Below are positions 1 through 64,000 of a stretch of 64,000 nucleotides of DNA, in pieces; position 1 is the stretch's first letter, and each line of letters starts with the position of its first letter. Source of the stretch: an uncultured Pseudomonadales bacterium (GTDB lineage: Bacteria; Pseudomonadota; Gammaproteobacteria; Pseudomonadales; Porticoccaceae); NCBI GenBank assembly GCA_943846685.1, contig OX044363.1:248001-312000 (forward strand), given 5' to 3'. Made by a program: the position numbers and the translations under genes. The notes beneath the pieces were generated by a model. That model was given only the letters and a program-made list of their open reading frames with translations, had not been told where the DNA came from and ran no database searches.

Positions 1-2
1 TT

Positions 3-530
3 TTTGTGGCGCAAAATCTTGGGGTGACTATTTATACTGAGGCCGGCAATCTTATTGCCGGACCGGATCTTATCTTTCAGGTATTGCCGGCGCTGTTTGA
101 GGGTATGGGCGCTACTGGGTTACTGGTGGGCTTTGCGTTCTTTGTGCTGATGTCTATTGCGGCGGTGACTTCTTCAATCTCTATGCTTGAGGTGCCGGTG
201 TCCTATGCGGTGGAGCAGCATAAGGTCGATCGGGTGAAGGCGACCTGGTTGGTGGGTCTGATTATCTTTGCGATCAGTGCGACTATTTCGCTTAACTTCG
301 ATAGCCTGTTTGGCTTTGTGATTACTCTGACCACTGAGCGTGCTCAGCCGTTGCTGAGTATGGTGCTGTGTATTTTTGCCGGGTGGGTTTTTTATCGCAA
401 TAGTATTTTGCAGGAGCTTAAGCAGGGTAGCCCGCATGTGGAGCACGGGCTGTTTTGGAAGATCTGGCCGGTCTATGTGAAGTTTTTCTGTCCGGCGTTG
501 ATTTTGCTGACGTTTGCGCAGGGGCTTTAA
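3..530 (+). CDS. Sodium-dependent transporter, NSS/SLC6 family (C-terminal part)
   Basis: This is the 3' end of a gene that begins before the window; the frame is open from base 3 and the GTG at base 6 is unlikely to be the real start. The 170-odd residues contain several hydrophobic helices separated by short charged loops. The segment with FFVLMSIAAVTSSISMLE matches the region around TM8 of bacterial sodium:neurotransmitter symporters, where an A-A-x-T-S-S run helps form a sodium site. Known members (LeuT-like) import amino acids or related solutes with Na+ across the inner membrane; the substrate here cannot be read. The protein ends in a last hydrophobic helix (ALILLTFAQGL). The gene is followed by a block of palindromic repeats rather than a simple terminator. 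Confidence 0.8.
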   Translation, partial: FVAQNLGVTIYTEAGNLIAGPDLIFQVLPALFEGMGATGLLVGFAFFVLMSIAAVTSSISMLEVPVSYAVEQHKVDRVKATWLVGLIIFAISATISLNFDSLFGFVITLTTERAQPLLSMVLCIFAGWVFYRNSILQELKQGSPHVEHGLFWKIWPVYVKFFCPALILLTFAQGL

Positions 531-558
531 CGCAAAGTTCGTCATACTGGCGCAGGAA

Positions 559-640
559 CGTCACCCTGGCGCAGGCCGGGGCCAGTATCTGTTTATTTTG
601 CAGCGTAATTCTGTAGATCCCAGCCTTCGCCGGGATGACG
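559..640. repeat. Imperfect palindromic genomic repeat (REP/MITE-like)
   Basis: An approximately 30-base left arm (starting CGTCACCCTGGCGCAGG) and right arm (ending CTTCGCCGGGATGACG) are imperfect reverse complements around an AT-rich centre. The arms resemble the GTCATCCCGGCGAAGGC type of hairpin repeat seen between genes in many proteobacteria. It carries no protein. Confidence 0.6.
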
Positions 641-651
641 GTGATGGTTTA

Positions 652-762
652 TTTGTCATCTTGACCGAACGAAGTGAGTGGAAAGATCTCCCGAGGTTAT
701 ACAGAGATCCTTCGGTTCGCTTCACTCTCTCAGGATGACATATAAATGACCTGCAGGGATGA
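652..762. repeat. Palindromic dispersed repeat, copy 1
   Basis: This 111-bp element has two imperfect inverted arms of about 36 bases, the left starting GTCATCTTGACCGAACGAAG and the right ending CACTCTCTCAGGATGAC. It is nearly identical to copy 2 at 776-886. An open frame crosses it but codes for nothing recognisable. The arm motif (CCTGAG...GAAGGATCTC on the other strand) is one of the repeat families I know from many unrelated bacteria. Confidence 0.8.
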
Positions 763-775
763 TCACGCTAGCTTC

Positions 776-886
776 TTTGTCATCTTGACCGAACGAAGTG
801 AGTGGAAAGATCTCCCGAGGTTATACAGAGATCCTTCGGTTCGTTTCACTCTCTCAGGACGACATATAAATGACCTGCAGGGATGA
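776..886. repeat. Palindromic dispersed repeat, copy 2
   Basis: This is a direct second copy of the 652-762 element, offset by 124 bp and differing at only a few positions, mostly C/T or A/G changes. The two copies share the same inverted-arm structure and are separated by a unique spacer of 13 bases. Confidence 0.8.
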
Positions 887-897
887 CAGGTAAAGTA

Positions 898-1452
898 CTA
901 CAAAAACCGGCTGTTCTTTGAAAACTGTCCGCGCAAAAATTCCATCTGATCACCCAGTATGCGGCGGCTGTTAGTCAGCGCCAGATACTCGGCATTATTC
1001 GGCCTATAGGGCAGTGCAACCAATTCCATATTGGCTTCTTCCGGGGTGCGATCGGCTTTGTGTTGATTGCAGCGGCGGCAGGCGGCTACTACATTTTCCC
1101 AGCGATCGGCGCCGCCCCTTGAGGTCGGTTGAATATGATCGCGTGTGAGTTGTATTTCGGTGAATTCCCGTGCGCAGTACATACATAGATGGGCATCGCG
1201 AACAAAAAGCGTGGGGTTTTTTAACGCTGGGTTGGTTCTGGGTCTGGCTAACTGCTCTCCGCCACAGGCGATCATACTTGGCAGTTCAACCACTGAGCGC
1301 AGCCCGGATAGTCGCGAGATACCGCCCTGAACCTGGCGCACCACATCACCCATACTCCAGATCACCAGGTCCCGTGCGTACATACAGACTGCCTCTTCCC
1401 AGTCGAGCCAGCTAATCGGTTGTCCCGCTAAATTGAGTCTGAGTATTTTCAT
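898..1452 (-). CDS. HNH endonuclease domain protein
   Basis: A 184-residue protein whose C-terminal half is an HNH nuclease fold. Cys90-x2-Cys93 and Cys125-x2-Cys128 form the zinc pair, Asp105-His106 the DH of the catalytic motif, Asn120 the central N and His131 the last H. This is the usual pattern for a metal-dependent DNA-nicking domain. The first 80 residues are not typical of restriction enzymes but recur in a family of short HNH proteins found as single genes in gammaproteobacteria. The biological target is unknown. The gene stands alone, divergent from xseB and ending just before the palindromic repeat block. Confidence 0.85.
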   Translation of the reverse strand: MKILRLNLAGQPISWLDWEEAVCMYARDLVIWSMGDVVRQVQGGISRLSGLRSVVELPSMIACGGEQLARPRTNPALKNPTLFVRDAHLCMYCAREFTEIQLTRDHIQPTSRGGADRWENVVAACRRCNQHKADRTPEEANMELVALPYRPNNAEYLALTNSRRILGDQMEFLRGQFSKNSRFL

Positions 1453-1618
1453 TTCACAGCTAACCTGTAGTGATTACTTTTTCCTCTTAACAACTAAATA
1501 TTAGACGACGGAAACCCGCCGAGTCTCAATTTATCTGGCTTTTTCCAATTGACCGCGCTGGCCTTGTTAGTTAGGGTGAACGGCTTGCATGACAATCGTT
1601 TTACAAAGGTAGGCTCAG

Positions 1619-1858
1619 GTGACAAAAGACAAAAAAGCGGTAGATTTTGAACAGCAGTTGGAGAGCCTTGAGGCTTTGGTAGAGTCGCTCGAAAGCGGTG
1701 ATCTCAGTTTGGAAGATTCCTTAAAATCGTTTGAGACTGGTATTAAAGTGGCTCGCGAATGCCAGCAGGCACTTAAGACTGCCGAGCAGAAAGTTGAGCT
1801 GTTAATGCGTCAGGGTGACGAGTTGATCAGTCAGCCTTTTGATGCCTCAGATAGCTAA
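1619..1858 (+). CDS. xseB: Exodeoxyribonuclease VII small subunit
   Basis: A 79-residue protein, close to the normal 80 of the family. It carries the characteristic two-helix pattern (FEQQLESLEALVESLESGDLSLEDSL, split here as FEQQLESLEALVE and LESGDLSLEDSL) and the G-x-x-L/A-x-x-C-x-x-L signature near GIKVARECQQAL. XseB binds the large subunit XseA to form the single-strand-specific exonuclease used in repair. The start is GTG with an AAAGGTAGG ribosome site about 10 bases upstream. It leads directly into ispA (gap 19 bases) and dxs, a gammaproteobacterial order in which xseB heads the isoprenoid operon. Confidence 0.95.
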   Translation: MTKDKKAVDFEQQLESLEALVESLESGDLSLEDSLKSFETGIKVARECQQALKTAEQKVELLMRQGDELISQPFDASDS

Positions 1859-1877
1859 ACTCTATACCCGGCTTTTT

Positions 1878-2765
1878 ATGACAGACTTCAATTCCATTAT
1901 CAGTGATTACACAGCACAGGTTGATGCTCAGCTGGAGGCGATTCTGCCGGCGGCATCGGGCCCGGCTGAACAGCTGTTTGCGGCGATGCGCTATTCGGTA
2001 TTTAACGGTGGCAAGCGGGTGCGTCCGGCACTCTGTTTTGCTGCAGCTGAGGCGGTGGCAAGCAGTGATAGCAATACTGCCAAGGTAGCTGCTGCAGTGG
2101 AGATGATTCACGCCTATTCATTGATTCACGATGATCTACCGGCGATGGATAATGATGATCTGCGTCGCGGCAAGCCGACCTGTCATATCCAGTTTGGTGA
2201 AGCGACGGCAATTTTAGCCGGTGATGGCCTGCAATCCCTGGCCTTTCAACAGCTTACTCAGCTCAGAGATATTCCAGCGCAGACAGTGGTTGAGCTGATT
2301 GGTCTATTGTCCGGCCTCGGCGGCTGCGACGGTATGGTGACCGGTCAGGCGATTGATCTGGCGGCGACTGGAACAGCGCTTAACCTGCAACAGCTAAAGA
2401 CGATGCACGCCCATAAAACCGGCGCTTTAATTGAGGCCAGTGTGCTGATGGGTGCGATTGCCACAGCACAGGTAAGTCCCCAGCAACTGTCGGCGCTAAA
2501 ACAGTTTTCTACGGCCATCGGCCTGGCATTTCAGATTCAGGACGATATTCTCGATGTTGAGAGCTCCACCGAGATGCTCGGCAAACAGCAGGGTTCTGAT
2601 ATCACCAATCAAAAGTCCACCTACACCTCTATTCTGGGTCTGGAAGAGGCGCGCAGTGAAGCCGCGGCACTCTATCAGCAGAGTATGCAGGCACTGGATA
2701 TCTTCGCTGACAAAGCCGATAGCCTACGCGGGATTGCTGACTTTATCGTCAAACGTAATCACTGA
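1878..2765 (+). CDS. ispA: Farnesyl diphosphate synthase (short-chain polyprenyl synthase)
   Basis: The enzyme condenses IPP with DMAPP and GPP to make farnesyl diphosphate in the cytosol. The protein is 295 aa when started at the ATG at 1878, the usual length. An in-frame start at 1839 would overlap xseB and add 13 residues not seen in the family. It has GGKR (about 44-47), the first aspartate-rich motif DDLPAMD (85-91) and the second QDDILD (about 222). The two residues before the first Asp-rich motif, I and H, are compatible with a C15-forming enzyme. It sits between xseB and dxs, so precursor supply and chain assembly are co-transcribed. Confidence 0.95.
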   Translation: MTDFNSIISDYTAQVDAQLEAILPAASGPAEQLFAAMRYSVFNGGKRVRPALCFAAAEAVASSDSNTAKVAAAVEMIHAYSLIHDDLPAMDNDDLRRGKPTCHIQFGEATAILAGDGLQSLAFQQLTQLRDIPAQTVVELIGLLSGLGGCDGMVTGQAIDLAATGTALNLQQLKTMHAHKTGALIEASVLMGAIATAQVSPQQLSALKQFSTAIGLAFQIQDDILDVESSTEMLGKQQGSDITNQKSTYTSILGLEEARSEAAALYQQSMQALDIFADKADSLRGIADFIVKRNH

Positions 2766-2770
2766 CTTAA

Positions 2771-2795
2771 AAATAAGCGAGCCGAGCTCTTATTT
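2771..2795 (+). terminator. Weak hairpin between ispA and dxs
   Basis: The sequence AAATAAGCGAGC-CG-AGCTCTTATTT can fold into a stem of about 10 bp with a two-base bulge and a short loop. There is no long U run, so it is more likely an mRNA stability or attenuation structure than a full terminator. Confidence 0.3.
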
Positions 2796-2830
2796 GGTGT
2801 AAAATCTGTAAACAGCATCAATAAGCAGCA

Positions 2831-4771
2831 ATGAAAAAAAGCATGCCAAAAACATTCAATGACATCCCTCTCGCGCGTCCTGATACTCCGCTACTGGATA
2901 GCGTTAATCAGCCCGCTGATCTGCGTGACTTTACTCCGCAGCAGTTGCTCGCACTGGCGGATGAGCTGCGCCACTTTATGCTCTATTGCGTGGGAAGAAC
3001 TGGCGGCCATTTTGGTGCCGGCCTGGGTGTTACCGAATTAACTATTGCCCTGCATTATGTTTTTAATACTCCGGACGATCGCCTGATCTGGGATGTGGGC
3101 CATCAGACATACCCCCATAAAATTCTTACCGGCCGCCGCGAGCAGATGCTCAGTATGCGCCAAAAAGACGGTTTATCCGGCTTTCCAAAACGCTCTGAGA
3201 GCGAATACGATACCTTTGGTGTGGGCCATTCGAGCACCTCTATAAGTGCCGCACTGGGTATGGCGATGGGTTCGGCACAGCTGGGCTCTGAGCGCAAAAC
3301 CGTGGCGATTATGGGCGATGGTGCAATGACCGCTGGTATGGCTTTTGAAGCGATTAACCATGCGGCTCATGTGGATAAGAACCTGTTGGTTGTGCTCAAC
3401 GACAATCAGATGTCGATCTCGCGAAATGTCGGTGGCCTGTCGACTTATTTCTCCAAGCTGTGGGCGAGCAAGTTTTACAACCAGATGCGTGAGCGCGGCA
3501 AAAAGGCTTTGCGACCTCTCCCCCATGCCAGTGCTTTTGTTCGTCGCACTGAAGAATATATGAAAAGCATGGTCTCTCCGGCGACCATCTTTGAAGAGTT
3601 GGGCTTCTATTATGTGGGTCCAATTGATGGCCATGATCTGCCTTTGCTCGTGGAGACATTGGCTAATATCAATGAGATTAATGGCCCGGTGCTACTTCAT
3701 ATTATTACCCATAAGGGCAAAGGCTTTGCGCCGGCAGAAAATGATCCGGTGGGTTATCACGCGCTGAATAAAATTGAGCCCAAGCCAACAGTAGCCCCTG
3801 CTCAACCGAGCCAAACCGCCTCCAAGCCAAAGTACCAAAAAGTGTTTGGTGACTGGCTCTGCGATATGGCGGAACAGGATAATCGTCTGGTGGGTATTAC
3901 TCCGGCCATGTGTGATGGCTCGGGGATGAATGAATTCTCTCAGCGCTTTCCGGATCGTTACGAAGATGTGGCAATTGCCGAACAGCATGCGGTCACTCTG
4001 GCGGCCGGCATGGCCTGCGAGGGTTCAAAGCCGGTTGTGGCTATTTACTCGACCTTTTTACAGCGCGCCTACGACCAGTTAATTCACGATGTGGCGCTGC
4101 AAAATCTGGATGTGTTATTTGCTCTGGATCGCGCTGGACTGGTTGGCGAAGATGGTGCCACCCATGCCGGTGCCTACGATATTAGCTATTTGCGCTGCAT
4201 CCCCAATATGCTGGTGATGACACCTTCCGACGAAAATGAGACCCGCCAACTTTTATATACCGGCTATCAGCACAGTGGCCCTGCGGCGGTTCGCTATCCT
4301 CGTGGTACTGGGCCCGGTGCAGTGATTGAACAACAGATGACCGCACTGCCTGTGGGCGTGGGTGTTATGCGCCGCGAAGGTACTGGTGTGGCGATCTTAA
4401 ACTTCGGTACTCTGCTCGCCTCAGGTCTTGAGGTTGCTGAACAGCTCGATGCCAGTGTTGCCGATATGCGCTTTGTTAAGCCTATCGACAAGGCGATGAT
4501 TCTCGATCTCGCCAGCCGCCACCAACTGTTGGTGACCCTGGAGGAAAACAGTATTGCCGGCGGTGCAGGCTCTGCGGTCAATGAGTTTCTTGCGCAACAG
4601 GGTATTGTGATGCCGGTGCTGCAGCTCGGCCTGCCGGATACCTTTGTCGATCATGGCAGCCACGATCAACAGCTTGCGTCTCTGGGTCTTGATAGTGCGG
4701 GCATATTGGCCTCTATCAGCAAGCGTCTGGAACTTCTCGATACTGCTGTGGGAAAAAAGAGCGCTCTATAA
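2831..4771 (+). CDS. dxs: 1-Deoxy-D-xylulose-5-phosphate synthase
   Basis: This is the first enzyme of the MEP isoprenoid pathway, joining pyruvate and glyceraldehyde 3-phosphate with thiamine diphosphate. At 646 aa it is slightly longer than the common 620. [14 protein letters not shown] near residue 58 supplies the active-site His. [13 protein letters not shown] (about 161) with LNDNQMSIS forms the ThDP/Mg site. The pyrimidine domain carries [15 protein letters not shown] with the catalytic Glu, and the transketolase C-terminal domain follows. An alternative ATG lies four codons in (2843). It lies 65 bp after ispA. Confidence 0.97.
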
Positions 4772-4800
4772 ATACCATTTAAAAAAAGGATACTTCAGCT

Positions 4801-5430
4801 ATGAAACTCTATGATTATGCTATCGCACCCAACCCTCGCAGAGTAACAATTTTTATTGCTGAAAAAGGTATCGAAATAGAAACCGTGCAGATTGATCTTC
4901 GCGCCGGTGAGCAGAAAACCCCTGAATTTACCGCCCTAAATCCTATGCAGGATGTGCCTGCCCTAGAGCTCGATGATGGCAGCTGTATCAATCAGGTCAA
5001 TGCGATCTGTCGCTATCTGGAAGAGGTCTACCCACAGCCGCCACTTTACGGCCGCACAGCAGTGGAGCGGGCTCAGGTGGAATCCTGGAATCACCGTATT
5101 CAGAACAATGGAATTTTGGCAGTGACTGAAGCCTACAGAAACTCTTCTCCGTTCTTTGCCAATCGTGCAGTTACCGGGCCCAATGCCTATGCACAGATTC
5201 CCGAACTGAGTGAACGCGGTCTAAAGCGCATCGGCGATTTCTACACTGATATGAATGCCCACTTTGCCGACAATCAATTTGTGATGGGCGACTATTTTTC
5301 GGTGGTGGATATCACTGCCTATATCACCGTCGATTTTGCCAAGTGGGTAAAGATGTCTATTCCCGAAGACTGTACTCACCTGCAGCGCTGGTTTGATGAG
5401 GTGGGTTCTCGTCCCAGCATTAGCCAATAG
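4801..5430 (+). CDS. Glutathione S-transferase-like protein
   Basis: A 209-aa soluble protein with an N-terminal thioredoxin-fold half (MKLYDYAIAPNPRRVTIFIAE; cis-Pro in MQDVPALEL) and an all-helical C-terminal half. The glutathione-binding E-S-x-A-I turn is changed to N-Q-V-N-A-I, so thiol binding may be atypical. Members conjugate or reduce with glutathione; the substrate is unknown. An AAAAAGGA ribosome site lies just before the ATG. It follows dxs by 29 bases and may read from the same transcript, ending at the shared terminator at 5485. Confidence 0.88.
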   Translation: MKLYDYAIAPNPRRVTIFIAEKGIEIETVQIDLRAGEQKTPEFTALNPMQDVPALELDDGSCINQVNAICRYLEEVYPQPPLYGRTAVERAQVESWNHRIQNNGILAVTEAYRNSSPFFANRAVTGPNAYAQIPELSERGLKRIGDFYTDMNAHFADNQFVMGDYFSVVDITAYITVDFAKWVKMSIPEDCTHLQRWFDEVGSRPSISQ

Positions 5431-5484
5431 TTTCTAATCAATAGCCTCTAGTTAAGAGGCCCAAAAAAATCCTGCCCATAAAAA

Positions 5485-5519
5485 AAGCCCTGACCGGAAT
5501 CCGGTCAGGGCTTTTTTAC
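5485..5519. terminator. Bidirectional rho-independent terminator
   Basis: Perfect stem AAGCCCTGACCGG / CCGGTCAGGGCTT around a short AAT loop, flanked by an A run on the left and a T run on the right. It therefore works for the GST gene on the plus strand and for the GH81 gene arriving on the minus strand. Confidence 0.93.
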
Positions 5520-5544
5520 AAACTGCTTACTGTCTCAACAGCGA

Positions 5545-8500
5545 TTACTGCTCAATGGTAAAGCCGTAAGGTGCCGCATTAACGGTTTTGCCATCGCTGT
5601 AGGTTACGGTCTTGGTCTGACCGGTAAAGTTATAAACCACATAGGTTCTAACCGCACCTTTATCAAACGCAACTGCCGCCGGATCATTGGCCGTCAGTTC
5701 ACCAGTACCCATCTTAAAGTGACCTAGCTCTTTAAAGGTATGCAACCAGTGGTAGGTATGCGCCTTTGACTCACCGGCCTCAGCGCCATAGTTACTTCCA
5801 ACACTGTTGTAGTCTGCCAGGGCAGCATCAGCATCAGTCATGGCCCAGAGATTCCACCAGAGGTCAGTCCACTCATTGGCCTTAAGACCTGTGGGCTTAC
5901 CATTGGTTGACTCGGTCATACCCAGTTCAAAGTAGTCTTGCATATAGTCTGCATACTGACCCACATAGAGAATCAATGGGTTTGAAGGCAGACCCTGAAT
6001 ACCGAGAATATGCGCGTAAGCTGGGCTAAACCAGGTAGAGAAGTCGGCACCACTACCCCAGACAATCGAGGTGGTGATTTTGGTATAGCCCGCAGGGAAG
6101 TTATTGTAGTCTGCGCCGAGGTTGTTGTAGCCGTCGATATTGTTCCAGTACTGCCAGAAAGCCGAAGTCGTAGAGGCATGCATATACATACCCTTATCTA
6201 CAATATCCTCCTTACCCACTGCCAGACCATAAAGCACCATGGCGCCGTAGGCATTAGCTGCCTCTGAGGTAGACTCATTGTTATTGCCCTGTACTGCATC
6301 GCCTTTACCGTCAGCCCAAGAAAAACCATTGGCTGGGTCAAAGTTACGCAATTTCGGGAACATCTCTTCGCTATCATCACCCGCATAGTCACGAATCAGC
6401 AGCTCAATCATTGGGCCGTACTGATCGTCGCCACACCAGGCAACATCGACACGACAGATCTCAGCCGCAGCGCGCACAAAGTAGCCGTAGTGGAAGTGGT
6501 GATCAGCCATACGCTGGTGTGAGCCGTACGCTTCTTCGATACCAAACAGGGCATCCCACTCTTCGTCATAGGCGAAGTATTTATTGATATCCAGCTCACC
6601 ATCGGTCTCTGCGGTAAACCAGTCGGCAAGCTCAACTTTCAGCCAGTCGATTAACTCACCGGCTTCCGCGTCCATACCGATAGAATGTGCCAGAGCTGCA
6701 GTTTCAGCAACCTTGCCATAACCTTTACCGGACCAGTAGGTATCAGTACTGTTATACCACTCATCCTCACCCGCATTTACAAAGGAGGTAACCAGCGCTT
6801 CAAGAGTAGCCTGATCATAGGTTCCTGAAATTGAAGGCATGGTAGGCAGAACACCGGTAAATGGCAGGTCATAACTAAAGCCATCTGTCTCAGCGAACTT
6901 GATCATACCGCGAGCACTGCGGATCTTGTAAGCAGAGGTTGTCTGGTCAGAGTTCTTCCAGTGTAGCGGGTGCAGGCCAACAACAGTATCCGCTGGATTG
7001 CCCTGAGCATCTAGGTAGCTGTGATTGACGGTAACTGTATTGGTGCTTCGATCAACCGTGTAACCAATCTCAACGGAAGCTACTTTGTTGCGCGCTTTGG
7101 CAGCAAAGAAGTTGCTCATACTGTTACTTGAATCGCCACCTATCTCGGGAAGGTAGGTCAGGGTAAATTCTTTTGAGGTATTGTTAATGGTGATCTCATT
7201 GCTCGAGATATTAGAGAAGGTCGTTACTCCCTCACCACTCAATAAAATGTTATTGCGAATACCAGCAATATTAGTCCAGATACCCAGGTGGTTACCCTGA
7301 TTGTAGAAAGTACCTTTTTCTCCACCGTCTTCACGCAGTGTACGCACCAGTGGATTACCCTGATAAACCTTGAAATAAACATAGGGTGAGCCATGAACAA
7401 AGGTGGCATCCATCACTTGGGTAGCACCAGATTTCCACTGTACGGTCACTGAGCCATCGCTGTGATCCGCAACATAGGCATCCATATTGCTGTAAGCCGA
7501 GTTGGCAATTGCCACGCCTTCAAACACTTCATCAAAGGGCACTGGGCCTTCATATCTTGGGAATTTATTGCCGAAGTCTTTAAAGCCACTTGGAATACCG
7601 TTGATACGCGCGCCTTTATTGGAGATACGCGCTCTGATTGGATCTGGTGTGATATAGGCCGCTTTACTGACATCGCCAACAGTCATCTCACCAACAAATG
7701 AAACCGACCCCCACCACTTATGGGTTGGCACTGGTTTATTCAGGGCTTCACCGGTTAGCTGTGGAGACAACTTTGTAGGTGTTCCTGTCGGGATTCTTGA
7801 CTCTGCATCACAGGCGGCAATAGCCGGCTCTGTAACACCAGCATTGTAAATCCAGTTACCGTAGTCAACTGCACAGCGGTAGCTGGCAACATTGATGGTA
7901 TCGGAAACACTACCGGCACCATAAGGAAGGGCCGTATAGTCAGTTGTACTTGGCGGTAATGGCGTACCCGGATTGGGTTCTGCCTGGCCAACATCATCCG
8001 TCACTACGATATCTTTAACGATAACCGGTGAATTTCGCTCAACCACATACATCAGGAATGATGAGTAAGTATTTGACGCACCCTGCGATGGAACATTCAC
8101 AGTATATTCCTGCTCAGCTTCACCGCTGATCAAAATTGGTGGCAAGTCAAAGGCAGGCTGAACATCCGGATAAGGCATACGTTCAAATCTGAAATAGACA
8201 TTGGTATCACTGCCGCCCGGTGCAACCGCTGCGGTAAAGGTAATCGAACCTGCATTGGCAAAGGTGAAGGGATAGATATCCGTATTCAGGTTAGCAAAGC
8301 CAGCCCAAGCGTCTGCGACGGATGGGAAGCCATAGGATGAGTCTGCTTCCAGATACACTGCACCACCAAAGCCTTCGATCATATCAACCGCACCAACTGC
8401 GGTTGAGCTACCGTCTGTAGACCCACCATCAGTTGAACCGCCATCAGTAGTCCCGCCATCGGAAGAACCGTCTGTTGAACCGCCGTCAGTTCCACCCGAA

Positions 8501-9339
8501 TTATTACTGTGTGTAGTCACGACAATATCTTTGACCATTACCGTCTGATCTTGATCAACCACATACATCAGGAATGATGCGTAAGTATTGCCTGCAGCCT
8601 GTGCAGGAATAGCGACTGTGTATTGCTGCTCAGCTTCACCGCTGATAACCACAGAATCCAGATTAAAAGAGGGGTCGACATCTGGATGAGGCAAACGCTC
8701 AAATCTAAAGTAGACACCGGTATCACTGCCGCCCGCTGCGACTGCTGCTGTAAAGGTAATCGAACCGCCATTGGCAAAGGCAAACGGATAGATATCGGTA
8801 TTTAGGTTAGCAAAACCAGCCCATACTTCTGCACCTGCTGGATAGGTAAAGTTACTACCATCAACAATTGCACCACCAAAGCCTTCGATCATTTCAACCG
8901 CACCTACTGCGGTAGAGATACCATCTGTTGAACCGCCGTCTGTGGTGCCGCCGTCTGAAGAACCGTCTGAAGAACCGTCTGAAGAACCGTCTGAAGAACC
9001 GTCTGTAGAACCATCGGTAGAACCATCGGTAGAACCATCGGTAGAACCATCGGTAGAACCATCAGTTGAACCATCAGTTGAACCATCAGTTGAACCATCA
9101 GTTGAACCATCGGTAGAACCATCGGTAGAACCATCGGTAGAACCATCGGTAGAACCATCAGTTGAACCGTCAGTTGAACCATCGGTAGAACCGTCAGTAG
9201 TCCCACCATCAGTGTTACCCGGCGGAAGGGGGCTTTCGCCAGGATAAATACTGCCACCACCGCCACCACCGCCACCACAGGCTTGCAAAGTCAGTATCGA
9301 GACCAATAGATATAAAGGCGCTAAGCTCTTAATTTTCAA
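5545..9339 (-). CDS. GH81 endo-beta-1,3-glucanase lipoprotein with two CBM-like domains
   Basis: A large surface lipoprotein predicted to cut laminarin-type beta-1,3-glucan. I start it at the TTG at 9339, which has a GAGGGAG ribosome site 6-7 bases upstream; the longer frame begins with another TTG at 9354 (1269 aa). Signal peptide with lipobox LQAC is followed by poly-Gly. A TDGS-repeat linker (about residues 47-140) follows, then two copies of a beta-rich domain of about 130 aa (around 150-285 and 322-455) that begin MIEGFGGA and end VKDIVVT. The catalytic domain (about 475 to the end) shows GH81 hallmarks: [16 protein letters not shown] (about 950), FPKLRNFDP and [10 protein letters not shown] (about 1026), which hold the family Asp and Glu residues. 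The neighbouring lipoprotein gene shares the signal peptide and the repeat domain. Confidence 0.93.
8953..9192 (-). repeat. 12-bp minisatellite encoding (TDGS/SDGS)n
   Basis: Twenty uninterrupted 12-bp units occur inside the GH81 gene. Variants such as ATCGGTAGAACC, ATCAGTTGAACC and GTCTGAAGAACC (plus strand) occur in blocks of identical units, a sign of recent slippage. Each unit encodes four residues, so unit gain or loss keeps the frame and only changes linker length. Confidence 0.95.
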
Positions 9340-9497
9340 GATTTTCTCCCTCAAACTTCTTTAATTATTTTTTGTTTAGATTTTTATAATTTGGCTAAAT
9401 AGCCTTTTTTCCGCAATTATTATGAACCTGATCGAGAATAAAGATATAGGCATTCGACCAGTTGATTTGCTCTTGCGGTAAATGGGGCCTCTAAACG

Positions 9498-9527
9498 AAA
9501 AAAGCCCTCCTAGGAGGGCTTTTTTGG
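9498..9527 (-). terminator. Rho-independent terminator after the four-domain lipoprotein
   Basis: The perfect palindrome AAGCCCTCCTAGGAGGGCTT is flanked by A and T runs. On the minus strand it follows the stop at 9576 and ends in six T. It separates this gene from the GH81 gene, so the two are probably transcribed independently. Confidence 0.88.
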
Positions 9528-9575
9528 GTCAGCCAGTCATTCTGCCCCCATAGAGGGCAGAACCTTACTGTTTTC

Positions 9576-11945
9576 TTAAGGAGCAGGAGTTCCTGTAGTC
9601 CCGTTATCATCGCTTACAACAATATCTTTAACCATTACCGGCTGGTCTTGATCAACCACATACATCAGGAATGATGAATAAGTCGTGCCAGCAGCCTGAG
9701 CAGGAATAGTCACTGTGTATTCCATTTCAGTTTCACCAACAACCAATACAGGGTCGAGATTAAATGCTGGATCAACATCGGGGTGCGGCAGACGTTCAAA
9801 TCTAAAGTAGACGCTAGTATCCGCACCACCGGCAGGAACCGCTGCCGTAAAGGTGATTGAGCCACCGTTATCAAAGGTAAACGGATAGATATCAACATTT
9901 AAGTTAGCAAAACCAGCCCAAACCTCAGCACCTGCAGGGTAGGTAAAGGTAGTGCCGTCAACTAGCGCGCCACCAAAACCTTCGATCATTTCAACACCAA
10001 CGGTATCAACGCTGCCGCCATCAGTAGTGCCGCCATCAGTAGTGCCGCCGTCGGTAGTGCCACCGTCAGCTGAACCATCTGTAGAACCGCCATCTGTAGC
10101 GCCACCGCCAGTAGTTCCACCAGCTGTACTACCGTTGTCATCAGTTACAACAATATCTTTAACCATTACCGGCTGGTCTTGATCAACCACATACATCAGG
10201 AATGATGAATAAGTCGTGCCAGCAGCCTGAGCAGGAATAGTCACTGTGTATTCCATTTCAGTTTCACCAACAACCAATACAGGGTCGAGATTAAATGCTG
10301 GATCAACATCGGGGTGCGGCAGACGTTCAAATCTAAAGTAGACGCTAGTATCCGCACCACCGGCAGGAACCGCTGCCGTAAAGGTGATTGAGCCACCGTT
10401 ATCAAAGGTAAACGGATAGATATCAACATTTAAGTTAGCAAAACCAGCCCAAACCTCAGCACCTGCAGGGTAGGTAAAGGTAGTGCCGTCAACTAGCGCG
10501 CCACCAAAACCTTCGATCATTTCAACACCAACGGTATCAACGCTGCCGCCATCAGTAGTGCCGCCATCAGTAGTGCCGCCGTCGGTAGTGCCACCGTCAG
10601 CTGAACCATCTGTAGAACCGCCATCAGTAGTGCCGCCGCCAGTCGTGCCACCAGCTGTACTACCATTGTCGTCAACTACAACGATATCCTTAACGATCAC
10701 CGGCTGGTCTTGATCAACCACATACATTAGGAATGATGAGTAAGTCGTGCCAGCTGCCTGGGCAGGAATAGTCACTATATATTCCAACTCAGTTTCGCCG
10801 ACGATCAATACAGGGTCGAGATTAAACGAGGGATCAACATCCGGGTGAGGTAAACGCTCAAATCGGAAGTAGATGCTAGTATCTGCGCCCCCGGCAGGAA
10901 CAGCCGCCGTAAAGGTGATTGAACCACCGTTATCAAAAGTGAACGGATAGATATCAACGTTTAAGTTAGCAAATCCAGCCCATACCTCGGAACCCGCTGG
11001 GTAAGTAAAGGTAGTGCCATCAACCAGCGCGCCACCAAAACCTTCGATCATTTCAACACCAACAGTATCAGTGCTGCCATCAGTAGAGCCGCCATCGGTA
11101 GTACCACCGTCAGCTGAACCATCTGTAGAACCGCCATCGGTAGTACCACCGTCAGCTGAACCATCTGTAGAACCGCCATCGGTTGAACCAGTACCACGGT
11201 CGCCACCTGTGCTGCCGAGATCATCAGTTACAACAATGTCTTTAACCATAACAGACTGATCCTGATCAACCACATACATCAGGAATGATGAGTAAGTTGT
11301 GCCAGCTGCCTGGGCAGGAATGGTTACCGTATATTCAAGCTCAGTTTCGCCGACGATCAATACAGGATCGAGATTAAACGAGGGATCAACATCCGGATGA
11401 GGCAGACGCTCAAATCGGAAGTAGATGCTAGTATCCGCGCCACCGGCAGCAACAGCTGCAGTAAAGGTGATCGAGCCACCGTTATCAAAAGTAAACGGAT
11501 AAACATCAACATTTAAGTTGGCAAAACCAGCCCATACCTCAGCACCTGCTGGATAGGTAAAGGTAGTACCGTCAACCAGTGCGCCACCAAAACCTTCAAT
11601 CATTTCAATTGAAGCAGGTTCGGCAGTGCCGCCGTCAGTTGAACCACCATCAGTAGCTCCGCCGTCTGTAGTTCCACCATCGGTTGAACCACCATCAGTA
11701 GTGCCACCATCAGTAGTGCCACCATCAGTAGCGCCGCCGTCTGAAGTACCATCAGTAGCGCCGCCGTCTGAAGTACCATCAGTAGTGCCGCCGTCTGTAG
11801 TGCCGCCGTCTGTAGTGCCGCCGTCTGTAGTGCCCGTATCAGGGACGGAAGGCTCTGGAATAATACCAGCGCCACTTCCGCCACAGGCCTGTAACGTCAG
11901 CGATAAAACCAATACATATAAAGGTGCTAAGCTCTTAATCTTCAA
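9576..11945 (-). CDS. Lipoprotein made of four tandem CBM-like domains, putative beta-glucan-binding protein
   Basis: No catalytic domain is present. The start is placed at the TTG at 11945 (GAGGGG site 7 bases upstream, as in the GH81 gene); a longer TTG frame begins at 11960 (794 aa). The signal peptide is nearly identical to that of the GH81 protein and ends in LQAC. Linkers of TDGG/TTDGG units separate four copies of the same beta-rich domain (MIEGFGGA ... [11 protein letters not shown] ... [17 protein letters not shown] ... [13 protein letters not shown] ... MYVVDQDQ ... VKDIVV). The same domain appears twice in the adjacent laminarinase. A role as a surface glycan-binding protein that holds laminarin for the enzyme is inference from architecture and neighbourhood. 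The domain family itself I could not name. Confidence 0.85.
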   Translation of the reverse strand: MKIKSLAPLYVLVLSLTLQACGGSGAGIIPEPSVPDTGTTDGGTTDGGTTDGGTTDGTSDGGATDGTSDGGATDGGTTDGGTTDGGSTDGGTTDGGATDGGSTDGGTAEPASIEMIEGFGGALVDGTTFTYPAGAEVWAGFANLNVDVYPFTFDNGGSITFTAAVAAGGADTSIYFRFERLPHPDVDPSFNLDPVLIVGETELEYTVTIPAQAAGTTYSSFLMYVVDQDQSVMVKDIVVTDDLGSTGGDRGTGSTDGGSTDGSADGGTTDGGSTDGSADGGTTDGGSTDGSTDTVGVEMIEGFGGALVDGTTFTYPAGSEVWAGFANLNVDIYPFTFDNGGSITFTAAVPAGGADTSIYFRFERLPHPDVDPSFNLDPVLIVGETELEYIVTIPAQAAGTTYSSFLMYVVDQDQPVIVKDIVVVDDNGSTAGGTTGGGTTDGGSTDGSADGGTTDGGTTDGGTTDGGSVDTVGVEMIEGFGGALVDGTTFTYPAGAEVWAGFANLNVDIYPFTFDNGGSITFTAAVPAGGADTSVYFRFERLPHPDVDPAFNLDPVLVVGETEMEYTVTIPAQAAGTTYSSFLMYVVDQDQPVMVKDIVVTDDNGSTAGGTTGGGATDGGSTDGSADGGTTDGGTTDGGTTDGGSVDTVGVEMIEGFGGALVDGTTFTYPAGAEVWAGFANLNVDIYPFTFDNGGSITFTAAVPAGGADTSVYFRFERLPHPDVDPAFNLDPVLVVGETEMEYTVTIPAQAAGTTYSSFLMYVVDQDQPVMVKDIVVSDDNGTTGTPAP
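9604..10665 (-). repeat. 531-bp tandem duplication within the lipoprotein gene
   Basis: Two consecutive 531-bp units (177 aa each, one domain plus linker) are almost identical at the DNA level, for example across 9710-9898 versus 10241-10429. A third unit upstream has the same 531-bp period but has diverged, and the most N-terminal one lies at a spacing of about 551 bp. The gradient points to recent expansion at the C-terminal end. Confidence 0.92.
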
Positions 11946-12253
11946 AATTTTTCCCCTCAATTGATTCGGGTAACTACCCGTTTTTATTACATTTCCCCAG
12001 CCAAATAACTTAGGAAAACTTATTATAATTAATTCTATATTACACCTGTGACCCGCAAAACCAACCCCCTACGCGTTCACAGGCTAAAAATATGCGACCA
12101 ATGGGGCATTCACTAGTGAATAGTCGTAATAACCCGCCAAGCTGCGGCCAACGGTGCTTGACTCCCCCAGTATTCTTAGCGCTTGGAATATAACTTTTAT
12201 TTTTTGCCGCAGGCAAAACTCACTCTATTGCAATTCTCGTGGGAAATTACAGG

Positions 12254-12283
12254 CAAAAAAAAGGCCCCATTGCTGGGGCCTTT
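12254..12283 (-). terminator. Rho-independent terminator after the beta-helix lipoprotein
   Basis: Stem AAGGCCCC / GGGGCCTT with an ATTGCT loop. On the minus strand it is followed by eight T, 25 bases after the stop of the 12308-15118 gene. The remaining DNA between 11961 and 12250 holds no gene that I can see. Confidence 0.92.
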
Positions 12284-12307
12284 AAAACGTATAAAAACAT
12301 TTTTATC

Positions 12308-15118
12308 CTAGAGGGAACCTTCAATTACCCACTCACTGAACCAAGGTGTAGCGCCTTCTTTAACTGCGCCCACAAAGTCAGTCGAGTCAAAGACGAAGCC
12401 AGAACCATTGTCCAGAGCAGTAATATCTGTAGCTGGTACAGAGGCACTGTCGTTAGTGATGGCATAGTTGGCATCGAGAACAATCACTTCTTCAGTTACC
12501 GTTGAACCTGCAACTGGCTCTTCCTTATTAAAGGCAACACCCACAGTGTCACACAGGAAGTTGTTCAGAGTGATAGGTGTATCGATCTTCGGCGTGTTTG
12601 CATCACCGTCGTTATCTGAATCATCGATACGGGCACAGGTTACATCGTAGCCAGTGACCGCTGAGTTGTGGATTGCAGCCGTGACTGAACCGCGCAGACG
12701 CATACCAAACTCACCCGCTGAGTTAGCTGCATCACCACCGATAATAGTTACGTTGGCGATAACACCAGCAGTCTGAGGTGTGTAGCTGGCATCAGAAGAG
12801 TTCAGCTCGATACCGCGGGGATCATTTGAACCCACTGGAACAGCACCAGGAGTTTGATTCTTAATGATCAGCGCGTACTGAATGTTACCCATGTAGCCTT
12901 CGTCAAAGTCGATATCATCATCGTCATTGTCAGTAAGAACAGCGTGAGTCACATTTACAGTACCACCGAACCACTCGATACCATCATCCTGGTTACCGTG
13001 AACCTGAACATAGTCGATCAATGTACCGTGACCAACACCTTGCAGAGTCAGACCGTTAATCTCGTTATTTGGACCAGCGATCAGACCGCCTTCAGCGATA
13101 CGCACATAACGGATAATACCGCTGTTGTCGTCGGCAATAGCGCCACCGTACTCTTTAACAAAGTCTCCGCCTTCACCCTGTACGTTACACCAGGCTTCGC
13201 CGTCGGCATAACAAACACCAGTGTCGCCCTGACCATACTGTGGTGCGAAGCCCTGAACGATTACACCGCCCCACTCGCCAGTACCATCATAGCCAGTATC
13301 AAGGCTGCTGAAAGTAATTGGGCTTGTAGCAGAACCGTTAGCAATCAGCTTGGAACCACGAGTTACCAGCAGAACGCCGTCAGCAAATGCGTTGACATCG
13401 ACACCAGCGCGGATCGTCAGGGTTACACCCTGAGCAACCACTGCGTCGTAATCTTCAACAGACGTGATCTCAACATTGCCGTTACCCACTTTTACAACAC
13501 CTTCTAAACGGTATTCAACACCAGCAACCATTGTGTAGTCTTTGTCGATAGTGCCAGTCATAGTACAGACAGTCTTAGAGGCGTTACATACTGCAAAGCT
13601 CTCTTCCTGTACTTCTTCCTGGAATCCAACAGAACCGGGAATTGTCCAGTCAGCCCACCAAGGCATTGAAGCAGAAGGGTCTACAGCACCCACAAAGTTA
13701 GTTGAGTCGAATACAAAACCTGAACCGTTATCAAAGGCGGCAATATCAGTTGGAGCGCCGAGCATTGCCGATGAATTGATGATGGCGAGGTTGTCGTCAA
13801 AGTTGATACCTTCTTCAATAACCGTTGAACCAGCTACCGGATCTTCCTTATTAAAGGCAACACCTACAGTGTCACACAGGAAGTTGTTCAGAGTGATAGG
13901 TGTATCAATCTTCGGCGTGTTTGAATCACCGTCGTTATCTGAATCATCGATACGGGCACAGGTTACATCGTAGCCAGTGACCGCTGAGTTGTGGATTGCA
14001 GCCGTGACTGAACCGCGCAGACGCATACCGAACTCACCTTTAGAGTTAGCTGCATCACCACCGATAATAGTCACGTTGGCAATTACACCAGCAGTCTGAG
14101 GTGTGTAGCTGGCATCAGAAGAGTTCAGCTCGATACCGCGGGGATCATTTGAACCAACAGGAACAGCACCAGGGGTCTGGTTTTTGATAATCAGCGCGTA
14201 CTGAATGTTACCCATGTAACCTTCATCAAAATCGATATCATCATCGTCATTGCCAGTCAGAACAGCGTGAGTTACGTTAGCTGTACCACCGAACCACTCG
14301 ATACCATCATCCTGGTTACCGTGAACCTGAATGTAGTCAATCACAGTGCCGTGACCAACACCTTGCAGAGTCAGACCATTGATCTCGTTGTTTGGACCAG
14401 CGATCAGGCCGCCTTCAGCAATACGCACATAACGGATAACACCGCTGTTATCATCGGCAATATTGCCGCCGTATTCTTTAACGAAGTCACCGCCTTCGCC
14501 CTGAACGTTACACCAGACTTCACCGTCGGCGAAACAAGCGCCAGTGTCGCCCTGGCCATACTGTGGTGCGAAGCCCTGAACCACTACGCCACCCCATTCG
14601 CCCATGCCATCATAGTCAGCGTCGAGGCTGCTAAATGTAATTGGGCTGGTTGCTGAACCATCAGCAATCAATTGAGAACCGCGAGTTACCAGCAAAACGC
14701 CATCAGCGGCAGCTTTAACATCTGAACCAGCTTCTACTGTCAGCTCAACACCCTGAGCAACAACTGCGTCGTACTCAACCTGAGAAGCGATCGCTACATT
14801 GCCGTTACCAACCTGAACAACACCGCTGAGGATGTAGTTTACTTCTTGCAAAAATGTGTAATCAGTGTCGATAGTGCCTGTTACCGTGCCCTGTGAGCAA
14901 TCATCGTTGAAAGCAACGAACGCTGCTTCTTCAACCTGAGCACAGAGACCAGTGACAACTGGCGTTTCAACATCTGGCGTCTCTGTTGTTGTAACACTGT
15001 TATCAATAACATCGCCTTCAACGTTTACCGTAATGTCACCTGCGCTCTCGCTGTTGCCATCACAACCTGCGAGTGCCATAGAGGCTAGCAGGCACCCTAC
15101 ATATAGATTAGTTCTCAT
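12308..15118 (-). CDS. Large duplicated beta-helix-like lipoprotein paired with a TonB-dependent receptor
   Basis: A 936-aa lipoprotein (signal peptide MRTNLYVGCLLASMALAGC, lipobox LAGC) made of two copies of a roughly 430-aa module. Each module starts with a C-x7-C-x-GTI/TGTID segment and continues with short repeating strands typical of right-handed beta-helices (EWGGVVVQGFAPQYGQG, YVRIAEGG, IDYIQVHGNQDDGIEWFGG). Each also has acidic patches (NDDDDIDFDEG, DDSDNDGD) likely to bind calcium. Similar proteins occur next to TonB-dependent receptors in other marine bacteria, but I know of no assigned function. It starts 90 bp after the receptor frame with no terminator between, so I infer co-transcription from the Pho-box promoter at 18367-18395 and a role with the receptor at the cell surface. 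Confidence 0.82.
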   Translation of the reverse strand: MRTNLYVGCLLASMALAGCDGNSESAGDITVNVEGDVIDNSVTTTETPDVETPVVTGLCAQVEEAAFVAFNDDCSQGTVTGTIDTDYTFLQEVNYILSGVVQVGNGNVAIASQVEYDAVVAQGVELTVEAGSDVKAAADGVLLVTRGSQLIADGSATSPITFSSLDADYDGMGEWGGVVVQGFAPQYGQGDTGACFADGEVWCNVQGEGGDFVKEYGGNIADDNSGVIRYVRIAEGGLIAGPNNEINGLTLQGVGHGTVIDYIQVHGNQDDGIEWFGGTANVTHAVLTGNDDDDIDFDEGYMGNIQYALIIKNQTPGAVPVGSNDPRGIELNSSDASYTPQTAGVIANVTIIGGDAANSKGEFGMRLRGSVTAAIHNSAVTGYDVTCARIDDSDNDGDSNTPKIDTPITLNNFLCDTVGVAFNKEDPVAGSTVIEEGINFDDNLAIINSSAMLGAPTDIAAFDNGSGFVFDSTNFVGAVDPSASMPWWADWTIPGSVGFQEEVQEESFAVCNASKTVCTMTGTIDKDYTMVAGVEYRLEGVVKVGNGNVEITSVEDYDAVVAQGVTLTIRAGVDVNAFADGVLLVTRGSKLIANGSATSPITFSSLDTGYDGTGEWGGVIVQGFAPQYGQGDTGVCYADGEAWCNVQGEGGDFVKEYGGAIADDNSGIIRYVRIAEGGLIAGPNNEINGLTLQGVGHGTLIDYVQVHGNQDDGIEWFGGTVNVTHAVLTDNDDDDIDFDEGYMGNIQYALIIKNQTPGAVPVGSNDPRGIELNSSDASYTPQTAGVIANVTIIGGDAANSAGEFGMRLRGSVTAAIHNSAVTGYDVTCARIDDSDNDGDANTPKIDTPITLNNFLCDTVGVAFNKEEPVAGSTVTEEVIVLDANYAITNDSASVPATDITALDNGSGFVFDSTDFVGAVKEGATPWFSEWVIEGSL

Positions 15119-15207
15119 GTTTAGCTTTCCTATTTAATGTGTTTTAAATTTTTTAGCGAAATATCCCAAATGGTAAATTCCGCTTTACCTACTACCGATT
15201 TGTAAAA

Positions 15208-16356
15208 TTAAAGTCTGTAATCCAGAGATAAACTGATCGATGTTCCGACTTCATAAACCTCGATTAAGTTATTGTTTTGCGTATAGCTGACTGGCTCATC
15301 CGTTAGGTTTTTAAGCTTGAGTTTTACCGTCCACTGCTCTGAGAAGGACTTCTCGTAATTCATATCAACAAGGGTTCGCCCAACTTCAACAACCGGCCCC
15401 AGTGCAGCGCCTCGCGCAGTGCGGAAGATTCGATCGTCAAAATAGTTAACCAGCAGAGTGACCTTCTGCTCGGATGGATAATGGTCGTAACCAATCTGCA
15501 GGTTTGCCAGGTATTCAGACTGGCCCTGTAGCTGACGGCCATTGGAACCGGCACCTTCAAGCTGCAGCGACTTGGCGCCCAGAGTTACGGCAGAATCGAT
15601 AAATGTAATATTGCCGTTGACGAAAACCGAGTGATCATCGCGATCAAATACCACGCTGTTGAAATCAAATTCGATGCCATCGAGTTCTGCGGCTTCCTGA
15701 TTTCTAAAGGTAATACCATCGGCAGCGGAACCAGAAGCGTCTGGAATTGCACGCTCTACAGGATTGATAATTTCCTTATTGAAGAGTGCCAGCGAAACAC
15801 TGTTGCTCTCACCAAAGTAGTACTCCATACGTAAATCGAGGTTATCGATCTCGGAAACCATCAGCTCCGGTGTACCAAAAATAGGATCATCCGTTGATGG
15901 GTCATAGGACTGTGATGCAGAGCGCTCGATAAGACCGGGGTATGAAACTGTCTGGCTGTAACCCAAGCGCAACTGAAGTTCTTCAGTGGCACGCCAAGAC
16001 AGGTTAAATGCCGGGTACCAAGCTTCGTGTTCCAGAGTGCCAGCCGCAGCTGATAAGGAATTAGGGTAGCTAATATCCTGACTAAAGCTTTCAAAGCGTG
16101 CACCCAATTCGGCTGTCCAGGCGCTGCCCAATTCATTGATCGCTTTTAGGTAATAGCCCTCTATTTTCTCTGCGGAGGCGTAGGAGTCGGTCGATCCAGT
16201 CGCTGGTCGCAGTCTAAATGCATCGGCGGCAAAATTTTCAACCGACAATAGAGATTCAATGCCATCAGTTACATTCAGGGAAATTGGATCATCACCCAGT
16301 CGAATACCGAAACGGTAGAGATCAACCGTTCGCTGCTTTATCCGAAGCCAGAGCAC
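15208..16356 (-). CDS. TonB-dependent receptor, C-terminal part (after frameshift)
   Basis: This frame encodes the second half of the beta-barrel of the receptor that begins at 18247. It has alternating hydrophobic strands, LGYSQTVSYPGLIERS, LDLRMEYYFGESNSVSLALF and a closing strand ending SLSLDYRL. The apparent GTG start at 16356 is probably not used, since the first residues are the tail of the other frame. Skipping one base near 16331-16337 joins ...GALASDKA to RTVDLYRFGIRLG, which reads as an uninterrupted barrel strand. Whether this is a true mutation or a sequence error cannot be told here. Confidence 0.8.
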   Translation of the reverse strand: MLWLRIKQRTVDLYRFGIRLGDDPISLNVTDGIESLLSVENFAADAFRLRPATGSTDSYASAEKIEGYYLKAINELGSAWTAELGARFESFSQDISYPNSLSAAAGTLEHEAWYPAFNLSWRATEELQLRLGYSQTVSYPGLIERSASQSYDPSTDDPIFGTPELMVSEIDNLDLRMEYYFGESNSVSLALFNKEIINPVERAIPDASGSAADGITFRNQEAAELDGIEFDFNSVVFDRDDHSVFVNGNITFIDSAVTLGAKSLQLEGAGSNGRQLQGQSEYLANLQIGYDHYPSEQKVTLLVNYFDDRIFRTARGAALGPVVEVGRTLVDMNYEKSFSEQWTVKLKLKNLTDEPVSYTQNNNLIEVYEVGTSISLSLDYRL

Positions 16357-18247
16357 CCACTACCAGAGAGGTGAAATTTTCAGCGCCCCACTCGAAAGAG
16401 CCGGTGTAGTCAAAACCAATATCATTACTGACTTCGTTCAGGTCTGACCAGCGACGCTCAAGTGACGATGTTGCCAGGCTGCCGTTCTGTAAGAAGTACT
16501 GGCGACGATCCGGTTCGATACGATCAGTTTCCGAGTAACCAACACGCCAATCGATCTTGCTCTCCAGATCACCCAGGTAAAAATCATAGAGACCACTGAC
16601 GCTCTGGGAGAACAGCTGGCGCTGCACATATTCTAAAATTGTCTTGTCGCGGTTAACGCCTTCAATATCCACAGCAACGGTGTTTCTCGAGGTGTCATCT
16701 GTAGAGCGCAACAGGGTTGTCTTGGAGAGAATTTCACCGCGGTCAAACTCATAGCCAACCACGCCGTAGCCATTCACAGAAACTGTGTCCTGTGTGCGGT
16801 TATACATACCGGTCAGGTTAATTGGGTTGCTCAGGCTTGCGTCGCCGCGGTAGCCAGTTGTGCGTCCATAGGAGGCGGCAACAAAGTAACCGAGCTCGCC
16901 TTCAGCAAAATCAAAGCGATCGCCAAAGTCCGCATCAAAGCCAATATTTGGATTGGCATTAACCGGTTCCAGATCATAGTCGGGCTTAAAGGTAAGCGCG
17001 TAGGCAAGTGCTACTTCAGGGCGGGTACAGATATCGGCTATCTCAGGATCACAGATAGTCAGTGAAGTACCACCGTTTGTGGCTTCTAATACACCGCTGT
17101 GAATATCTCTTAAGCCGCTGTCAAAGCCAGCCCACTCAGTAACTGAGTCGCGATAGCCCTGCACATCATCACCGGTAAAGCTGCTGTTAAACCCGGTGGA
17201 CACTGACAGGCTGCCAACGCGTTCATCGGGCAGGCCTTTGGTTTTTACAGCGATCGAGCCACCAGTTGTGGATGCCAGCTGATCTGCTGAAAATGATTTT
17301 TGAACGGCAATCGATTCAACAATATTTGACGGGAAAAGGTCGAGCTGGATATCGCGACGCAGTGGATCCGTACTCGGCATCAGAATGCCATTAAAGTTGG
17401 TGGCGATATAGCGGCCGTCGAGACCACGAACATTGGCGTACTTGCCTTCACTGACACTGAGGCCAACAATTCGGCCAATCGCCAGTGCCACATCACTGTC
17501 ACCAAAGCGGGCAATCTGATCGGCATCCATCGCGCTGACAATTGACGAAGCGTACCGCTGAATATCACCAGCGCCTTCGGTTGGGTTAAATACACCCAGA
17601 GTAACCACCTCTTCCAGACGTGGGGTCGGCAGTGCAATAGCGGAATCCGCTGGCGGCTTTTTCAATAACTTAAAGCGCGCATTAACACCCAGATCAGCAA
17701 ATACTCGAATAGCATCGACACTGGAAGATCTGTATCCATCTCTGGTGATTTCAACACTGTGCACACCGCGGGGAAGTTCAAGGGTATAAATACCTTCAGC
17801 GTTGGTCTCTGTGGATAATTGAATATCGACCACTTCAACGGTTGCACCGACAATCGGCAGCCCGGAGGGTGAGGTAACCACACCGGCAATATAACCAGAG
17901 GCATCGCTGTCAGCAGTAAAGGCCTGGCTTTTTACCACCGGCTCAACACCCTGCTCTCGGCTGAATACAGCTGAGACTTCAACTTCGCCGTTTTTGGGGA
18001 TATTAAATCTAACCGGAATCGCCAGATCGTCATCAATCAAATAGAGCTTGTGGGCACCAGGCTTCAATGAGGCCTGAATCAGACCCTTGCCATCAGTGAC
18101 GCCAACAATCTTGCCGTCGACAGCAACTTTCACATGTCGAAGCGGTGCATCTTCAAGAAACACAAGGACAAAAAGGTCCTCAGCCAACGCCTTGGGCGCT
18201 ATAAATGAAGCTACCAAACTCAATACAAAAAACCATTTTCTGGCCAT
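16322..18247 (-). CDS. TonB-dependent receptor, N-terminal part with carboxypeptidase-like regulatory domain
   Basis: The first 641 residues of an outer-membrane active transporter of about 1010 aa in total. A signal peptide (ending PKALAED) is followed by a PEGA-like segment (about 25-100). A carboxypeptidase-regulatory-like domain (about 115-190, GVVTSPSGLPIVGATVEV) comes next, then a TonB-box-like LEEVVTLG (about 212) and the plug domain (VRGLDGRYIATNFNGI, SIAVQKSFSADQLASTTGGSI). The first barrel strands follow. The frame ends early at 16322 because of one extra base. Three or more PhoB half-sites lie upstream, so it is probably made under phosphate limitation and may import a phosphorus compound such as an organic phosphate. 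The substrate is inference only. Confidence 0.88.
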   Translation of the reverse strand: MARKWFFVLSLVASFIAPKALAEDLFVLVFLEDAPLRHVKVAVDGKIVGVTDGKGLIQASLKPGAHKLYLIDDDLAIPVRFNIPKNGEVEVSAVFSREQGVEPVVKSQAFTADSDASGYIAGVVTSPSGLPIVGATVEVVDIQLSTETNAEGIYTLELPRGVHSVEITRDGYRSSSVDAIRVFADLGVNARFKLLKKPPADSAIALPTPRLEEVVTLGVFNPTEGAGDIQRYASSIVSAMDADQIARFGDSDVALAIGRIVGLSVSEGKYANVRGLDGRYIATNFNGILMPSTDPLRRDIQLDLFPSNIVESIAVQKSFSADQLASTTGGSIAVKTKGLPDERVGSLSVSTGFNSSFTGDDVQGYRDSVTEWAGFDSGLRDIHSGVLEATNGGTSLTICDPEIADICTRPEVALAYALTFKPDYDLEPVNANPNIGFDADFGDRFDFAEGELGYFVAASYGRTTGYRGDASLSNPINLTGMYNRTQDTVSVNGYGVVGYEFDRGEILSKTTLLRSTDDTSRNTVAVDIEGVNRDKTILEYVQRQLFSQSVSGLYDFYLGDLESKIDWRVGYSETDRIEPDRRQYFLQNGSLATSSLERRWSDLNEVSNDIGFDYTGSFEWGAENFTSLVVGALASDKAANG

Positions 18248-18344
18248 CTTCCACCCAACCTCGCGTCATGACTGTTAAATTCAATTATTTGAGGCGCACG
18301 TAAATGCGCCTTGCATCAATAAGGATGCAAATTAACAGTCAAAA

Positions 18345-18395
18345 ATGACGATGGCGTGAATGTTTAATGACAGAAAAATGACTTAAATATGACAG
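18345..18395 (-). promoter_or_regulatory. Tandem Pho-box half-sites upstream of the TonB-dependent receptor
   Basis: On the minus strand TGTCAT (18389-18394), AGTCAT (18378-18383) and TGTCAT (18367-18372) follow each other at exactly 11 bp. A further CGTCAT at 18345-18350 is two 11-bp steps away. The most upstream 20 bases, beginning CTGTCATATTTAAGTCAT, match the PhoB box consensus (CTGTCAT-N4-CTGTCA(C/T)). The array lies about 120-150 bp before the start at 18247. Confidence 0.8.
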
Positions 18396-18430
18396 ATTTA
18401 ATTACTTCTTACCTTGCGCAAGAAGCATCA

Positions 18431-18470
18431 GCTAACCACAGAAAAGGGCTTCTATGGTTAGCTATTTTTT
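18431..18470 (+). terminator. Hairpin with U run on the plus strand near the phoU end
   Basis: GCTAACCACAG and CTATGGTTAGC can pair (one mismatch) and are followed by TATTTTTTAG on the plus strand. No plus-strand gene ends here, so it may block antisense reading into phoU or act as a 3' end hairpin for phoU. Confidence 0.4.
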
Positions 18471-18477
18471 AGACTAT

Positions 18478-19158
18478 CTACTGATGCCTGATATCTTTAC
18501 CTTTAACAACAAAGACAATTTGCTCGCAGAGGTTTTTCGCGTGATCGCCAATGCGCTCCAGAGAGCGAACAACCCAGAGAATATTAATCGCACGGCTAAT
18601 GCTGCGAGGATCTTCCATCATGTAGGTGACTAACTCGCGCAGGGCTGTTTTGTAGTCGAGGTCGATCTGCTTGTCTTCTTCTATAGTGCGCATTGCAGCA
18701 TCTACATCAAAACGCGCAAAGGCATCCAGTGCATTAGCTAACATGCTGACAACTGACTGACCCAGGTGACGAACCTCAGTGTAACCTTCGGATGTCTTGC
18801 TTTCACCGGCGAGGATAATTGCGTGATTGGCAATCTTTTTCGCTTCGTCGCCAATACGCTCCAAATCGTTAACCGCTTTGGTCACCATCATCACCAGACG
18901 CAGATCGCTGGCCGCGGGCTGGCGGCGAGCAATAATAAGAATACAGGCTTCATCGATATCGACTTCCATCTCATCAACTAACTGCTCTTCCCTAATCACC
19001 TCTTCGGCCAATTTGCTGTCTGCATCACTGACCGCACGGATCGCATTTTGTAGCTGCTGCTCGACCTTGCCACCCATCTCCATAAGACGGGTACGAATCT
19101 CTTCAAGCTCGTCGTCGAACTGCTTCATGTAATGATTTTCGAACTTCATTTTGTCCAT
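18478..19158 (-). CDS. phoU: Phosphate signalling regulator PhoU
   Basis: A 226-aa all-helical protein of two three-helix repeats. It contains the PhoU metal-cluster type motifs (RIGDEAKKIANHA and RIGDHAKNLCEQIV). It links the Pst transporter to PhoR so that signalling is off when phosphate is plentiful. The ATG is preceded by an AGGGGAG ribosome site. It is the last gene of pstC-pstA-pstB-phoU, 30 bases after pstB, as in enterobacteria. Confidence 0.97.
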   Translation of the reverse strand: MDKMKFENHYMKQFDDELEEIRTRLMEMGGKVEQQLQNAIRAVSDADSKLAEEVIREEQLVDEMEVDIDEACILIIARRQPAASDLRLVMMVTKAVNDLERIGDEAKKIANHAIILAGESKTSEGYTEVRHLGQSVVSMLANALDAFARFDVDAAMRTIEEDKQIDLDYKTALRELVTYMMEDPRSISRAINILWVVRSLERIGDHAKNLCEQIVFVVKGKDIRHQ

Positions 19159-19188
19159 ATTGCTCCCCTTACTTCCTGTCTATTAATT

Positions 19189-20091
19189 CTAGCCGAAACG
19201 GCCAGTAATATAAGCTTCAGTTAACCGGTGGGCAGGCATAGTGAATACCTGCTCGGTTGGGTTTACCTCAATCAAACGACCGAGATGGAAATAGGCTGTG
19301 CGGTGAGACACTCGTGCCGCCTGCTGCATCGAGTGAGTCACTATGGCAATAGTGAAATTTTGGCTTAGCTCTTCGATCAGCTCTTCGATTTTTGCCGTGG
19401 CAATTGGATCCAGTGCCGAACAGGGCTCATCCATCAGAATCACTTCGGGGCTAACCGCAATGGCTCTAGCAATACAGAGTCGCTGTTGCTGACCACCGGA
19501 GAGACCGGTACCCGCCTGATGCAGACGCTCTTTAACTTCATCCCAAAGGCTGGCTTTGCGCAGGCTTTTTTCAACGATTTCATCCAGATCCACACGGCTA
19601 TCGGCCAGTCCGTGTAACTTTGGGCCATAGGCGACATTGTCGTAGATCGATTTAGGGAATGGGTTTGGCTTCTGGAACACCATGCCCACTCTTGCGCGCA
19701 ACTCAACCACATCGAGCTTTGGCGCATAGAGGTCTTCACCGTCCATGCAGATTTTTCCCTCTACCCGACAGCCTTCAACCGTATCATTCATACGATTCAA
19801 CGAGCGCAGGAACGTTGACTTACCACAGCCCGACGGGCCAATCATCGCAATCACTTCATTCTTGGCAATATCCACACTCACGTCGTGAATCGCCTGTTTG
19901 TCTTCGTAGAAAACATTGACGTTGCGCATGCTCATCTTTGGCTTATCAGTAAAACACTTGCCCACGGTAGCTTCATTATCCGAAACTTCGAGAGTCTGCA
20001 TAGCTTCAGGCTTTGCTCCCTTCACAGGGCTGGCTGCGTCAGTTGAGGCGCTTGGATTCGAGGTGCTTGGATTCGAGGTGCTTGGATTCAT
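19189..20091 (-). CDS. pstB: Phosphate ABC transporter ATP-binding protein
   Basis: The ATPase of high-affinity phosphate import. Walker [10 protein letters not shown], signature LSGGQQQR, Walker [14 protein letters not shown] and the H-loop ITHSM-like IVTHSM are all intact. At 300 aa it is about 40 residues longer than the family norm. The extra N-terminus ([15 protein letters not shown]...) comes from a 15-bp tandem repeat at about 20045-20088. An AAGGA ribosome site 8 bases before the ATG at 20091 supports the long start, so the extension is probably translated. It lies 13 bases after pstA. Confidence 0.97.
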
Positions 20092-20104
20092 AGTCTTATC
20101 CTTT

Positions 20105-21385
20105 CTACCAGCGACGTTCGAGGCGCTTGCGCAACCACACAGCTGATGTATTCATAATAATTAAAAAGCTCAACAACACCATAATCGCGGCTGAGGTTTT
20201 TTCGATAAATGCTCGCTCCGGACTATCTGCCCAGAGGAAAATTTGCACCGGCAATACAGTCGCTGGATCGCTAAAACCACCAGGAATATCGACAATAAAG
20301 GCGACCATACCGATCATTAGTAGCGGTGCAGATTCACCTAACGCCTGAGCCATACCAATAATCGCGCCGGTCAACATACCTGGCAAGGCCAAGGGCAACA
20401 CATGATGAAGAACCATCTGGTACTTCGACGCACCCATGCCCAGTGCCGCTTCACGTATTGATGGCGGCACTGACTTAATCGCCGCACGGCTGGTAATAAT
20501 AATAGTTGGCAACGTCATCAGGGTTAGCACTAAACCACCGACGATGGGCACAGACCTTGGAATATGGAAAAAATTAATAAAAATCGCCAAACCGAGCAGC
20601 CCGAAAATGATCGACGGCACAGCAGCAAGATTATTAATGTTTACTTCAATAAAATCGGTCCAGCCATTTTTTGGCGCAAACTCTTCAAGATAGATTGCTG
20701 CGGATACACCGATGGGAAACGATAACAGCAAGGTGAGAATCAAGGTCAGCAATGAACCCATAACTGCACCGCGTATACCCGCCTGCTCAGGCTCTCTGGA
20801 ATCACCGCGAGTAAACAGGTTGCTGTTGAACTGCAATCGAATCTTGCCCTCATCATGAAGCTCATGAATCCAGGTCACTTGCTTGTCGGACAGCCTCGCC
20901 GCGTAGGGCTCACCATCCAACCATGATTTATAGTAGGTGTCGATATCATCATCTGTTAACACCCATATAGTCTCTGAGGTACCGAGTAAAAGTGGGTTAG
21001 CCAGCAATCTATCTTTAAGGTCAAAGCCAGCGCCATTGCTCACCAACTTATATAAGTTACGCTTATCCTTGCGACCAGAAACCTCTGGAAACTGGTTACG
21101 TAGGGCCACTTTGGGAATGGCTTGCCAATCCCCAAGCATTAATTGCTCTGGATCCGTTAGATTATTAATGCCGATCAAATCCTGATCGTAATTAACCTCA
21201 AGCTGCATATAGGTTATTCGAAAAGCGCCATGACCTTTGCTGATAATATCGGTAAATAAAACTGCAACAGCAGCTAAACCGATTAACACAGCGACGAGAC
21301 CGTACCAGCGGAAACGCTTTTCTGCACGGTTACGGCGGTTCAGGGATTTCCTGATTTTCTCTAAATTATTAACTGGCTTACTCAT
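20105..21385 (-). CDS. pstA: Phosphate ABC transporter permease PstA
   Basis: An inner-membrane permease of 426 aa. One helix sits near the N-terminus (about 27-48), then a large periplasmic domain of some 150 residues. Five more helices follow with the permease EAA-type loop ([26 protein letters not shown]). E. coli PstA is about 296 aa; the longer form with an extra periplasmic domain is common in marine proteobacteria. Its start overlaps the pstC stop by 8 bases, so the two are translationally coupled and form the membrane pore together. Confidence 0.95.
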
Positions 21386-22766
21386 ACTGCTCTCGATATT
21401 TCTTAACTATATGCAGGGCGAAAATATTTAGTAACAGGGTCACACTGAAGAGCATCAACCCAAGAGCAAAAGCAGCGAGAGTTTTAGGACTATCAAATTC
21501 TTGGTCACCGGTTAACAGCGTAACAATTTGTACGGTCACTGTTGTCACCGACTCCAACGGATTGGCGGTCAACCTCGCCGCCATACCGGCAGCCATAACG
21601 ACAATCATGGTTTCGCCAATGGCTCTTGAAACAGCCAACATAATGCCACCGACAATACCCGGCAGTGCTGCGGGGATAATGACACGACGTACGGTTTCAG
21701 ACTTGGTAGCACCCATGGCTAAAGAGCCATCGCGCATAGACTGCGGCACGGCGGTAATCACATCGTCAGCAAGCGATGAGATAAAGGGAATAATCATCAC
21801 CCCCATAACACCACCGGCTGCTAGGGCACTCTCTGAGGATACTGACAAACCAAAACTGGCACCTAGATCACGAAGAAAAGGCGCTACCGTCAAAGCGGCG
21901 AAAAATCCATAAACTACAGTCGGAATACCTGCCAACACTTCAAGCGCTGGCTTAACGTAACTGCGTACGGTTTTATTCGCGTATTCAGCGAGGAAAATAG
22001 CGGACATCAAACCAACCGGCACAGCAACTATCATCGCGACAGCAGATATCAGCAGGGTTCCCACAAACAGAGGCACTGCGCCAAAGCTGCCGGAGGATCC
22101 TACCTGATCTTCACGGATTGCCGTCTGCGGGCTCCAGTCCAAACCAAATACAAAATCGAAAAATGGGACGGAACGGAAAAACTGTATCGATTCAAACATC
22201 ACCGAGAAAACAATACCAATAGTGGTAAAAATCGCTAGACAGGCGCAGGCGAGCAAGAGGTTTTCAGCAACACGTTCAACGACTGGGCGAGCTCGAAATA
22301 GCTGCGCTGTGCGCGACCAAGCCCAGGTCAATCCCACCAATGAAAGGGTGAGTATCAGCGCGGTCAACGACCAACGTGAGATCACTCTAAGATTAATCAT
22401 TTGATCTGCGGCAGCAATCAGCGCTGAGTTCTCAGCAGTGCGCGGCAAAATGCCATCAGCGATGTTGGCAATTTTATTCAGTAGCAGGTTGTAACTAGCC
22501 GCATCTGTTGGAGCATCTATGTCAGGTAAAGCGTCCATCACCATGCTGTTAATCAGCAGATCATCAAAGACCAACCATAGACTCAACAGGATCAGTGACG
22601 GCAGCGCACACCAGATTGCAGCATGGAATCCGTAGTAAGAAGGCAGGGAGTGCAGATGGCGAATACCACCCAGCGGTTTGGCAATTGCCAATGAGCGCCC
22701 ACGCCCGAGATAGAAGGCAAAACAGCCCAATCCGAGTATTAAAAAAAGAATATTTGTCGCTTGCAT
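21378..22766 (-). CDS. pstC: Phosphate ABC transporter permease PstC
   Basis: The second permease half, 462 aa, again of the long form. It has two N-terminal helices around a periplasmic region, then the core permease helices with the loop GSLAMGATKSETVRRVIIPAALPGI. It pairs with PstA and receives phosphate from PstS. It starts 77 bases after the pstS stop. A strong hairpin terminator in that gap probably lowers readthrough, so that pstS is made in excess. Confidence 0.95.
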   Translation of the reverse strand: MQATNILFLILGLGCFAFYLGRGRSLAIAKPLGGIRHLHSLPSYYGFHAAIWCALPSLILLSLWLVFDDLLINSMVMDALPDIDAPTDAASYNLLLNKIANIADGILPRTAENSALIAAADQMINLRVISRWSLTALILTLSLVGLTWAWSRTAQLFRARPVVERVAENLLLACACLAIFTTIGIVFSVMFESIQFFRSVPFFDFVFGLDWSPQTAIREDQVGSSGSFGAVPLFVGTLLISAVAMIVAVPVGLMSAIFLAEYANKTVRSYVKPALEVLAGIPTVVYGFFAALTVAPFLRDLGASFGLSVSSESALAAGGVMGVMIIPFISSLADDVITAVPQSMRDGSLAMGATKSETVRRVIIPAALPGIVGGIMLAVSRAIGETMIVVMAAGMAARLTANPLESVTTVTVQIVTLLTGDQEFDSPKTLAAFALGLMLFSVTLLLNIFALHIVKKYREQYE

Positions 22767-22790
22767 ATTGCTGGCAGAATCTCGTCAGAT

Positions 22791-22820
22791 AAAAAAACAG
22801 CCCGGCTTATTCAGCCGGGC
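22791..22820 (-). terminator. Terminator/attenuator between pstS and pstC
   Basis: On the minus strand the stem GCCCGGCT / AGCCGGGC with a GAATA loop is followed by TGTTTTTTT. It lies about 24 bases after the pstS stop and before the pstC start. Such partial terminators are expected where the binding protein is needed in excess of the permease. Confidence 0.9.
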
Positions 22821-22843
22821 CGTACTGTGACAACTTCTGAGCA

Positions 22844-23902
22844 TTATTTCAATGCTTCTTTGCCTGTCATAGGCACTAAATTTCTAGTGTTTGCAGCCAT
22901 CACCTTGCGCTCGGCATCTGGCAGCGGGATCATACCTTTCTCAGCAAGATATCCCTCTTCGCCCCAAGCCTTCTCGCTAGCGAACTCATTGAGGAAACCT
23001 TGGATACCAGGCACAACACCTACGTGGGCTTTCTTAACATAGAAGAACAGCGGACGTGATACCGGGTAAGACTTGTCAGCAATTGACTCAAAGGTTGGCT
23101 CAACTGATTCAATCTGTGAACCCTGAACCTTGTCGGCATTCTGGTCGAGGAAGCTAAAGCCAAATACACCAAGGGCAGCCGGGTTTGCTTCAAGCTTCTG
23201 AACGATCAGGTTATCGTTTTCACCAGCTTCGATGTAGCGACCGTCTTCACGTACTGTGTGACAGATAGCCTTGTAGGCGCTCTTATCTTTCTTTTTAAGG
23301 GCAGCAATCCAGGCAATCTTCTTACAGCCACCTTCCATTGCCAACTCGGCGAATGCATCGCGAGTACCAGAGGTTGGCGGTGGGCCAAGTACTTCAATGG
23401 CAGTGTTGGGCAGTGAAGCATTAACCTGCTTCCAAGTGCTGTACGGGTTATCGACCAGCTCGCCTTCTTTTTCGCCGGGAACCTGAGCAGCCAGCGCAAG
23501 GAAGATATCCTTACGGGTAAGCTTCATTGGCGCTACCTTTATAGAGTTAGCAATAACGATACCGTCATAACCAATCTGAACTTCAATAATCTCTTTAACG
23601 CCATTGCTCTGGCACAGCTTGTACTCAGAAGCCTTCATACGACGTGAAGAGTTAGTGATATCCGGGTAGTTGGTGCCAACACCGGAGCAAAATAATTTCA
23701 TGCCGCCGCCAGAACCCGTAGATTCGATTTTTGGAGTAGGCTTGCCACTGGCACGACCGTAACGCTCAGCAACGACAGTTGAAAAAGGGTATACAGTTGA
23801 AGAACCTACAACTTCAATGCTGTCACGAGCCATTGCAGATGATGTAGCTGTTATTGAAGCCACTGTGAATAAGATGGCTGTGATTATTGTACGTTGGGTC
23901 AT
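22844..23902 (-). CDS. pstS: Periplasmic phosphate-binding protein PstS
   Basis: A 352-aa secreted protein, started at the ATG at 23902 because a GGAGG site lies 5-8 bases upstream and a clean signal peptide follows (MTQRTIITAILFTVASITATSSAMA). A longer open frame to 23989 runs through the Pho box and is not plausible. The phosphate-site segments VGSSTVYPF, SGGGMKLFC and TSGTRDAF are present. It delivers phosphate to PstCA. It is the first gene of the pst cluster and is preceded by a near-consensus Pho box at 23981-24000. Confidence 0.96.
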   Translation of the reverse strand: MTQRTIITAILFTVASITATSSAMARDSIEVVGSSTVYPFSTVVAERYGRASGKPTPKIESTGSGGGMKLFCSGVGTNYPDITNSSRRMKASEYKLCQSNGVKEIIEVQIGYDGIVIANSIKVAPMKLTRKDIFLALAAQVPGEKEGELVDNPYSTWKQVNASLPNTAIEVLGPPPTSGTRDAFAELAMEGGCKKIAWIAALKKKDKSAYKAICHTVREDGRYIEAGENDNLIVQKLEANPAALGVFGFSFLDQNADKVQGSQIESVEPTFESIADKSYPVSRPLFFYVKKAHVGVVPGIQGFLNEFASEKAWGEEGYLAEKGMIPLPDAERKVMAANTRNLVPMTGKEALK

Positions 23903-23980
23903 ATAAACCTCCACATTCAAGCACGGTAATGTGCTGTTGATTAAACTAACTTTGATGACGGAAATGAGGATATTGAAGTT

Positions 23981-24000
23981 ATATGACACAAATATGACAG
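23981..24000 (-). promoter_or_regulatory. Pho box upstream of pstS
   Basis: The minus-strand sequence CTGTCATATTTGTGTCATAT carries two TGTCAT half-sites 11 bp apart with an AT-rich spacer. It lies about 80 bases before the pstS start and faces it. Confidence 0.9.
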
Positions 24001-24058
24001 AGGGCCCTGAAATAACAATTTATGTAATTTTTATGAATTTATTATGTATATTTTATGA

Positions 24059-24111
24059 CTGTCATATGAATGTCATATTTAATACATAGAGTTGTCATGT
24101 GGCTGTCATAT
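24059..24111 (+). promoter_or_regulatory. Two Pho boxes upstream of the porin gene
   Basis: Box one, CTGTCATATGAATGTCATAT (24059-24078), and box two, TTGTCATGTGGCTGTCATAT (24092-24111), each have two TGTCAT half-sites 11 bp apart. The second box starts exactly 33 bp (three steps) after the first, keeping all four half-sites on one face of the helix. Confidence 0.9.
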
Positions 24112-24170
24112 TTCAGCCTTGGTTTCTAACCATATAATTGTCAACTGACTTTAAAATTTGGGGAATTTGT

Positions 24171-25124
24171 ATGAAAAAATTACTACTTAGCGCCGCTATC
24201 GCTTCAACTATGGGTTTTGCTTCTCATGGTTTTGCCGCCGGCCCTATCGACGGTACTGTTTACGGTAAAGTAAATGTCTCTCTGGTAAATGCAGACGACG
24301 GCAGCAACGATGAGTGGAAGCTGAACAGCAATGCTTCTCGTCTTGGCGTTAAAGGAAAGAGCGAAATCGCTGAAGGTCTTACACTTGTATACAAGGCTGA
24401 ATTTGAAATCTGTGTCGACGATGGCGACTGTAAAGGTCAAACCTTTACCCAGCGCAATATTATGGGCGGCATCAAAGGCTCTTTCGGTACAGTGTGGGCG
24501 GGCAAGCACGACACCCCGACCAAACTGGCACAGAGCAAGATCGATCTGTTCAATGACCTTGAAGGCGATATCAAGAATACCTTTGAAGGCGAGAACCGCG
24601 TTTCCAATATCGTTGCCTACAGCTCACCAGAAATCAACGGCTTCTCTTCTACTGTAGCCATGATTCCCGGCGAAGATGCCGATAACGGCAACGACGGCCT
24701 GGCTGACGGCGTATCTTACTCTGTAAGCTACAAACAAGACGACCTGTATCTCGCCCTTGCTGGCGATCAGGATGTTGACGGCCAGGATCTAATGCGCGCT
24801 GTTGCTCAGTACAAGGTAGACGCTCTGAAGCTAGGCTTTATGTACCAGCAAAATGAAAATGATGCCGGCACAAAAGATGAGTCAGGTTACTTTATCAGCG
24901 CAGCCTACAAGCTCGACAGCGCTATTACCTTGAAAGCACAGTTTGGCTCTATTGAAGATGATGCCGACGGCGATGAAGAAGAAACTTTCTCTCTGGGTGC
25001 TGACTACAAGCTGGCTAAAAGCACTAAGCTGTATGTTTTCTACACTGATAACACAGACTCATCAGTGGGTTCTGCGGACTCAGAAAACAGCGCATTTGGT
25101 CTGGGCATGGAACACAAGTTCTAA
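24171..25124 (+). CDS. Outer-membrane porin, phosphate-starvation type
   Basis: A 317-aa general-porin family protein, started at the ATG at 24171 which opens a normal signal peptide ending HGFAA; the upstream in-frame start at 24138 is in promoter DNA. Alternating strands, SRLGVKGKSEIAEGLTLVYKAEFE near the start (read as SRLGVKGKSE and GLTLVYKAEFE) and a closing strand ending in Phe (GLGMEHKF) are typical of a trimeric 16-strand porin. Two Pho boxes lie upstream, so it probably increases outer-membrane entry of phosphate or phosphate esters, in the manner of PhoE or OprP. It is not evidently homologous in its binding residues to OprP. Confidence 0.9.
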   Translation: MKKLLLSAAIASTMGFASHGFAAGPIDGTVYGKVNVSLVNADDGSNDEWKLNSNASRLGVKGKSEIAEGLTLVYKAEFEICVDDGDCKGQTFTQRNIMGGIKGSFGTVWAGKHDTPTKLAQSKIDLFNDLEGDIKNTFEGENRVSNIVAYSSPEINGFSSTVAMIPGEDADNGNDGLADGVSYSVSYKQDDLYLALAGDQDVDGQDLMRAVAQYKVDALKLGFMYQQNENDAGTKDESGYFISAAYKLDSAITLKAQFGSIEDDADGDEEETFSLGADYKLAKSTKLYVFYTDNTDSSVGSADSENSAFGLGMEHKF

Positions 25125-25162
25125 GCTCAATGCGCTGACAATGCATTAATAATGCAATGCGT

Positions 25163-25191
25163 AAAAAAGGGTGCCTCGGCACCCTTTTTTT
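25163..25191. terminator. Bidirectional terminator between the porin gene and phoR
   Basis: The stem GGGTGCC / GGCACCC with a two-base TC loop is flanked by an A run on the left and seven T on the right, so it serves both converging genes. Confidence 0.9.
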
Positions 25192-25239
25192 ATATCTGAA
25201 AATTGTTGTTAGCTTGTAAGTCTAGTCTATTATTTTAGC

Positions 25240-26514
25240 TTATTGAGACACCGGCAGCCGGCAGATAAATTCCGCACCCTGCCCCAATCTGCTATTGATA
25301 GTCAGCTGCCCACCGCAGCGTCCCAACGCGTGCTTCACAATTGCCAGACCCAAACCTGTGCCACCGGTATCGGAATTACGACTGCTATCACCGCGATAAA
25401 AACGCTCAGTGAGTCGCGGAATCTCCATCGGATCTATACCCTTGCCACTGTCCTTGACCGAGATATTAATAAAGCCCCCATAGCTGGTCACAGTGACCGC
25501 AACAGATGCCCCATCCGGATTGTGGCGCACCGCATTAAAGACCAGATTGCCCAACACACTGCGGATATCCTTGGGGTCAGCCTCAACACTAACCGCCTCG
25601 GGGCAGTTGAGAGTTATTTTATGCTTACCATTACTGAGCAACTCAGCTTCAGCGACAATCTCTTTAAGTAGATCCGCCAGACCTACCGTTTCAAAAGCCG
25701 GCTTCTGGTCATCGGCTTCCAGTCGGGAAATCATAATTAGGTCGTCAGCTAGAGACTGCATACGATCGACCTGCTCAGACATCTGGGCATACGCCTTGCC
25801 GGAAATCGGATTGTCCGAAGGCATAAGCTGCAGGGTTTCCAGATAACCGCGCATCACCGTCAGTGGTGTGCGCAACTCATGGGAAACATTGCCAACAAAT
25901 TCTTTGCGCAACTGCTCAAGGCCGTCGAGACGGCTTATATCAGTAACCACCAGAACAATTTCATCGGCACCAAAGTATGAGGCGGCAAATTGCTGCATAG
26001 TGCCGGTGGGACTGGAAGTGTTCAGCTTGAGAGCGCCAACAAATTCTTTCTGGGTGATATAACTGACAAAAGCCGGGTCGCGAATTAAATTTGTCACTGC
26101 GCTGCCGCGATCAACAGAGCGCAGACCCAACAGCTTTGCCGCAGAGCTATTCCACCAGTCTATGGTCAGATCACTGCGCAACACCAAAATACCTTCGCCC
26201 AGGGCTTCAGTTAGCCGGGTGACTCGATTAATGGTGCGGCGCATTTTTTCCTGGGTGCGGCGATGGCGGCGGCGCTGGCGATTTAACGTATCGCTAATTT
26301 CGCCCCAGACACCGTCGGTGTCCGGAGGAGTGCCGCGCATACCTTTATCGATCCAGCTGAATATCAGATTGATTATGCGGAAGGTCCAGAGTACGTAGAT
26401 AACGACTCCGGCGAGAAATAATTCAAAGGGAGCGCCGAGGCTCAGACCAAATAACAGGGAGAACAGGCATACCAATACCACACGCCATATCTCTGTATGC
26501 ATTCCCGGTCGCAA
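25240..26514 (-). CDS. phoR: Phosphate regulon sensor histidine kinase
   Basis: Inner-membrane kinase of 424 aa that phosphorylates PhoB when phosphate is scarce. Two hydrophobic helices (about 9-50) are followed by a charged linker, a PAS domain (about 105-205), the HisKA helix with the phosphorylated His in VSHELRTPLTVMRGYLE and the ATP-binding domain (NLVFNAVRHN, DSGKGID, GGTGLGLAI). The start is uncertain: the TTG at 26514 has an AGAGGGTG site 10 bases upstream, while an ATG lies four codons later (26502). It follows phoB by 17 bases in one operon. Confidence 0.96.
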   Translation of the reverse strand: MRPGMHTEIWRVVLVCLFSLLFGLSLGAPFELFLAGVVIYVLWTFRIINLIFSWIDKGMRGTPPDTDGVWGEISDTLNRQRRRHRRTQEKMRRTINRVTRLTEALGEGILVLRSDLTIDWWNSSAAKLLGLRSVDRGSAVTNLIRDPAFVSYITQKEFVGALKLNTSSPTGTMQQFAASYFGADEIVLVVTDISRLDGLEQLRKEFVGNVSHELRTPLTVMRGYLETLQLMPSDNPISGKAYAQMSEQVDRMQSLADDLIMISRLEADDQKPAFETVGLADLLKEIVAEAELLSNGKHKITLNCPEAVSVEADPKDIRSVLGNLVFNAVRHNPDGASVAVTVTSYGGFINISVKDSGKGIDPMEIPRLTERFYRGDSSRNSDTGGTGLGLAIVKHALGRCGGQLTINSRLGQGAEFICRLPVSQ

Positions 26515-26531
26515 CGAATTTACACCCTCTA

Positions 26532-27233
26532 TTAAGCATTTTTTAGCTGGGCTGAAAAACGGTAGCCTGCTCCGCGCACAGTCTGCACATAGTTTTCATG
26601 TCCTGCAACCGAAATTGCTTTGCGCAGACGACGAATATGAACATCCACCGTTCGCTCATCGAGGTAGACATTGCCGCCCCAGACATAATCGAGAATCTGG
26701 TCGCGGGAGTAAACTCGCTCTTGATGGGTGAGAAAGAATTGCAAAAGCCGATATTCGGTGGGACCCAGATTGATCGCCTGATCAGCAATACTCACCCGGT
26801 GTCCAATTGGGTCAAACACCAGCTGACCTATAGAGATAGGCTCCTGAAGTTCCTCACGGCCAACCCGTCGAAGAACGGCCTTGACGCGGGAAATCAACTC
26901 GCGCGGAGAAAAGGGTTTGGGGATAAAGTCATCAGCGCCAGCATCCAGACCAGAGATCTTACTATCTTCCTCAGCTTTGGCGGTAAGCATAATCACCGGA
27001 ATTCTGGCGGTCAGATCATCGCGCTTTAGGCGGCGCAATAACTCCAGCCCTGTGGTGCCAGGCATCATCCAATCCAGCAAGACCAGATCAGGTTGTTTAT
27101 CAATTATCGCGGCGTGAGCCTGTTGCGCATTCTCTGCATCCAATACATTAAAATCTGCCGCTTCCAGTGCTATACACAACATATCTCGAATCGCCGCTTC
27201 GTCATCGACGATTAAAACCGTATGCTTCGGCAT
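26532..27233 (-). CDS. phoB: Phosphate regulon response regulator PhoB
   Basis: A 233-aa OmpR-type regulator. The receiver domain holds the acidic pocket (VDDEAAI), the phosphorylated Asp in LVLLDWMMPG, and the Thr/Lys pair (MLTAKAE, PKPFSPREL). The C-terminal winged helix recognises Pho boxes (RVYSRDQILDYVWG, DERTVDVHIRRLRKAI). I place the start at 27233 because an AAGG site precedes that ATG by 8 bases. An in-frame ATG at 27254 has no ribosome site. A Pho box at 27282-27301 indicates autoregulation. Confidence 0.96.
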   Translation of the reverse strand: MPKHTVLIVDDEAAIRDMLCIALEAADFNVLDAENAQQAHAAIIDKQPDLVLLDWMMPGTTGLELLRRLKRDDLTARIPVIMLTAKAEEDSKISGLDAGADDFIPKPFSPRELISRVKAVLRRVGREELQEPISIGQLVFDPIGHRVSIADQAINLGPTEYRLLQFFLTHQERVYSRDQILDYVWGGNVYLDERTVDVHIRRLRKAISVAGHENYVQTVRGAGYRFSAQLKNA

Positions 27234-27281
27234 GGTAATAACCTTATCATTCATTTATAGACGACTCATTTAATGGCGAAT

Positions 27282-27301
27282 GTATGACATAAATATGACA
27301 G
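27282..27301 (-). promoter_or_regulatory. Pho box upstream of phoBR
   Basis: The minus-strand sequence CTGTCATATTTATGTCATAC contains two TGTCAT half-sites spaced 11 bp apart, about 50 bases before the phoB start. The sequence agrees with the pstS box at 15 or more positions. Confidence 0.88.
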
Positions 27302-27423
27302 CTAACATTATCCGTAAAGAGTGTAAGGCGATCTTTTGTTTTTACAACCGGATTTTCCCGCTGTACAGCAGAGAGTCGATATTTAGGACTCATTCGCGCA
27401 TAATGGCGCCCTTTAAAGTAACA

Positions 27424-27473
27424 CTGACTAAAACTACTTTTTAAAACCACTTTTTAAAACAACCTTTTTACAA
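27424..27473 (+). repeat. Three imperfect 14-bp repeats before slyD
   Basis: The motif AAAACTACTTTTT occurs three times in tandem with small changes (AAAACTACTTTTT, AAAACCACTTTTT, AAAACAACCTTTTT), just before the slyD ribosome site. It overlaps the promoter region. Confidence 0.75.
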
Positions 27474-27490
27474 GCTACCAGGAACGAACA

Positions 27491-27976
27491 ATGACAATTA
27501 AAGAAAATAGCGCCGTAAGTTTTCATTACTTATTGACTGATGATGCAGGCCAGGAAATCGACAGCTCTGCAGGCAAAGACCCATTGGCTTATCTGCATGG
27601 AGCAGGCAATATTATTCCCGGATTGGAAAATGCACTTGAAGGTAAATCAGCTGGCGACCAGCTAAACGTTGCCGTTACTGCTGAAGAAGGCTACGGCCCA
27701 GTTCAGGAAGAGCTGATTCAGGACGTGCCACGCACTGCTTTCCAAGGTGTTGAGAGCATTGAGATTGGCATGCAGTTTGAAGCGCAAACTGGTCAGGGCG
27801 GAGCCGTTCCTGTAACCGTTACCGCGGTTACTGATGAGACTGTTACTGTCGATGGCAACCACCCTCTGGCAGGTAAGGCCCTTAACTTTGATGTCACTAT
27901 CGCAGATGTGCGCGAAGCAACGGCAGAAGAACTTGAGCACGGCCATGTTCACGGCGTTGGCGGACACCAGCACTAA
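27491..27976 (+). CDS. slyD: FKBP-type peptidyl-prolyl isomerase, SlyD-like
   Basis: A 161-aa cytosolic foldase that isomerises prolyl bonds. FKBP half-domains (SFHYLLTDDAGQEIDSS, PLAYLHGAGNIIPGLENAL, and AITVREATAEE-like VTIADVREATAEE) flank an insert-in-flap (about 65-125). The C-terminal tail is His-rich (HGHVHGVGGHQH), shorter than the E. coli nickel-binding tail but still likely to bind metal. The start ATG follows AACGAACA with a CAGGAACG ribosome site. It is a single gene. Confidence 0.93.
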   Translation: MTIKENSAVSFHYLLTDDAGQEIDSSAGKDPLAYLHGAGNIIPGLENALEGKSAGDQLNVAVTAEEGYGPVQEELIQDVPRTAFQGVESIEIGMQFEAQTGQGGAVPVTVTAVTDETVTVDGNHPLAGKALNFDVTIADVREATAEELEHGHVHGVGGHQH

Positions 27977-28030
27977 GCTGTCTAGTAAAAAGCTCTCTAG
28001 TAAAAAACTGTCTAGTAAAAAACTGCTCGA
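27977..28030 (+). repeat. Stop-containing tandem repeats after slyD
   Basis: Three imperfect copies of a 16-17-bp unit, (C)TGTCTAGTAAAAAACTG, directly follow the slyD stop codon. Each unit contains a TAG and a TAA. No protein is encoded. Confidence 0.75.
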
Positions 28031-28041
28031 ATAAAAAGCCA

Positions 28042-28071
28042 GCCAAAAAAAAAGGCCACCTTTCGGTGGCC
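28042..28071 (-). terminator. Rho-independent terminator on the minus strand
   Basis: The stem GGCCACC / GGTGGCC with a TTTC loop is followed on the minus strand by nine T. It suits the 55-aa gene at 28210-28377; on the plus strand (slyD) the U tail is missing. Confidence 0.85.
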
Positions 28072-28127
28072 TAAAATGGGAGGAGAAGTACGATTTAAAC
28101 TTTGGGTGTTGAATACCTTTAATAAAA

Positions 28128-28209
28128 CTTTTTAGTCGGGCTATTTAGTCGAGCTCTCTAATCAAGCTTTTTAGTTGAACCCTTTAGTCAAGCTTTTTAG
28201 TCGAACCCT
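28128..28209 (-). repeat. Degenerate repeats after the 55-aa gene
   Basis: On the minus strand, units such as TTGACTAAAGGG, TCGACTAAAAAGC and TTGATTAGAGAGC follow each other immediately after the stop, six to seven times. The gene itself ends TTTGACTAA, so the units look like copies of its last codons with the stop. Confidence 0.75.
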
Positions 28210-28377
28210 TTAGTCAAACATGGGAGAAAATTCGCTGACCGCAACACAGGCGCCAAGTCCACAGCCAATGCCTATGCTGGTCCAAAAATCTGCGCCGTAG
28301 GCGAAAATGCCAATCGAAGCGCCAAATAACGCGCCACAGGCAATTAAAAACAAACTGGCAATACCTAAAACATTCAT
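28210..28377 (-). CDS. Small membrane protein, 55 aa
   Basis: A short gene with an ATG at 28377, a GAGGA ribosome site 8 bases upstream and a TAA at 28210-28212. The product, beginning MNVLGIASLFLIACGALFG, is almost wholly hydrophobic and Gly-rich (GIFAYGADFW, GIGCGLGACVAV) and could span the inner membrane twice. I do not recognise a family. It is divergent from gap-arsJ and has its own terminator at 28042-28071. The GC-rich third positions and clean ribosome site argue for a real gene. Confidence 0.65.
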   Translation of the reverse strand: MNVLGIASLFLIACGALFGASIGIFAYGADFWTSIGIGCGLGACVAVSEFSPMFD

Positions 28378-28583
28378 TGATGATTCCTCTTTGCTATTTA
28401 CTTAAAGCTCTTGATGGAAAGCTCTTTATTAGGAGCTCTGTATCGATAGCTCTAAATAGAAAGTTCATTGAAATCGTTTTATTCGGTGATTTCTCACGAG
28501 CTGTTCGCAGTTTTAATGTTCGCCGGTTCTCAAATAGCCCTGCGTGACAGAATATTGTGAGCTGTGTCGACAAAAACGTTCCC

Positions 28584-28611
28584 CGTCATACTGCTGTAAT
28601 AAAACTGTAGT
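28584..28611 (+). promoter_or_regulatory. Possible degenerate Pho-box array before gap-arsJ
   Basis: CGTCAT (28584-28589), TGTAAT (28595-28600) and TGTAGT (28606-28611) are spaced exactly 11 bp apart, as PhoB half-sites would be, but two of them deviate at the key bases. The same stretch also belongs to the TAATAAAA-type repeats common in this genome, so the resemblance may be chance. Confidence 0.25.
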
Positions 28612-28674
28612 AAAAGAAAAGCTTGTAATAAAAAGCTCTTAATAAGTGATCAACCAACAGAGATTTAAAAAACC

Positions 28675-29682
28675 ATGACTATCAGAATCGGAATTAACGG
28701 CTTTGGCCGCATGGGCAGATTATCCCTCCGCGCTGCGTGGCACTGGGACAACTTTGAAATTGTCCATATCAACGAAGTCGCCGGCGATGCCAAGAGTGCA
28801 GCACACCTTTTAAAATACGACTCGGTGCACGGCACCTGGGACGAAGAGATCAGCTCAACTGAGGGCAGCTCATCAATTCAGATTGGCGATCGCAGCATTA
28901 GCTACTCGCAAAATAAAAATATCGAAGATACCGACTGGTCCGGTGTGGATATGGTGATTGAGTGCAGCGGTAAATTTAAATCTCAGCAACTTCTGGCACC
29001 CTATTTTGATCAGGGCGTTAAAAAAGTTGTGGTCTCCGCGCCGGTAAAGGATGGCACCTTAAATATCGTCATGGGCGTTAACGATGACCAGTATCAGGAT
29101 CAAGCCATAGTTACCGCCGCCTCCTGTACTACCAACTGTCTGGCGCCGGTCATCGACGTACTCCAGAAAACCTTTGGTATAAAACACGGCGCCATAACCA
29201 CCATCCACGATATTACTAACACCCAGAGTATTCTTGATGAGTACCACAGCGATCTGCGCAGATCCCGCGCTAGCAGTATGTCGCTTATCCCGACTAGCAC
29301 AGGCTCGGCCACCGCGATCACCGAGATCTTTCCCGAACTAAAAGGCCGCTTAAACGGTCTGGCTGTTCGTGTTCCTCTGGCTAATGCTTCCCTAACTGAC
29401 TGCGTTTTTGAGCTCGAGCAAGATGTCACCGTTGAAAAAGTGAACAGTGCGCTAAAAACAGCTGCAGAAGGGCGACTAAAAGGCATTCTGGGTTTTGATG
29501 AGATTCCGCTAGTATCGGTGGATTACACCAACGATAAACGCTCGGGAATTGTCGATGGACTATCGACCATGGTGATCAATAACTCTCAGGTCAAAGTGCT
29601 TATCTGGTATGACAATGAAGTGGGTTATGTTAATCGCATGATGGAGCTGGCCGCTAAGGTCGCTGCCTCGATCAAAGATTAA
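28675..29682 (+). CDS. gap: ArsJ-associated glyceraldehyde-3-phosphate dehydrogenase
   Basis: A 335-aa NAD-dependent enzyme of the GAPDH fold ([17 protein letters not shown] at the start, catalytic Cys in [22 protein letters not shown] at the end). Members encoded beside arsJ use arsenate in place of phosphate and make 1-arseno-3-phosphoglycerate, which ArsJ exports. The next gene is arsJ, 20 bases downstream, so this role is favoured over central glycolysis. The ATG follows a run of short AT-rich repeats. No arsR-like regulator is present nearby. Confidence 0.9.
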
Positions 29683-29702
29683 GCGCCCCACCGCCCACTA
29701 TC

Positions 29703-30881
29703 ATGCTTGAGTTTAAATCGGCAACAGCCCAATACATTATTGTTACCCTTAATTATTGGGCCTTTACCCTTACCGATGGCGCATTGCGGATGTTGGTGGT
29801 GCTGTTTTTTCATGGGCTTGGCTTTAGCCCTCTTGAGATCGCCGGTCTATTTTTACTCTATGAATTCTTTGGCATGGTCACCAACCTACTCGGCGGCTGG
29901 CTGGCGACGGCGATTGGGTTAACCATCACCATGCAACTGGGACTGGCACTGCAGATCGGCGCCCTGTGTATGCTGCTGGTCGACAGCTCGGTGCTCAGCG
30001 TAGCCTATGTCATGGTTGCTCAAGCACTCTCGGGTATAGCCAAAGACCTGAATAAAATGAGTGCCAAAACCAGTATTAAATCTCTGGTTGCCGACGACAG
30101 TCAAAACCGACTTTACCGTTGGGTGGCAATGCTGACCGGCTCAAAGAACGCGCTTAAGGGGCTTGGCTTTTTCCTCGGCGGCTGGCTGCTGGCAGTGGTC
30201 GGCTTTCAAGGTGCTGTTGGCATTATGGCGGCACTGTTATCCGCAGTGTTTGTATTGAGCCTGATACTCTTAAACCGCAGCACTGGGATAGCTAAACAGC
30301 GCAGTAAATTTACCGAGCTGTTCTCCAAAAGCGCGGCTATTAATCGCCTTAGTGCCGCACGGTTTTTTCTGTTTGGCTCCAGAGATATCTGGTTTGTCGT
30401 TGCTCTGCCGGTGTTTTTGCAGAGTGAATTGAGCTGGAGCTATACCCAGGTCGGCAGCCTATTAGCCGTCTGGATTATTGGCTATGGCGCTATGCAAGCT
30501 CTGGCACCCAAGGTCACCGAGGCATCGGGAAAGACTGCCTTTGAGTGGGTAGCGGCGATCTGCTTACTTCCAGCGCTTATAGCTATAGGCCTCTATCTAG
30601 AGTGGAACACTGAACTACTCATAATCGCTGGGCTGCTAATATTTGGCGCACTGTTTGCCATCAACTCATCGGTTCACTCCTACCTGATTGTCTCCTATGC
30701 CCGTGAAGATGGCGCCTCTATGGATGTTGGGTTTTACTATATGGCTAACGCTGCAGGTCGATTGGTCTGCACCCTGCTATCCGGATTGATTTACCAGCAT
30801 TACGGTCTGGCTGCCTGCTTAATTGGCTCTTCTATATTGTTAATTACAGCCGCGGCTATCTCGTGGAAACTACCCCGCTAG
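29703..30881 (+). CDS. arsJ: Organoarsenical efflux transporter ArsJ (MFS)
   Basis: A 392-aa protein with about 12 membrane helices of the major facilitator type. Distinctive are YWAFTLTDGALRMLVVLFFHGLGFSP at the start (split as YWAFTLTDGALRMLV and LFFHGLGFSP), the loop QALSGIAKDLNKMSAKTSIK, and the central GSKNALKGLGFFLGG. These match ArsJ, which exports 1-arseno-3-phosphoglycerate; the product then falls apart to arsenate outside the cell. It is paired with the GAPDH gene as in other ArsJ operons. Confidence 0.9.
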   Translation: MLEFKSATAQYIIVTLNYWAFTLTDGALRMLVVLFFHGLGFSPLEIAGLFLLYEFFGMVTNLLGGWLATAIGLTITMQLGLALQIGALCMLLVDSSVLSVAYVMVAQALSGIAKDLNKMSAKTSIKSLVADDSQNRLYRWVAMLTGSKNALKGLGFFLGGWLLAVVGFQGAVGIMAALLSAVFVLSLILLNRSTGIAKQRSKFTELFSKSAAINRLSAARFFLFGSRDIWFVVALPVFLQSELSWSYTQVGSLLAVWIIGYGAMQALAPKVTEASGKTAFEWVAAICLLPALIAIGLYLEWNTELLIIAGLLIFGALFAINSSVHSYLIVSYAREDGASMDVGFYYMANAAGRLVCTLLSGLIYQHYGLAACLIGSSILLITAAAISWKLPR

Positions 30882-30991
30882 AATCTCTAGAGCCTTTTAC
30901 TGATACCCCATGTCTGCTAGGGTGCGCTACATATACAGGTACTATTAAATACACTATCAAATACACTTTTCACATTAAGAAAGATAATTCT

Positions 30992-31378
30992 ATGACTACA
31001 GCAAACGATACCGAAATGGATCCCAATGGCCTGTTTCGCGAAGAAAACTTTACCGACCAAAAATTGGGCACAATCCGCAAATTGGTCCCTATTAAAGCCG
31101 ATGGTAGCGACGACCCTGATCGCGATACAACCTTTTTTGGTGCCGCGCAAATAATGACCCCAATGGGCGCGCTTCCACTGAACTTCCAGCTCGACGGCAA
31201 CACTATTGGTGAAGCGGCCAGTGACTTTGCCGGTAAAGCCCAAATCGCCGTAGATGAAGCCAGCAGAGAACTGGAAAAGATGCGCCGCGAACAGGCCTCG
31301 CAGATTGTGGTGCCCGGTCAGGGCGGTGGCAATGGTGGTATGGGCGGCGGCATGGGCGGTGGTGGAATTATTACTTGA
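30992..31378 (+). CDS. Conserved hypothetical protein with Gly-rich tail
   Basis: Started at the ATG at 30992 (128 aa); the longer frame from 30863 overlaps arsJ and passes through short repeats (TACACTATCAAATACAC), so it is not credible. No signal peptide. The middle has TFFGAAQIMTPMGALPLNFQL and a helical segment AQIAVDEASRELEKMRREQ, and the tail is Gly-Met repeats (GGGNGGMGGGMGGGG). I recall similar proteins in gammaproteobacteria but no function. It lies 110 bases after arsJ. Confidence 0.75.
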   Translation: MTTANDTEMDPNGLFREENFTDQKLGTIRKLVPIKADGSDDPDRDTTFFGAAQIMTPMGALPLNFQLDGNTIGEAASDFAGKAQIAVDEASRELEKMRREQASQIVVPGQGGGNGGMGGGMGGGGIIT

Positions 31379-31425
31379 TAGCTACAGGCAGAAAACTTTG
31401 TTTGTAAGTGCTTACTTTTCGCACT

Positions 31426-31926
31426 TCACTTTAAAAGCAGTGACCCCTGAATAGGCTCAAATACAGCGGCGGCATTGATTAGCGATGCTGCCGTTAATGA
31501 GTTAACACCAAAGACCGTTGTATCAATCCCATAACCGGTCTTCACTCTCTCAATAAGCAAATCAAAATCACCATCCCCTGAGAGCAGTACTATATGGTCT
31601 ATTTTATCGTCTACGGTCTGATCATGATTGGCCGCCGCGTCCATCACATCAATAGCCAGACCCACATCCCAATCACCTTTTGCCGATCCATCGCTGCGCT
31701 GGATATAGGGTTTTAATTTCACCTCAAAACCAATCTCCCGCAAGCGCTGCTGAAAACCTCTTTGCCCCGGGTCATTGCGCTCAATCGCATAGGCATTTGC
31801 CAACACAATCTCGCCCTGCTGGCTAATGCGCCGCCATAGCTCCCCATAGTTAAAGTGGCAGGAAAACTGCTCCCTAACGGTGTAATAGATATTTTGAACA
31901 TCGACAAATACGGCAATTTTTTTCAT
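31426..31926 (-). CDS. NYN domain protein (PIN-like ribonuclease fold)
   Basis: A 166-aa protein started at MKKIAVFVDVQNIYY (31926). The acidic residues of the NYN/LabA fold are in place: Asp in FVDVQN, Asp pair in KGDWDVGLAID and the last pair in LLSGDGDFDLL. Such proteins are metal-dependent nucleases or RNA-binding factors. An upstream in-frame start would run into the HutC-like gene. It lies 14 bases after that gene and is probably co-transcribed with it. Confidence 0.88.
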   Translation of the reverse strand: MKKIAVFVDVQNIYYTVREQFSCHFNYGELWRRISQQGEIVLANAYAIERNDPGQRGFQQRLREIGFEVKLKPYIQRSDGSAKGDWDVGLAIDVMDAAANHDQTVDDKIDHIVLLSGDGDFDLLIERVKTGYGIDTTVFGVNSLTAASLINAAAVFEPIQGSLLLK

Positions 31927-31940
31927 TGAGGAAGGTTCCA

Positions 31941-32654
31941 TCAGATAATCAATTCCGCACCCAGAGAATAGCTGCCGGGATATATAAGCTTGCAGACGCT
32001 GACTACCCTGTCCGTATGCCAACTGCGACGACTGACTTTTAAGCAGGAGCTGATCGATGCCAATCCCAGCGCCCCAGTGACCTCAACCTCGGGCATGACC
32101 GCCTGTACCTGATGTTCAACTCGAGTCGCGGGAGCCACCCAGTTAAGATAGGCCTGAGGGGTGACCTTGGAATAGTTCTGTTTAAGATAGGCGCCTACTA
32201 TCCCCGGATTTACAAAGCACTCTTCCCACTGCACTGCGGCGGAGTCTCGATAATGAACCACTACCGAGTGGAACAGCCCATCACCTTCATTAAGGCCTAG
32301 CACTGAGGCCATATCTTTCTCCGCGTTTACCTGTTCCAGAGTAATGATGCGGTTACTGTATTGCGGGTTGCTGTGATTGAACTGCTGAGTGAAATCGTCT
32401 ATTTCCACAGCTGCTGTGACTGCCTGCGGCTCAGCAACAAAGGTACCTAAACCCGCTGTACGGATAAGTAGATGATCATCGGCCAACTCCTGAACCGCAC
32501 GACGCGCCGTCATTCGGCTAACCGCAAAGTCCTCGGCGAGCTTATTTTCCGAGGGAATACGATCGCCAGCCTGCCACTGACCAGATTCCAGCTGATTTTT
32601 TATATAGGTTTTTATCTGCGCATAGCGTGGCAGAGAATAAATAGCCTGCGTCAT
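31941..32654 (-). CDS. GntR/HutC-family transcriptional repressor
   Basis: A 237-aa regulator. An N-terminal winged helix (GDRIPSENKLAEDFAVSRMTARRAVQELADDHL; read GDRIPSENKLAED and VSRMTARRAVQEL) is joined to a UTRA ligand domain with the closing RSWHTDRVVSVCKLIYPGSYSLGA, close to histidine-utilisation repressors. The ATG at 32654 is preceded by GGAG at 8 bases; the TTG one codon before is less likely. No hut genes are nearby, so its target may be elsewhere or different. TGTATATACA operators lie just upstream. Confidence 0.88.
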   Translation of the reverse strand: MTQAIYSLPRYAQIKTYIKNQLESGQWQAGDRIPSENKLAEDFAVSRMTARRAVQELADDHLLIRTAGLGTFVAEPQAVTAAVEIDDFTQQFNHSNPQYSNRIITLEQVNAEKDMASVLGLNEGDGLFHSVVVHYRDSAAVQWEECFVNPGIVGAYLKQNYSKVTPQAYLNWVAPATRVEHQVQAVMPEVEVTGALGLASISSCLKVSRRSWHTDRVVSVCKLIYPGSYSLGAELII

Positions 32655-32670
32655 CAACCAAACTCCTTAC

Positions 32671-32698
32671 TGGTATATACACTATACCTGTATATACA
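32671..32698 (-). promoter_or_regulatory. HutC-type operators before the regulator
   Basis: A perfect palindrome TGTATATACA (32689-32698) and a related GGTATATACAC at 32672-32682 lie 18-45 bases before the regulator start. TGTATATACA is the classical core of the HutC operator, so autoregulation is likely. Confidence 0.75.
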
Positions 32699-32804
32699 AT
32701 ATTTAAATAAAGCCCTTTAAGCCATTTTTTATTTTAATTATTGGTTTTATAGGAAACTTAGCAGAGGAAATTACAGGAATACTTGATCGGAGTAAAGACT
32801 ATCC

Positions 32805-32814
32805 TGTATATACA
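32805..32814. promoter_or_regulatory. Additional TGTATATACA operator
   Basis: A third perfect TGTATATACA, about 110 bp beyond the first pair, upstream of the regulator and downstream of the GIY-YIG gene. It could support looping or be a second control point. Confidence 0.6.
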
Positions 32815-32843
32815 ATTGCTAGACAAACGAGAAGGTATCGACT

Positions 32844-33092
32844 CTAACTAGCCAATAACTCAAGCTTTTGCTCACGGGAGAGCTTTTTGATTTGCGCCTC
32901 GCGAATGCTGGCACTGCTGCGATCATAGCCAGACTCAACCAACACCACCTGCTCTGGGCTGCGGCCACGAAAGTATTTGGCACCGGCGCGACCACTTTGA
33001 TGCTCGGCAAAGCGCCGCTCTACATCCGTGGTTATTCCGGTATACAGGGACTGATCGGTGGCGCGGATCATGTAGACAAACCAGTCACTCAT
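32844..33092 (-). CDS. GIY-YIG nuclease superfamily protein
   Basis: An 82-aa single-domain protein of the YhbQ/UPF0213 type. Motifs VYMIRATDQSLYTGIT (the GIY...YIG), R at ERRFAEHQSG and the YFRGRSPEQVV stretch are present. Such small proteins are predicted DNA endonucleases with unknown target. Its ATG overlaps the stop of the SprT-like gene by 4 bases, so the two are translated together. Confidence 0.9.
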   Translation of the reverse strand: MSDWFVYMIRATDQSLYTGITTDVERRFAEHQSGRAGAKYFRGRSPEQVVLVESGYDRSSASIREAQIKKLSREQKLELLAS

Positions 33093-33616
33093 CCGTTGGC
33101 CGCACGATCAGATTCAATAAAACTGTGGCAGTACTGACAGCGGTATTGATAGCCACGCTGAACAATTCTTTTATGGCGCACACTGGTTAGCTGATGGGTT
33201 CGGCAACCGCACTTGTAGGCAAAGCGCTCATACTGACGCATTGGGATACCGGTTAAATCATAGTCCCCAGTGGCTTTTGGTGGCGCGCCAAAATCAGTCA
33301 TGATCGATTTCCACTCGCGACCATGGGGCTTGACCCGCCGCAAACCATAAATACAGTCAACCAGATAGTGGGCAACCTCATGAATCACGGTGTTACTGAG
33401 GCTCTCTTCGTAATATTTGGCAAACAGCCAGGGGTTGTAGCGGATACGCTTGGACTTGCCCTTAATCTCGTACATGCCGGCACACTTGCCCCTGAGATCA
33501 AAGTGCACAGGAATAGGGTCAAATTTGCGTTCATACAGCCCTGAAGCCACCTTAATATAGGTTGCGGTGGCGGCTTCTACCTGACGCTTTTGTATTTCAG
33601 AAATCGGTTCAATCAT
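33089..33616 (-). CDS. sprT: SprT-like zinc metalloprotease domain protein
   Basis: A 175-aa protein, started at MIEPISEIQKRQVEAA (33616). The zinc site HEVAH is at 79-83, followed by HGREWKSIM, and a C-terminal zinc ribbon (CGCRTH and CQYC). SprT relatives act on DNA-protein links in eukaryotes; the bacterial role is less clear. Start choice follows the family N-terminus; an upstream start would add 14 residues. The gene overlaps the GIY-YIG gene downstream. Confidence 0.88.
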   Translation of the reverse strand: MIEPISEIQKRQVEAATATYIKVASGLYERKFDPIPVHFDLRGKCAGMYEIKGKSKRIRYNPWLFAKYYEESLSNTVIHEVAHYLVDCIYGLRRVKPHGREWKSIMTDFGAPPKATGDYDLTGIPMRQYERFAYKCGCRTHQLTSVRHKRIVQRGYQYRCQYCHSFIESDRAANG

Positions 33617-33752
33617 AATGTCAGTATATAGTTGGGTCAGACTGGTACAATAGACCACTCAAATTTATAGAAAGTTAAATATAGCCAGATACCATTACCT
33701 AAAGTTATCTGATGATTAATTAATCAAGCGCTTATAACCTTACGTTCAATTT

Positions 33753-34577
33753 ATGAATATAGATTTTCACTGCCACACTACGGTCTCTGATGGCTCCCTG
33801 AGCCCCGCCGAGCTGCTCGACCTCGCTCTAGAGCGAGGGATCGATATGCTCTCAATCACTGACCATGACACGCTCGGTGCCTATCAAAAGCTGACTAAAA
33901 CCAATAGCGGCCTGCGAATTATTCCGGGCATTGAGCTCTCAAGTCAGTGGAATCGTCGTGGAATCCATATTGTTGGACTCAATGTTGGGCTGGATTCTCC
34001 ATCAATTCTGCAAGCCGTCGAGCAACAATCAAACGCACGTCGCGAAAGAGCGGAAATCATTGCCGAGAAATTGGAACGGCTTGGCTTTACCGACTGCTTT
34101 GCTGGGGCGCTGTCATTTGCCTCGGGGCCCGACCAAATAGGGCGCCCGCATTTTGCCCGACATCTGGTCAATATCGGCGCTGTCAGCAATATCCAGCAGG
34201 CGTTTAAACGCTATCTGGGTGCCGGCAAGGTTGGCGATATCAAAGATCAGTGGGCTGACGCTGAAACCGTGATTAGCTGGATTCGCGACGCCGGTGGTGT
34301 TGCCGTTCTCGCCCACCCAACCAAATACAAGCTGACCAGATCCAAGCTGGTTGAACTACTTCGCGACTTTAAAGACGCCGGCGGTGAGGCTATGGAAGTG
34401 ATATCCGGCGCTCAGGAGCCTTCAGTAACAAGGGATATGGCTCGCCTGTGCACGGATATTGGCTTTGACGCTTCCTGTGGTTCAGATTTTCATTCGCCAA
34501 ATCAGCCCTGGGCCGCTCTTGGCAAAGTCGCCCCGCTGCCAGATAGCTGTACACCCATCTGGCAGCGCTGGCACTGA
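33753..34577 (+). CDS. rnm: PHP-domain phosphoesterase, RNase AM/YciV type
   Basis: A 274-aa metal-dependent phosphoesterase. PHP motifs are DFHCHTTVSDG (His6, His8), SITDHDT, GIELSSQW, the helix GRPHFAR, AHPTKY, and the closing GSDFHSPN. YciV-type enzymes hydrolyse 3',5'-nucleoside bisphosphates and trim 5' ends of small rRNAs. The protein length is as expected. It is a single gene after an AT-rich spacer. Confidence 0.9.
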   Translation: MNIDFHCHTTVSDGSLSPAELLDLALERGIDMLSITDHDTLGAYQKLTKTNSGLRIIPGIELSSQWNRRGIHIVGLNVGLDSPSILQAVEQQSNARRERAEIIAEKLERLGFTDCFAGALSFASGPDQIGRPHFARHLVNIGAVSNIQQAFKRYLGAGKVGDIKDQWADAETVISWIRDAGGVAVLAHPTKYKLTRSKLVELLRDFKDAGGEAMEVISGAQEPSVTRDMARLCTDIGFDASCGSDFHSPNQPWAALGKVAPLPDSCTPIWQRWH

Positions 34578-34724
34578 AGAGTTAGCCGCAATTTCAATTC
34601 CTGTGTATACTTGCGCGCTTTAAGCAACCCGGAATTCTTCTATGCAGGGCTTTTATGCTTGTATAACAACAGAAGACTGACTGGGTTAATTTAGAGTTTT
34701 TATATTTTTAACGGAAATCATCTA

Positions 34725-35138
34725 GTGGAAATTTTTATCTTTGTCAGTGAGCAGTGGCTACTCATTACCTTGTTAGCCGCATTAATCGGTGTGTTTTTTG
34801 TCACCGAGCAAAGTAAAAGCGGTAAGTCATTGGGCAGCAGCGAGCTGGTTCGCCTAATCAACAATGACGAGGCTGTGGTGGTTGACGTTAGAAGTGCTGC
34901 TGAGTTCGAAGCTGGACATATCCACGGGGCTCTCAGCATCCCCCACCTAAAGCTTGCCAGCCGTATTGCCGAACTGGAAAAAAACCGCGATAAGATTATC
35001 GTTGTGGTTGATAAGATCGGCCAACATTCCGGCGCTGCAGGTAAAGCCCTAAGCAGTAAAGAATTTAATGTTCGTCGCTTAAGCGGCGGCATCAGCGAAT
35101 GGCAGGGCTCAAGCCTGCCGCTGGTTCAGGGCAAATAA
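34725..35138 (+). CDS. Rhodanese-domain membrane protein, YibN-like
   Basis: A 137-aa protein with one N-terminal membrane helix (about 9-26) and a rhodanese fold (VVDVRSAAEFEAGHIHGALSIP). The loop that usually holds the catalytic Cys reads VVVDKIGQHSG, with Asp in place of Cys, as in the YibN group, so no sulfur transfer is expected. The GTG start is preceded by an AACGGAA-type site. It lies upstream of grxC and secB, the same order as E. coli yibN-grxC-secB. Confidence 0.88.
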   Translation: MEIFIFVSEQWLLITLLAALIGVFFVTEQSKSGKSLGSSELVRLINNDEAVVVDVRSAAEFEAGHIHGALSIPHLKLASRIAELEKNRDKIIVVVDKIGQHSGAAGKALSSKEFNVRRLSGGISEWQGSSLPLVQGK

Positions 35139-35144
35139 GCTCGC

Positions 35145-35199
35145 ACCTATATTTAAAACCTATATTTAAACCTATATTTAAAACCTATATTTCAAACCT
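35145..35199 (+). repeat. Four 13-bp repeats between the rhodanese gene and grxC
   Basis: The unit CCTATATTTAAAA recurs four times with small changes (CCTATATTTAAAA, CCTATATTTAAA, CCTATATTTAAAA, CCTATATTTCAAA), filling most of the spacer before the grxC ribosome site. Confidence 0.85.
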
Positions 35200-35226
35200 C
35201 AATCTGCACACGCACAAGAGAACCCT

Positions 35227-35511
35227 ATGTCTCATATCGTACTATTCGGAACGCGTTTCTGCCCATTTTGTGTCGCTGCGCGCCGCTTACTCAGCGCTAA
35301 AGGCATCGATTATCAGGATATTGCTCTCGATGAGGATGCAGAGTTAAAAATCCGTGTAATGGCGAAAAGTGGTCGCAATACGGTTCCCCAAATTTGGTTT
35401 GGAACCGACCATGTTGGCGGTTTTAATGAGTTGCGCGATCTGGAGCGTCTGGGCAATTTGGAGTCAGCGGTGCAAGCCAGCCTTGAATTGGGCGAAACTG
35501 TCTCCATATAA
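35227..35511 (+). CDS. grxC: Glutaredoxin 3
   Basis: A 94-aa glutaredoxin with active-site CPFC at 12-15, the cis-Pro loop TVPQIW and the glutathione-binding GGFNEL. It reduces disulfides with glutathione in the cytosol. An AGAGAACCC-type site lies before the ATG. It is followed 75 bases later by secB, as in enterobacteria. Confidence 0.95.
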   Translation: MSHIVLFGTRFCPFCVAARRLLSAKGIDYQDIALDEDAELKIRVMAKSGRNTVPQIWFGTDHVGGFNELRDLERLGNLESAVQASLELGETVSI

Positions 35512-35586
35512 AAAGCTAACATTTAATAATTATTAAATTTGATCGCACCATTTTTCGACTTTAAGTCCAACAATTAAGGCTCAATT

Positions 35587-36096
35587 ATGACTGATGATAA
35601 GAATACTGCTACTGAAGCAGCCAACCAGGAAAAAGCCGCAGGCCCAAACTTTGCGGTAGCCCGTCTCTATCTAAAAGATCTTTCTTTTGAAACACCTCAG
35701 GGTGCAGCTGCCTTTCAAAAGCAGTGGAAGCCTAAGGTCAATCAAGATCTGAGCACCAAATCGGAAAAGATCGATGACAATACCTATGAAGTAGCACTGC
35801 GTATTACCGTCACGGTTAAAGATGAAGAAGAAACTATTTATCTGATTGAAGTTGAGCAGGCGGGTCTATTTACCATTAAAGGTATCGAAGGCCAGCAACT
35901 GGCACAGGTATTAAATGTTACCTGCGCAACCATGCTGTTACCCTATGCTCGCGAAGCAATTGATAGCACTCTGATCAAGGGTTCATTCCCTCCACTGATG
36001 ATACCGCCAATCAACTTTGAGTCTCTATTTGCTTCTGCTATGCAGCAGACAGCTGAAGCACAGGCGGAAAGTAAAGGCGAAGCGAATACTCACTAA
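35587..36096 (+). CDS. secB: Protein-export chaperone SecB
   Basis: A 169-aa cytosolic chaperone that delivers unfolded preproteins to SecA. Key stretches are FAVARLYLKDLSFETPQ, the central IYLIEVEQAGLF and the C-terminal LLPYAREAIDS...LMIPPINF. It has the normal length. It ends the yibN-like-grxC-secB group and is followed by a strong terminator. Confidence 0.97.
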   Translation: MTDDKNTATEAANQEKAAGPNFAVARLYLKDLSFETPQGAAAFQKQWKPKVNQDLSTKSEKIDDNTYEVALRITVTVKDEEETIYLIEVEQAGLFTIKGIEGQQLAQVLNVTCATMLLPYAREAIDSTLIKGSFPPLMIPPINFESLFASAMQQTAEAQAESKGEANTH

Positions 36097-36124
36097 CCAA
36101 TGAGATAGCTGCAACCGCTTAAAC

Positions 36125-36153
36125 AAAAAACCCGCTTTTCAGCGGGTTTTTTT
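36125..36153. terminator. Terminator after secB
   Basis: Stem ACCCGCT / AGCGGGT with a TTTC loop, preceded by an A run and followed by seven T, usable in both directions. Confidence 0.93.
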
Positions 36154-36179
36154 ATAACTGGGAATCTACAAGATTAATC

Positions 36180-36232
36180 GACTAGAGAGCCCGGCTAAAG
36201 AGCCCGACTAAAGAGCACAACTTAAAGAGCCT
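36180..36232 (-). repeat. Stop-containing 13-bp repeats at the end of ntrC
   Basis: On the minus strand the gene ends GGCTCTTTAA. Three further units, GCTCTTTAGTCGG, GCTCTTTAGCCGG and GCTCTCTAGTCG, follow at once. Each is a near copy of the last two codons plus stop. Confidence 0.8.
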
Positions 36233-37640
36233 GACTCTCCATCTGATACTCCTGCAACTTCCGAGTCAGCGTATTGCGCCCCCAACCCAAAAGCTGAGCC
36301 GCATCTTTTTTCCGCCCACCAGTAAATGCCAATGCCGTTTCAATCATAATACGCTCAAAATCTGGCAGTGCCTGAGAGAGAATATCCTTGCCACCGGACT
36401 TCAGCTCACGCTCGCTCCAGCGTCTTAACATCTGCTGCCAGTCACCCTGAACACGCTGCTCAGCACCGGACTCTTCCGCTTTAAGTTCTGGGGGCAAGTC
36501 GGTAAGTAATACTTCACGACCAGCAGCCATAACCGTTAACCAGCGGCAGATATTTTCCAACTGCCGCACATTGCCCGGCCAGGACAGGCCATAGAAGAAA
36601 TCTTCCGCTTCCTGAGACAATATCTTTGGCTCCATCTCCAACTCTTTCGCTGAGCGATGGAAAAAATGCTTCATCAACTGAGGAATATCCTCACGTCGAT
36701 CGGCGAGCTTGGGCAGATGTACACGAATAACATTGATACGGTGATAGAGATCTTCACGAAAGCGGTTACTCTCAACCAGCTCTTCGAGATTCTGGTGGGT
36801 AGCAGCGATAATTCTTACATCAACCTTAACCGAGATATGTCCACCCACTCGATAAAACTCACCATCTGCCAAAACCCGCAACAGGCGAGTCTGAGCTTCG
36901 GGAGGCATATCACCAATCTCATCCAAAAATAGCGTTCCGCCATTGGCCTGCTCAAAGCGTCCTTCTCGCCGCTGAGCAGCGCCAGTAAAGGCTCCCTTTT
37001 CATGGCCAAACAACTCAGATTCGATAAGATCATGGGGAATAGCCGCCATATTCAGAGCGATAAACTTCGAAGTTCTACGTGGGCTGTGTCGGTGCAAGGC
37101 GTGAGCGACCAGTTCTTTTCCGGTTCCAGACTCACCATTGATAAGCACCGTGATATTGGAGTTCGACAGCCGGCCAATAGCGCGAAAAACTTCCTGCATG
37201 GCAGGCGCCTCACCGATAATTTCCTGAGTTGGCGGCTCTTCAACGGGTTCAAATTTTGATTTCTGCTCACGGGCAAAGGTCACACCGCGGCGCGCCACTT
37301 CGACCAGCTCATCGAGATCAAACGGCTTTGGCAAGTACTCGAAAGCACCGCCCTGATAGGCGGCAACAGCGCTATCAAGATCTGAGTGGGCGGTGGTAAT
37401 AATCACCGGAATATCTGGTCTTGTAGAGTGAATCTGCTTTAACAGTTCGAGACCATCAATGCCTGGCATACGGATATCGGAGATAATAATTTCCGGTTGC
37501 GACTGCTGCAGTGCCACCAAAAGGTCATCGCCATTTTCAAAGCTTCGCACCTCAATTCCATTGCGCTTGATGGCTTTTTCCATCACCCAGCGCAGTGAAC
37601 GGTCATCTTCAGCTATCCAAATTTCTGATGTGCTCTGCAT
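36222..37640 (-). CDS. ntrC: Nitrogen regulation response regulator NtrC
   Basis: A 472-aa sigma-54 activator. The receiver has the phosphorylated Asp in IIISDIRMPG. The AAA+ domain carries GESGTGKE (Walker A), the sigma-54 loop GAFTGA and LFLDEIGDMPP. The C-terminal Fis helix-turn-helix ends AAQLLGWGRNTLTRKLQ. Phosphorylated by NtrB, it activates glnA and its own operon. Stop of ntrB and start of this gene are one base apart. Confidence 0.97.
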   Translation of the reverse strand: MQSTSEIWIAEDDRSLRWVMEKAIKRNGIEVRSFENGDDLLVALQQSQPEIIISDIRMPGIDGLELLKQIHSTRPDIPVIITTAHSDLDSAVAAYQGGAFEYLPKPFDLDELVEVARRGVTFAREQKSKFEPVEEPPTQEIIGEAPAMQEVFRAIGRLSNSNITVLINGESGTGKELVAHALHRHSPRRTSKFIALNMAAIPHDLIESELFGHEKGAFTGAAQRREGRFEQANGGTLFLDEIGDMPPEAQTRLLRVLADGEFYRVGGHISVKVDVRIIAATHQNLEELVESNRFREDLYHRINVIRVHLPKLADRREDIPQLMKHFFHRSAKELEMEPKILSQEAEDFFYGLSWPGNVRQLENICRWLTVMAAGREVLLTDLPPELKAEESGAEQRVQGDWQQMLRRWSERELKSGGKDILSQALPDFERIMIETALAFTGGRKKDAAQLLGWGRNTLTRKLQEYQMESQAL

Positions 37641-37641
37641 G

Positions 37642-38715
37642 CTATGCCTTTATCGGTAAATAGATTGAAAAACAGGTGCGGCCAGGTTCTGACTCACACT
37701 CAATAATGCCCTGATGAAGATTGATCGCCGACTGGGCTATGGTTAGCCCCAATCCAGTACCTTCGCTGCGACCACTTATCATGGGAAAGAAAATACGCTC
37801 TTTAATATCGCTCGATATGCCTGGGCCCGTATCAATAATATCCAGTCGGCAGATCGCTTTATGATGCACACCGGCAATGGTGAAGCTTCGTTGAATACGG
37901 CTTTTTAAAGTCAAGCGACGCTCTTCCGAGTTACCCTCAAGGATTGCCTGCATGGCATTGCGGGCAACATTTAAAACGGCCTGCACCAGCTGCGTGCGGT
38001 CGCCGGACAGGTCAGGAAGGCTTGGATCATAGTCTCGAGTGACCACTAACTTACCCTGAACCTCAGCTTCTACAAGGGCTGCTACATGCTCAGTGACTTC
38101 ATGAATATTGATTTCTTCAAAGCTTGGCAGCTGACTGGGGCCGAGCAGACGATCGACAAGCTTCCTTAATCGATCGGTTTCAGTAGTAATAATTCGGCAC
38201 AGCTCTGCAGTCTCATCATCCATACTGCTTTCAGATATCTCATCGGCCAACAGCTGGGCTGCACCGCGAATTCCCCCAAGCGGGTTCTTGATCTCGTGAG
38301 CCAATCCGCGAATAAGACTTCTCGAGGTATCGTGAACCGAGAGCAGCGCCTCTTCACGGTTGATTCGCAGAATACGGTCAATAGGCTGCATTTCCATCAA
38401 AATCCACTGACCGGAATCAATACTTATCGGCGTAACCGTGTAATCAACCTGAGAGGATTCACCAGGCCCACTTAAAAATTCATGGCGAATGGTATGGGGA
38501 TTTCCATATTCAATGGACTCGCGCAATGTCTGGCGCGCAGTTTCACTGTCATTAAATAACTCACAGGCGGCTAGACCTCTCAGGCGAACACTGCCCACCT
38601 GCAGCAATGCCTCTGCTGCGGGATTGATGTAATCAATCAATAAGCCCTGATCCACCAGCAGTACAGCTGTATTCAGGTTATCGAGCAGTAATCGATGTAA
38701 TTGATCTGAGGTCAT
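37642..38715 (-). CDS. ntrB: Nitrogen regulation sensor histidine kinase NtrB
   Basis: A 357-aa soluble kinase with an N-terminal PAS domain (about 5-120). The phosphorylated His lies in RGLAHEIKNPLGGIRGAAQL, followed by the ATP domain (VLNVARNAMQAI, DTGPGI, GTGLGLTIAQS). It senses nitrogen status through PII. The coding frame starts at the ATG at 38715. A sigma-54-like promoter and an NtrC palindrome lie upstream. Confidence 0.96.
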   Translation of the reverse strand: MTSDQLHRLLLDNLNTAVLLVDQGLLIDYINPAAEALLQVGSVRLRGLAACELFNDSETARQTLRESIEYGNPHTIRHEFLSGPGESSQVDYTVTPISIDSGQWILMEMQPIDRILRINREEALLSVHDTSRSLIRGLAHEIKNPLGGIRGAAQLLADEISESSMDDETAELCRIITTETDRLRKLVDRLLGPSQLPSFEEINIHEVTEHVAALVEAEVQGKLVVTRDYDPSLPDLSGDRTQLVQAVLNVARNAMQAILEGNSEERRLTLKSRIQRSFTIAGVHHKAICRLDIIDTGPGISSDIKERIFFPMISGRSEGTGLGLTIAQSAINLHQGIIECESEPGRTCFSIYLPIKA

Positions 38716-38787
38716 AAATGCCAGGCCAGGTTAATGGCTTTCTCAACGGTTATTTAAATATTATTTTTGTAATTGCTTACTTATGTG

Positions 38788-38803
38788 TGCAATAAGCAGG
38801 CCA
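38788..38803 (-). promoter_or_regulatory. Putative sigma-54 promoter of ntrBC
   Basis: Minus strand TGGCCTG-CTTA-TTGCA has the invariant GG and GC 10 bases apart and two departures from TGGCACG. It lies about 75 bases before the ntrB start. Confidence 0.65.
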
Positions 38804-38891
38804 ATAATTGGCCGCATTTAACCGAAATCGCTTTCTTTTAGACTGTTTTAAAGGTGGTTTGACGGGGATTATACGCTGCACGAACAGTTTA

Positions 38892-38908
38892 TGCACCAAC
38901 TTGGTGCG
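38892..38908. promoter_or_regulatory. NtrC-binding palindrome upstream of ntrBC
   Basis: TGCACCAACTTGGTGCG is an NtrC site (TGCACC-N5-GGTGCA type), about 90 bp upstream of the sigma-54-like promoter, suggesting autoregulation. Confidence 0.8.
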
Positions 38909-38926
38909 CGAGACTGTTTGCGTTGA

Positions 38927-39457
38927 TTAGTTGCGCTTGAAATGACGCTGAACATGCACTGTAACCGACCGGGAACTGGCTACAGCTTCACCATTATTAG
39001 CCGCCACTACTCGGGCAGAGATACTGTGAGAACCCCTGGGTAAATTACTTATGGCGTATGACGTTGCCGCCACTGGCTCGGCATAGGCGGCACCATTGAG
39101 ATAAAACTGCACAAGATGGCCGATCTGGAGTTCAGGTTCTAGTGCCAACTGAACAATAATATTTTGCTGGTCGTAGTAAATTAGCGAGTCATCTCGGGGC
39201 GCGACTAACTCAACCACTGAATAGCCGGCAAAAGCAGCACTGTCAGGGGCAATATCCGCAGCACTCTCAACTATCTCAGAACCGGGCACCTGATTGATTG
39301 GCGGCAATACCAGCTGATCGCCACTCTCATCGGCTGGAGGAGTATCTGTGTAGATGACCTTGCCGGTTGAATCTACAATTTTATAGACCTCAGCATTTGC
39401 CATAGAGGGGCAGCTGGCCATGATTAAGAGTAAGCTTAGGAACAATGTTTTTTGCAT
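38927..39457 (-). CDS. DUF4124-domain periplasmic protein
   Basis: A 176-aa exported protein, signal peptide ending SMANA, then the DUF4124 segment EVYKIVDSTGKVIYTDTPP, and a beta-rich C-terminal part (VELVAPRDDSLIYYDQQNI ... SHSISARVVA) resembling a small Ig-like domain. The function of DUF4124 proteins is not known. It sits between glnA and ntrB, as in several gammaproteobacteria. Confidence 0.88.
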   Translation of the reverse strand: MQKTLFLSLLLIMASCPSMANAEVYKIVDSTGKVIYTDTPPADESGDQLVLPPINQVPGSEIVESAADIAPDSAAFAGYSVVELVAPRDDSLIYYDQQNIIVQLALEPELQIGHLVQFYLNGAAYAEPVAATSYAISNLPRGSHSISARVVAANNGEAVASSRSVTVHVQRHFKRN

Positions 39458-39551
39458 AGGGCTTGTTATCTCAACTCTATGCGGCGAGCCGCTAGAGATT
39501 AGGAGTTTGAAACATTCAAACTCTATCTAAAGACTAGACCTTTTTCAGACA

Positions 39552-39586
39552 AAGAAAAAGCCCGCCATTCTAAGAATGACGGGCTT
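39552..39586 (-). terminator. Rho-independent terminator after glnA
   Basis: On the minus strand the stem AAGCCCGTCATTC / GAATGGCGGGCTT (one G-T pair) ends in TTTTCTTTG, 24 bases after the glnA stop. Confidence 0.88.
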
Positions 39587-39610
39587 GTTCGATCTTACTC
39601 TACGACTGGA

Positions 39611-41017
39611 TTAGCAGCTGTAGTACATATCAAACTCTACCGGGTGAGTGGTGTGCTCAACGCGGTAAACTTCTTCCATCTTCAACTCGATGTAAGCATC
39701 GATTACGTCGTCAGTGAATACACCACCAGCTGTCAGGAACTCACGATCCTTGTCCAACTCGTCCAGTGCTTCACGCAGGCTGCCAGCAACCTGTGGAATC
39801 AGTGCAGCTTCTTCAGCAGGCAGATCATAGAGATCTTTATCCGCTGCATCGCCAGGGTGGATCTTGTTCTTAACACCATCGATACCAGCCATCAACATAG
39901 AGGCAAACATCAGGTATGGGTTAGCAGTAGGATCACCGAAACGCGCTTCAATACGCTTGCCCTTAGGGGAAGGTACATAAGGAATACGGATAGAAGCAGA
40001 ACGGTTACGCGCTGAGTAAGCCAGCATTACTGGAGCTTCAAAGCCTGGGATCAGACGCTTGTATGAGTTAGTCGAAGCGTTAGCAAAAGCGTTCAGTGCT
40101 TTAGCGTGCTTGATGATACCGCCGATGTAGTAAAGGGCAGTTTCACTCAGACCCGCGTAGCTGTCGCCAGCAAATGCGTTCTCGCCATCTTTCCAGAAAG
40201 ACTGGTGACAGTGCATACCAGAACCGTTGTCGCCAACGACTGGCTTAGGCATAAAGGTTGCTGTCTTGCCATAGGCGTGAGCAACGTTGTGTACGCAGTA
40301 CTTGAGGATCTGTACTTCGTCAGCTTTCTTAACCAGAGTGTTGAAACGGATACCGATTTCACACTGACCAGCAGTACCAACTTCGTGGTGGTGAACTTCT
40401 ACGTCCAGACCCATCTGCTCCATTGCAGTACACATAGCAGCACGCAGGTCATGCAGAGAATCAACAGGAGGTACAGGGAAGTAACCGCCTTTAACACCAG
40501 GGCGGTGGCCCATGTTGCCGTCGTCATATTTGTGATCTGAAGACCATGCAGCTTCTTCAGAATTAATCTTGTAGAAAGCACCGCTCATGTCGGCACCCCA
40601 GGTAATGTCATCAAAGACAAAGAACTCTGGCTCAGGACCAAAGTAAGCAGTGTCACCCAGACCTGTAGACTTGAGGTAATCTTCAGCGCGGCCAGCGATG
40701 GAGCGTGGATCGCGCTCGTAGCCTTGCATAGTAGTAGGCTCAACAATGTCGCAACGGATGATGATAGTTACTTCATCAGTAAACGGATCGATAATTGCGG
40801 TGCTGTCGTCAGGCATCAAAATCATGTCTGATTCGTTAATACCTTTCCAGCCGGCAATAGAAGAGCCGTCAAACATTTTTCCGTCAACGAAGAAATCATC
40901 GTTAACTTCGCCGATAGGCATAGAAACGTGCTGCTCTTTACCCTTGGTGTCAGTAAACCGCAGGTCAATCCAGCGAGCTTCGCTTTCTTTAATAAGATTT
41001 AGAGTCTTCTCAGACAT
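39611..41017 (-). CDS. glnA: Glutamine synthetase type I
   Basis: A 468-aa ammonia-assimilating enzyme forming glutamine from glutamate. I start it at the ATG at 41017 because GGAGG lies 5 bases upstream; a start four codons earlier lacks this. The ATP/metal segments ([44 protein letters not shown]) are intact. The adenylylation Tyr is in [10 protein letters not shown], so activity control by GlnE is expected. A consensus sigma-54 promoter with two NtrC sites lies upstream. Confidence 0.98.
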
Positions 41018-41128
41018 ATGTTCCTCCAATAGGGAATTCGTTGTTCGTTATTTTAGAAGCCTTGCAGATTTCTATCATAGGGCCGCCTGCCTGCAAAAAA
41101 TCTCAGCAGACTTTTCGAATGATATAAG

Positions 41129-41144
41129 TGCAATAGTCGTGCCA
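41129..41144 (-). promoter_or_regulatory. Sigma-54 promoter of glnA
   Basis: Minus strand TGGCACG-ACTA-TTGCA is a perfect match to the sigma-54 consensus, about 112 bases before the glnA start. Confidence 0.95.
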
Positions 41145-41250
41145 ATAGGTCAGTGCTTGCGCCAATCGACCCACATACTCTCCCTTTAGCGTTCAGCCTG
41201 CCATTTCACTGCATGACAGCTAACGAATAAAACCAACTCACATATCCGTT

Positions 41251-41267
41251 TGCACCTTAATGGTGCG
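41251..41267. promoter_or_regulatory. NtrC site 1 upstream of glnA
   Basis: TGCACCTTAATGGTGCG has inverted GCACC/GGTGC arms and fits an NtrC enhancer, about 110 bp upstream of the promoter. Confidence 0.88.
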
Positions 41268-41281
41268 CTACCAATAAAAAA

Positions 41282-41297
41282 GCACCGTTAAGGTGCA
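41282..41297. promoter_or_regulatory. NtrC site 2 upstream of glnA
   Basis: GCACCGTTAAGGTGCA is a second NtrC-type palindrome, centred about 31 bp (three helical turns) from site 1, allowing cooperative binding. Confidence 0.85.
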
Positions 41298-41436
41298 ATT
41301 ATCTTTACTTTGTCGGTAGCCGCTCTTCGACCCGGCTAGTATAATGCCGATCCATGCAAAATCTGTCACTTTTTCTGATCTATTTTTTCTCAAGGCATCA
41401 ATTAAGCCCTTATTTAGCAACCTCACGGCCAATGGA

Positions 41437-41727
41437 ATGCCCCTGATGCAAACAATTGAGAATGTCACCACCCCCAAACCTGACGACATTATTATCGATG
41501 TACGTCATCCGGACGAGGCCGAGCAGAGACCGCTTGTCTGCCCGAACAACCAAATAATCACAGTGCCTTTTTTCAATCTCGGCAAATGCTCTGGGGAGCT
41601 GGATAAGCAGCAGTCCTACCTACTCTACTGCGACAAAGGAATTATGAGCCGTTTGCACGCCGACACCCTAAGTAACCAAGGTTTTCATAAAATCGGAGTT
41701 TTTACCCCTGCAACTAAAGTCCGTTAA
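41437..41727 (+). CDS. Stand-alone ThiI-type rhodanese domain (likely truncated thiI)
   Basis: A 96-aa protein (start 41437 or 41446; the open frame goes back to 41344) that matches only the C-terminal rhodanese domain of ThiI: DVRHPDEAEQRPL, IITVPFFNLG, and the active-site loop YLLYCDKGIMSRLHADTL with its catalytic Cys. Full ThiI is about 480 aa and makes 4-thiouridine in tRNA and thiamine sulfur. The THUMP and PP-loop parts are absent here. thiI lies next to glnA in related bacteria, so this is probably a shortened descendant. It may still carry sulfur, or be a remnant. Confidence 0.75.
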   Translation: MPLMQTIENVTTPKPDDIIIDVRHPDEAEQRPLVCPNNQIITVPFFNLGKCSGELDKQQSYLLYCDKGIMSRLHADTLSNQGFHKIGVFTPATKVR

Positions 41728-41853
41728 CCGCTAAAGCTGGGGCGAACCGTGATCTATTTCACATTATTTTCGTTGATTAGTACCCATTTCCACCGATAAG
41801 GGACTATATTTAGCACTTATCTTCCGTCATTAAAAAATAAAATCAGCCGCAGG

Positions 41854-44235
41854 ATGCAGCCGATGATGAGCACTGAAAACTTGCTCGGGGAACCCAAGGA
41901 AGCAAAGCAGTCCAATCCCCGCTCTCTCAAAAAATTGATACAGATTGAGTTAGAAAAGCACGCACTGGAAAACCTAAAGTTCGGACTCGCCGTTTCTGTG
42001 ATAAGCGCTGCCATACTATTTCTTCTCGCCACCAATCAGCCTGCAACAGTTTTCCAATGGTCATGGCTCGGCGGTGTCTTCCTGAAAGGACTCGCCATCT
42101 GGCTGTGGATGGTCAATGCCATCCGCTCCGGCAGCCTATCAAACCGCCAGACCCGCACAGTTATTCATCTCTCGTCCAGCCTGTTTGCCATTTTATGGGG
42201 TCTTGCTGCGGCGCTATTTATTGATCCCCAGCAGCTCGCAACCTCTGCACTTAGCGTTATTGTGATCGCCACACTCTGCATCTGCTGGCCACTGAACTAT
42301 GCTCACTCAACGGTTGTTCGCCATCTGTTTCTCAGTACTATTCTGATTCCGCTTACCGCCAGCCTGTATATTTACTACCCACAGATACACTCGGGGTTCC
42401 TCGCCTTAATCGCTTTGCTCTACACACTGATAAACCGAGCCGTGGTCAATTATCGGGACGGCCTTATTGAAGCCACCGGCAGTATGCTCAAGGCCAATGA
42501 GCGCTCCCAGCAAATTATCACCACCAGTCAAAAGATCGCCAGCCTTATCGAACAGACACCGCTAGGATTTATTGAATGGAACCAACAGCGAGAAATTATT
42601 AGCTGGAATCCAGCCGCGACCACCATTTTTGGCTATTCCAAACAGGAAGCGCTCGGCCGCACCACCGACTTTTTATTTGACCAGAAAAAATCATTTCTGC
42701 AGCAGCAGGTCGAAAACGATCTCTTTCTGTTTGGCAAAGATTTCTCCGGCACCGCCGAGAACGTTACCAGCGACGGCACGGTGATAATTTGCGAGTGGAA
42801 TGACACGCCTCTTTTTGACGATGCTATGAACGTGGTCGGCGCTGCCTCGTTTGTCGAGGATGTTACCGATAGGGTTAAACTGGAAACCCGCATTAAACAG
42901 CAGGCCTATTTTGACCCACTGACCGGCCTGCCAAATCGGCACCGCTTAATGGAAGAGCTAACCCGGGTTATTGCTCTCGCGCAGCGCAACCAAAATTACT
43001 GCTCGCTACTATTTATAGATCTCGATCACTTTAAAGAAATTAATGACACACGCGGCCACCACTACGGGGATTTGGCGCTGACGCTATTTGCCCAGCGACT
43101 GCGCAAAGTGATTCGCACCGAAGAAGCCGTTGCGCGGCTAGGCGGAGATGAGTTTGTGGTGCTGTTGGAAAATCTCGGTCGTGAGGAAGAGCCTTCACGG
43201 CTGTTAATTGCTCAGGTTGCCGAAAAGATCATTGATGCCGCCCGCGAACCCTTTGTGATCAAAGATGAAAAGTTTCGTATCAGCTGCAGTATCGGCATTG
43301 TGCTATTTAATGATGGCAGCTCCGACGGCGATGCCATTTTGCAGCAGGCCGACAAAGCCCTTTACACCATCAAGCGCGAAGGGAAATCGAACTTTTATTT
43401 CCACAATCAAAAGCCACCCTCGGAACTGCAGGCGCAAACCCTGCTATTGGAACAGCTGCGGGACAAGGCCAACACCGAATCATTTATACCCTATTATCAG
43501 CCTATCCTTGATACAGAGACCAATCTGATCAACGGCCTGCAGATTTATCTGCGCTGGAGAAATCCAGATAACGAACTGATCTCTGCCAACGAAATTATCC
43601 AGATCCTCGAATCCGGATCGATGATTGTCGATATCTCCCTGTCGCTGCTTGAACAGATATTCCGCCAAATTGAACTGTGGAGAAATCAGGACCTATGGCG
43701 AGATACGCAGAAAATCTACTTTACCCTCAGCCTTCGCGAGCTTGAGCACTCCTCGTTTATCGACAATCTTGAACAACTGATGAGCAAATTTAACATCAAG
43801 CCTCAAACCCTGACCTTTGGCTTGCACGCAGAAACTCTGCCAAAGATTCATAAGCCTCTGGGTCTGCAATTGAGCCGGTTAAAAGAGATGGGAATTGGCT
43901 TTATTGTCGACAATGTGGGCTACCAGAGCCTGCCGATACAGAAATTGCGCGATTTTAAGATCGACACCATCAGAATTTCACATAAATTAATGTCTGAATC
44001 CACCTACATGGAAAGCTCGTGGAATCTGGTCAAAGGATTGGTCGAGCTAACCAAGTCTGTCGACTTAAAATGCATTGCCCCCTGCGTTGAAGAGCCCGAA
44101 ATACATCATCTTTTGCTCGATACAGGCTGTCAATTACTGCAGGGAAACCTAATTGCACCGCCCTCGCCAGCGACTTCAATTACGCGAATGTTGATCGAAC
44201 GTAACGTCAGCCGCAAAGAAGAAACCCCCGCTTAA
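41854..44235 (+). CDS. Membrane GGDEF protein with degenerate EAL domain
   Basis: A 793-aa signalling protein. About five hydrophobic helices (roughly 47-190) precede a PAS domain (about 225-340), a GGDEF domain (about 350-515) with intact RLGGDEF at 428, and an EAL-like domain (about 535-785). The EAL signature is replaced by LQIYLRW and the DDFG and K-I-D segments by DNVG and KIDTIRIS, so phosphodiesterase activity is unlikely. The inhibitory RxxD reads RTEE. It probably makes cyclic di-GMP, with the dead EAL as a sensor or scaffold. Confidence 0.9.
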   Translation: MQPMMSTENLLGEPKEAKQSNPRSLKKLIQIELEKHALENLKFGLAVSVISAAILFLLATNQPATVFQWSWLGGVFLKGLAIWLWMVNAIRSGSLSNRQTRTVIHLSSSLFAILWGLAAALFIDPQQLATSALSVIVIATLCICWPLNYAHSTVVRHLFLSTILIPLTASLYIYYPQIHSGFLALIALLYTLINRAVVNYRDGLIEATGSMLKANERSQQIITTSQKIASLIEQTPLGFIEWNQQREIISWNPAATTIFGYSKQEALGRTTDFLFDQKKSFLQQQVENDLFLFGKDFSGTAENVTSDGTVIICEWNDTPLFDDAMNVVGAASFVEDVTDRVKLETRIKQQAYFDPLTGLPNRHRLMEELTRVIALAQRNQNYCSLLFIDLDHFKEINDTRGHHYGDLALTLFAQRLRKVIRTEEAVARLGGDEFVVLLENLGREEEPSRLLIAQVAEKIIDAAREPFVIKDEKFRISCSIGIVLFNDGSSDGDAILQQADKALYTIKREGKSNFYFHNQKPPSELQAQTLLLEQLRDKANTESFIPYYQPILDTETNLINGLQIYLRWRNPDNELISANEIIQILESGSMIVDISLSLLEQIFRQIELWRNQDLWRDTQKIYFTLSLRELEHSSFIDNLEQLMSKFNIKPQTLTFGLHAETLPKIHKPLGLQLSRLKEMGIGFIVDNVGYQSLPIQKLRDFKIDTIRISHKLMSESTYMESSWNLVKGLVELTKSVDLKCIAPCVEEPEIHHLLLDTGCQLLQGNLIAPPSPATSITRMLIERNVSRKEETPA

Positions 44236-44305
44236 CAAAAACAGACGTAGCAGTTTCTGAGAATTCCACTATAATCGCGACCTTTTGCGCCTACTGGTAT
44301 CTCTC

Positions 44306-46117
44306 ATGTCCATTGAAAACTTGCGTAACATTGCAATCATCGCCCACGTTGACCACGGTAAAACGACTCTGGTTGATAAACTTCTGAGCCAATCAGGAAC
44401 CCTCGATCGTAAAGACGTCGGCTCCGAGCGACTGATGGACTCCAACGATCAGGAGAAAGAGCGCGGCATTACCATTCTGGCAAAGAACACTGCCATAAAC
44501 TGGAATGACTATCGCATCAATATCGTAGACACCCCAGGTCACGCCGACTTCGGTGGTGAAGTAGAGCGCGTACTGTCGATGGTTGACTCAGTACTTTTGC
44601 TGGTTGATGCGGTTGACGGCCCAATGCCACAAACACGCTTTGTAACCTCAAAAGCCTTTGAGCAGGGACTGCGTCCGATTGTTGTAATCAACAAGGTTGA
44701 CCGACCCGGCGCTCGCCCAGACTGGGTTCTGGATCAGGTCTTTGATCTGTTTGATAACCTTGGCGCCACAGACGAGCAGTTAGACTTCCCGGTTATTTAC
44801 GCCTCAGCACTAAACGGCATCGCCGGCTTAGAAGCTGACGAGATGGCTGAAGATATGACCCCGCTGTACGAAATGATCGTCCGCGATGTTCCAGCACCCA
44901 AGGTTGATCTGGACGGTCCTTTCCAGATGCAGGTTTCGGCACTGGCCTATGACAGCTACGTTGGTGTTATTGGTGTAGGTCGAATTACCCGCGGTCAGCT
45001 CAAGCCAAATCAGCAGGTTATTGTTAAATCTGCCGACGGCAAAGAGCGCAAAGGCAAGGTATTAAATGTTAAAGGTTATCTGGGTCTTGAGCAGATCGAA
45101 ACTCAGTTGGCCGGTGCCGGTGATATCGTCTGCATTAACGGTATTGACGGCCTGAGCATCTCGGATACTCTCTGCGACCCAGAGAATGTCGAAGCACTGC
45201 CCGCCCTGAGTGTTGATGAGCCAACCGTAAGTATGACCTTTATTGTTAACGACTCACCTTTCGCAGGTCTGGAAGGCAAGTACGTCACCACCAGAAATAT
45301 TAAAGATCGTCTCGACCAAGAGCTGATCCACAACGTAGCACTGCGCGTTACTCAGGGCGACACTCCGGACAAGTTTATTGTCTCTGGTCGCGGTGAATTA
45401 CACCTTTCAGTACTGATCGAAACCATGCGTCGCGAAGGCTTCGAAATGGGCGTATCCCGTCCTGAAGTGGTACAGAAAGTTGTCGACGGCAAGGTTCAGG
45501 AACCCTATGAGCAGGTTGTTATCGACGTTGAAGAACAGCATCAGGGATCGGTAATGGAAGAGTTGGGTATGCGTAAAGCAGAGCTGACCAATATGGAGCC
45601 CGACGGAAAAGGACGTGTACGTCTTGAGTTCAGCATGCCATCTCGTGGCCTGATTGGCTTCCGTGGCACCTTCCTGACCCTGACCTCAGGCTCAGGCATT
45701 ATGACCAGCATCTTCGACAAGTACGGTCCTGTTAAAGAAGGCGAGAGCCACAAACGTCAAAACGGCGCCCTGATCAGTATGGTAAAAGGCAAGACAGCCG
45801 CCTACGCACTGTTCAATATTCAGGCCCGTGGTCGTCTGTTCCTCGGTCACGCTATCGATATTTACGAAGGTCAGGTTGTGGGCATTCACTCCCGCGCCAA
45901 TGATCTGGTGGTTAACCCGATCAAAGGCAAGCAGCTGACTAACGTACGTGCATCGGGAACCGATGAAGCACTGACGCTGGTACCACCGATTAAGCACACA
46001 CTTGAGCAGGCATTAGAATTTATCGAAGACGATGAGCTGGTAGAAGTAACGCCAGAGAGCATCCGTCTGCGTAAAAAGCTGCTGACTGAGAACGAGCGTA
46101 AGCGCGCACCTAAGTAA
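44306..46117 (+). CDS. typA: Translational GTPase TypA/BipA
   Basis: A 603-aa ribosome-binding GTPase (start ATG 44306; a TTG at 44285 is poorly placed). G1 [10 protein letters not shown]3 DTPGHADFG and G4 NKVDRPGA are intact; EF-G-like domains and the BipA-specific C-terminus ([18 protein letters not shown]) follow. It helps 50S assembly and stress growth. A TATAAT box at 44270-44275 sits 31 bases upstream. It neighbours the glnA region as in E. coli. Confidence 0.98.
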
Positions 46118-46165
46118 GTGCTCCTAATGAAGAGCACTCTAGTAGACGTGCTTTAGTAGATATAC
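46113..46165 (+). repeat. Stop-containing repeats after typA
   Basis: The typA end AAGTAAGTGCTC is followed by TAATGAAGAGCACTC, TAGTAGACGTGCTT and TAGTAGATATACTC, imperfect copies of about 15 bp each starting with a stop codon. Confidence 0.65.
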
Positions 46166-46167
46166 TC

Positions 46168-46190
46168 TGGCGGGCTGTCACGGCCCGCCA
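46168..46190 (+). terminator. Hairpin after typA
   Basis: Perfect stem TGGCGGGC / GCCCGCCA with a TGTCACG-type loop, but no U run. It is probably a terminator-like or stabilising hairpin. Confidence 0.55.
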
Positions 46191-46232
46191 AATTCTATGC
46201 TACATTTACTACCAATGGATGGTGGGATGCTT

Positions 46233-47303
46233 ATGACCGAAACGGATAGCAAAGACTCAATACCCAGCGGGTTTCTCTCATTCTCGCTGGTTGCTCAAGA
46301 AATTATCGCTGTACTCTTCGCTTTTTACTCCTACCAACAGGGCGATATGCCCACAGCTACCTTTTATCTGGCAGTGGCCGGATTACTCTTAGTTGGCCTG
46401 GGGATTCACAGTATTTTTGCTCGCCCGTATCTGGCGCGAGCACTGCTGGCATTACTGCTAATTGGCAGCTTCTTTTATCTGCTGACGGCAAATTCAGACA
46501 ACAGCTTACCTACCAGCCCCTTATCAACCAGCCAAGACAGCTCAGCCCTGATGTGGTGCCTGACCATTATTCCTGTCTTAGTCGGAACCTTTGGCTACCG
46601 TTACAGCATTTTAATTCTCAGCAGCATCTTTGCAGTCGCCGTCTGGCTGCTTTACGGAACCCCGGAAATAATCGCCATGCCGAGCTACAGCGATGTCAAT
46701 ATAGTGCGCTTTCTATCCGCCTATATAGTCTTATCCCTGTTTGCCGTGGCCATGGATATTTCCCACTCTCGCAGCCTAAATAAATATAAAGACCTGTCCC
46801 TGAGAGTCGACCAAATCGCCCATCAAGATCAGCTCACCCAACTGCCAAACCGCCACGATATGGAACGGCGACTAGAGAAAAAATACCAACAGTACCGACT
46901 GATCAACCAACCCTTTTCAGTACTGCTTGCCGATCTGGATAACTTTAAATTTATCAATGACCGCTACGGCCACGATGTCGGCGACGACGTCCTCCATGCT
47001 ATTGGCATACTGCTCGGCGAGCCACTGCGAGGAGAAGATGTGGTCGCACGCTGGGGTGGCAATGAATTTATGATTCTGCTGCCCACAGCCAATGCTGAAG
47101 CAGCGGTCAATATTGCCGAAAGACTGCGTTCCCAGGCAGGTAAATTATCCATGGAAGCCCAGGGAGACAAACTGCGGATATCCCTGAGTGTCGGCGTTGC
47201 ATCCATCGATAAATGCACTGGCATAGATGATTTAATCTCTACCGCAGAAAACGGACTCTATCAGGCCAAGCATATGGGCCGAGATATGGTGGTAGTGGGT
47301 TAA
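46233..47303 (+). CDS. Membrane GGDEF-family protein with GGNEF motif
   Basis: A 356-aa protein started at the ATG at 46233 (GGTGG site 6-8 bases upstream). About six helices (roughly 15-180) are followed by a GGDEF domain (about 200-355). The signature is RWGGNEF, with Asn in place of the catalytic Asp/Glu, so diguanylate cyclase activity is doubtful. DNFKFINDRYGHDVGDDVL is otherwise normal. It may bind GTP or cyclic di-GMP as a sensor. Confidence 0.88.
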   Translation: MTETDSKDSIPSGFLSFSLVAQEIIAVLFAFYSYQQGDMPTATFYLAVAGLLLVGLGIHSIFARPYLARALLALLLIGSFFYLLTANSDNSLPTSPLSTSQDSSALMWCLTIIPVLVGTFGYRYSILILSSIFAVAVWLLYGTPEIIAMPSYSDVNIVRFLSAYIVLSLFAVAMDISHSRSLNKYKDLSLRVDQIAHQDQLTQLPNRHDMERRLEKKYQQYRLINQPFSVLLADLDNFKFINDRYGHDVGDDVLHAIGILLGEPLRGEDVVARWGGNEFMILLPTANAEAAVNIAERLRSQAGKLSMEAQGDKLRISLSVGVASIDKCTGIDDLISTAENGLYQAKHMGRDMVVVG

Positions 47304-47582
47304 GCCATCAGCTAAATACCCACCCCCACCGCACTCCTGTCGCAAGCAAAAACCACAAATAACCTTAGATACAAATATCCAACAACTCCGATTTAATCTG
47401 GTGCTTTTAGCCTTTTCAGAGCAAAACCTGTTTATCAGGACGTTAAAATCGCATAAAGTGAAGTCATTAGCCGGCACCTGAAGCAGGCGTTCGCTTTGAT
47501 CTTACCGACACTGTGAACTTTTGAATGGACGACAAACTTCGCCTAATAGCGAATCTTCACTATTTCAGTATCGGCTTTCATT

Positions 47583-48803
47583 ATGAATAAATCAGATCTT
47601 CACCGACCCTTATCCAAAAAACACAGTCTGAGCAGCTTCGCTATTTTGCTACTCGTTAGCCTGATGGTCGGCTGTGGCGGTGGCGGTGGCGGTGGCGGTG
47701 GATCGGATAACAGCAGCTCAAACAATGACAGTAATATTGGCGGCGGCAATACCGATGGTGGCAATACCGATGGTGGCAATACCGATAGTGGCAATACCGA
47801 TGGTGGCAATACTGGCGGTTCAGCCCGAGCAGTATTTATTAACGAAGCCTCTTCCTCTAACTCCGCTTTTGAAGATGAAGATGGCGATAGCCCGGACTGG
47901 TTTGAGCTGCACAACGCTGAACCCACAGCCGTTGATCTGACCGGCTGGAGTATCACAGACGATATCCTCGAGCCCGCAAAGTGGGTTTTTCCGGAAACTG
48001 TACTGGCCGCTGGCGCTCATCTGCGAGTATGGGCATCGGACAAAGACAAAGCGGCTGGAGGAATATATAAAACGCTGGTTAACCGCGGTGATGCCTTCCG
48101 CTACCTGCTCCCGCAAGCAACCCCCGCTCGCAACTGGACTGGTCTGGCGTTTAACGACAGCTCCTGGCAGCAGGGCGCCAGCGGATTTGGCTACAGTGAT
48201 GGTGACGATGCCACAGTGGTTCCCGCTGGAACGGCATCAATTTATGTCAGAATTCTTTTTACCATCAACGATCTGGAATTGATGGAAAATCTTTGGTTGG
48301 ATATGGATTTTGATGATGGCTTTATTGCCCATATCAACGGCGTTGAAGTTGCCCGCTCAAACATGCTCGAAGTAACGCCGTCCTTTAACTCCACAGCCAT
48401 AGTTGACCGCGAAGCGACAATCTACCAGAGCGGCAAGCCGGTCAGATTTGGCATAGATGGATTTCGCACACTGTTAAACGATGGAGAAAATGTTCTCAGC
48501 ATTCAGGTGCATAATATTTCTAGCAGCTCATCTGACCTCAGCCTTATTCCCTTTTTGTCAGCATTTTATTCCGGCGAAACAACCGACGGTATATCACCAC
48601 CGGATATACTTGCCTTTGAAAATTCCAGCCTGCACACCAACTTTAAAATCTCCTCCGCAGGCGAGTCGCTGACTCTATTTGATAGCAGTGGCAATCAGGT
48701 TGATCAGCTGGATGTTGTCGGGCTCACCACAGACAAAAGCATTGGGCGATCCGTGCAAGATGGCAGTCTGGTTTATTTTGAAACGCCTTCACCAGGCAGC
48801 TGA
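47583..48803 (+). CDS. CotH-type lipoprotein, N-terminal frame (lamin-tail part)
   Basis: The longest intact open frame of the broken gene, 406 aa: signal peptide, Gly-rich linker, lamin-tail domain and a beta-sandwich domain. It stops at TGA 48801 just after TPSPGS, and the sense continues one frame later at AAENSSEEF. If translated alone it would be a lipoprotein without the CotH part. Confidence 0.75.
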   Translation: MNKSDLHRPLSKKHSLSSFAILLLVSLMVGCGGGGGGGGGSDNSSSNNDSNIGGGNTDGGNTDGGNTDSGNTDGGNTGGSARAVFINEASSSNSAFEDEDGDSPDWFELHNAEPTAVDLTGWSITDDILEPAKWVFPETVLAAGAHLRVWASDKDKAAGGIYKTLVNRGDAFRYLLPQATPARNWTGLAFNDSSWQQGASGFGYSDGDDATVVPAGTASIYVRILFTINDLELMENLWLDMDFDDGFIAHINGVEVARSNMLEVTPSFNSTAIVDREATIYQSGKPVRFGIDGFRTLLNDGENVLSIQVHNISSSSSDLSLIPFLSAFYSGETTDGISPPDILAFENSSLHTNFKISSAGESLTLFDSSGNQVDQLDVVGLTTDKSIGRSVQDGSLVYFETPSPGS

Positions 48804-49413
48804 AAACAGCAGCGAGGAATTCACTGGCATCACATTGAGTGAGATTGTTTTTTCTCACAATGGCGGCGAATTTAATGGCCAGAGCATCAGCTTAAGTGGC
48901 GCTGCCAGCCAAGGCGAACAGATTCGCTACACCCTCGATGCCACTGTTCCAAATTCTCAGTCACCGCTTTACTCTTCTGCTATCAGCATTGATGGCAATA
49001 CAGTTGTGCGCGCCAAGGTTTTTCAGGACGACTATATTCCATCCCGCACGGCAAGCCGCACCTTTATTACGTCCAATACTCACGCCTTACCCATAGTCAC
49101 ACTGGTCACTGAACCAGATACTCTCTTCGATGAACAGCAGGGCATTTATGTCTATGGCCCCGAGGAAAACTATGAGGATGCCCTGCCCTTTTTCGGCGCA
49201 AACTTTTGGCAGGATTGGGAGCGAGATATTCACTTTAGTTTTTATGAGCCAAGCGGAGAGCTGGGCATTGCCATGGACGCAGGAATTAAAATATTCGGCG
49301 CCTGGAGCCGCGCCAACAATCAGCGCTCACTGTCCATTTTTGCTCGCAGCCGCTATGGCTTTGGCAAATTGAGAATACCCGCTTTTCCCCGAACTGGACT
49401 ACGACAGCTTTGA
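48679..49413 (+). CDS. CotH-type protein, second frame (Ig-like and CotH start)
   Basis: The open frame of 244 aa; only the part from about 48799 (AAENSSEEF) belongs to the protein, since the first 40 residues are off-frame. It holds a chitobiase-like Ig domain and the first CotH segment (FQDDYIPSRTASRTF, LPIVTLVTEPDTLFD, GAWSRANNQRSLSIFAR). It is not expected to have its own start. Confidence 0.55.
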   Translation: MIAVAIRLISWMLSGSPQTKALGDPCKMAVWFILKRLHQAAENSSEEFTGITLSEIVFSHNGGEFNGQSISLSGAASQGEQIRYTLDATVPNSQSPLYSSAISIDGNTVVRAKVFQDDYIPSRTASRTFITSNTHALPIVTLVTEPDTLFDEQQGIYVYGPEENYEDALPFFGANFWQDWERDIHFSFYEPSGELGIAMDAGIKIFGAWSRANNQRSLSIFARSRYGFGKLRIPAFPRTGLRQL

Positions 49414-49648
49414 ATCTATTGTGTTGCGCAATGCAGGCAATGACTGGATGGCAAGTAATATGCGCGATGTTATGGCGACCAGCTCTAATGGATGGCAGTG
49501 GCTTGGAGACTCAGGCCTATCGTCCCGCTGTCGTTTACCTAAACGGCGAGTACTGGGGCTTTTACAATATTCGTGAAAAAGTAAATGAGCACTTTCCTCG
49601 ACGATAAAATTGATGTTGATAAGAGTGAAATAAATTTACTCGTCGCGA

Positions 49649-50518
49649 ATGGCGAAGTCGTCTGAGGGCAGCAACGACTCCTACAATGACCTGATTGATT
49701 TCGTCCGTAACAATAGCCTGATGGTTCAGAGTAACTTCGACTATGTGGCCAACCAAATTGATATAGATAATTTAATTCCCTATCTGGTCGCACAAATCTA
49801 TTTTGATAACTGGGATTGGCCCGGTAACAATATGAAATTCTGGAACTCACCATCCACCAAATGGCGGTGGATTTTATACGATACTGATTTTGCCTTTGGC
49901 GCCTGGGATGATGTTGCCTACAACAAAGATACCCTGTCATTTGCACTGGAAGAAAATGGCCCCGGCTGGCCAAACCCACCCTGGTCAAATCTCCTGTTCC
50001 GCAAACTAATGGAAAATAGCCAGTTTCGACATCAGTTTATCAATCAATTTGCCGATGAGTTTAATGGCCGCTTTAAAGCCGCCAGCGTCACCCAACATAT
50101 TAATGCTATTGCCAATTCTATGGAGCCTGAAATGGAGAGACATTTTCAGCGCTGGGGCGATGGAAAAACTGTTGATGTATGGCAGTCGGCAGTCAGCGCC
50201 CTGAGAAACTTTGGCAACAACCGACTATCTCCCCTAAAAGGGCATATCCGCAATTACTTTGGCATCAGCGGAATGTATCAGCTCAATATTGCCATCAACA
50301 ATCCGGCAGCAGGATCGGTAGAGTTGAATTCACTTCAGCTTACCAGCGCCAACTGGCAGGGGGAATATTTCAACAATATCCCAGTATCACTTACGGCTGT
50401 ACCTAGCGAAGGCTATGTGTTTTCCCACTGGCAGGGAGATATTGATACGGCAACTGACAGCCTCGAACTAAGTAGATCAAACAATACCAGCTTAGAGGCG
50501 GTATTTATCCGGGACTAA
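49649..50518 (+). CDS. CotH-type protein, last frame (CotH core and C-terminal domain)
   Basis: A 289-aa frame covering the end of the CotH fold (VAQIYFDNWDWPGNNMKFW, WILYDTDFAFGAW) and a final C-terminal region ending in a short VFSHWQGD repeat like those of surface proteins. The true protein joins it at EGSNDSYNDL. Between 49413 and 49649 the sense lies in two other short frames. Confidence 0.6.
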   Translation: MAKSSEGSNDSYNDLIDFVRNNSLMVQSNFDYVANQIDIDNLIPYLVAQIYFDNWDWPGNNMKFWNSPSTKWRWILYDTDFAFGAWDDVAYNKDTLSFALEENGPGWPNPPWSNLLFRKLMENSQFRHQFINQFADEFNGRFKAASVTQHINAIANSMEPEMERHFQRWGDGKTVDVWQSAVSALRNFGNNRLSPLKGHIRNYFGISGMYQLNIAINNPAAGSVELNSLQLTSANWQGEYFNNIPVSLTAVPSEGYVFSHWQGDIDTATDSLELSRSNNTSLEAVFIRD

Positions 50519-51099
50519 CATTCCTGATAGCGAAAACAGTCCGTGGTGTGGTCATTAACCAACCCCATGGCCTGCATATGCGCATAGCAAATCGTCGAGC
50601 CAAAGAACTTAAAGCCGCGCTTTTTCATATCCTTGGCAATTAGATCGGAGAGCTCGGTGGTCGCGGGAATTTCCCTTAGGCTCGCCCAGCGATTTACGAT
50701 CGGCTGATTATCCACATAGCCCCAGAAATAATCGCTAAAGCTGCCAAACTCCTTTTGAATATCGATAAACAAACGCGCATTGGAGATCGCACTGGTAATC
50801 TTTAAGCGATTGCGAACAATACCGGCATCATTTATCAAGCGCTCAATATCCTGTTGCGTAAACGCCGCAACCTTATGCACATCAAAATCCGCAAAGGCAC
50901 TGCGGTAAGCCTCGCGCTTGCGCAATATTGTGATCCACGACAGGCCCGCCTGCGCACCTTCGAGCAGCACAAACTCAAACAGCTTCTTATCATCACGGCA
51001 CGGCACCCCCCACTCCTTATCGTGATACTGCTGATAGAGTGGATCGTCTCCGCACCAACCGCAGCGCTTAAGATCAGTACAACGGGTTAAATCTGTCAT
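50515..51099 (-). CDS. tag: DNA-3-methyladenine glycosylase I
   Basis: A 194-aa repair enzyme that removes 3-methyladenine from DNA. The zinc-binding N-terminus RCGWCGDDPLYQQYHDKEWG, the pocket VLLEGAQAGLSWITIL and the C-terminal ligands in HTTDC are present. Its end overlaps the last four bases of the CotH-like gene on the other strand. Confidence 0.96.
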   Translation of the reverse strand: MTDLTRCTDLKRCGWCGDDPLYQQYHDKEWGVPCRDDKKLFEFVLLEGAQAGLSWITILRKREAYRSAFADFDVHKVAAFTQQDIERLINDAGIVRNRLKITSAISNARLFIDIQKEFGSFSDYFWGYVDNQPIVNRWASLREIPATTELSDLIAKDMKKRGFKFFGSTICYAHMQAMGLVNDHTTDCFRYQEC

Positions 51100-51195
51100 T
51101 TGCCTTTCCTCAACTTGTAACCTAGGGTTATATCTTAAAGCAGTGGTGTAACTGTACAGATAATCTTTTAGCAGAAAATATTTACAGGGTAATCC

Positions 51196-52155
51196 ATGTT
51201 TAAAAAGTTTCCAGCCATCAGACCCTACAGCAAACAGCTAATCCCAGTCACTGCCCCCCATCAATTATATGTCGAAGAATCGGGAAGTCCCGAAGGCATT
51301 CCAGTACTGTTTATTCACGGCGGCCCCGGTGGCGGCACCTCAACCAGCGATCGCTGTTTTTTCGACCCAGAAAAATACCGCATTATCCTTTTTGACCAGC
51401 GCGGCTCAGGACTGTCTACACCCCATGCACGTCTGGAAGATAACCACACCGCCGCCCTGATCGACGATATAGAAACCATCCGTAAAACCCTCGAGATTGA
51501 ACGCTGGGTTATTTTCGGCGGTTCCTGGGGCTCCACTCTGGGACTGCTCTACGCACAGAGTCATCCCAAACTAGTGCTCGGGCTTATATTGCGCGGCATC
51601 TTTTTATGTCGCGACGAAGATATCAACTGGTTCTATCAAGACGGCGCCGGACGCATCTTTCCCGACTACTGGAAACAGTACAGCCAGATAATTCCCAAAG
51701 CCGAGCGCAACGATATGCTCGCGGCCTATTACAAACGACTGACCGGCGACAACGAACTGGAACGTATGGCCGCCGCCAAAGCCTGGTCAATCTGGGAGGG
51801 GCGCTGCGCCACCCTGCAGAGCAATCGCGATGTCGTCGAGCGTTTTACCCACCCGCATATGGCCATGGCCATGGCACGCATCGAAGCCCATTACTTTATT
51901 AACAAAGCCTTTATCGAACCCAATCAAATTATTAATCAGGCCGGTAAACTGAAAGATATTCCCGGCACCATAGTTCATGGCCGCTACGATATGGTCTGCC
52001 CGGTCAATCAAGCTTTCGCCTTAAGTGCCGCATGGCCATCGGCAAAACTGGAAATTATTGCCAATGCAGGGCACTCTTCCGCAGAGCCGGGCATAACCGA
52101 TGCGCTAGTGCGTGCAACCAATAACCTTGCCTACCAAATTGAACTCAGTGATTAA
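51196..52155 (+). CDS. pip: Proline iminopeptidase
   Basis: A 319-aa alpha/beta hydrolase that cleaves N-terminal proline from peptides. It has the oxyanion loop HGGPGGGTS, nucleophile Ser in GGSWGSTLG, acid Asp in GRYDMVCP and His in NAGHSSAEP. An ACAGGG-type site precedes the ATG. It lies 20 bases before dtd and is probably co-transcribed with it. Confidence 0.95.
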   Translation: MFKKFPAIRPYSKQLIPVTAPHQLYVEESGSPEGIPVLFIHGGPGGGTSTSDRCFFDPEKYRIILFDQRGSGLSTPHARLEDNHTAALIDDIETIRKTLEIERWVIFGGSWGSTLGLLYAQSHPKLVLGLILRGIFLCRDEDINWFYQDGAGRIFPDYWKQYSQIIPKAERNDMLAAYYKRLTGDNELERMAAAKAWSIWEGRCATLQSNRDVVERFTHPHMAMAMARIEAHYFINKAFIEPNQIINQAGKLKDIPGTIVHGRYDMVCPVNQAFALSAAWPSAKLEIIANAGHSSAEPGITDALVRATNNLAYQIELSD

Positions 52156-52175
52156 CCACCAAATGTGGGCAAAAA

Positions 52176-52613
52176 ATGATCGGACTTATTCAGCGCGTAA
52201 CTCATGCCAGCGTCAGTGTAGACAACGCTGTCTGCGGAGAAATTAATCAAGGCATTATGTTGTTGCTGGGAATCCAGCGTGACGATGACCAGAACCATGC
52301 CGACCGGCTTTTAGAAAAAATACTTAACTACCGGATATTTGCCGACAGTCAGGGCAAGATGAACTTATCCCTGCGCGATATTAATGGCGGCCTGCTGATC
52401 GTCTCCCAGTTCACCCTCGCCGCAGATACCAAAAAAGGCCTGCGCCCCAGCTTCACCTCCGCCGCCGCACCGGATTATGCCGAAGCCCTATACAACCACT
52501 TTACTGCACAGGCTAAAAGCCGTCACAACGACATTCAGTGCGGAATCTTTGGGGCTGATATGCAAGTGTCCCTGTGTAATGACGGGCCGGTGACATTTTC
52601 GCTTCAGAGCTAA
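52176..52613 (+). CDS. dtd: D-aminoacyl-tRNA deacylase
   Basis: A 145-aa enzyme that hydrolyses D-amino acids mischarged on tRNA. Signatures SQFTLAADTKKGLRPSF (catalytic Thr) and the Gly-Pro turn NDGPVTF are complete. It is convergent with mpl, 20 bases away. Confidence 0.96.
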   Translation: MIGLIQRVTHASVSVDNAVCGEINQGIMLLLGIQRDDDQNHADRLLEKILNYRIFADSQGKMNLSLRDINGGLLIVSQFTLAADTKKGLRPSFTSAAAPDYAEALYNHFTAQAKSRHNDIQCGIFGADMQVSLCNDGPVTFSLQS

Positions 52614-52633
52614 AAAAGGCAGAGCGAGGAAAA

Positions 52634-54040
52634 TTATTCTAATGCAGCAACCAGACGCCGATGAAAACCCTCAAAACCGCCATTGCTCATAATTACAATA
52701 TGTGACTTTTCTGCCTCATCGAGCGATTCGATTGCACTCGCCAACAACTGCTCGATATCATCACAGACCTGCGCGGCAACAGTACAGCCATCCGCAACAG
52801 ACTGAATATCCCAATTAACCGCCGCACTCTTATACCAGAGTACCTGATCAGCAGCATCCACCGCGGCACTTAAAATACCCTGATGCAAACCCATCTTCAT
52901 GGTCGCCGAGCGCGGCTCAATAATCGCGATAATATTTTCCTCAGCCACCTTAGCCCGCAATCCCTCAAGGGTGGTTTTGATCGCCGTTGGATGATGAGCA
53001 AAGTCATCGTAAACCATCACCCGACTATCCTTATGGATAACCTCCATACGCCGCTTAACCCCGACAAACTCACTGAGCGCCTGACAGGCAGTTTCCAGAC
53101 TTACGCCAACCGTGGCCGCCGCGGCAATAGCCCCAACGCCATTCAATACGTTGTGCAGACCGCTGTGTTGCCAGTGAACCTCAGAGACATCGTCATTCCC
53201 ATCAATCACCTGAAAACTTGAACCATCCTTCTCCAGCAGGCGATAACGCCACTGAGCGCCAGTTTCGCCGGACGACTGTTCCGCAAGAGTTTGCACCTGA
53301 CTCCAGCAGCCCTGATCTATAACCTGCTGAATATTCTCAACCCCCGCTGGATAGATCACCGAGCCCGCGCTGGGAATAGTGCGCACCAGATGATGGAACT
53401 GCTTTTGAATCGCCGTCAGATTTTCAAAGATATCCGCGTGATCAAACTCGAGATTATTTATCACCAGCGTATTACTGTGGTAGTGAACAAACTTTGAACG
53501 CTTATCAAAAAAGGCACTGTCATACTCATCCGCCTCAACCACAAAATAGCCCTTGTCATCAGAGCCGTCTTCAGCACTACCAACAGCCTCACTTAGCCGT
53601 GCCGACAAACCAAAATCACTGGGCACACCGCCAATTAAAAAGCCTGGTTTTAAGCCCGCGAAATCGAGAATCTTTGCCAGCATACTGCTGGTAGTGGTCT
53701 TGCCATGGGTTCCGGATACCGACAGTACATGCTGGCCACGCAGTATATTTTCACCTAACCACTGGGGGCCAGAAGTGTAGGGCAGGCCATTATCGAGCAT
53801 ATACTCAACACAGGGATTACCCCGCGACATAGCATTGCCAACAATAATTAAATCCGGTGCTGGCTGCAGCTGCTGCGGGTCAAAGCCCTCAATCAGACTA
53901 ATCCCAGCGGCCTCCAGCTGCGTACTCATAGGAGGATAGACATTGGCATCGCAGCCCGACACCTGATGACCGAGCTGTTTAGCGAGCTGTGCTAGACTGC
54001 CCATAAAGGTGCCGCAGATACCAAGAATATGAATATGCAT
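52634..54040 (-). CDS. mpl: UDP-N-acetylmuramate:L-alanyl-gamma-D-glutamyl-meso-diaminopimelate ligase
   Basis: A 468-aa Mur-ligase that returns recovered murein tripeptide to UDP-MurNAc in cell-wall recycling. The P-loop GTHGKTTTSSML, the NNLEFDHADIF stretch and the C-terminal DDFAHHPTAIK are present. The N-terminal HILGICGTFMGSLAQLA is the Mpl signature. It is alone, divergent from the subtilase gene. Confidence 0.96.
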   Translation of the reverse strand: MHIHILGICGTFMGSLAQLAKQLGHQVSGCDANVYPPMSTQLEAAGISLIEGFDPQQLQPAPDLIIVGNAMSRGNPCVEYMLDNGLPYTSGPQWLGENILRGQHVLSVSGTHGKTTTSSMLAKILDFAGLKPGFLIGGVPSDFGLSARLSEAVGSAEDGSDDKGYFVVEADEYDSAFFDKRSKFVHYHSNTLVINNLEFDHADIFENLTAIQKQFHHLVRTIPSAGSVIYPAGVENIQQVIDQGCWSQVQTLAEQSSGETGAQWRYRLLEKDGSSFQVIDGNDDVSEVHWQHSGLHNVLNGVGAIAAAATVGVSLETACQALSEFVGVKRRMEVIHKDSRVMVYDDFAHHPTAIKTTLEGLRAKVAEENIIAIIEPRSATMKMGLHQGILSAAVDAADQVLWYKSAAVNWDIQSVADGCTVAAQVCDDIEQLLASAIESLDEAEKSHIVIMSNGGFEGFHRRLVAALE

Positions 54041-54211
54041 ATGTTTCCTTTTTATAGAGAACGACTTTCACTAACCACAGCGGGATTATGTCATCAGCTA
54101 AAAAAAACTGCTAAATATCTGCGTTTTTAGTCTAAAAATACTGATATAGAAAATTAAATAGCTTATTCGAGCTAATAATTTTTGTCATGGAATTAGAGGA
54201 TTGCAAACAGC

Positions 54212-56764
54212 GTGAACAACTTATCTGTCACCATCAGCCTGTTAACTATTATCGCCCTGTCCGCTTGCAGCGGTGGCGGCGGTGGACAAAAAAGCTCTGA
54301 CAGCGGCACCACTATTCCCCCAGTAGTCACCAATCAGGACAACAGCACCCCACCCTGGAGCAGTTTCTCCGCTCAAGCTCAAGATCCCAGCGACCTCGCC
54401 GCACTGGCCAGTGACTTTGAAACCGAAGAGTACGACGGCATGGGCGGACTGGATATGATCAACGCCTCCAGCGCCTACGCACGTGGTGCCACCGGCGAAG
54501 GTGTCAGCGTTGGTGTTATTGACTCTGGGGTCTACGAAGAACATGCTGAATTCTCTCGAGGCAATGGCGATAAAGTTGAATATGCCGGCAGTGACTACAA
54601 CAGCGGCACGCCAAGAACCGACCAGGCCCTCGATCACGGCACATTAGTCGCCGGTGTTATAGCCGCCAATCGAGATAATAATAACTTTAACAGCGGTTTT
54701 AAAATGCACGGCGTCGCCTTCGAAGCCGATATTGTCGCCTATGAAATACCCCTCGGATCTGGCGGCGGCCCCTACCAGCCACTCGATGTCGACGATATCA
54801 ACTTTGCCACCGACAACTATTTTGCCGAGCGCTTTACCACCATGGCCAACCAGTCAGAGATCATCAATATGAGCTTTGGCTTCTCTGGCGTTATCAGTTC
54901 CTACAGCGCCGCTGAATTAGAGTCCAGCTTTGACCTCAGCATCGATGCCCTAAGGCAGCTGAATAAATCCCGCGGCAACCGCTCAATCTTTGTTATCGCC
55001 GCAGGCAATGCATGGAATGATCTCGACGAATTTGGCAATGCCGTCGATGCCAGCTCACCGGAACTACTGCCCGGCTTACCCTATAGATTTCCCGAGCTAA
55101 AAGATCATGTACTCGCAGTCGCCGCCGTCGATAGCAGCGGCGAGATCTCCTTTTACTCCAACCACTGCGGCGTCGCCTCGGATTTCTGTCTGGCCGCTCC
55201 CGGCGGTGGCGATGCCAACAACGACGGTCGCTTTGATAACGACGAAATTATCTGGGGACCCAGTACTCCCCCAGCAGATGGCCAAGCCGACCGAGACTAT
55301 TACGCCGGCACCCTCGGCACATCATTCGCCGCCCCAATGGTCAGCGGCTCGCTAGCCCTGCTAAAACAGCTATTCCCCAGTGTCGGCAACCATGAGCTGG
55401 TCAATCGACTGTTAACCACCGCCAATAAAACCGGTATCTACAGCGACAGCAGTATTTACGGACAGGGGCTGCTAGATCTGGATGCAGCCACCCGCCCCGT
55501 TGGATCCACCGCAGTAGCCTCCGGCAATAATCTCGACAGCGGTCTGGTCTCGCTGAACGACAGCAGTATCAGCACCTTTGGTGGCGCACTAGGTAATAGC
55601 CTGCAAGCCTCACTGAACAATCATTCGATGGCAGTCTTTGATGAACTTGGCTTTCCATTTATGCAGAGCGCCAGGGCATTAATTGGCAATGCCACAGATA
55701 CCTCCGCCAACCAATCTTCAGCCCCAAAGCAGCGCCACAGCACCCAGCAACTGGCAGAGGGCACCAGAATTCAGACCGGTGCCAGCATTGACCCGTGGCA
55801 GCGCGACGGCTCCTCGTCCAGCTTTAATTCGACCTTTAATTCGGTACCCAACGGCAGCCCCAGCGATCAGCTACAACCAGATTACTTCGCCCTGCAAACC
55901 CAAAACAACAATGGCAGCGAACGCTTTGCCGGTATTAACGCCAACCCCGGTTGGTTTTTTGGTATCTATGCGGATTCCTTTGTATCCCCCTCAACTACCA
56001 ATGATGACAGCAGTTTTGCCGCCCCCTGGTTGCGCTTTGCACGCAATGGCATCAGTAGCGGCGGCGCCATAGCGTTGGGCGAAGGAAAATTGCGTATGGG
56101 CGTATTTGAAGGCGCAGCCAGCTGGAACCGCTATCAACCAATCAGTGAAAATCGCGGCAATGGCGCCATGATGGAATACAGCCTACCGAGTAAAACGGGT
56201 TTCGGCCTAAGCATTCAAAGCGGCTTTCTCAACGAGCGCGACAGCTTCCTCGGCACCGAACTTGGCAGCGCACTGGGACAGCTAGAAAACAGCGAAACCC
56301 TGTTTGCCGGCATCAACGGACATCTGCAAATCAGAGATAACTGGCAGGGGCTATTTGCACTCTACAGCGGCACAACAGACAGCCGAATCAGCAGCAGCCT
56401 ATTTAATCTAAATGACTCTATCTCTAGCAATTCATGGTCCCTAGGCCTAAGTGGACACTCACTCTGGCAACGCAACGACCAATTGAGTATCTACCTAGCA
56501 CAACCCCTGCGCGTCGACAGTGGACAGGCAACCCTGCAACTCGCCAGCGGCAGAACCCTCGACCGACAGGTGACCTACCAGACCGTCGCCATCGATTTAC
56601 AGCCACAGGGCCGCGAACAGCAACTGGAAATGAACTATCAATTTGCCTGGGGTACAGCCACCGCATCCGCTCGCGCTGAATATATCCATCAGCCCAACCA
56701 CAGCGATCAAAACAGCAGCTACTCTGAGATTACCTTTTCACTTCATATGCCCATCGGGCGCTAA
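54212..56764 (+). CDS. S8 (subtilisin-like) serine protease lipoprotein
   Basis: An 850-aa surface protease with a GTG start (AGAGGA about 11 bases upstream) and lipobox LSAC followed by Gly-rich spacer. The S8 domain (about 85-425) has Asp in VIDSG (about 103), His in DHGTLVAG (140) and Ser in GTSFAAP (369). From about 430 to the end is a Ser/Asn-rich passenger-like stretch and then alternating strands that resemble an autotransporter barrel. The terminus (FSLHMPIGR) is not the usual Phe, so secretion as an autotransporter is uncertain. Confidence 0.9.
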   Translation: MNNLSVTISLLTIIALSACSGGGGGQKSSDSGTTIPPVVTNQDNSTPPWSSFSAQAQDPSDLAALASDFETEEYDGMGGLDMINASSAYARGATGEGVSVGVIDSGVYEEHAEFSRGNGDKVEYAGSDYNSGTPRTDQALDHGTLVAGVIAANRDNNNFNSGFKMHGVAFEADIVAYEIPLGSGGGPYQPLDVDDINFATDNYFAERFTTMANQSEIINMSFGFSGVISSYSAAELESSFDLSIDALRQLNKSRGNRSIFVIAAGNAWNDLDEFGNAVDASSPELLPGLPYRFPELKDHVLAVAAVDSSGEISFYSNHCGVASDFCLAAPGGGDANNDGRFDNDEIIWGPSTPPADGQADRDYYAGTLGTSFAAPMVSGSLALLKQLFPSVGNHELVNRLLTTANKTGIYSDSSIYGQGLLDLDAATRPVGSTAVASGNNLDSGLVSLNDSSISTFGGALGNSLQASLNNHSMAVFDELGFPFMQSARALIGNATDTSANQSSAPKQRHSTQQLAEGTRIQTGASIDPWQRDGSSSSFNSTFNSVPNGSPSDQLQPDYFALQTQNNNGSERFAGINANPGWFFGIYADSFVSPSTTNDDSSFAAPWLRFARNGISSGGAIALGEGKLRMGVFEGAASWNRYQPISENRGNGAMMEYSLPSKTGFGLSIQSGFLNERDSFLGTELGSALGQLENSETLFAGINGHLQIRDNWQGLFALYSGTTDSRISSSLFNLNDSISSNSWSLGLSGHSLWQRNDQLSIYLAQPLRVDSGQATLQLASGRTLDRQVTYQTVAIDLQPQGREQQLEMNYQFAWGTATASARAEYIHQPNHSDQNSSYSEITFSLHMPIGR

Positions 56765-56874
56765 CTGCCACTTACCGATCACCACCTAAAGCGTTACCAT
56801 AGGGTCTTAAACGGATTTAATCTCGGTATAAAATCGACTTAAAATTGACTTGATAAAAAGAAGGGAAGTTTTTT

Positions 56875-58137
56875 ATGGGCAAAAGAAATGCATTCTACGC
56901 ACAGTCCGGCGGCGTCACCGCAGTGATCAACGCCTCCGCCTGCGCCGTGATCGAAGCCTGCCGTGCCAACAGCGATAAAATTGGCAAACTCTACGCCGGC
57001 CAAAATGGCATTCTCGGTGCACTGCATGAAGAGCTGATCGACACCAGCCTCGAATCCAGCGTCGCTATCTCAGCCCTAAAACATAGCCCCGGCGGCGCCT
57101 TCGGCTCCTGTCGCTACAAAATGAAAAATATCAATGACAGCGATGCAGAATACCAGCGGTTAATAGAAGTCTTTAAAGCCCATGATATAGGCTACTTTTT
57201 CTACAATGGCGGCGGCGATTCAGCCGACACCTGCCTAAAAGTCTCGCAGATATCCGAACAGATGGGCTACCCAATACAAGCCATCCATATCCCCAAAACC
57301 ATCGACAACGACCTGCCTCTGACCGACTGTAGCCCCGGCTTTGGCTCAGTGGCCAAATATGTCGCCGTCTCCACCAAAGAAGCCAGTCTCGATATCGCCT
57401 CCATGTGCGCCTCATCGACAAAAATATTTATTCTCGAAGTCATGGGCCGTCACGCCGGCTGGATCGCTGCCGCCGGAGGCCTGGCCGCCGAAAAGGCCGG
57501 CGATCCACCGCATATTATTATCTTCCCCGAAATCCCCTTTTCCCGGGAAAAATTTATCGCCAAAGTCGAACAGACCGTTCAAGACAAAGGCTACTGCGTA
57601 GTCGTCGCCTCCGAAGGCGCCAGCTATGCCGATGGCGCACTGATCTCCGGCTCAGCCCATAAAGATGCCTTTGGCCATCAACAGCTCGGCGGAGTCGCAC
57701 CAACACTCGCCAGTATGGTTAAAAAAGCCCTGGGTTATAAATACCACTATGCCCTCGCCGACTACCTGCAGCGCTCGGCAAGACATATAGCCTCCAAAAC
57801 CGATGTTGAGCAGGCCTATGCCGTGGGTTGGGCAGCGGTAAAAAAAGCCCTCGAAGGCAAACGCGCAATTATGGTCACCATCGAGCGCAATAGCGGCGCT
57901 GAATATAGCTGGTCGCTGGGTGAAGCGCCGCTAACTGATGTGGCCAATATGGAAAAAATGATGCCGCGGGATTTTATTACTGAGGATGGCTTTGGTATTA
58001 CTCAGGAGGCGCGAGATTATTTGCAGCCATTGATTATGGGGGAGGATTACCCGCCTTATAAAAATGGGATACCGGAATATACGACATTAAAGAATAGTTT
58101 GGTGGCGAAAAAACTGGGTGCAACTTTTAGTCTTTAA
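56875..58137 (+). CDS. pfp: 6-Phosphofructokinase, pyrophosphate-dependent type
   Basis: A 420-aa PFK that phosphorylates fructose 6-phosphate. The nucleotide site has GGGDS (about 112) with Asp in the second key place, and the PKTIDND loop has Lys where ATP enzymes have Gly; both are the pattern of PPi-using PFKs, whose reaction is reversible. Other sites (GRHAGWIAA) are normal. It has an AGGGAAG ribosome site and stands alone. Confidence 0.92.
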   Translation: MGKRNAFYAQSGGVTAVINASACAVIEACRANSDKIGKLYAGQNGILGALHEELIDTSLESSVAISALKHSPGGAFGSCRYKMKNINDSDAEYQRLIEVFKAHDIGYFFYNGGGDSADTCLKVSQISEQMGYPIQAIHIPKTIDNDLPLTDCSPGFGSVAKYVAVSTKEASLDIASMCASSTKIFILEVMGRHAGWIAAAGGLAAEKAGDPPHIIIFPEIPFSREKFIAKVEQTVQDKGYCVVVASEGASYADGALISGSAHKDAFGHQQLGGVAPTLASMVKKALGYKYHYALADYLQRSARHIASKTDVEQAYAVGWAAVKKALEGKRAIMVTIERNSGAEYSWSLGEAPLTDVANMEKMMPRDFITEDGFGITQEARDYLQPLIMGEDYPPYKNGIPEYTTLKNSLVAKKLGATFSL

Positions 58138-58188
58138 GTCCGAAAACCCCAGATCCAATTTTAGGCATACCAGAACGGTCACACATAT

Positions 58189-58422
58189 TCAGAGCCTTTC
58201 AACCCGCCCAAATAGTTCTGACAAAGGGATATTTAGCACTTTGGAAATTTTCTGAAGTTTATCAATGCTAATGCTGTTTTCACCGCGCTCAAGATTGCCA
58301 TAATAGGTACGATTAATCCCTATTTTATCGGCAAACGCTTCCTGGCTCAGCTCAGCATCTTTTCGAGCCTCCCTGAGATATTTCCCAAGCTCGCGCTTGT
58401 AAGCTATTCCTTTAACTTTCAT
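58189..58422 (-). CDS. XRE-family transcriptional regulator
   Basis: A 77-aa single-domain DNA-binding protein with the helix-turn-helix QEAFADKIGINRTYYGNLERGENS. It is divergent from the LuxR-like gene. Two similar sites at 58459 and 58636 lie between them and may be its operators. It is of the same size as small phage-type or restriction-controller regulators, but no such system is near. Confidence 0.88.
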   Translation of the reverse strand: MKVKGIAYKRELGKYLREARKDAELSQEAFADKIGINRTYYGNLERGENSISIDKLQKISKVLNIPLSELFGRVERL

Positions 58423-58458
58423 GCGAAGAAGACTCAGTCAATCCAAACCTCTAGTCCA

Positions 58459-58476
58459 CTGTATATATACGGAATT
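58459..58476. promoter_or_regulatory. Putative operator, copy 1
   Basis: CTGTATATATACGGAATT contains the perfect palindrome GTATATATAC. It repeats at 58636-58653 with two changes and lies 37 bases before the XRE gene start. Confidence 0.5.
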
Positions 58477-58635
58477 ACTGTTCTTCCTCAATTTGGCAGA
58501 TAACCGAGAGTGGCATAATTTACAGTTTTTAATCCCTGCGGGCATAATCAATACTAAGACCTTTTATCCCAATCGAAATTTATTACGCCCTTCTTCGATC
58601 ACAATCAGGTTGGGGCAAACTAACATTTGAAATTG

Positions 58636-58653
58636 CTGTATATATGCGGTATT
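58636..58653. promoter_or_regulatory. Putative operator, copy 2
   Basis: CTGTATATATGCGGTATT is a direct repeat of the 58459 site (16 of 18 bases equal), 33 bases before the LuxR-like gene, so one protein could control both. Confidence 0.5.
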
Positions 58654-58685
58654 TCTAACCCTGTCACTCAACGGAAAGAGCGATT

Positions 58686-59402
58686 ATGCGACCAGATAAC
58701 AGGGAAACGATTTGCCAAGATGGAGCAAATCAAAGGTTTGATATTGTTGATTTTGATCAGGGTCTAAGCTCGGAAGAGCTAAACGGCCACAATGATTTTA
58801 TTAAACAGCTAGACGCCTCGAAAACCCCCAATGATCTTAGTAGCCGTCTACTAAGTATCTTTAATCAGTTGGGATTTTCTGACTTTTCTTTTATGGGTAT
58901 GATCCATAACCATACACCCCAAGTCTTATTAACCACACTGCCCGAAGAACTACTGACTAGCTATCAGTATCAGCGGCTGTATAAATACGATATGGGTTTG
59001 GATTACCTCAAAGCAGATAATCCCACCCATTTTCATCATTCAGATATCCAGCAAATCATTGATAGCACCTGCGCTCTAACCCAAACCTTCGATAAGAACA
59101 GGGAAATACTGGCTCTCTATAAAAAGTTCGAATTTAACGATGCCTACCTGATGCCTTACAAAGCCGATGGGGGAAAAATAGATGCCTGTGAAACAAAAAG
59201 CAAAGAGACAGGCAATAAAGACAGTTGGCTGCTTTCGCTTATGGCAAAGGGGGCAACTGCAGAGGAGTTTATGGCGCTTACTGAATCCCGTGGTGCGTTT
59301 TTACATTTACTCGGAGAAACCGCTATACGTGTCTATCAAAACAACTTTAAAAACCATAACCCCGCGCCGCAAATAAACCCCGAATCTGTTGGCCAAATCT
59401 GA
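58686..59402 (+). CDS. LuxR-type protein without DNA-binding domain, copy 1
   Basis: A 238-aa protein with only the N-terminal half of a LuxR-type regulator, an autoinducer-binding-like fold (SSRLLSIFNQLGFSDFSFMGM, LLTSYQYQRLYKYDMGLDYLKA, FDKNREILALYKKFEFNDAYLMPY). It ends at NPESVGQI where a copy would enter the LuxR helix-turn-helix. The region just after it still reads AKSDLTLSP and YRELKQGLIDFRQIRLS in other frames, so the domain was lost by small deletions. The ATG has a GGAAAGAG site. The ligand, if any, is unknown. Confidence 0.8.
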   Translation: MRPDNRETICQDGANQRFDIVDFDQGLSSEELNGHNDFIKQLDASKTPNDLSSRLLSIFNQLGFSDFSFMGMIHNHTPQVLLTTLPEELLTSYQYQRLYKYDMGLDYLKADNPTHFHHSDIQQIIDSTCALTQTFDKNREILALYKKFEFNDAYLMPYKADGGKIDACETKSKETGNKDSWLLSLMAKGATAEEFMALTESRGAFLHLLGETAIRVYQNNFKNHNPAPQINPESVGQI

Positions 59403-59480
59403 CCTAACCCTAAGCCCAATAAAGTCTATAGGGAGCTCAAGCAGGGCTTAATAGACTTCCGTCAAATAAGGCTCTCCTGA
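59392..59480 (+). pseudogene. Remnant of the LuxR helix-turn-helix of copy 1
   Basis: Two short pieces in different frames, AKSDLTLSP (from 59392) and YRELKQGLIDF (from 59427), match the start and end of the helix-turn-helix that copy 2 still encodes (AKNDLTLTQ and YRAIQGGLIDF). A 2-base shift and a deletion of about 100 bases explain the loss. Confidence 0.7.
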
Positions 59481-59841
59481 TTATAGGGCGAAGCTATCTG
59501 CCCTATAAAAGTAGAAAATTTAAATATATGAAATTAAAGAATCGTTTAATCACGAAAAAATTAAGTACAGTTTTCAGTCAAACTTCAATATTAGTAATGA
59601 TTTACATCATGGAAAATACTGATGTGTTTGATTCGCCATAACCCTATACCTATTATCGAAAAAAATAGTCGTACAAAAAATGTACAGGGAAGTACAAAAA
59701 AGAGATCTTAGGCAGGAAAACAATATCGTTGTAAAACACTCCAGTTATTAACGGAGCTACCCCATCGATTTTTCAACCTATGACAATCCTAAGTTTTCTT
59801 TTCTATTAATGGCTTTATAAGATTTCGTAAGAGAAGTGATT

Positions 59842-60450
59842 ATGCAATTAGAAAAACATCGCGGTATCAGAGAAGTCAACGGAGAGCAGCGCTTCGATAT
59901 TATCGGACGTGATGAGGGCCTTTCGCTGGATGCACTGATTAACCATATTGAATTTGTTAACCAGATTACTGACGCCAAGAATCCCGAAGACCTTGTTGAA
60001 CGTCTGCTAAAGGCGCTCAACCAGATGGGGTTTTCTGACTTTGCGCTGATGGGGTCACCTGTTGGCCAAAAAGCCAATTTCTTTTTGAGCTCACTGCCCA
60101 GCGAATTTATTAGCGGCTATGAGGAAAACCACTATCATCGACACGATATGTTATTGGACTACCTTAAAACAGGTATCTCCAAGCACCTGCACTACTCAAG
60201 CTTGCAACAATCCCTTGATGACGCGCCCTTTCATACCTATACCTTTACCAGAAATCTGGAAATACTGGCGCTGTATAAAGAGTTTAAGTTTAACGATGCC
60301 TATCTGATGCCCATTACTATCGACTGGGGAGATCGGCGCAACAGCGACAAAAATCAACCACAGACAGAGGGCGATAAGGACAAAATTAAAAAAGCCAATC
60401 GAGATAGGCTGATGTTTGTGGTGATGGCCAAGGGCGCCTCGAAAAAATAA
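59842..60450 (+). CDS. LuxR-type ligand domain, copy 2, ended by an internal stop
   Basis: A 202-aa frame (start ATG 59842, like that of copy 1; a GTG two codons earlier is possible), about half identical to copy 1 along its length. It stops at TAA 60448-60450 where copy 1 has Glu (AKGATAEEF against AKGASKK-stop-F). The frame then continues without break into the helix-turn-helix at 60451-60753. The change GAA to TAA is enough to explain it. Confidence 0.8.
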   Translation: MQLEKHRGIREVNGEQRFDIIGRDEGLSLDALINHIEFVNQITDAKNPEDLVERLLKALNQMGFSDFALMGSPVGQKANFFLSSLPSEFISGYEENHYHRHDMLLDYLKTGISKHLHYSSLQQSLDDAPFHTYTFTRNLEILALYKEFKFNDAYLMPITIDWGDRRNSDKNQPQTEGDKDKIKKANRDRLMFVVMAKGASKK

Positions 60451-60753
60451 TTTCAGGCCTTAACAAATGACTCTGGCACAGCCATACGTTTACTCGGGGA
60501 TACCGCTATACGTATTCACAGAAGTAAGTTTAAAACCCATACCCCACCGCCTATAGCCAGCCCCAAAGCTCTTCGACTGCTGAGGGTTATGGCTAAAAAT
60601 GATTTAACCCTTACTCAGGCGGCGGACAAGTTGTGCCTTAGCACCCATACCATTAATAAACATATGGCTATGGCGAAAAAGGAACTTGGTGCACGCACTC
60701 AGGCCACTGCTATTTACAGGGCGATTCAGGGGGGCTTGATAGACTTTAGCTGA
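60451..60753 (+). pseudogene. Disconnected LuxR helix-turn-helix, copy 2
   Basis: In the same frame as the 59842 gene, after its stop, 100 codons lead to TGA at 60751. They encode TAIRLLGDTAIRI and then the LuxR DNA-binding domain (LRLLRVMAKNDLTLTQAADK, LSTHTINKHMAMAKKELGAR, ATAIYRAIQGGLIDFS). There is no ribosome site of its own, though an ATG at 60592 could start a 53-aa domain. Confidence 0.78.
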
Positions 60754-60975
60754 TAATCTTAGTCCGCTACTTTTTTTATGGTTCTCCATTTTCTCTACAC
60801 TCAGATTAATCGAGTGAAAATAATAAAATTTTCGTTTCTTTGTTATAGCCAATAAGAAATTTGCCAAATAACCGTTATCTAAAGATGTCATATCAAAGTC
60901 ATAGAGATTACGCAGCAAAGGTCTTAATTACAGAGCAAAATGGACACTCAATAAATCACCGGCAAGGACGATAGA

Positions 60976-61413
60976 ATGGAAATTATCATTAATACAGTGC
61001 TAATCCGAGAACTGCGAAAGCAAAAATCCTGGTCGCAAGAGCAATTGGCCAGTATTGCAGGGCTTAGCTTGCGAACAATCCAAAGAATAGAAAAAAAAGG
61101 TGTTTGCTCACTCGAATCCTGTCAGGCTATTGCCTCGGCCTTTGAACTCAATGCGGCCTCACTTCAAATTGATACGGCTAAAGAACTTGGTGATCGCAGT
61201 GTTCGGAAGGGCCGATTTTGGGGGATGCTTGGAAGTACCGTCGGTCTTATCTGCGCCTATTCGGCCATAACCTATTCAGTTATCTCCGGAAATATCAGCA
61301 GCCTACAGGCCGGTCTTTCTTTTGGAGGTATTGGGCTATTCTGCGGATTAACCTACCTTGCTATCGCAGTTTTGAGTGACTACTTCAGAAAGAACCGCAT
61401 AGGTTATGAATAG
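60976..61413 (+). CDS. XRE helix-turn-helix protein with two membrane helices
   Basis: A 145-aa protein with an N-terminal XRE domain (ELRKQKSWSQEQLASIAGLS, LRTIQRIEKKG) and two hydrophobic helices (about 80-102 and 110-132). Such membrane-anchored regulators may act near the envelope, but this one has no known target. An AAGGACGATAGA site precedes the ATG. Confidence 0.85.
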   Translation: MEIIINTVLIRELRKQKSWSQEQLASIAGLSLRTIQRIEKKGVCSLESCQAIASAFELNAASLQIDTAKELGDRSVRKGRFWGMLGSTVGLICAYSAITYSVISGNISSLQAGLSFGGIGLFCGLTYLAIAVLSDYFRKNRIGYE

Positions 61414-61439
61414 AACCTTATAACCAACCAACAAAACCC

Positions 61440-61459
61440 AGGGCGCTTTACTGCGCCCT
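61440..61459 (+). terminator. Hairpin after the XRE-membrane gene
   Basis: The stem AGGGCGC / GCGCCCT has a TTTACT loop and only a weak AT-rich tail. It is a possible terminator. Confidence 0.55.
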
Positions 61460-61550
61460 ATCAATTAACCCCCCACCCACTATGATCTTGCCCCTCAACA
61501 CCGCATAATAGCCACCACAAAAAGAATAGACTCCAAGGACGCACATTTAG

Positions 61551-64000
61551 ATGTCTGCAGCACTGCTTAATTTCTATCAAAACACTGTTCTTCGCCACCC
61601 GCTCTCAGCCATTTTTATGGTTCTGGCGCTGGCGGTTGCCATGGCGTTTGGGCTGCCCAATTTTAAGCTCGATGCCTCGGCGGATTCGCTGACGCTGGAA
61701 CATGACGATGATCTCAACTTCTTTCGAGAAGTGGTGCAGCGCTATGGCAGTGATAACTTTCTAATTGTCACCTTTTCGCCACTAGAGGGCGACCTATTCG
61801 ATGATAACAACCTGCAAACTCTCTCCTCTCTGCGCAATGAGCTGGCCGGGATCAACGGTGTTGAGAGTATGCTGTCGCTGCTCGATGTACCGCTGCTGTA
61901 CAGCCCAAAGATTAGTGTTGCAGATTTAAAAGGTGAGCTGAATACGCTGCTGTCACCCGGGGTTGATCGGGATCTGGCGCGTCAGGAATTTCTTAATAGC
62001 CCAATCTACAAAGACCTTATTTTAAGTAAGGATGGCCAGACCACGGGGATGCTGGCGACCCTTGAGCTGGATCAGAAGTATCTCGATCTGGTGCAGGCTC
62101 GCGATGCACTGCGTCTGATCAAGTCAACCGATGGGCTCAGTCCAGAACAACAGGTTGAGCTGGATGCGGTAAGTAAAGAATTTCTCGATTATCGCACTGC
62201 AAAAGCGGCTGCGAGTCACCAGCTAGTTGCCGATGTGCGCAGTCTGATGGATGGCTACCGCGATGGCGCGACAATCTTTCTCGGCGGCCCAGATATGATT
62301 ACCGCGGATATGGTCGACTTTATCAAGAGCGATCTGGCGATCTTTGGCACCGGCATTCTGATCTTTGTGATCGTCACACTGGCGGTTATTTTCCGTCAGT
62401 TGCGCTGGGTTATTCTGCCCCTCAGCACCTGCGCTCTGTGTCTGGTAATCATTCTTGGTTTCCTTAGCTGGATCGACTGGCGCTTAACGGTTATCTCGTC
62501 TAATTTTGTCTCGCTGCTGTTAATTATCACTCTGGCGCTGACCATGCATTTGATTGTCCGCTATCGAGAGCTGTACCGCACCCAACCAGAGGCAACTCAG
62601 GAACAGCTGGTGGTTGCCACGGTAACCTCAATGGCCAAACCCTGTCTGTATACGGTGCTGACTACTATCGTGGCGTTTATGTCGCTGGTGGTTAGCAATA
62701 TCCGTCCGGTGATTGATTTTGGCTGGATGATGACTATGGGTATCAGTCTGGCACTGGTAGTCGCGTTTATTATTATTCCGGCGGGCATGATGTTGATCGG
62801 CAAGGGCAAAGACAGCTCTGGTAAGGATAAATCTGCCTCCTTTACCTCGGTATTCTCCAACTTTACCGAACGCCACGGCAATATAGTGTTGCTCACTGCC
62901 TGTGTGCTCAGCGTGCTCTCAATCTACGGTATTAGCCGCCTTGAGGTGGAAAACCGCTTTATTGATTATTTCCGCAGCGATACGGAAATCTATCAGGGCA
63001 TGGAAATTATCGATGCCTCGCTGGGCGGTACTACGCCTCTGGATATTATTTTGCAGGCACCGACTTTTGCCGAGTCTGAACAAGATTTTGTGCTCTCTGA
63101 AGACAGCGAATATGGCGCTGATGCGTTCGGCGACGATGCTTTTGGAGATGACGGGTTCGCTGAGGAAGATGAGTACGGTGGCTATGGGAATGATGGCTTT
63201 GACGATGCATTCGCTAGCGATTCCGACGCCTTTGGCGAAGACAGCGCCAATGCACTGCAAGACACCTACTGGTTTACTTCAACCGGCCTCGCCGATCTGG
63301 CCAAGTTACAGGCGTTTCTCGAAGCCCAGCCAGAGGTAGGCAAGGTTAGCTCTCTGGTACAAATCTACGATGTCGCCAGTGATCTTAGCGGCCATAAGCT
63401 CAATGATTTTGAAATTGCCTTTATGCGTAAAAGCTTTGGCGATGAGATCTATCAGCAGATGGTTGCTCCCTATCTTCTTGAGGATATTGATGAGGCACGT
63501 ATTCAGTTGCGCGCCATGGAAACCGAAGGCCTGTTGCGCCGCGCGGATCTGCTAGAGAAAATCCGCGACTATGCGGTAAATGAGGTGGGTATCGCCCCTG
63601 AAGATATCCGCTTTACCGGCCTGCTGGTGCTCTATAACAATATGCTGCAAAGTCTGTATAAGTCGCAAATCCTCACCCTGGGTGCGGTTTTTGTCGGCAT
63701 TATGCTGATGTTTCTGGTGCTGTTCCGCTCGATTAAGATTTCGGTTATCGCGATCTTGCCGAACTTCTTAGCCGCGGGAATTGTTCTTGGCGGCATGGGA
63801 CTCAGCGGCATACCGCTAGATATGATGACCATTACTATCGCGGCTATTACTGTGGGTATTGGTGTCGATCACGCGATCCACTACATCACCAGATTTAGCC
63901 GTGAGTTTGCTATCGACGGCAACTATCTGGCCTCGATGCACAGAGCCCACGCCAGTATTGGTCTGGCGCTGTTTTACACGGCGATTACGATTATTGTCGG
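61551..64000 (+). CDS. RND/MMPL-family exporter (5' part)
   Basis: An inner-membrane transporter that runs off the window after 816 codons. One helix near the N-terminus, a first periplasmic loop (about 40-260), a helical block (about 265-410) with a sterol-sensing-like pattern, a second TM near 445, a second loop and a second helical block beginning near 705. The second loop carries an acidic insert at about 511-568 (repeats of DAFGDD and DDAFAS). The start ATG has an AAGGAC site 12 bases upstream. It is likely to export lipids or hydrophobic compounds; the substrate is not known. Confidence 0.88.
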   Translation, partial: MSAALLNFYQNTVLRHPLSAIFMVLALAVAMAFGLPNFKLDASADSLTLEHDDDLNFFREVVQRYGSDNFLIVTFSPLEGDLFDDNNLQTLSSLRNELAGINGVESMLSLLDVPLLYSPKISVADLKGELNTLLSPGVDRDLARQEFLNSPIYKDLILSKDGQTTGMLATLELDQKYLDLVQARDALRLIKSTDGLSPEQQVELDAVSKEFLDYRTAKAAASHQLVADVRSLMDGYRDGATIFLGGPDMITADMVDFIKSDLAIFGTGILIFVIVTLAVIFRQLRWVILPLSTCALCLVIILGFLSWIDWRLTVISSNFVSLLLIITLALTMHLIVRYRELYRTQPEATQEQLVVATVTSMAKPCLYTVLTTIVAFMSLVVSNIRPVIDFGWMMTMGISLALVVAFIIIPAGMMLIGKGKDSSGKDKSASFTSVFSNFTERHGNIVLLTACVLSVLSIYGISRLEVENRFIDYFRSDTEIYQGMEIIDASLGGTTPLDIILQAPTFAESEQDFVLSEDSEYGADAFGDDAFGDDGFAEEDEYGGYGNDGFDDAFASDSDAFGEDSANALQDTYWFTSTGLADLAKLQAFLEAQPEVGKVSSLVQIYDVASDLSGHKLNDFEIAFMRKSFGDEIYQQMVAPYLLEDIDEARIQLRAMETEGLLRRADLLEKIRDYAVNEVGIAPEDIRFTGLLVLYNNMLQSLYKSQILTLGAVFVGIMLMFLVLFRSIKISVIAILPNFLAAGIVLGGMGLSGIPLDMMTITIAAITVGIGVDHAIHYITRFSREFAIDGNYLASMHRAHASIGLALFYTAITIIV

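Follow-up and report, generated by a model that had tools for sequence, protein, structure and literature searches.

A TonB-dependent receptor and a two-module ElpS-like lipoprotein behind a Pho box, next to the pst-phoU genes of a Porticoccaceae bacterium

A protein made under phosphate starvation and encoded next to a TonB receptor has been described in Caulobacter. In the 2010 description, ElpS (cc0170) is a protein of ~50 kDa that is produced under phosphate starvation, anchored at the cell surface and then released in a T2SS-dependent manner, and its gene adjoins that of the TonB receptor cc0171 and gspC-N (PMC2996285). The authors anticipate that ElpS and cc0171 are linked in function, although they give cc0171 as constitutive and not phosphate-regulated (data not shown); the experiments described deal with alkaline phosphatase activity, which was higher when ElpS was overproduced, and not with transport, and the account offers a starvation link and no mechanism (PMC2996285). 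In Flavobacterium johnsoniae, FI, FII and FIII are low-phosphate lipoproteins of pectin-lyase-type fold, related to ElpS at 31-36%; FI and FII adjoin a TonB receptor (PUSIII/PUSIV) and FII belongs to the phoBR operon (PMC8115612). Caulobacter PhoB controls various TonB receptors, according to a further study (PMC11208175). A literature search for SAR92 together with TonB, phosphate and PstS found nothing, and Alteromonas/Shewanella work (PMC2536512) had no bearing on the pair.

The pairing of an ElpS-like lipoprotein with a TonB receptor and its link to phosphate starvation are thus already known from what these sources describe, and the statement of the original prediction that no function was known for such a pairing has to give way to the precedents ElpS/cc0171 (PMC2996285) and FI/FII (PMC8115612). 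Compared with FI-FIII, the locus studied here shares a predicted beta-helix-class fold, a probable phosphate link and, for FI and FII, the TonB-receptor neighbour, but those proteins come from another phylum. SusC-SusD/PusCD also consist of a TonB receptor and a lipoprotein, and the receptor likewise carries a carboxypeptidase-regulatory-like N-domain; our lipoprotein, however, was modelled as a beta-helix and had no Pfam match to SusD, which places it outside the SusD type. The BtuB-BtuG unit of Bacteroides differs in its substrate, cobalamin, and BtuG is a beta-propeller.

The locus and its Pho box

The window is the whole stretch of 64,000 nucleotides that we analysed. Its features around the pair are as follows.

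12260..12283 (-), intrinsic terminator directly 3' of the lipoprotein gene, 10-pair stem and T run (fold z -3.3)
12308..15118 (-), two-module lipoprotein of the ElpS-like family, predicted beta-helix, 936 aa (precomputed label PF28492)
12311..13606 (-), second module of the lipoprotein (residues 505-936)
13619..14941 (-), first module of the lipoprotein (residues 60-500)
15208..16356 (-), C-terminal part of the receptor, with the TonB-dependent receptor barrel read in a different frame (ORF and domain scan)
16322..18247 (-), receptor N-terminal piece, with carboxypeptidase-regulatory-like domain, TonB plug and first part of the barrel (ORF and domain scan)
18345..18395 (-), Pho box with three strong half-sites repeating every 11 bp and weaker ones in phase (read directly)
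18429..18464 (-), hairpin of 16 pairs 3' of phoU, separating pst-phoU from the pair (fold analysis)
18478..19158 (-), phoU (family model)
22844..23989 (-), pstS (family model)
25240-26514 (-), phoR (family model)
26532-27254 (-), phoB (family model)

The neighbourhood proposed originally, with the pair beside phoU-pstBAC-pstS, a porin and phoBR, was borne out by family models for phoU, pstS, the porin, phoR and phoB; pstB, pstA and pstC were assigned from ORF order, translation and tblastn matches in relatives. The same holds for the half-sites that had been placed at 18367, 18378 and 18389 with an in-phase one at 18345: on the minus strand they occupy 18389-18394, 18378-18383, 18367-18372 and 18345-18350, with a weak one in between. 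Read 5' of the receptor, the sequence runs CTGTCAT-ATTT-AAGTCAT-TTTT-CTGTCAT, with more in-phase half-sites, and the box lies ~100-150 bp upstream of the receptor start codon. Half-sites were scored against a PhoB half-site consensus. The best three-half-site run in the 230-bp phoU-receptor gap scored 16.5, a value reached by none of 5000 dinucleotide shuffles and the highest of the window on both strands (phoB 15.0, pstS 14.5, porin 14.5). When the whole genome was searched with a two-half-site consensus, four sites had one mismatch, two of them at the porin and one each at pstS and phoB, and the receptor had two overlapping sites with two mismatches each; when up to two mismatches were allowed, 10 sites matched on the forward and 11 on the reverse strand, compared with 4 and 1 when the pattern was reversed. 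A PhoB-type box of 11-bp repeats thus precedes the first gene of the unit, as expected of a Pho-regulon member. A standard promoter scan returned no promoter at the box. Simple read-through from pst-phoU was also considered as the source of the pair's expression and was rejected because of the phoU hairpin, the pair's own Pho box and the terminator after the lipoprotein gene, which together frame the two genes.

In this assembly the receptor is encoded by two overlapping ORFs and not by one open frame. The plug and beta-barrel domains that define a TonB receptor are both there, but the frame is broken near 16337, which had gone unmentioned, by one extra base relative to two near-identical relatives (L008 and L016) in which the receptor is whole and in a single frame. 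Either the gene was lost in this strain or the assembly is in error. In L008 both receptor and lipoprotein are whole. L016 is the mirror image of the window, with a whole receptor and a lipoprotein gene (10001-11692) broken off after 564 codons, and in L195 (G416, genes 9-10) a receptor of the type found in the single-module slot described below is split into two ORFs. On the predicted model, the nearest solved folds of the receptor were iron, haem and cobalamin receptors.

The lipoprotein and its family

The lipoprotein starts 89 bp past the receptor stop, in line with the ~90 bp and the two beta-helix-like modules foreseen for it. Its modules are homologous, 83% identical as aligned, and in the core 151 of the 208 residues common to both are specified by identical codons. 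Both were modelled as right-handed parallel beta-helices. Foldseek of the whole two-module model gave low TM scores, and the fold assignment rests on single-module alignments, among whose listed matches were alginate epimerases, PL6/PL9 lyases and polygalacturonases, as well as tailspikes and NosD. A PDB sequence search with the lipoprotein gave no match (three weak antibody matches for A3, none for A5), and NCBIfam/Pfam returned only weak matches under the cut-offs for it and for the repeat lipoprotein; the label PF28492 is a precomputed one, and its model was absent from the Pfam set that we scanned. A lipoprotein-like ORF at window 9576-11960 (-) has four near-identical modules with long GGTTDGG-type linkers, and related repeats occur at L008 and L016.

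The window protein aligned with the Caulobacter proteins P0192 (35% over 382 residues) and P0178 (40% over 269 residues). These relatives are ~487 aa long and carry the same precomputed label, and this homology over the beta-helix core places the window protein in the ElpS-like family. From their size, genus, neighbours and family, we infer that it is kin of ElpS. The likeness extends to the adjoining TonB receptor and to the phosphate-starvation link (PMC2996285). The two systems nevertheless differ in several respects: the window lipoprotein has two modules instead of one, its receptor comes first, carries a carboxypeptidase-regulatory-like domain and is longer (1012 codons in L008 versus 855-923 in the lipoprotein-first loci compared), and there is no T2SS gene among the scanned flanking genes of the window pair.

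The window protein has a lipobox, as do 69 of the 71 named relatives whose start was in view. The residue after the lipid Cys is Asp in the window protein and in 11 of these 69; in E. coli, Asp at this position is an inner-membrane retention signal. The protein is strongly acidic (net charge -105), and invariant acidic residues are numerous in the family. The tree of 117 module cores placed L081 and L082 on very long branches. In it, modules 1 and 2 often clustered by lineage and not by position: all 25 SAR92-type modules formed one clade (support 100/99), and the two modules were supported sisters in eleven proteins (L009, L024, L029, L036, L037, L038, L040, L044, L047, L058 and L059). In Parahaliea- and Halioglobus-type proteins the modules clustered by position. 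Either duplications thus recurred or conversion keeps the modules alike. Seven family members of 1394-1565 aa (P0002, P0003, P0050 and P0058-P0061) suggest versions with a third module.

Gene order and Pho-box-like sites among relatives

Named genomes were scanned with a 14-sequence alignment, one of two exact peptides being required, so that the 75 loci obtained are not exhaustive; they come from SAR92/Porticoccaceae, Halieaceae, Cellvibrionaceae, Nevskiales, Oceanospirillaceae and others. In 67 of them the receptor gene precedes the lipoprotein gene and has the same orientation; the two are 0-427 bp apart, L017 with its broken receptor ORF being the one exception. Six of the remaining eight are truncated by a contig end (L035, L039, L045, L061, L073 and L074), and no receptor match was found in the upstream DNA present at L069 and L080. 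The receptor-less lipoprotein of L069 belongs to Co_bin.231, a genome that also has a full pair (L042). Linked pst genes were seen in 15 of the 75 loci, every one with SAR92-like genes. L015 is labelled Flavobacteriaceae, yet it shares 53-86% identity with the window in the pst and pair genes, and its modules cluster with SAR92 types; it is probably a wrongly binned contig. The family was then found in 53 of 398 Pseudomonadota genomes, from which 40 stretches were added, 38 of them with the lipoprotein first. Altogether, 69 of 115 loci are receptor-first, 38 lipoprotein-first and eight without a receptor in view, and the two genes are paired in 107.

For receptor-first loci, the 300 bp upstream of the receptor could be scored in 64 of the 67 receptor-bearing named loci (in L021, L031 and L042 the receptor start was off the contig). 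A score of 9.5 or more was reached in 50 of the 64, compared with ~6% of 568 other genes. Among the 15 pst-linked loci the median was 10.5 upstream of the receptor versus 7.5 upstream of the lipoprotein; among the 49 others it was 9.5 versus 8.5 (Wilcoxon p 4e-6). The shuffle control gave p<=0.05 in 14 of 15 and 38 of 49 loci, respectively, and the forward strand scored better in all 15 pst-linked loci and in 44 of the 49 others (two ties, three reverse). Eleven of the 49 had no clear site upstream of the receptor, and L024, L028, L032 and L062 gave no Pho-box signal there (shuffle p>0.2).

Lipoprotein-first scoring covered 30 of the 40 added stretches, with 179 other genes as null; the ORF caller returned no lipoprotein gene in L113, L114, L116, L118, L119, L185, L186 and L191, L129 is receptor-first and L189 has no receptor following. 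As a group, the regions upstream of the lipoprotein outscored the other genes (p 6e-13, 26 forward), and the receptor's own upstream region scored 6.5-9.0 (null median 8). Single sites were weak, only four of 30 reaching the 95% null level of 10.5, a null which may itself hold true sites. Taken together, these scores suggest, as a group effect, that a Pho-box-like site accompanies whichever gene leads.

Two simpler accounts of the scores were rejected: that the boxes merely reflect a pst neighbourhood, given the 49 loci without linked pst, and that they reflect AT-rich upstream DNA, given the shuffle control and the upstream stretches of other genes. The original prediction had named homologous pairs consistently lacking Pho boxes or phosphate genes as the outcome that would speak against it. 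The opposite was found, both in the receptor-first loci without linked pst genes and in the lipoprotein-first ones. As regards Pho control and pairing, its interpretation is well supported by these comparisons of sequence; as regards the lack of precedent, it is not supported.

Neighbours were counted on the DNA at hand and, since 20 of the 40 added stretches are only 8-9.5 kb long, the TonB and T2SS counts are lower bounds. TonB-motor genes (DUF3450, two ExbB, ExbD, TonB and a TPR protein, by Pfam on examples) followed within 4 kb downstream in at least 17 of 69 receptor-first, at least three of 38 lipoprotein-first and at least one of eight other loci (at least 21 of 115). T2SS genes lay downstream of the pair in at least five of 38 lipoprotein-first loci (gspC-F, by Pfam in L124 and by tblastn elsewhere). 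PhoB-like matches below 45% (L029, L048 and L049) being excluded, phoB was on the same stretch in four receptor-first and two lipoprotein-first loci. An OlsF-like acyltransferase-GNAT protein and/or a phosphoesterase of the PlcP type (domains by Pfam) accompanied ten of 69 receptor-first loci, none pst-linked and six within 5 kb.

Of 112 genomes in the family to which the window belongs, 34 have the lipoprotein. By our reading of the listing, 21 have the window kind (57-100% identical, several as fragments only) and 13 a single-module kind (33-36% identity); none of the 34 listed has full matches of both, and G499 has a third, partial match of 36%. In the window's genus, the single-module kind followed phoU in 5/5 examined genomes, in the order lipoprotein then receptor, with a GH81-type gene next in four. 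A Pho-box score of 10-12 was found in the post-phoU gap of four; in L193 the gap is masked by a small opposite ORF. These single-module proteins scored 286-314 bits against members from another family of the order, 164-171 against Caulobacter P0192 and 122-133 against the window's protein. In 4/4 examined lipoprotein-less genomes of the genus the pair was absent from the slot, phoU being followed by the GH81-type gene (L214) or by other slot-flanking genes, and no site above 8 was found in the post-phoU gap. Most simply, this slot would be a place where divergent ElpS-like cassettes, each bringing its own Pho box, replace one another or are lost. The gene at window 5545-9354 (-) encodes a protein of 1269 aa whose C-terminal part is a GH81 domain; a relative follows phoU in L214. 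In another genus of the family, L199 (G463) has a single-module pair beside phoB and not phoU.

Possible roles of the pair

We consider it probable that the pair is a PhoB-controlled unit for surface capture and TonB-driven import of a phosphorus compound. PhoB would switch it on through the Pho-box-type sites when phosphate is scarce; the lipoprotein, predicted at the cell surface, would capture phosphorus-bearing molecules; the receptor would bring them into the periplasm; and a periplasmic phosphatase would release phosphate for PstS. The window genome has one PhoA-family phosphatase gene, and a search for PhoX gave no match there. PhoB binding and induction, a single transcript, the surface location, a physical complex and the import itself would all belong to this scheme, with the lipoprotein as presumed capture partner of the receptor. 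Given the net charge of -105, anion binding through basic patches is unlikely, and we would guess at binding via Ca2+ or via a sugar part of the substrate. Several points count against this reading: the Asp after the lipid Cys, the broken window receptor, the Pho-box signal in relatives, which is a group effect, the ElpS experiments, which concern alkaline phosphatase activity and not transport, and the shedding of ElpS from the cell, since a receptor partner need not be shed. A constitutive cc0171 fits the lipoprotein-first layout, yet it weakens the case for co-function (PMC2996285).

A secreted enzyme is a rather unlikely alternative: the lipoprotein, as a beta-helix lyase, hydrolase or phosphatase helper, would free phosphorus from a polymer and the receptor would do no more than take up the product. 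Such a role was proposed for ElpS and FI/FII, and the alkaline phosphatase activity accompanying ElpS overproduction (PMC2996285), the enzyme folds matched by the module models, the T2SS genes after some lipoprotein-first pairs and a T2SS-type secretin in the window genome all agree with it. The beta-helix is, however, common to many non-enzymes such as tailspikes and NosD, the PDB sequence search gave no meaningful match, and regular pairing with a receptor suits a binding partner at least equally. That the unit serves a metal or another trace nutrient coupled to phosphate stress seems improbable to us: the iron, haem and cobalamin receptors nearest in fold and the invariant acidic residues would suit it, but such folds are generic among TonB receptors, and the pair is repeatedly found close to Pho boxes and phosphate genes. 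Finally, the unit may be decaying in this lineage, the frameshift being real and the pair a remnant kept by recency. We hold this to be unlikely; one uncompensated base in the receptor, the broken lipoprotein of L016, the split receptor of L195 and the empty slot in lipoprotein-less genomes of the genus point that way, against which stand the intact lipoprotein and Pho box of the window, the whole genes of L008, the whole receptor of L016 and the fact that several of these sequences were assembled from metagenomes, in which errors of a single base occur often.

Beyond what these sources already describe, capture and import apart, the new elements are the two-module version, the Pho-box-like sites, which as a group appear to be conserved in Pseudomonadota even where no pst genes are linked, the site upstream of the lipoprotein where it leads, the TonB-motor genes close downstream, and a slot after phoU that holds the window pair, a reversed divergent ElpS-like pair or neither. 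A bolder and doubtful version of the capture-and-import reading would make the pair a proteobacterial SusCD counterpart for phosphorus, in which cassettes with their own Pho box swap in the phoU slot and the doubled beta-helix acts as a two-armed, calcium-dependent polymer catcher feeding a PhoB-controlled TonB importer. To our knowledge, the passage of organic phosphorus over the outer membrane in marine bacteria is largely open. The pattern of a Pho box at the leading gene, TonB-motor neighbours and slot exchange makes the import idea testable in relatives such as Parahaliea and Thalassolituus strains, and in SAR92-type genomes the pair may serve to mark a capacity for phosphorus scavenging.

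Elsewhere in the window, a GAPDH-like gene (28675-29682, +) followed by an MFS gene (29703-30881) is preceded by two overlapping Pho-box-like sites (28583-28611); it looks like a GAPDH-ArsJ arsenate export pair, which we presume to be phosphate-controlled.
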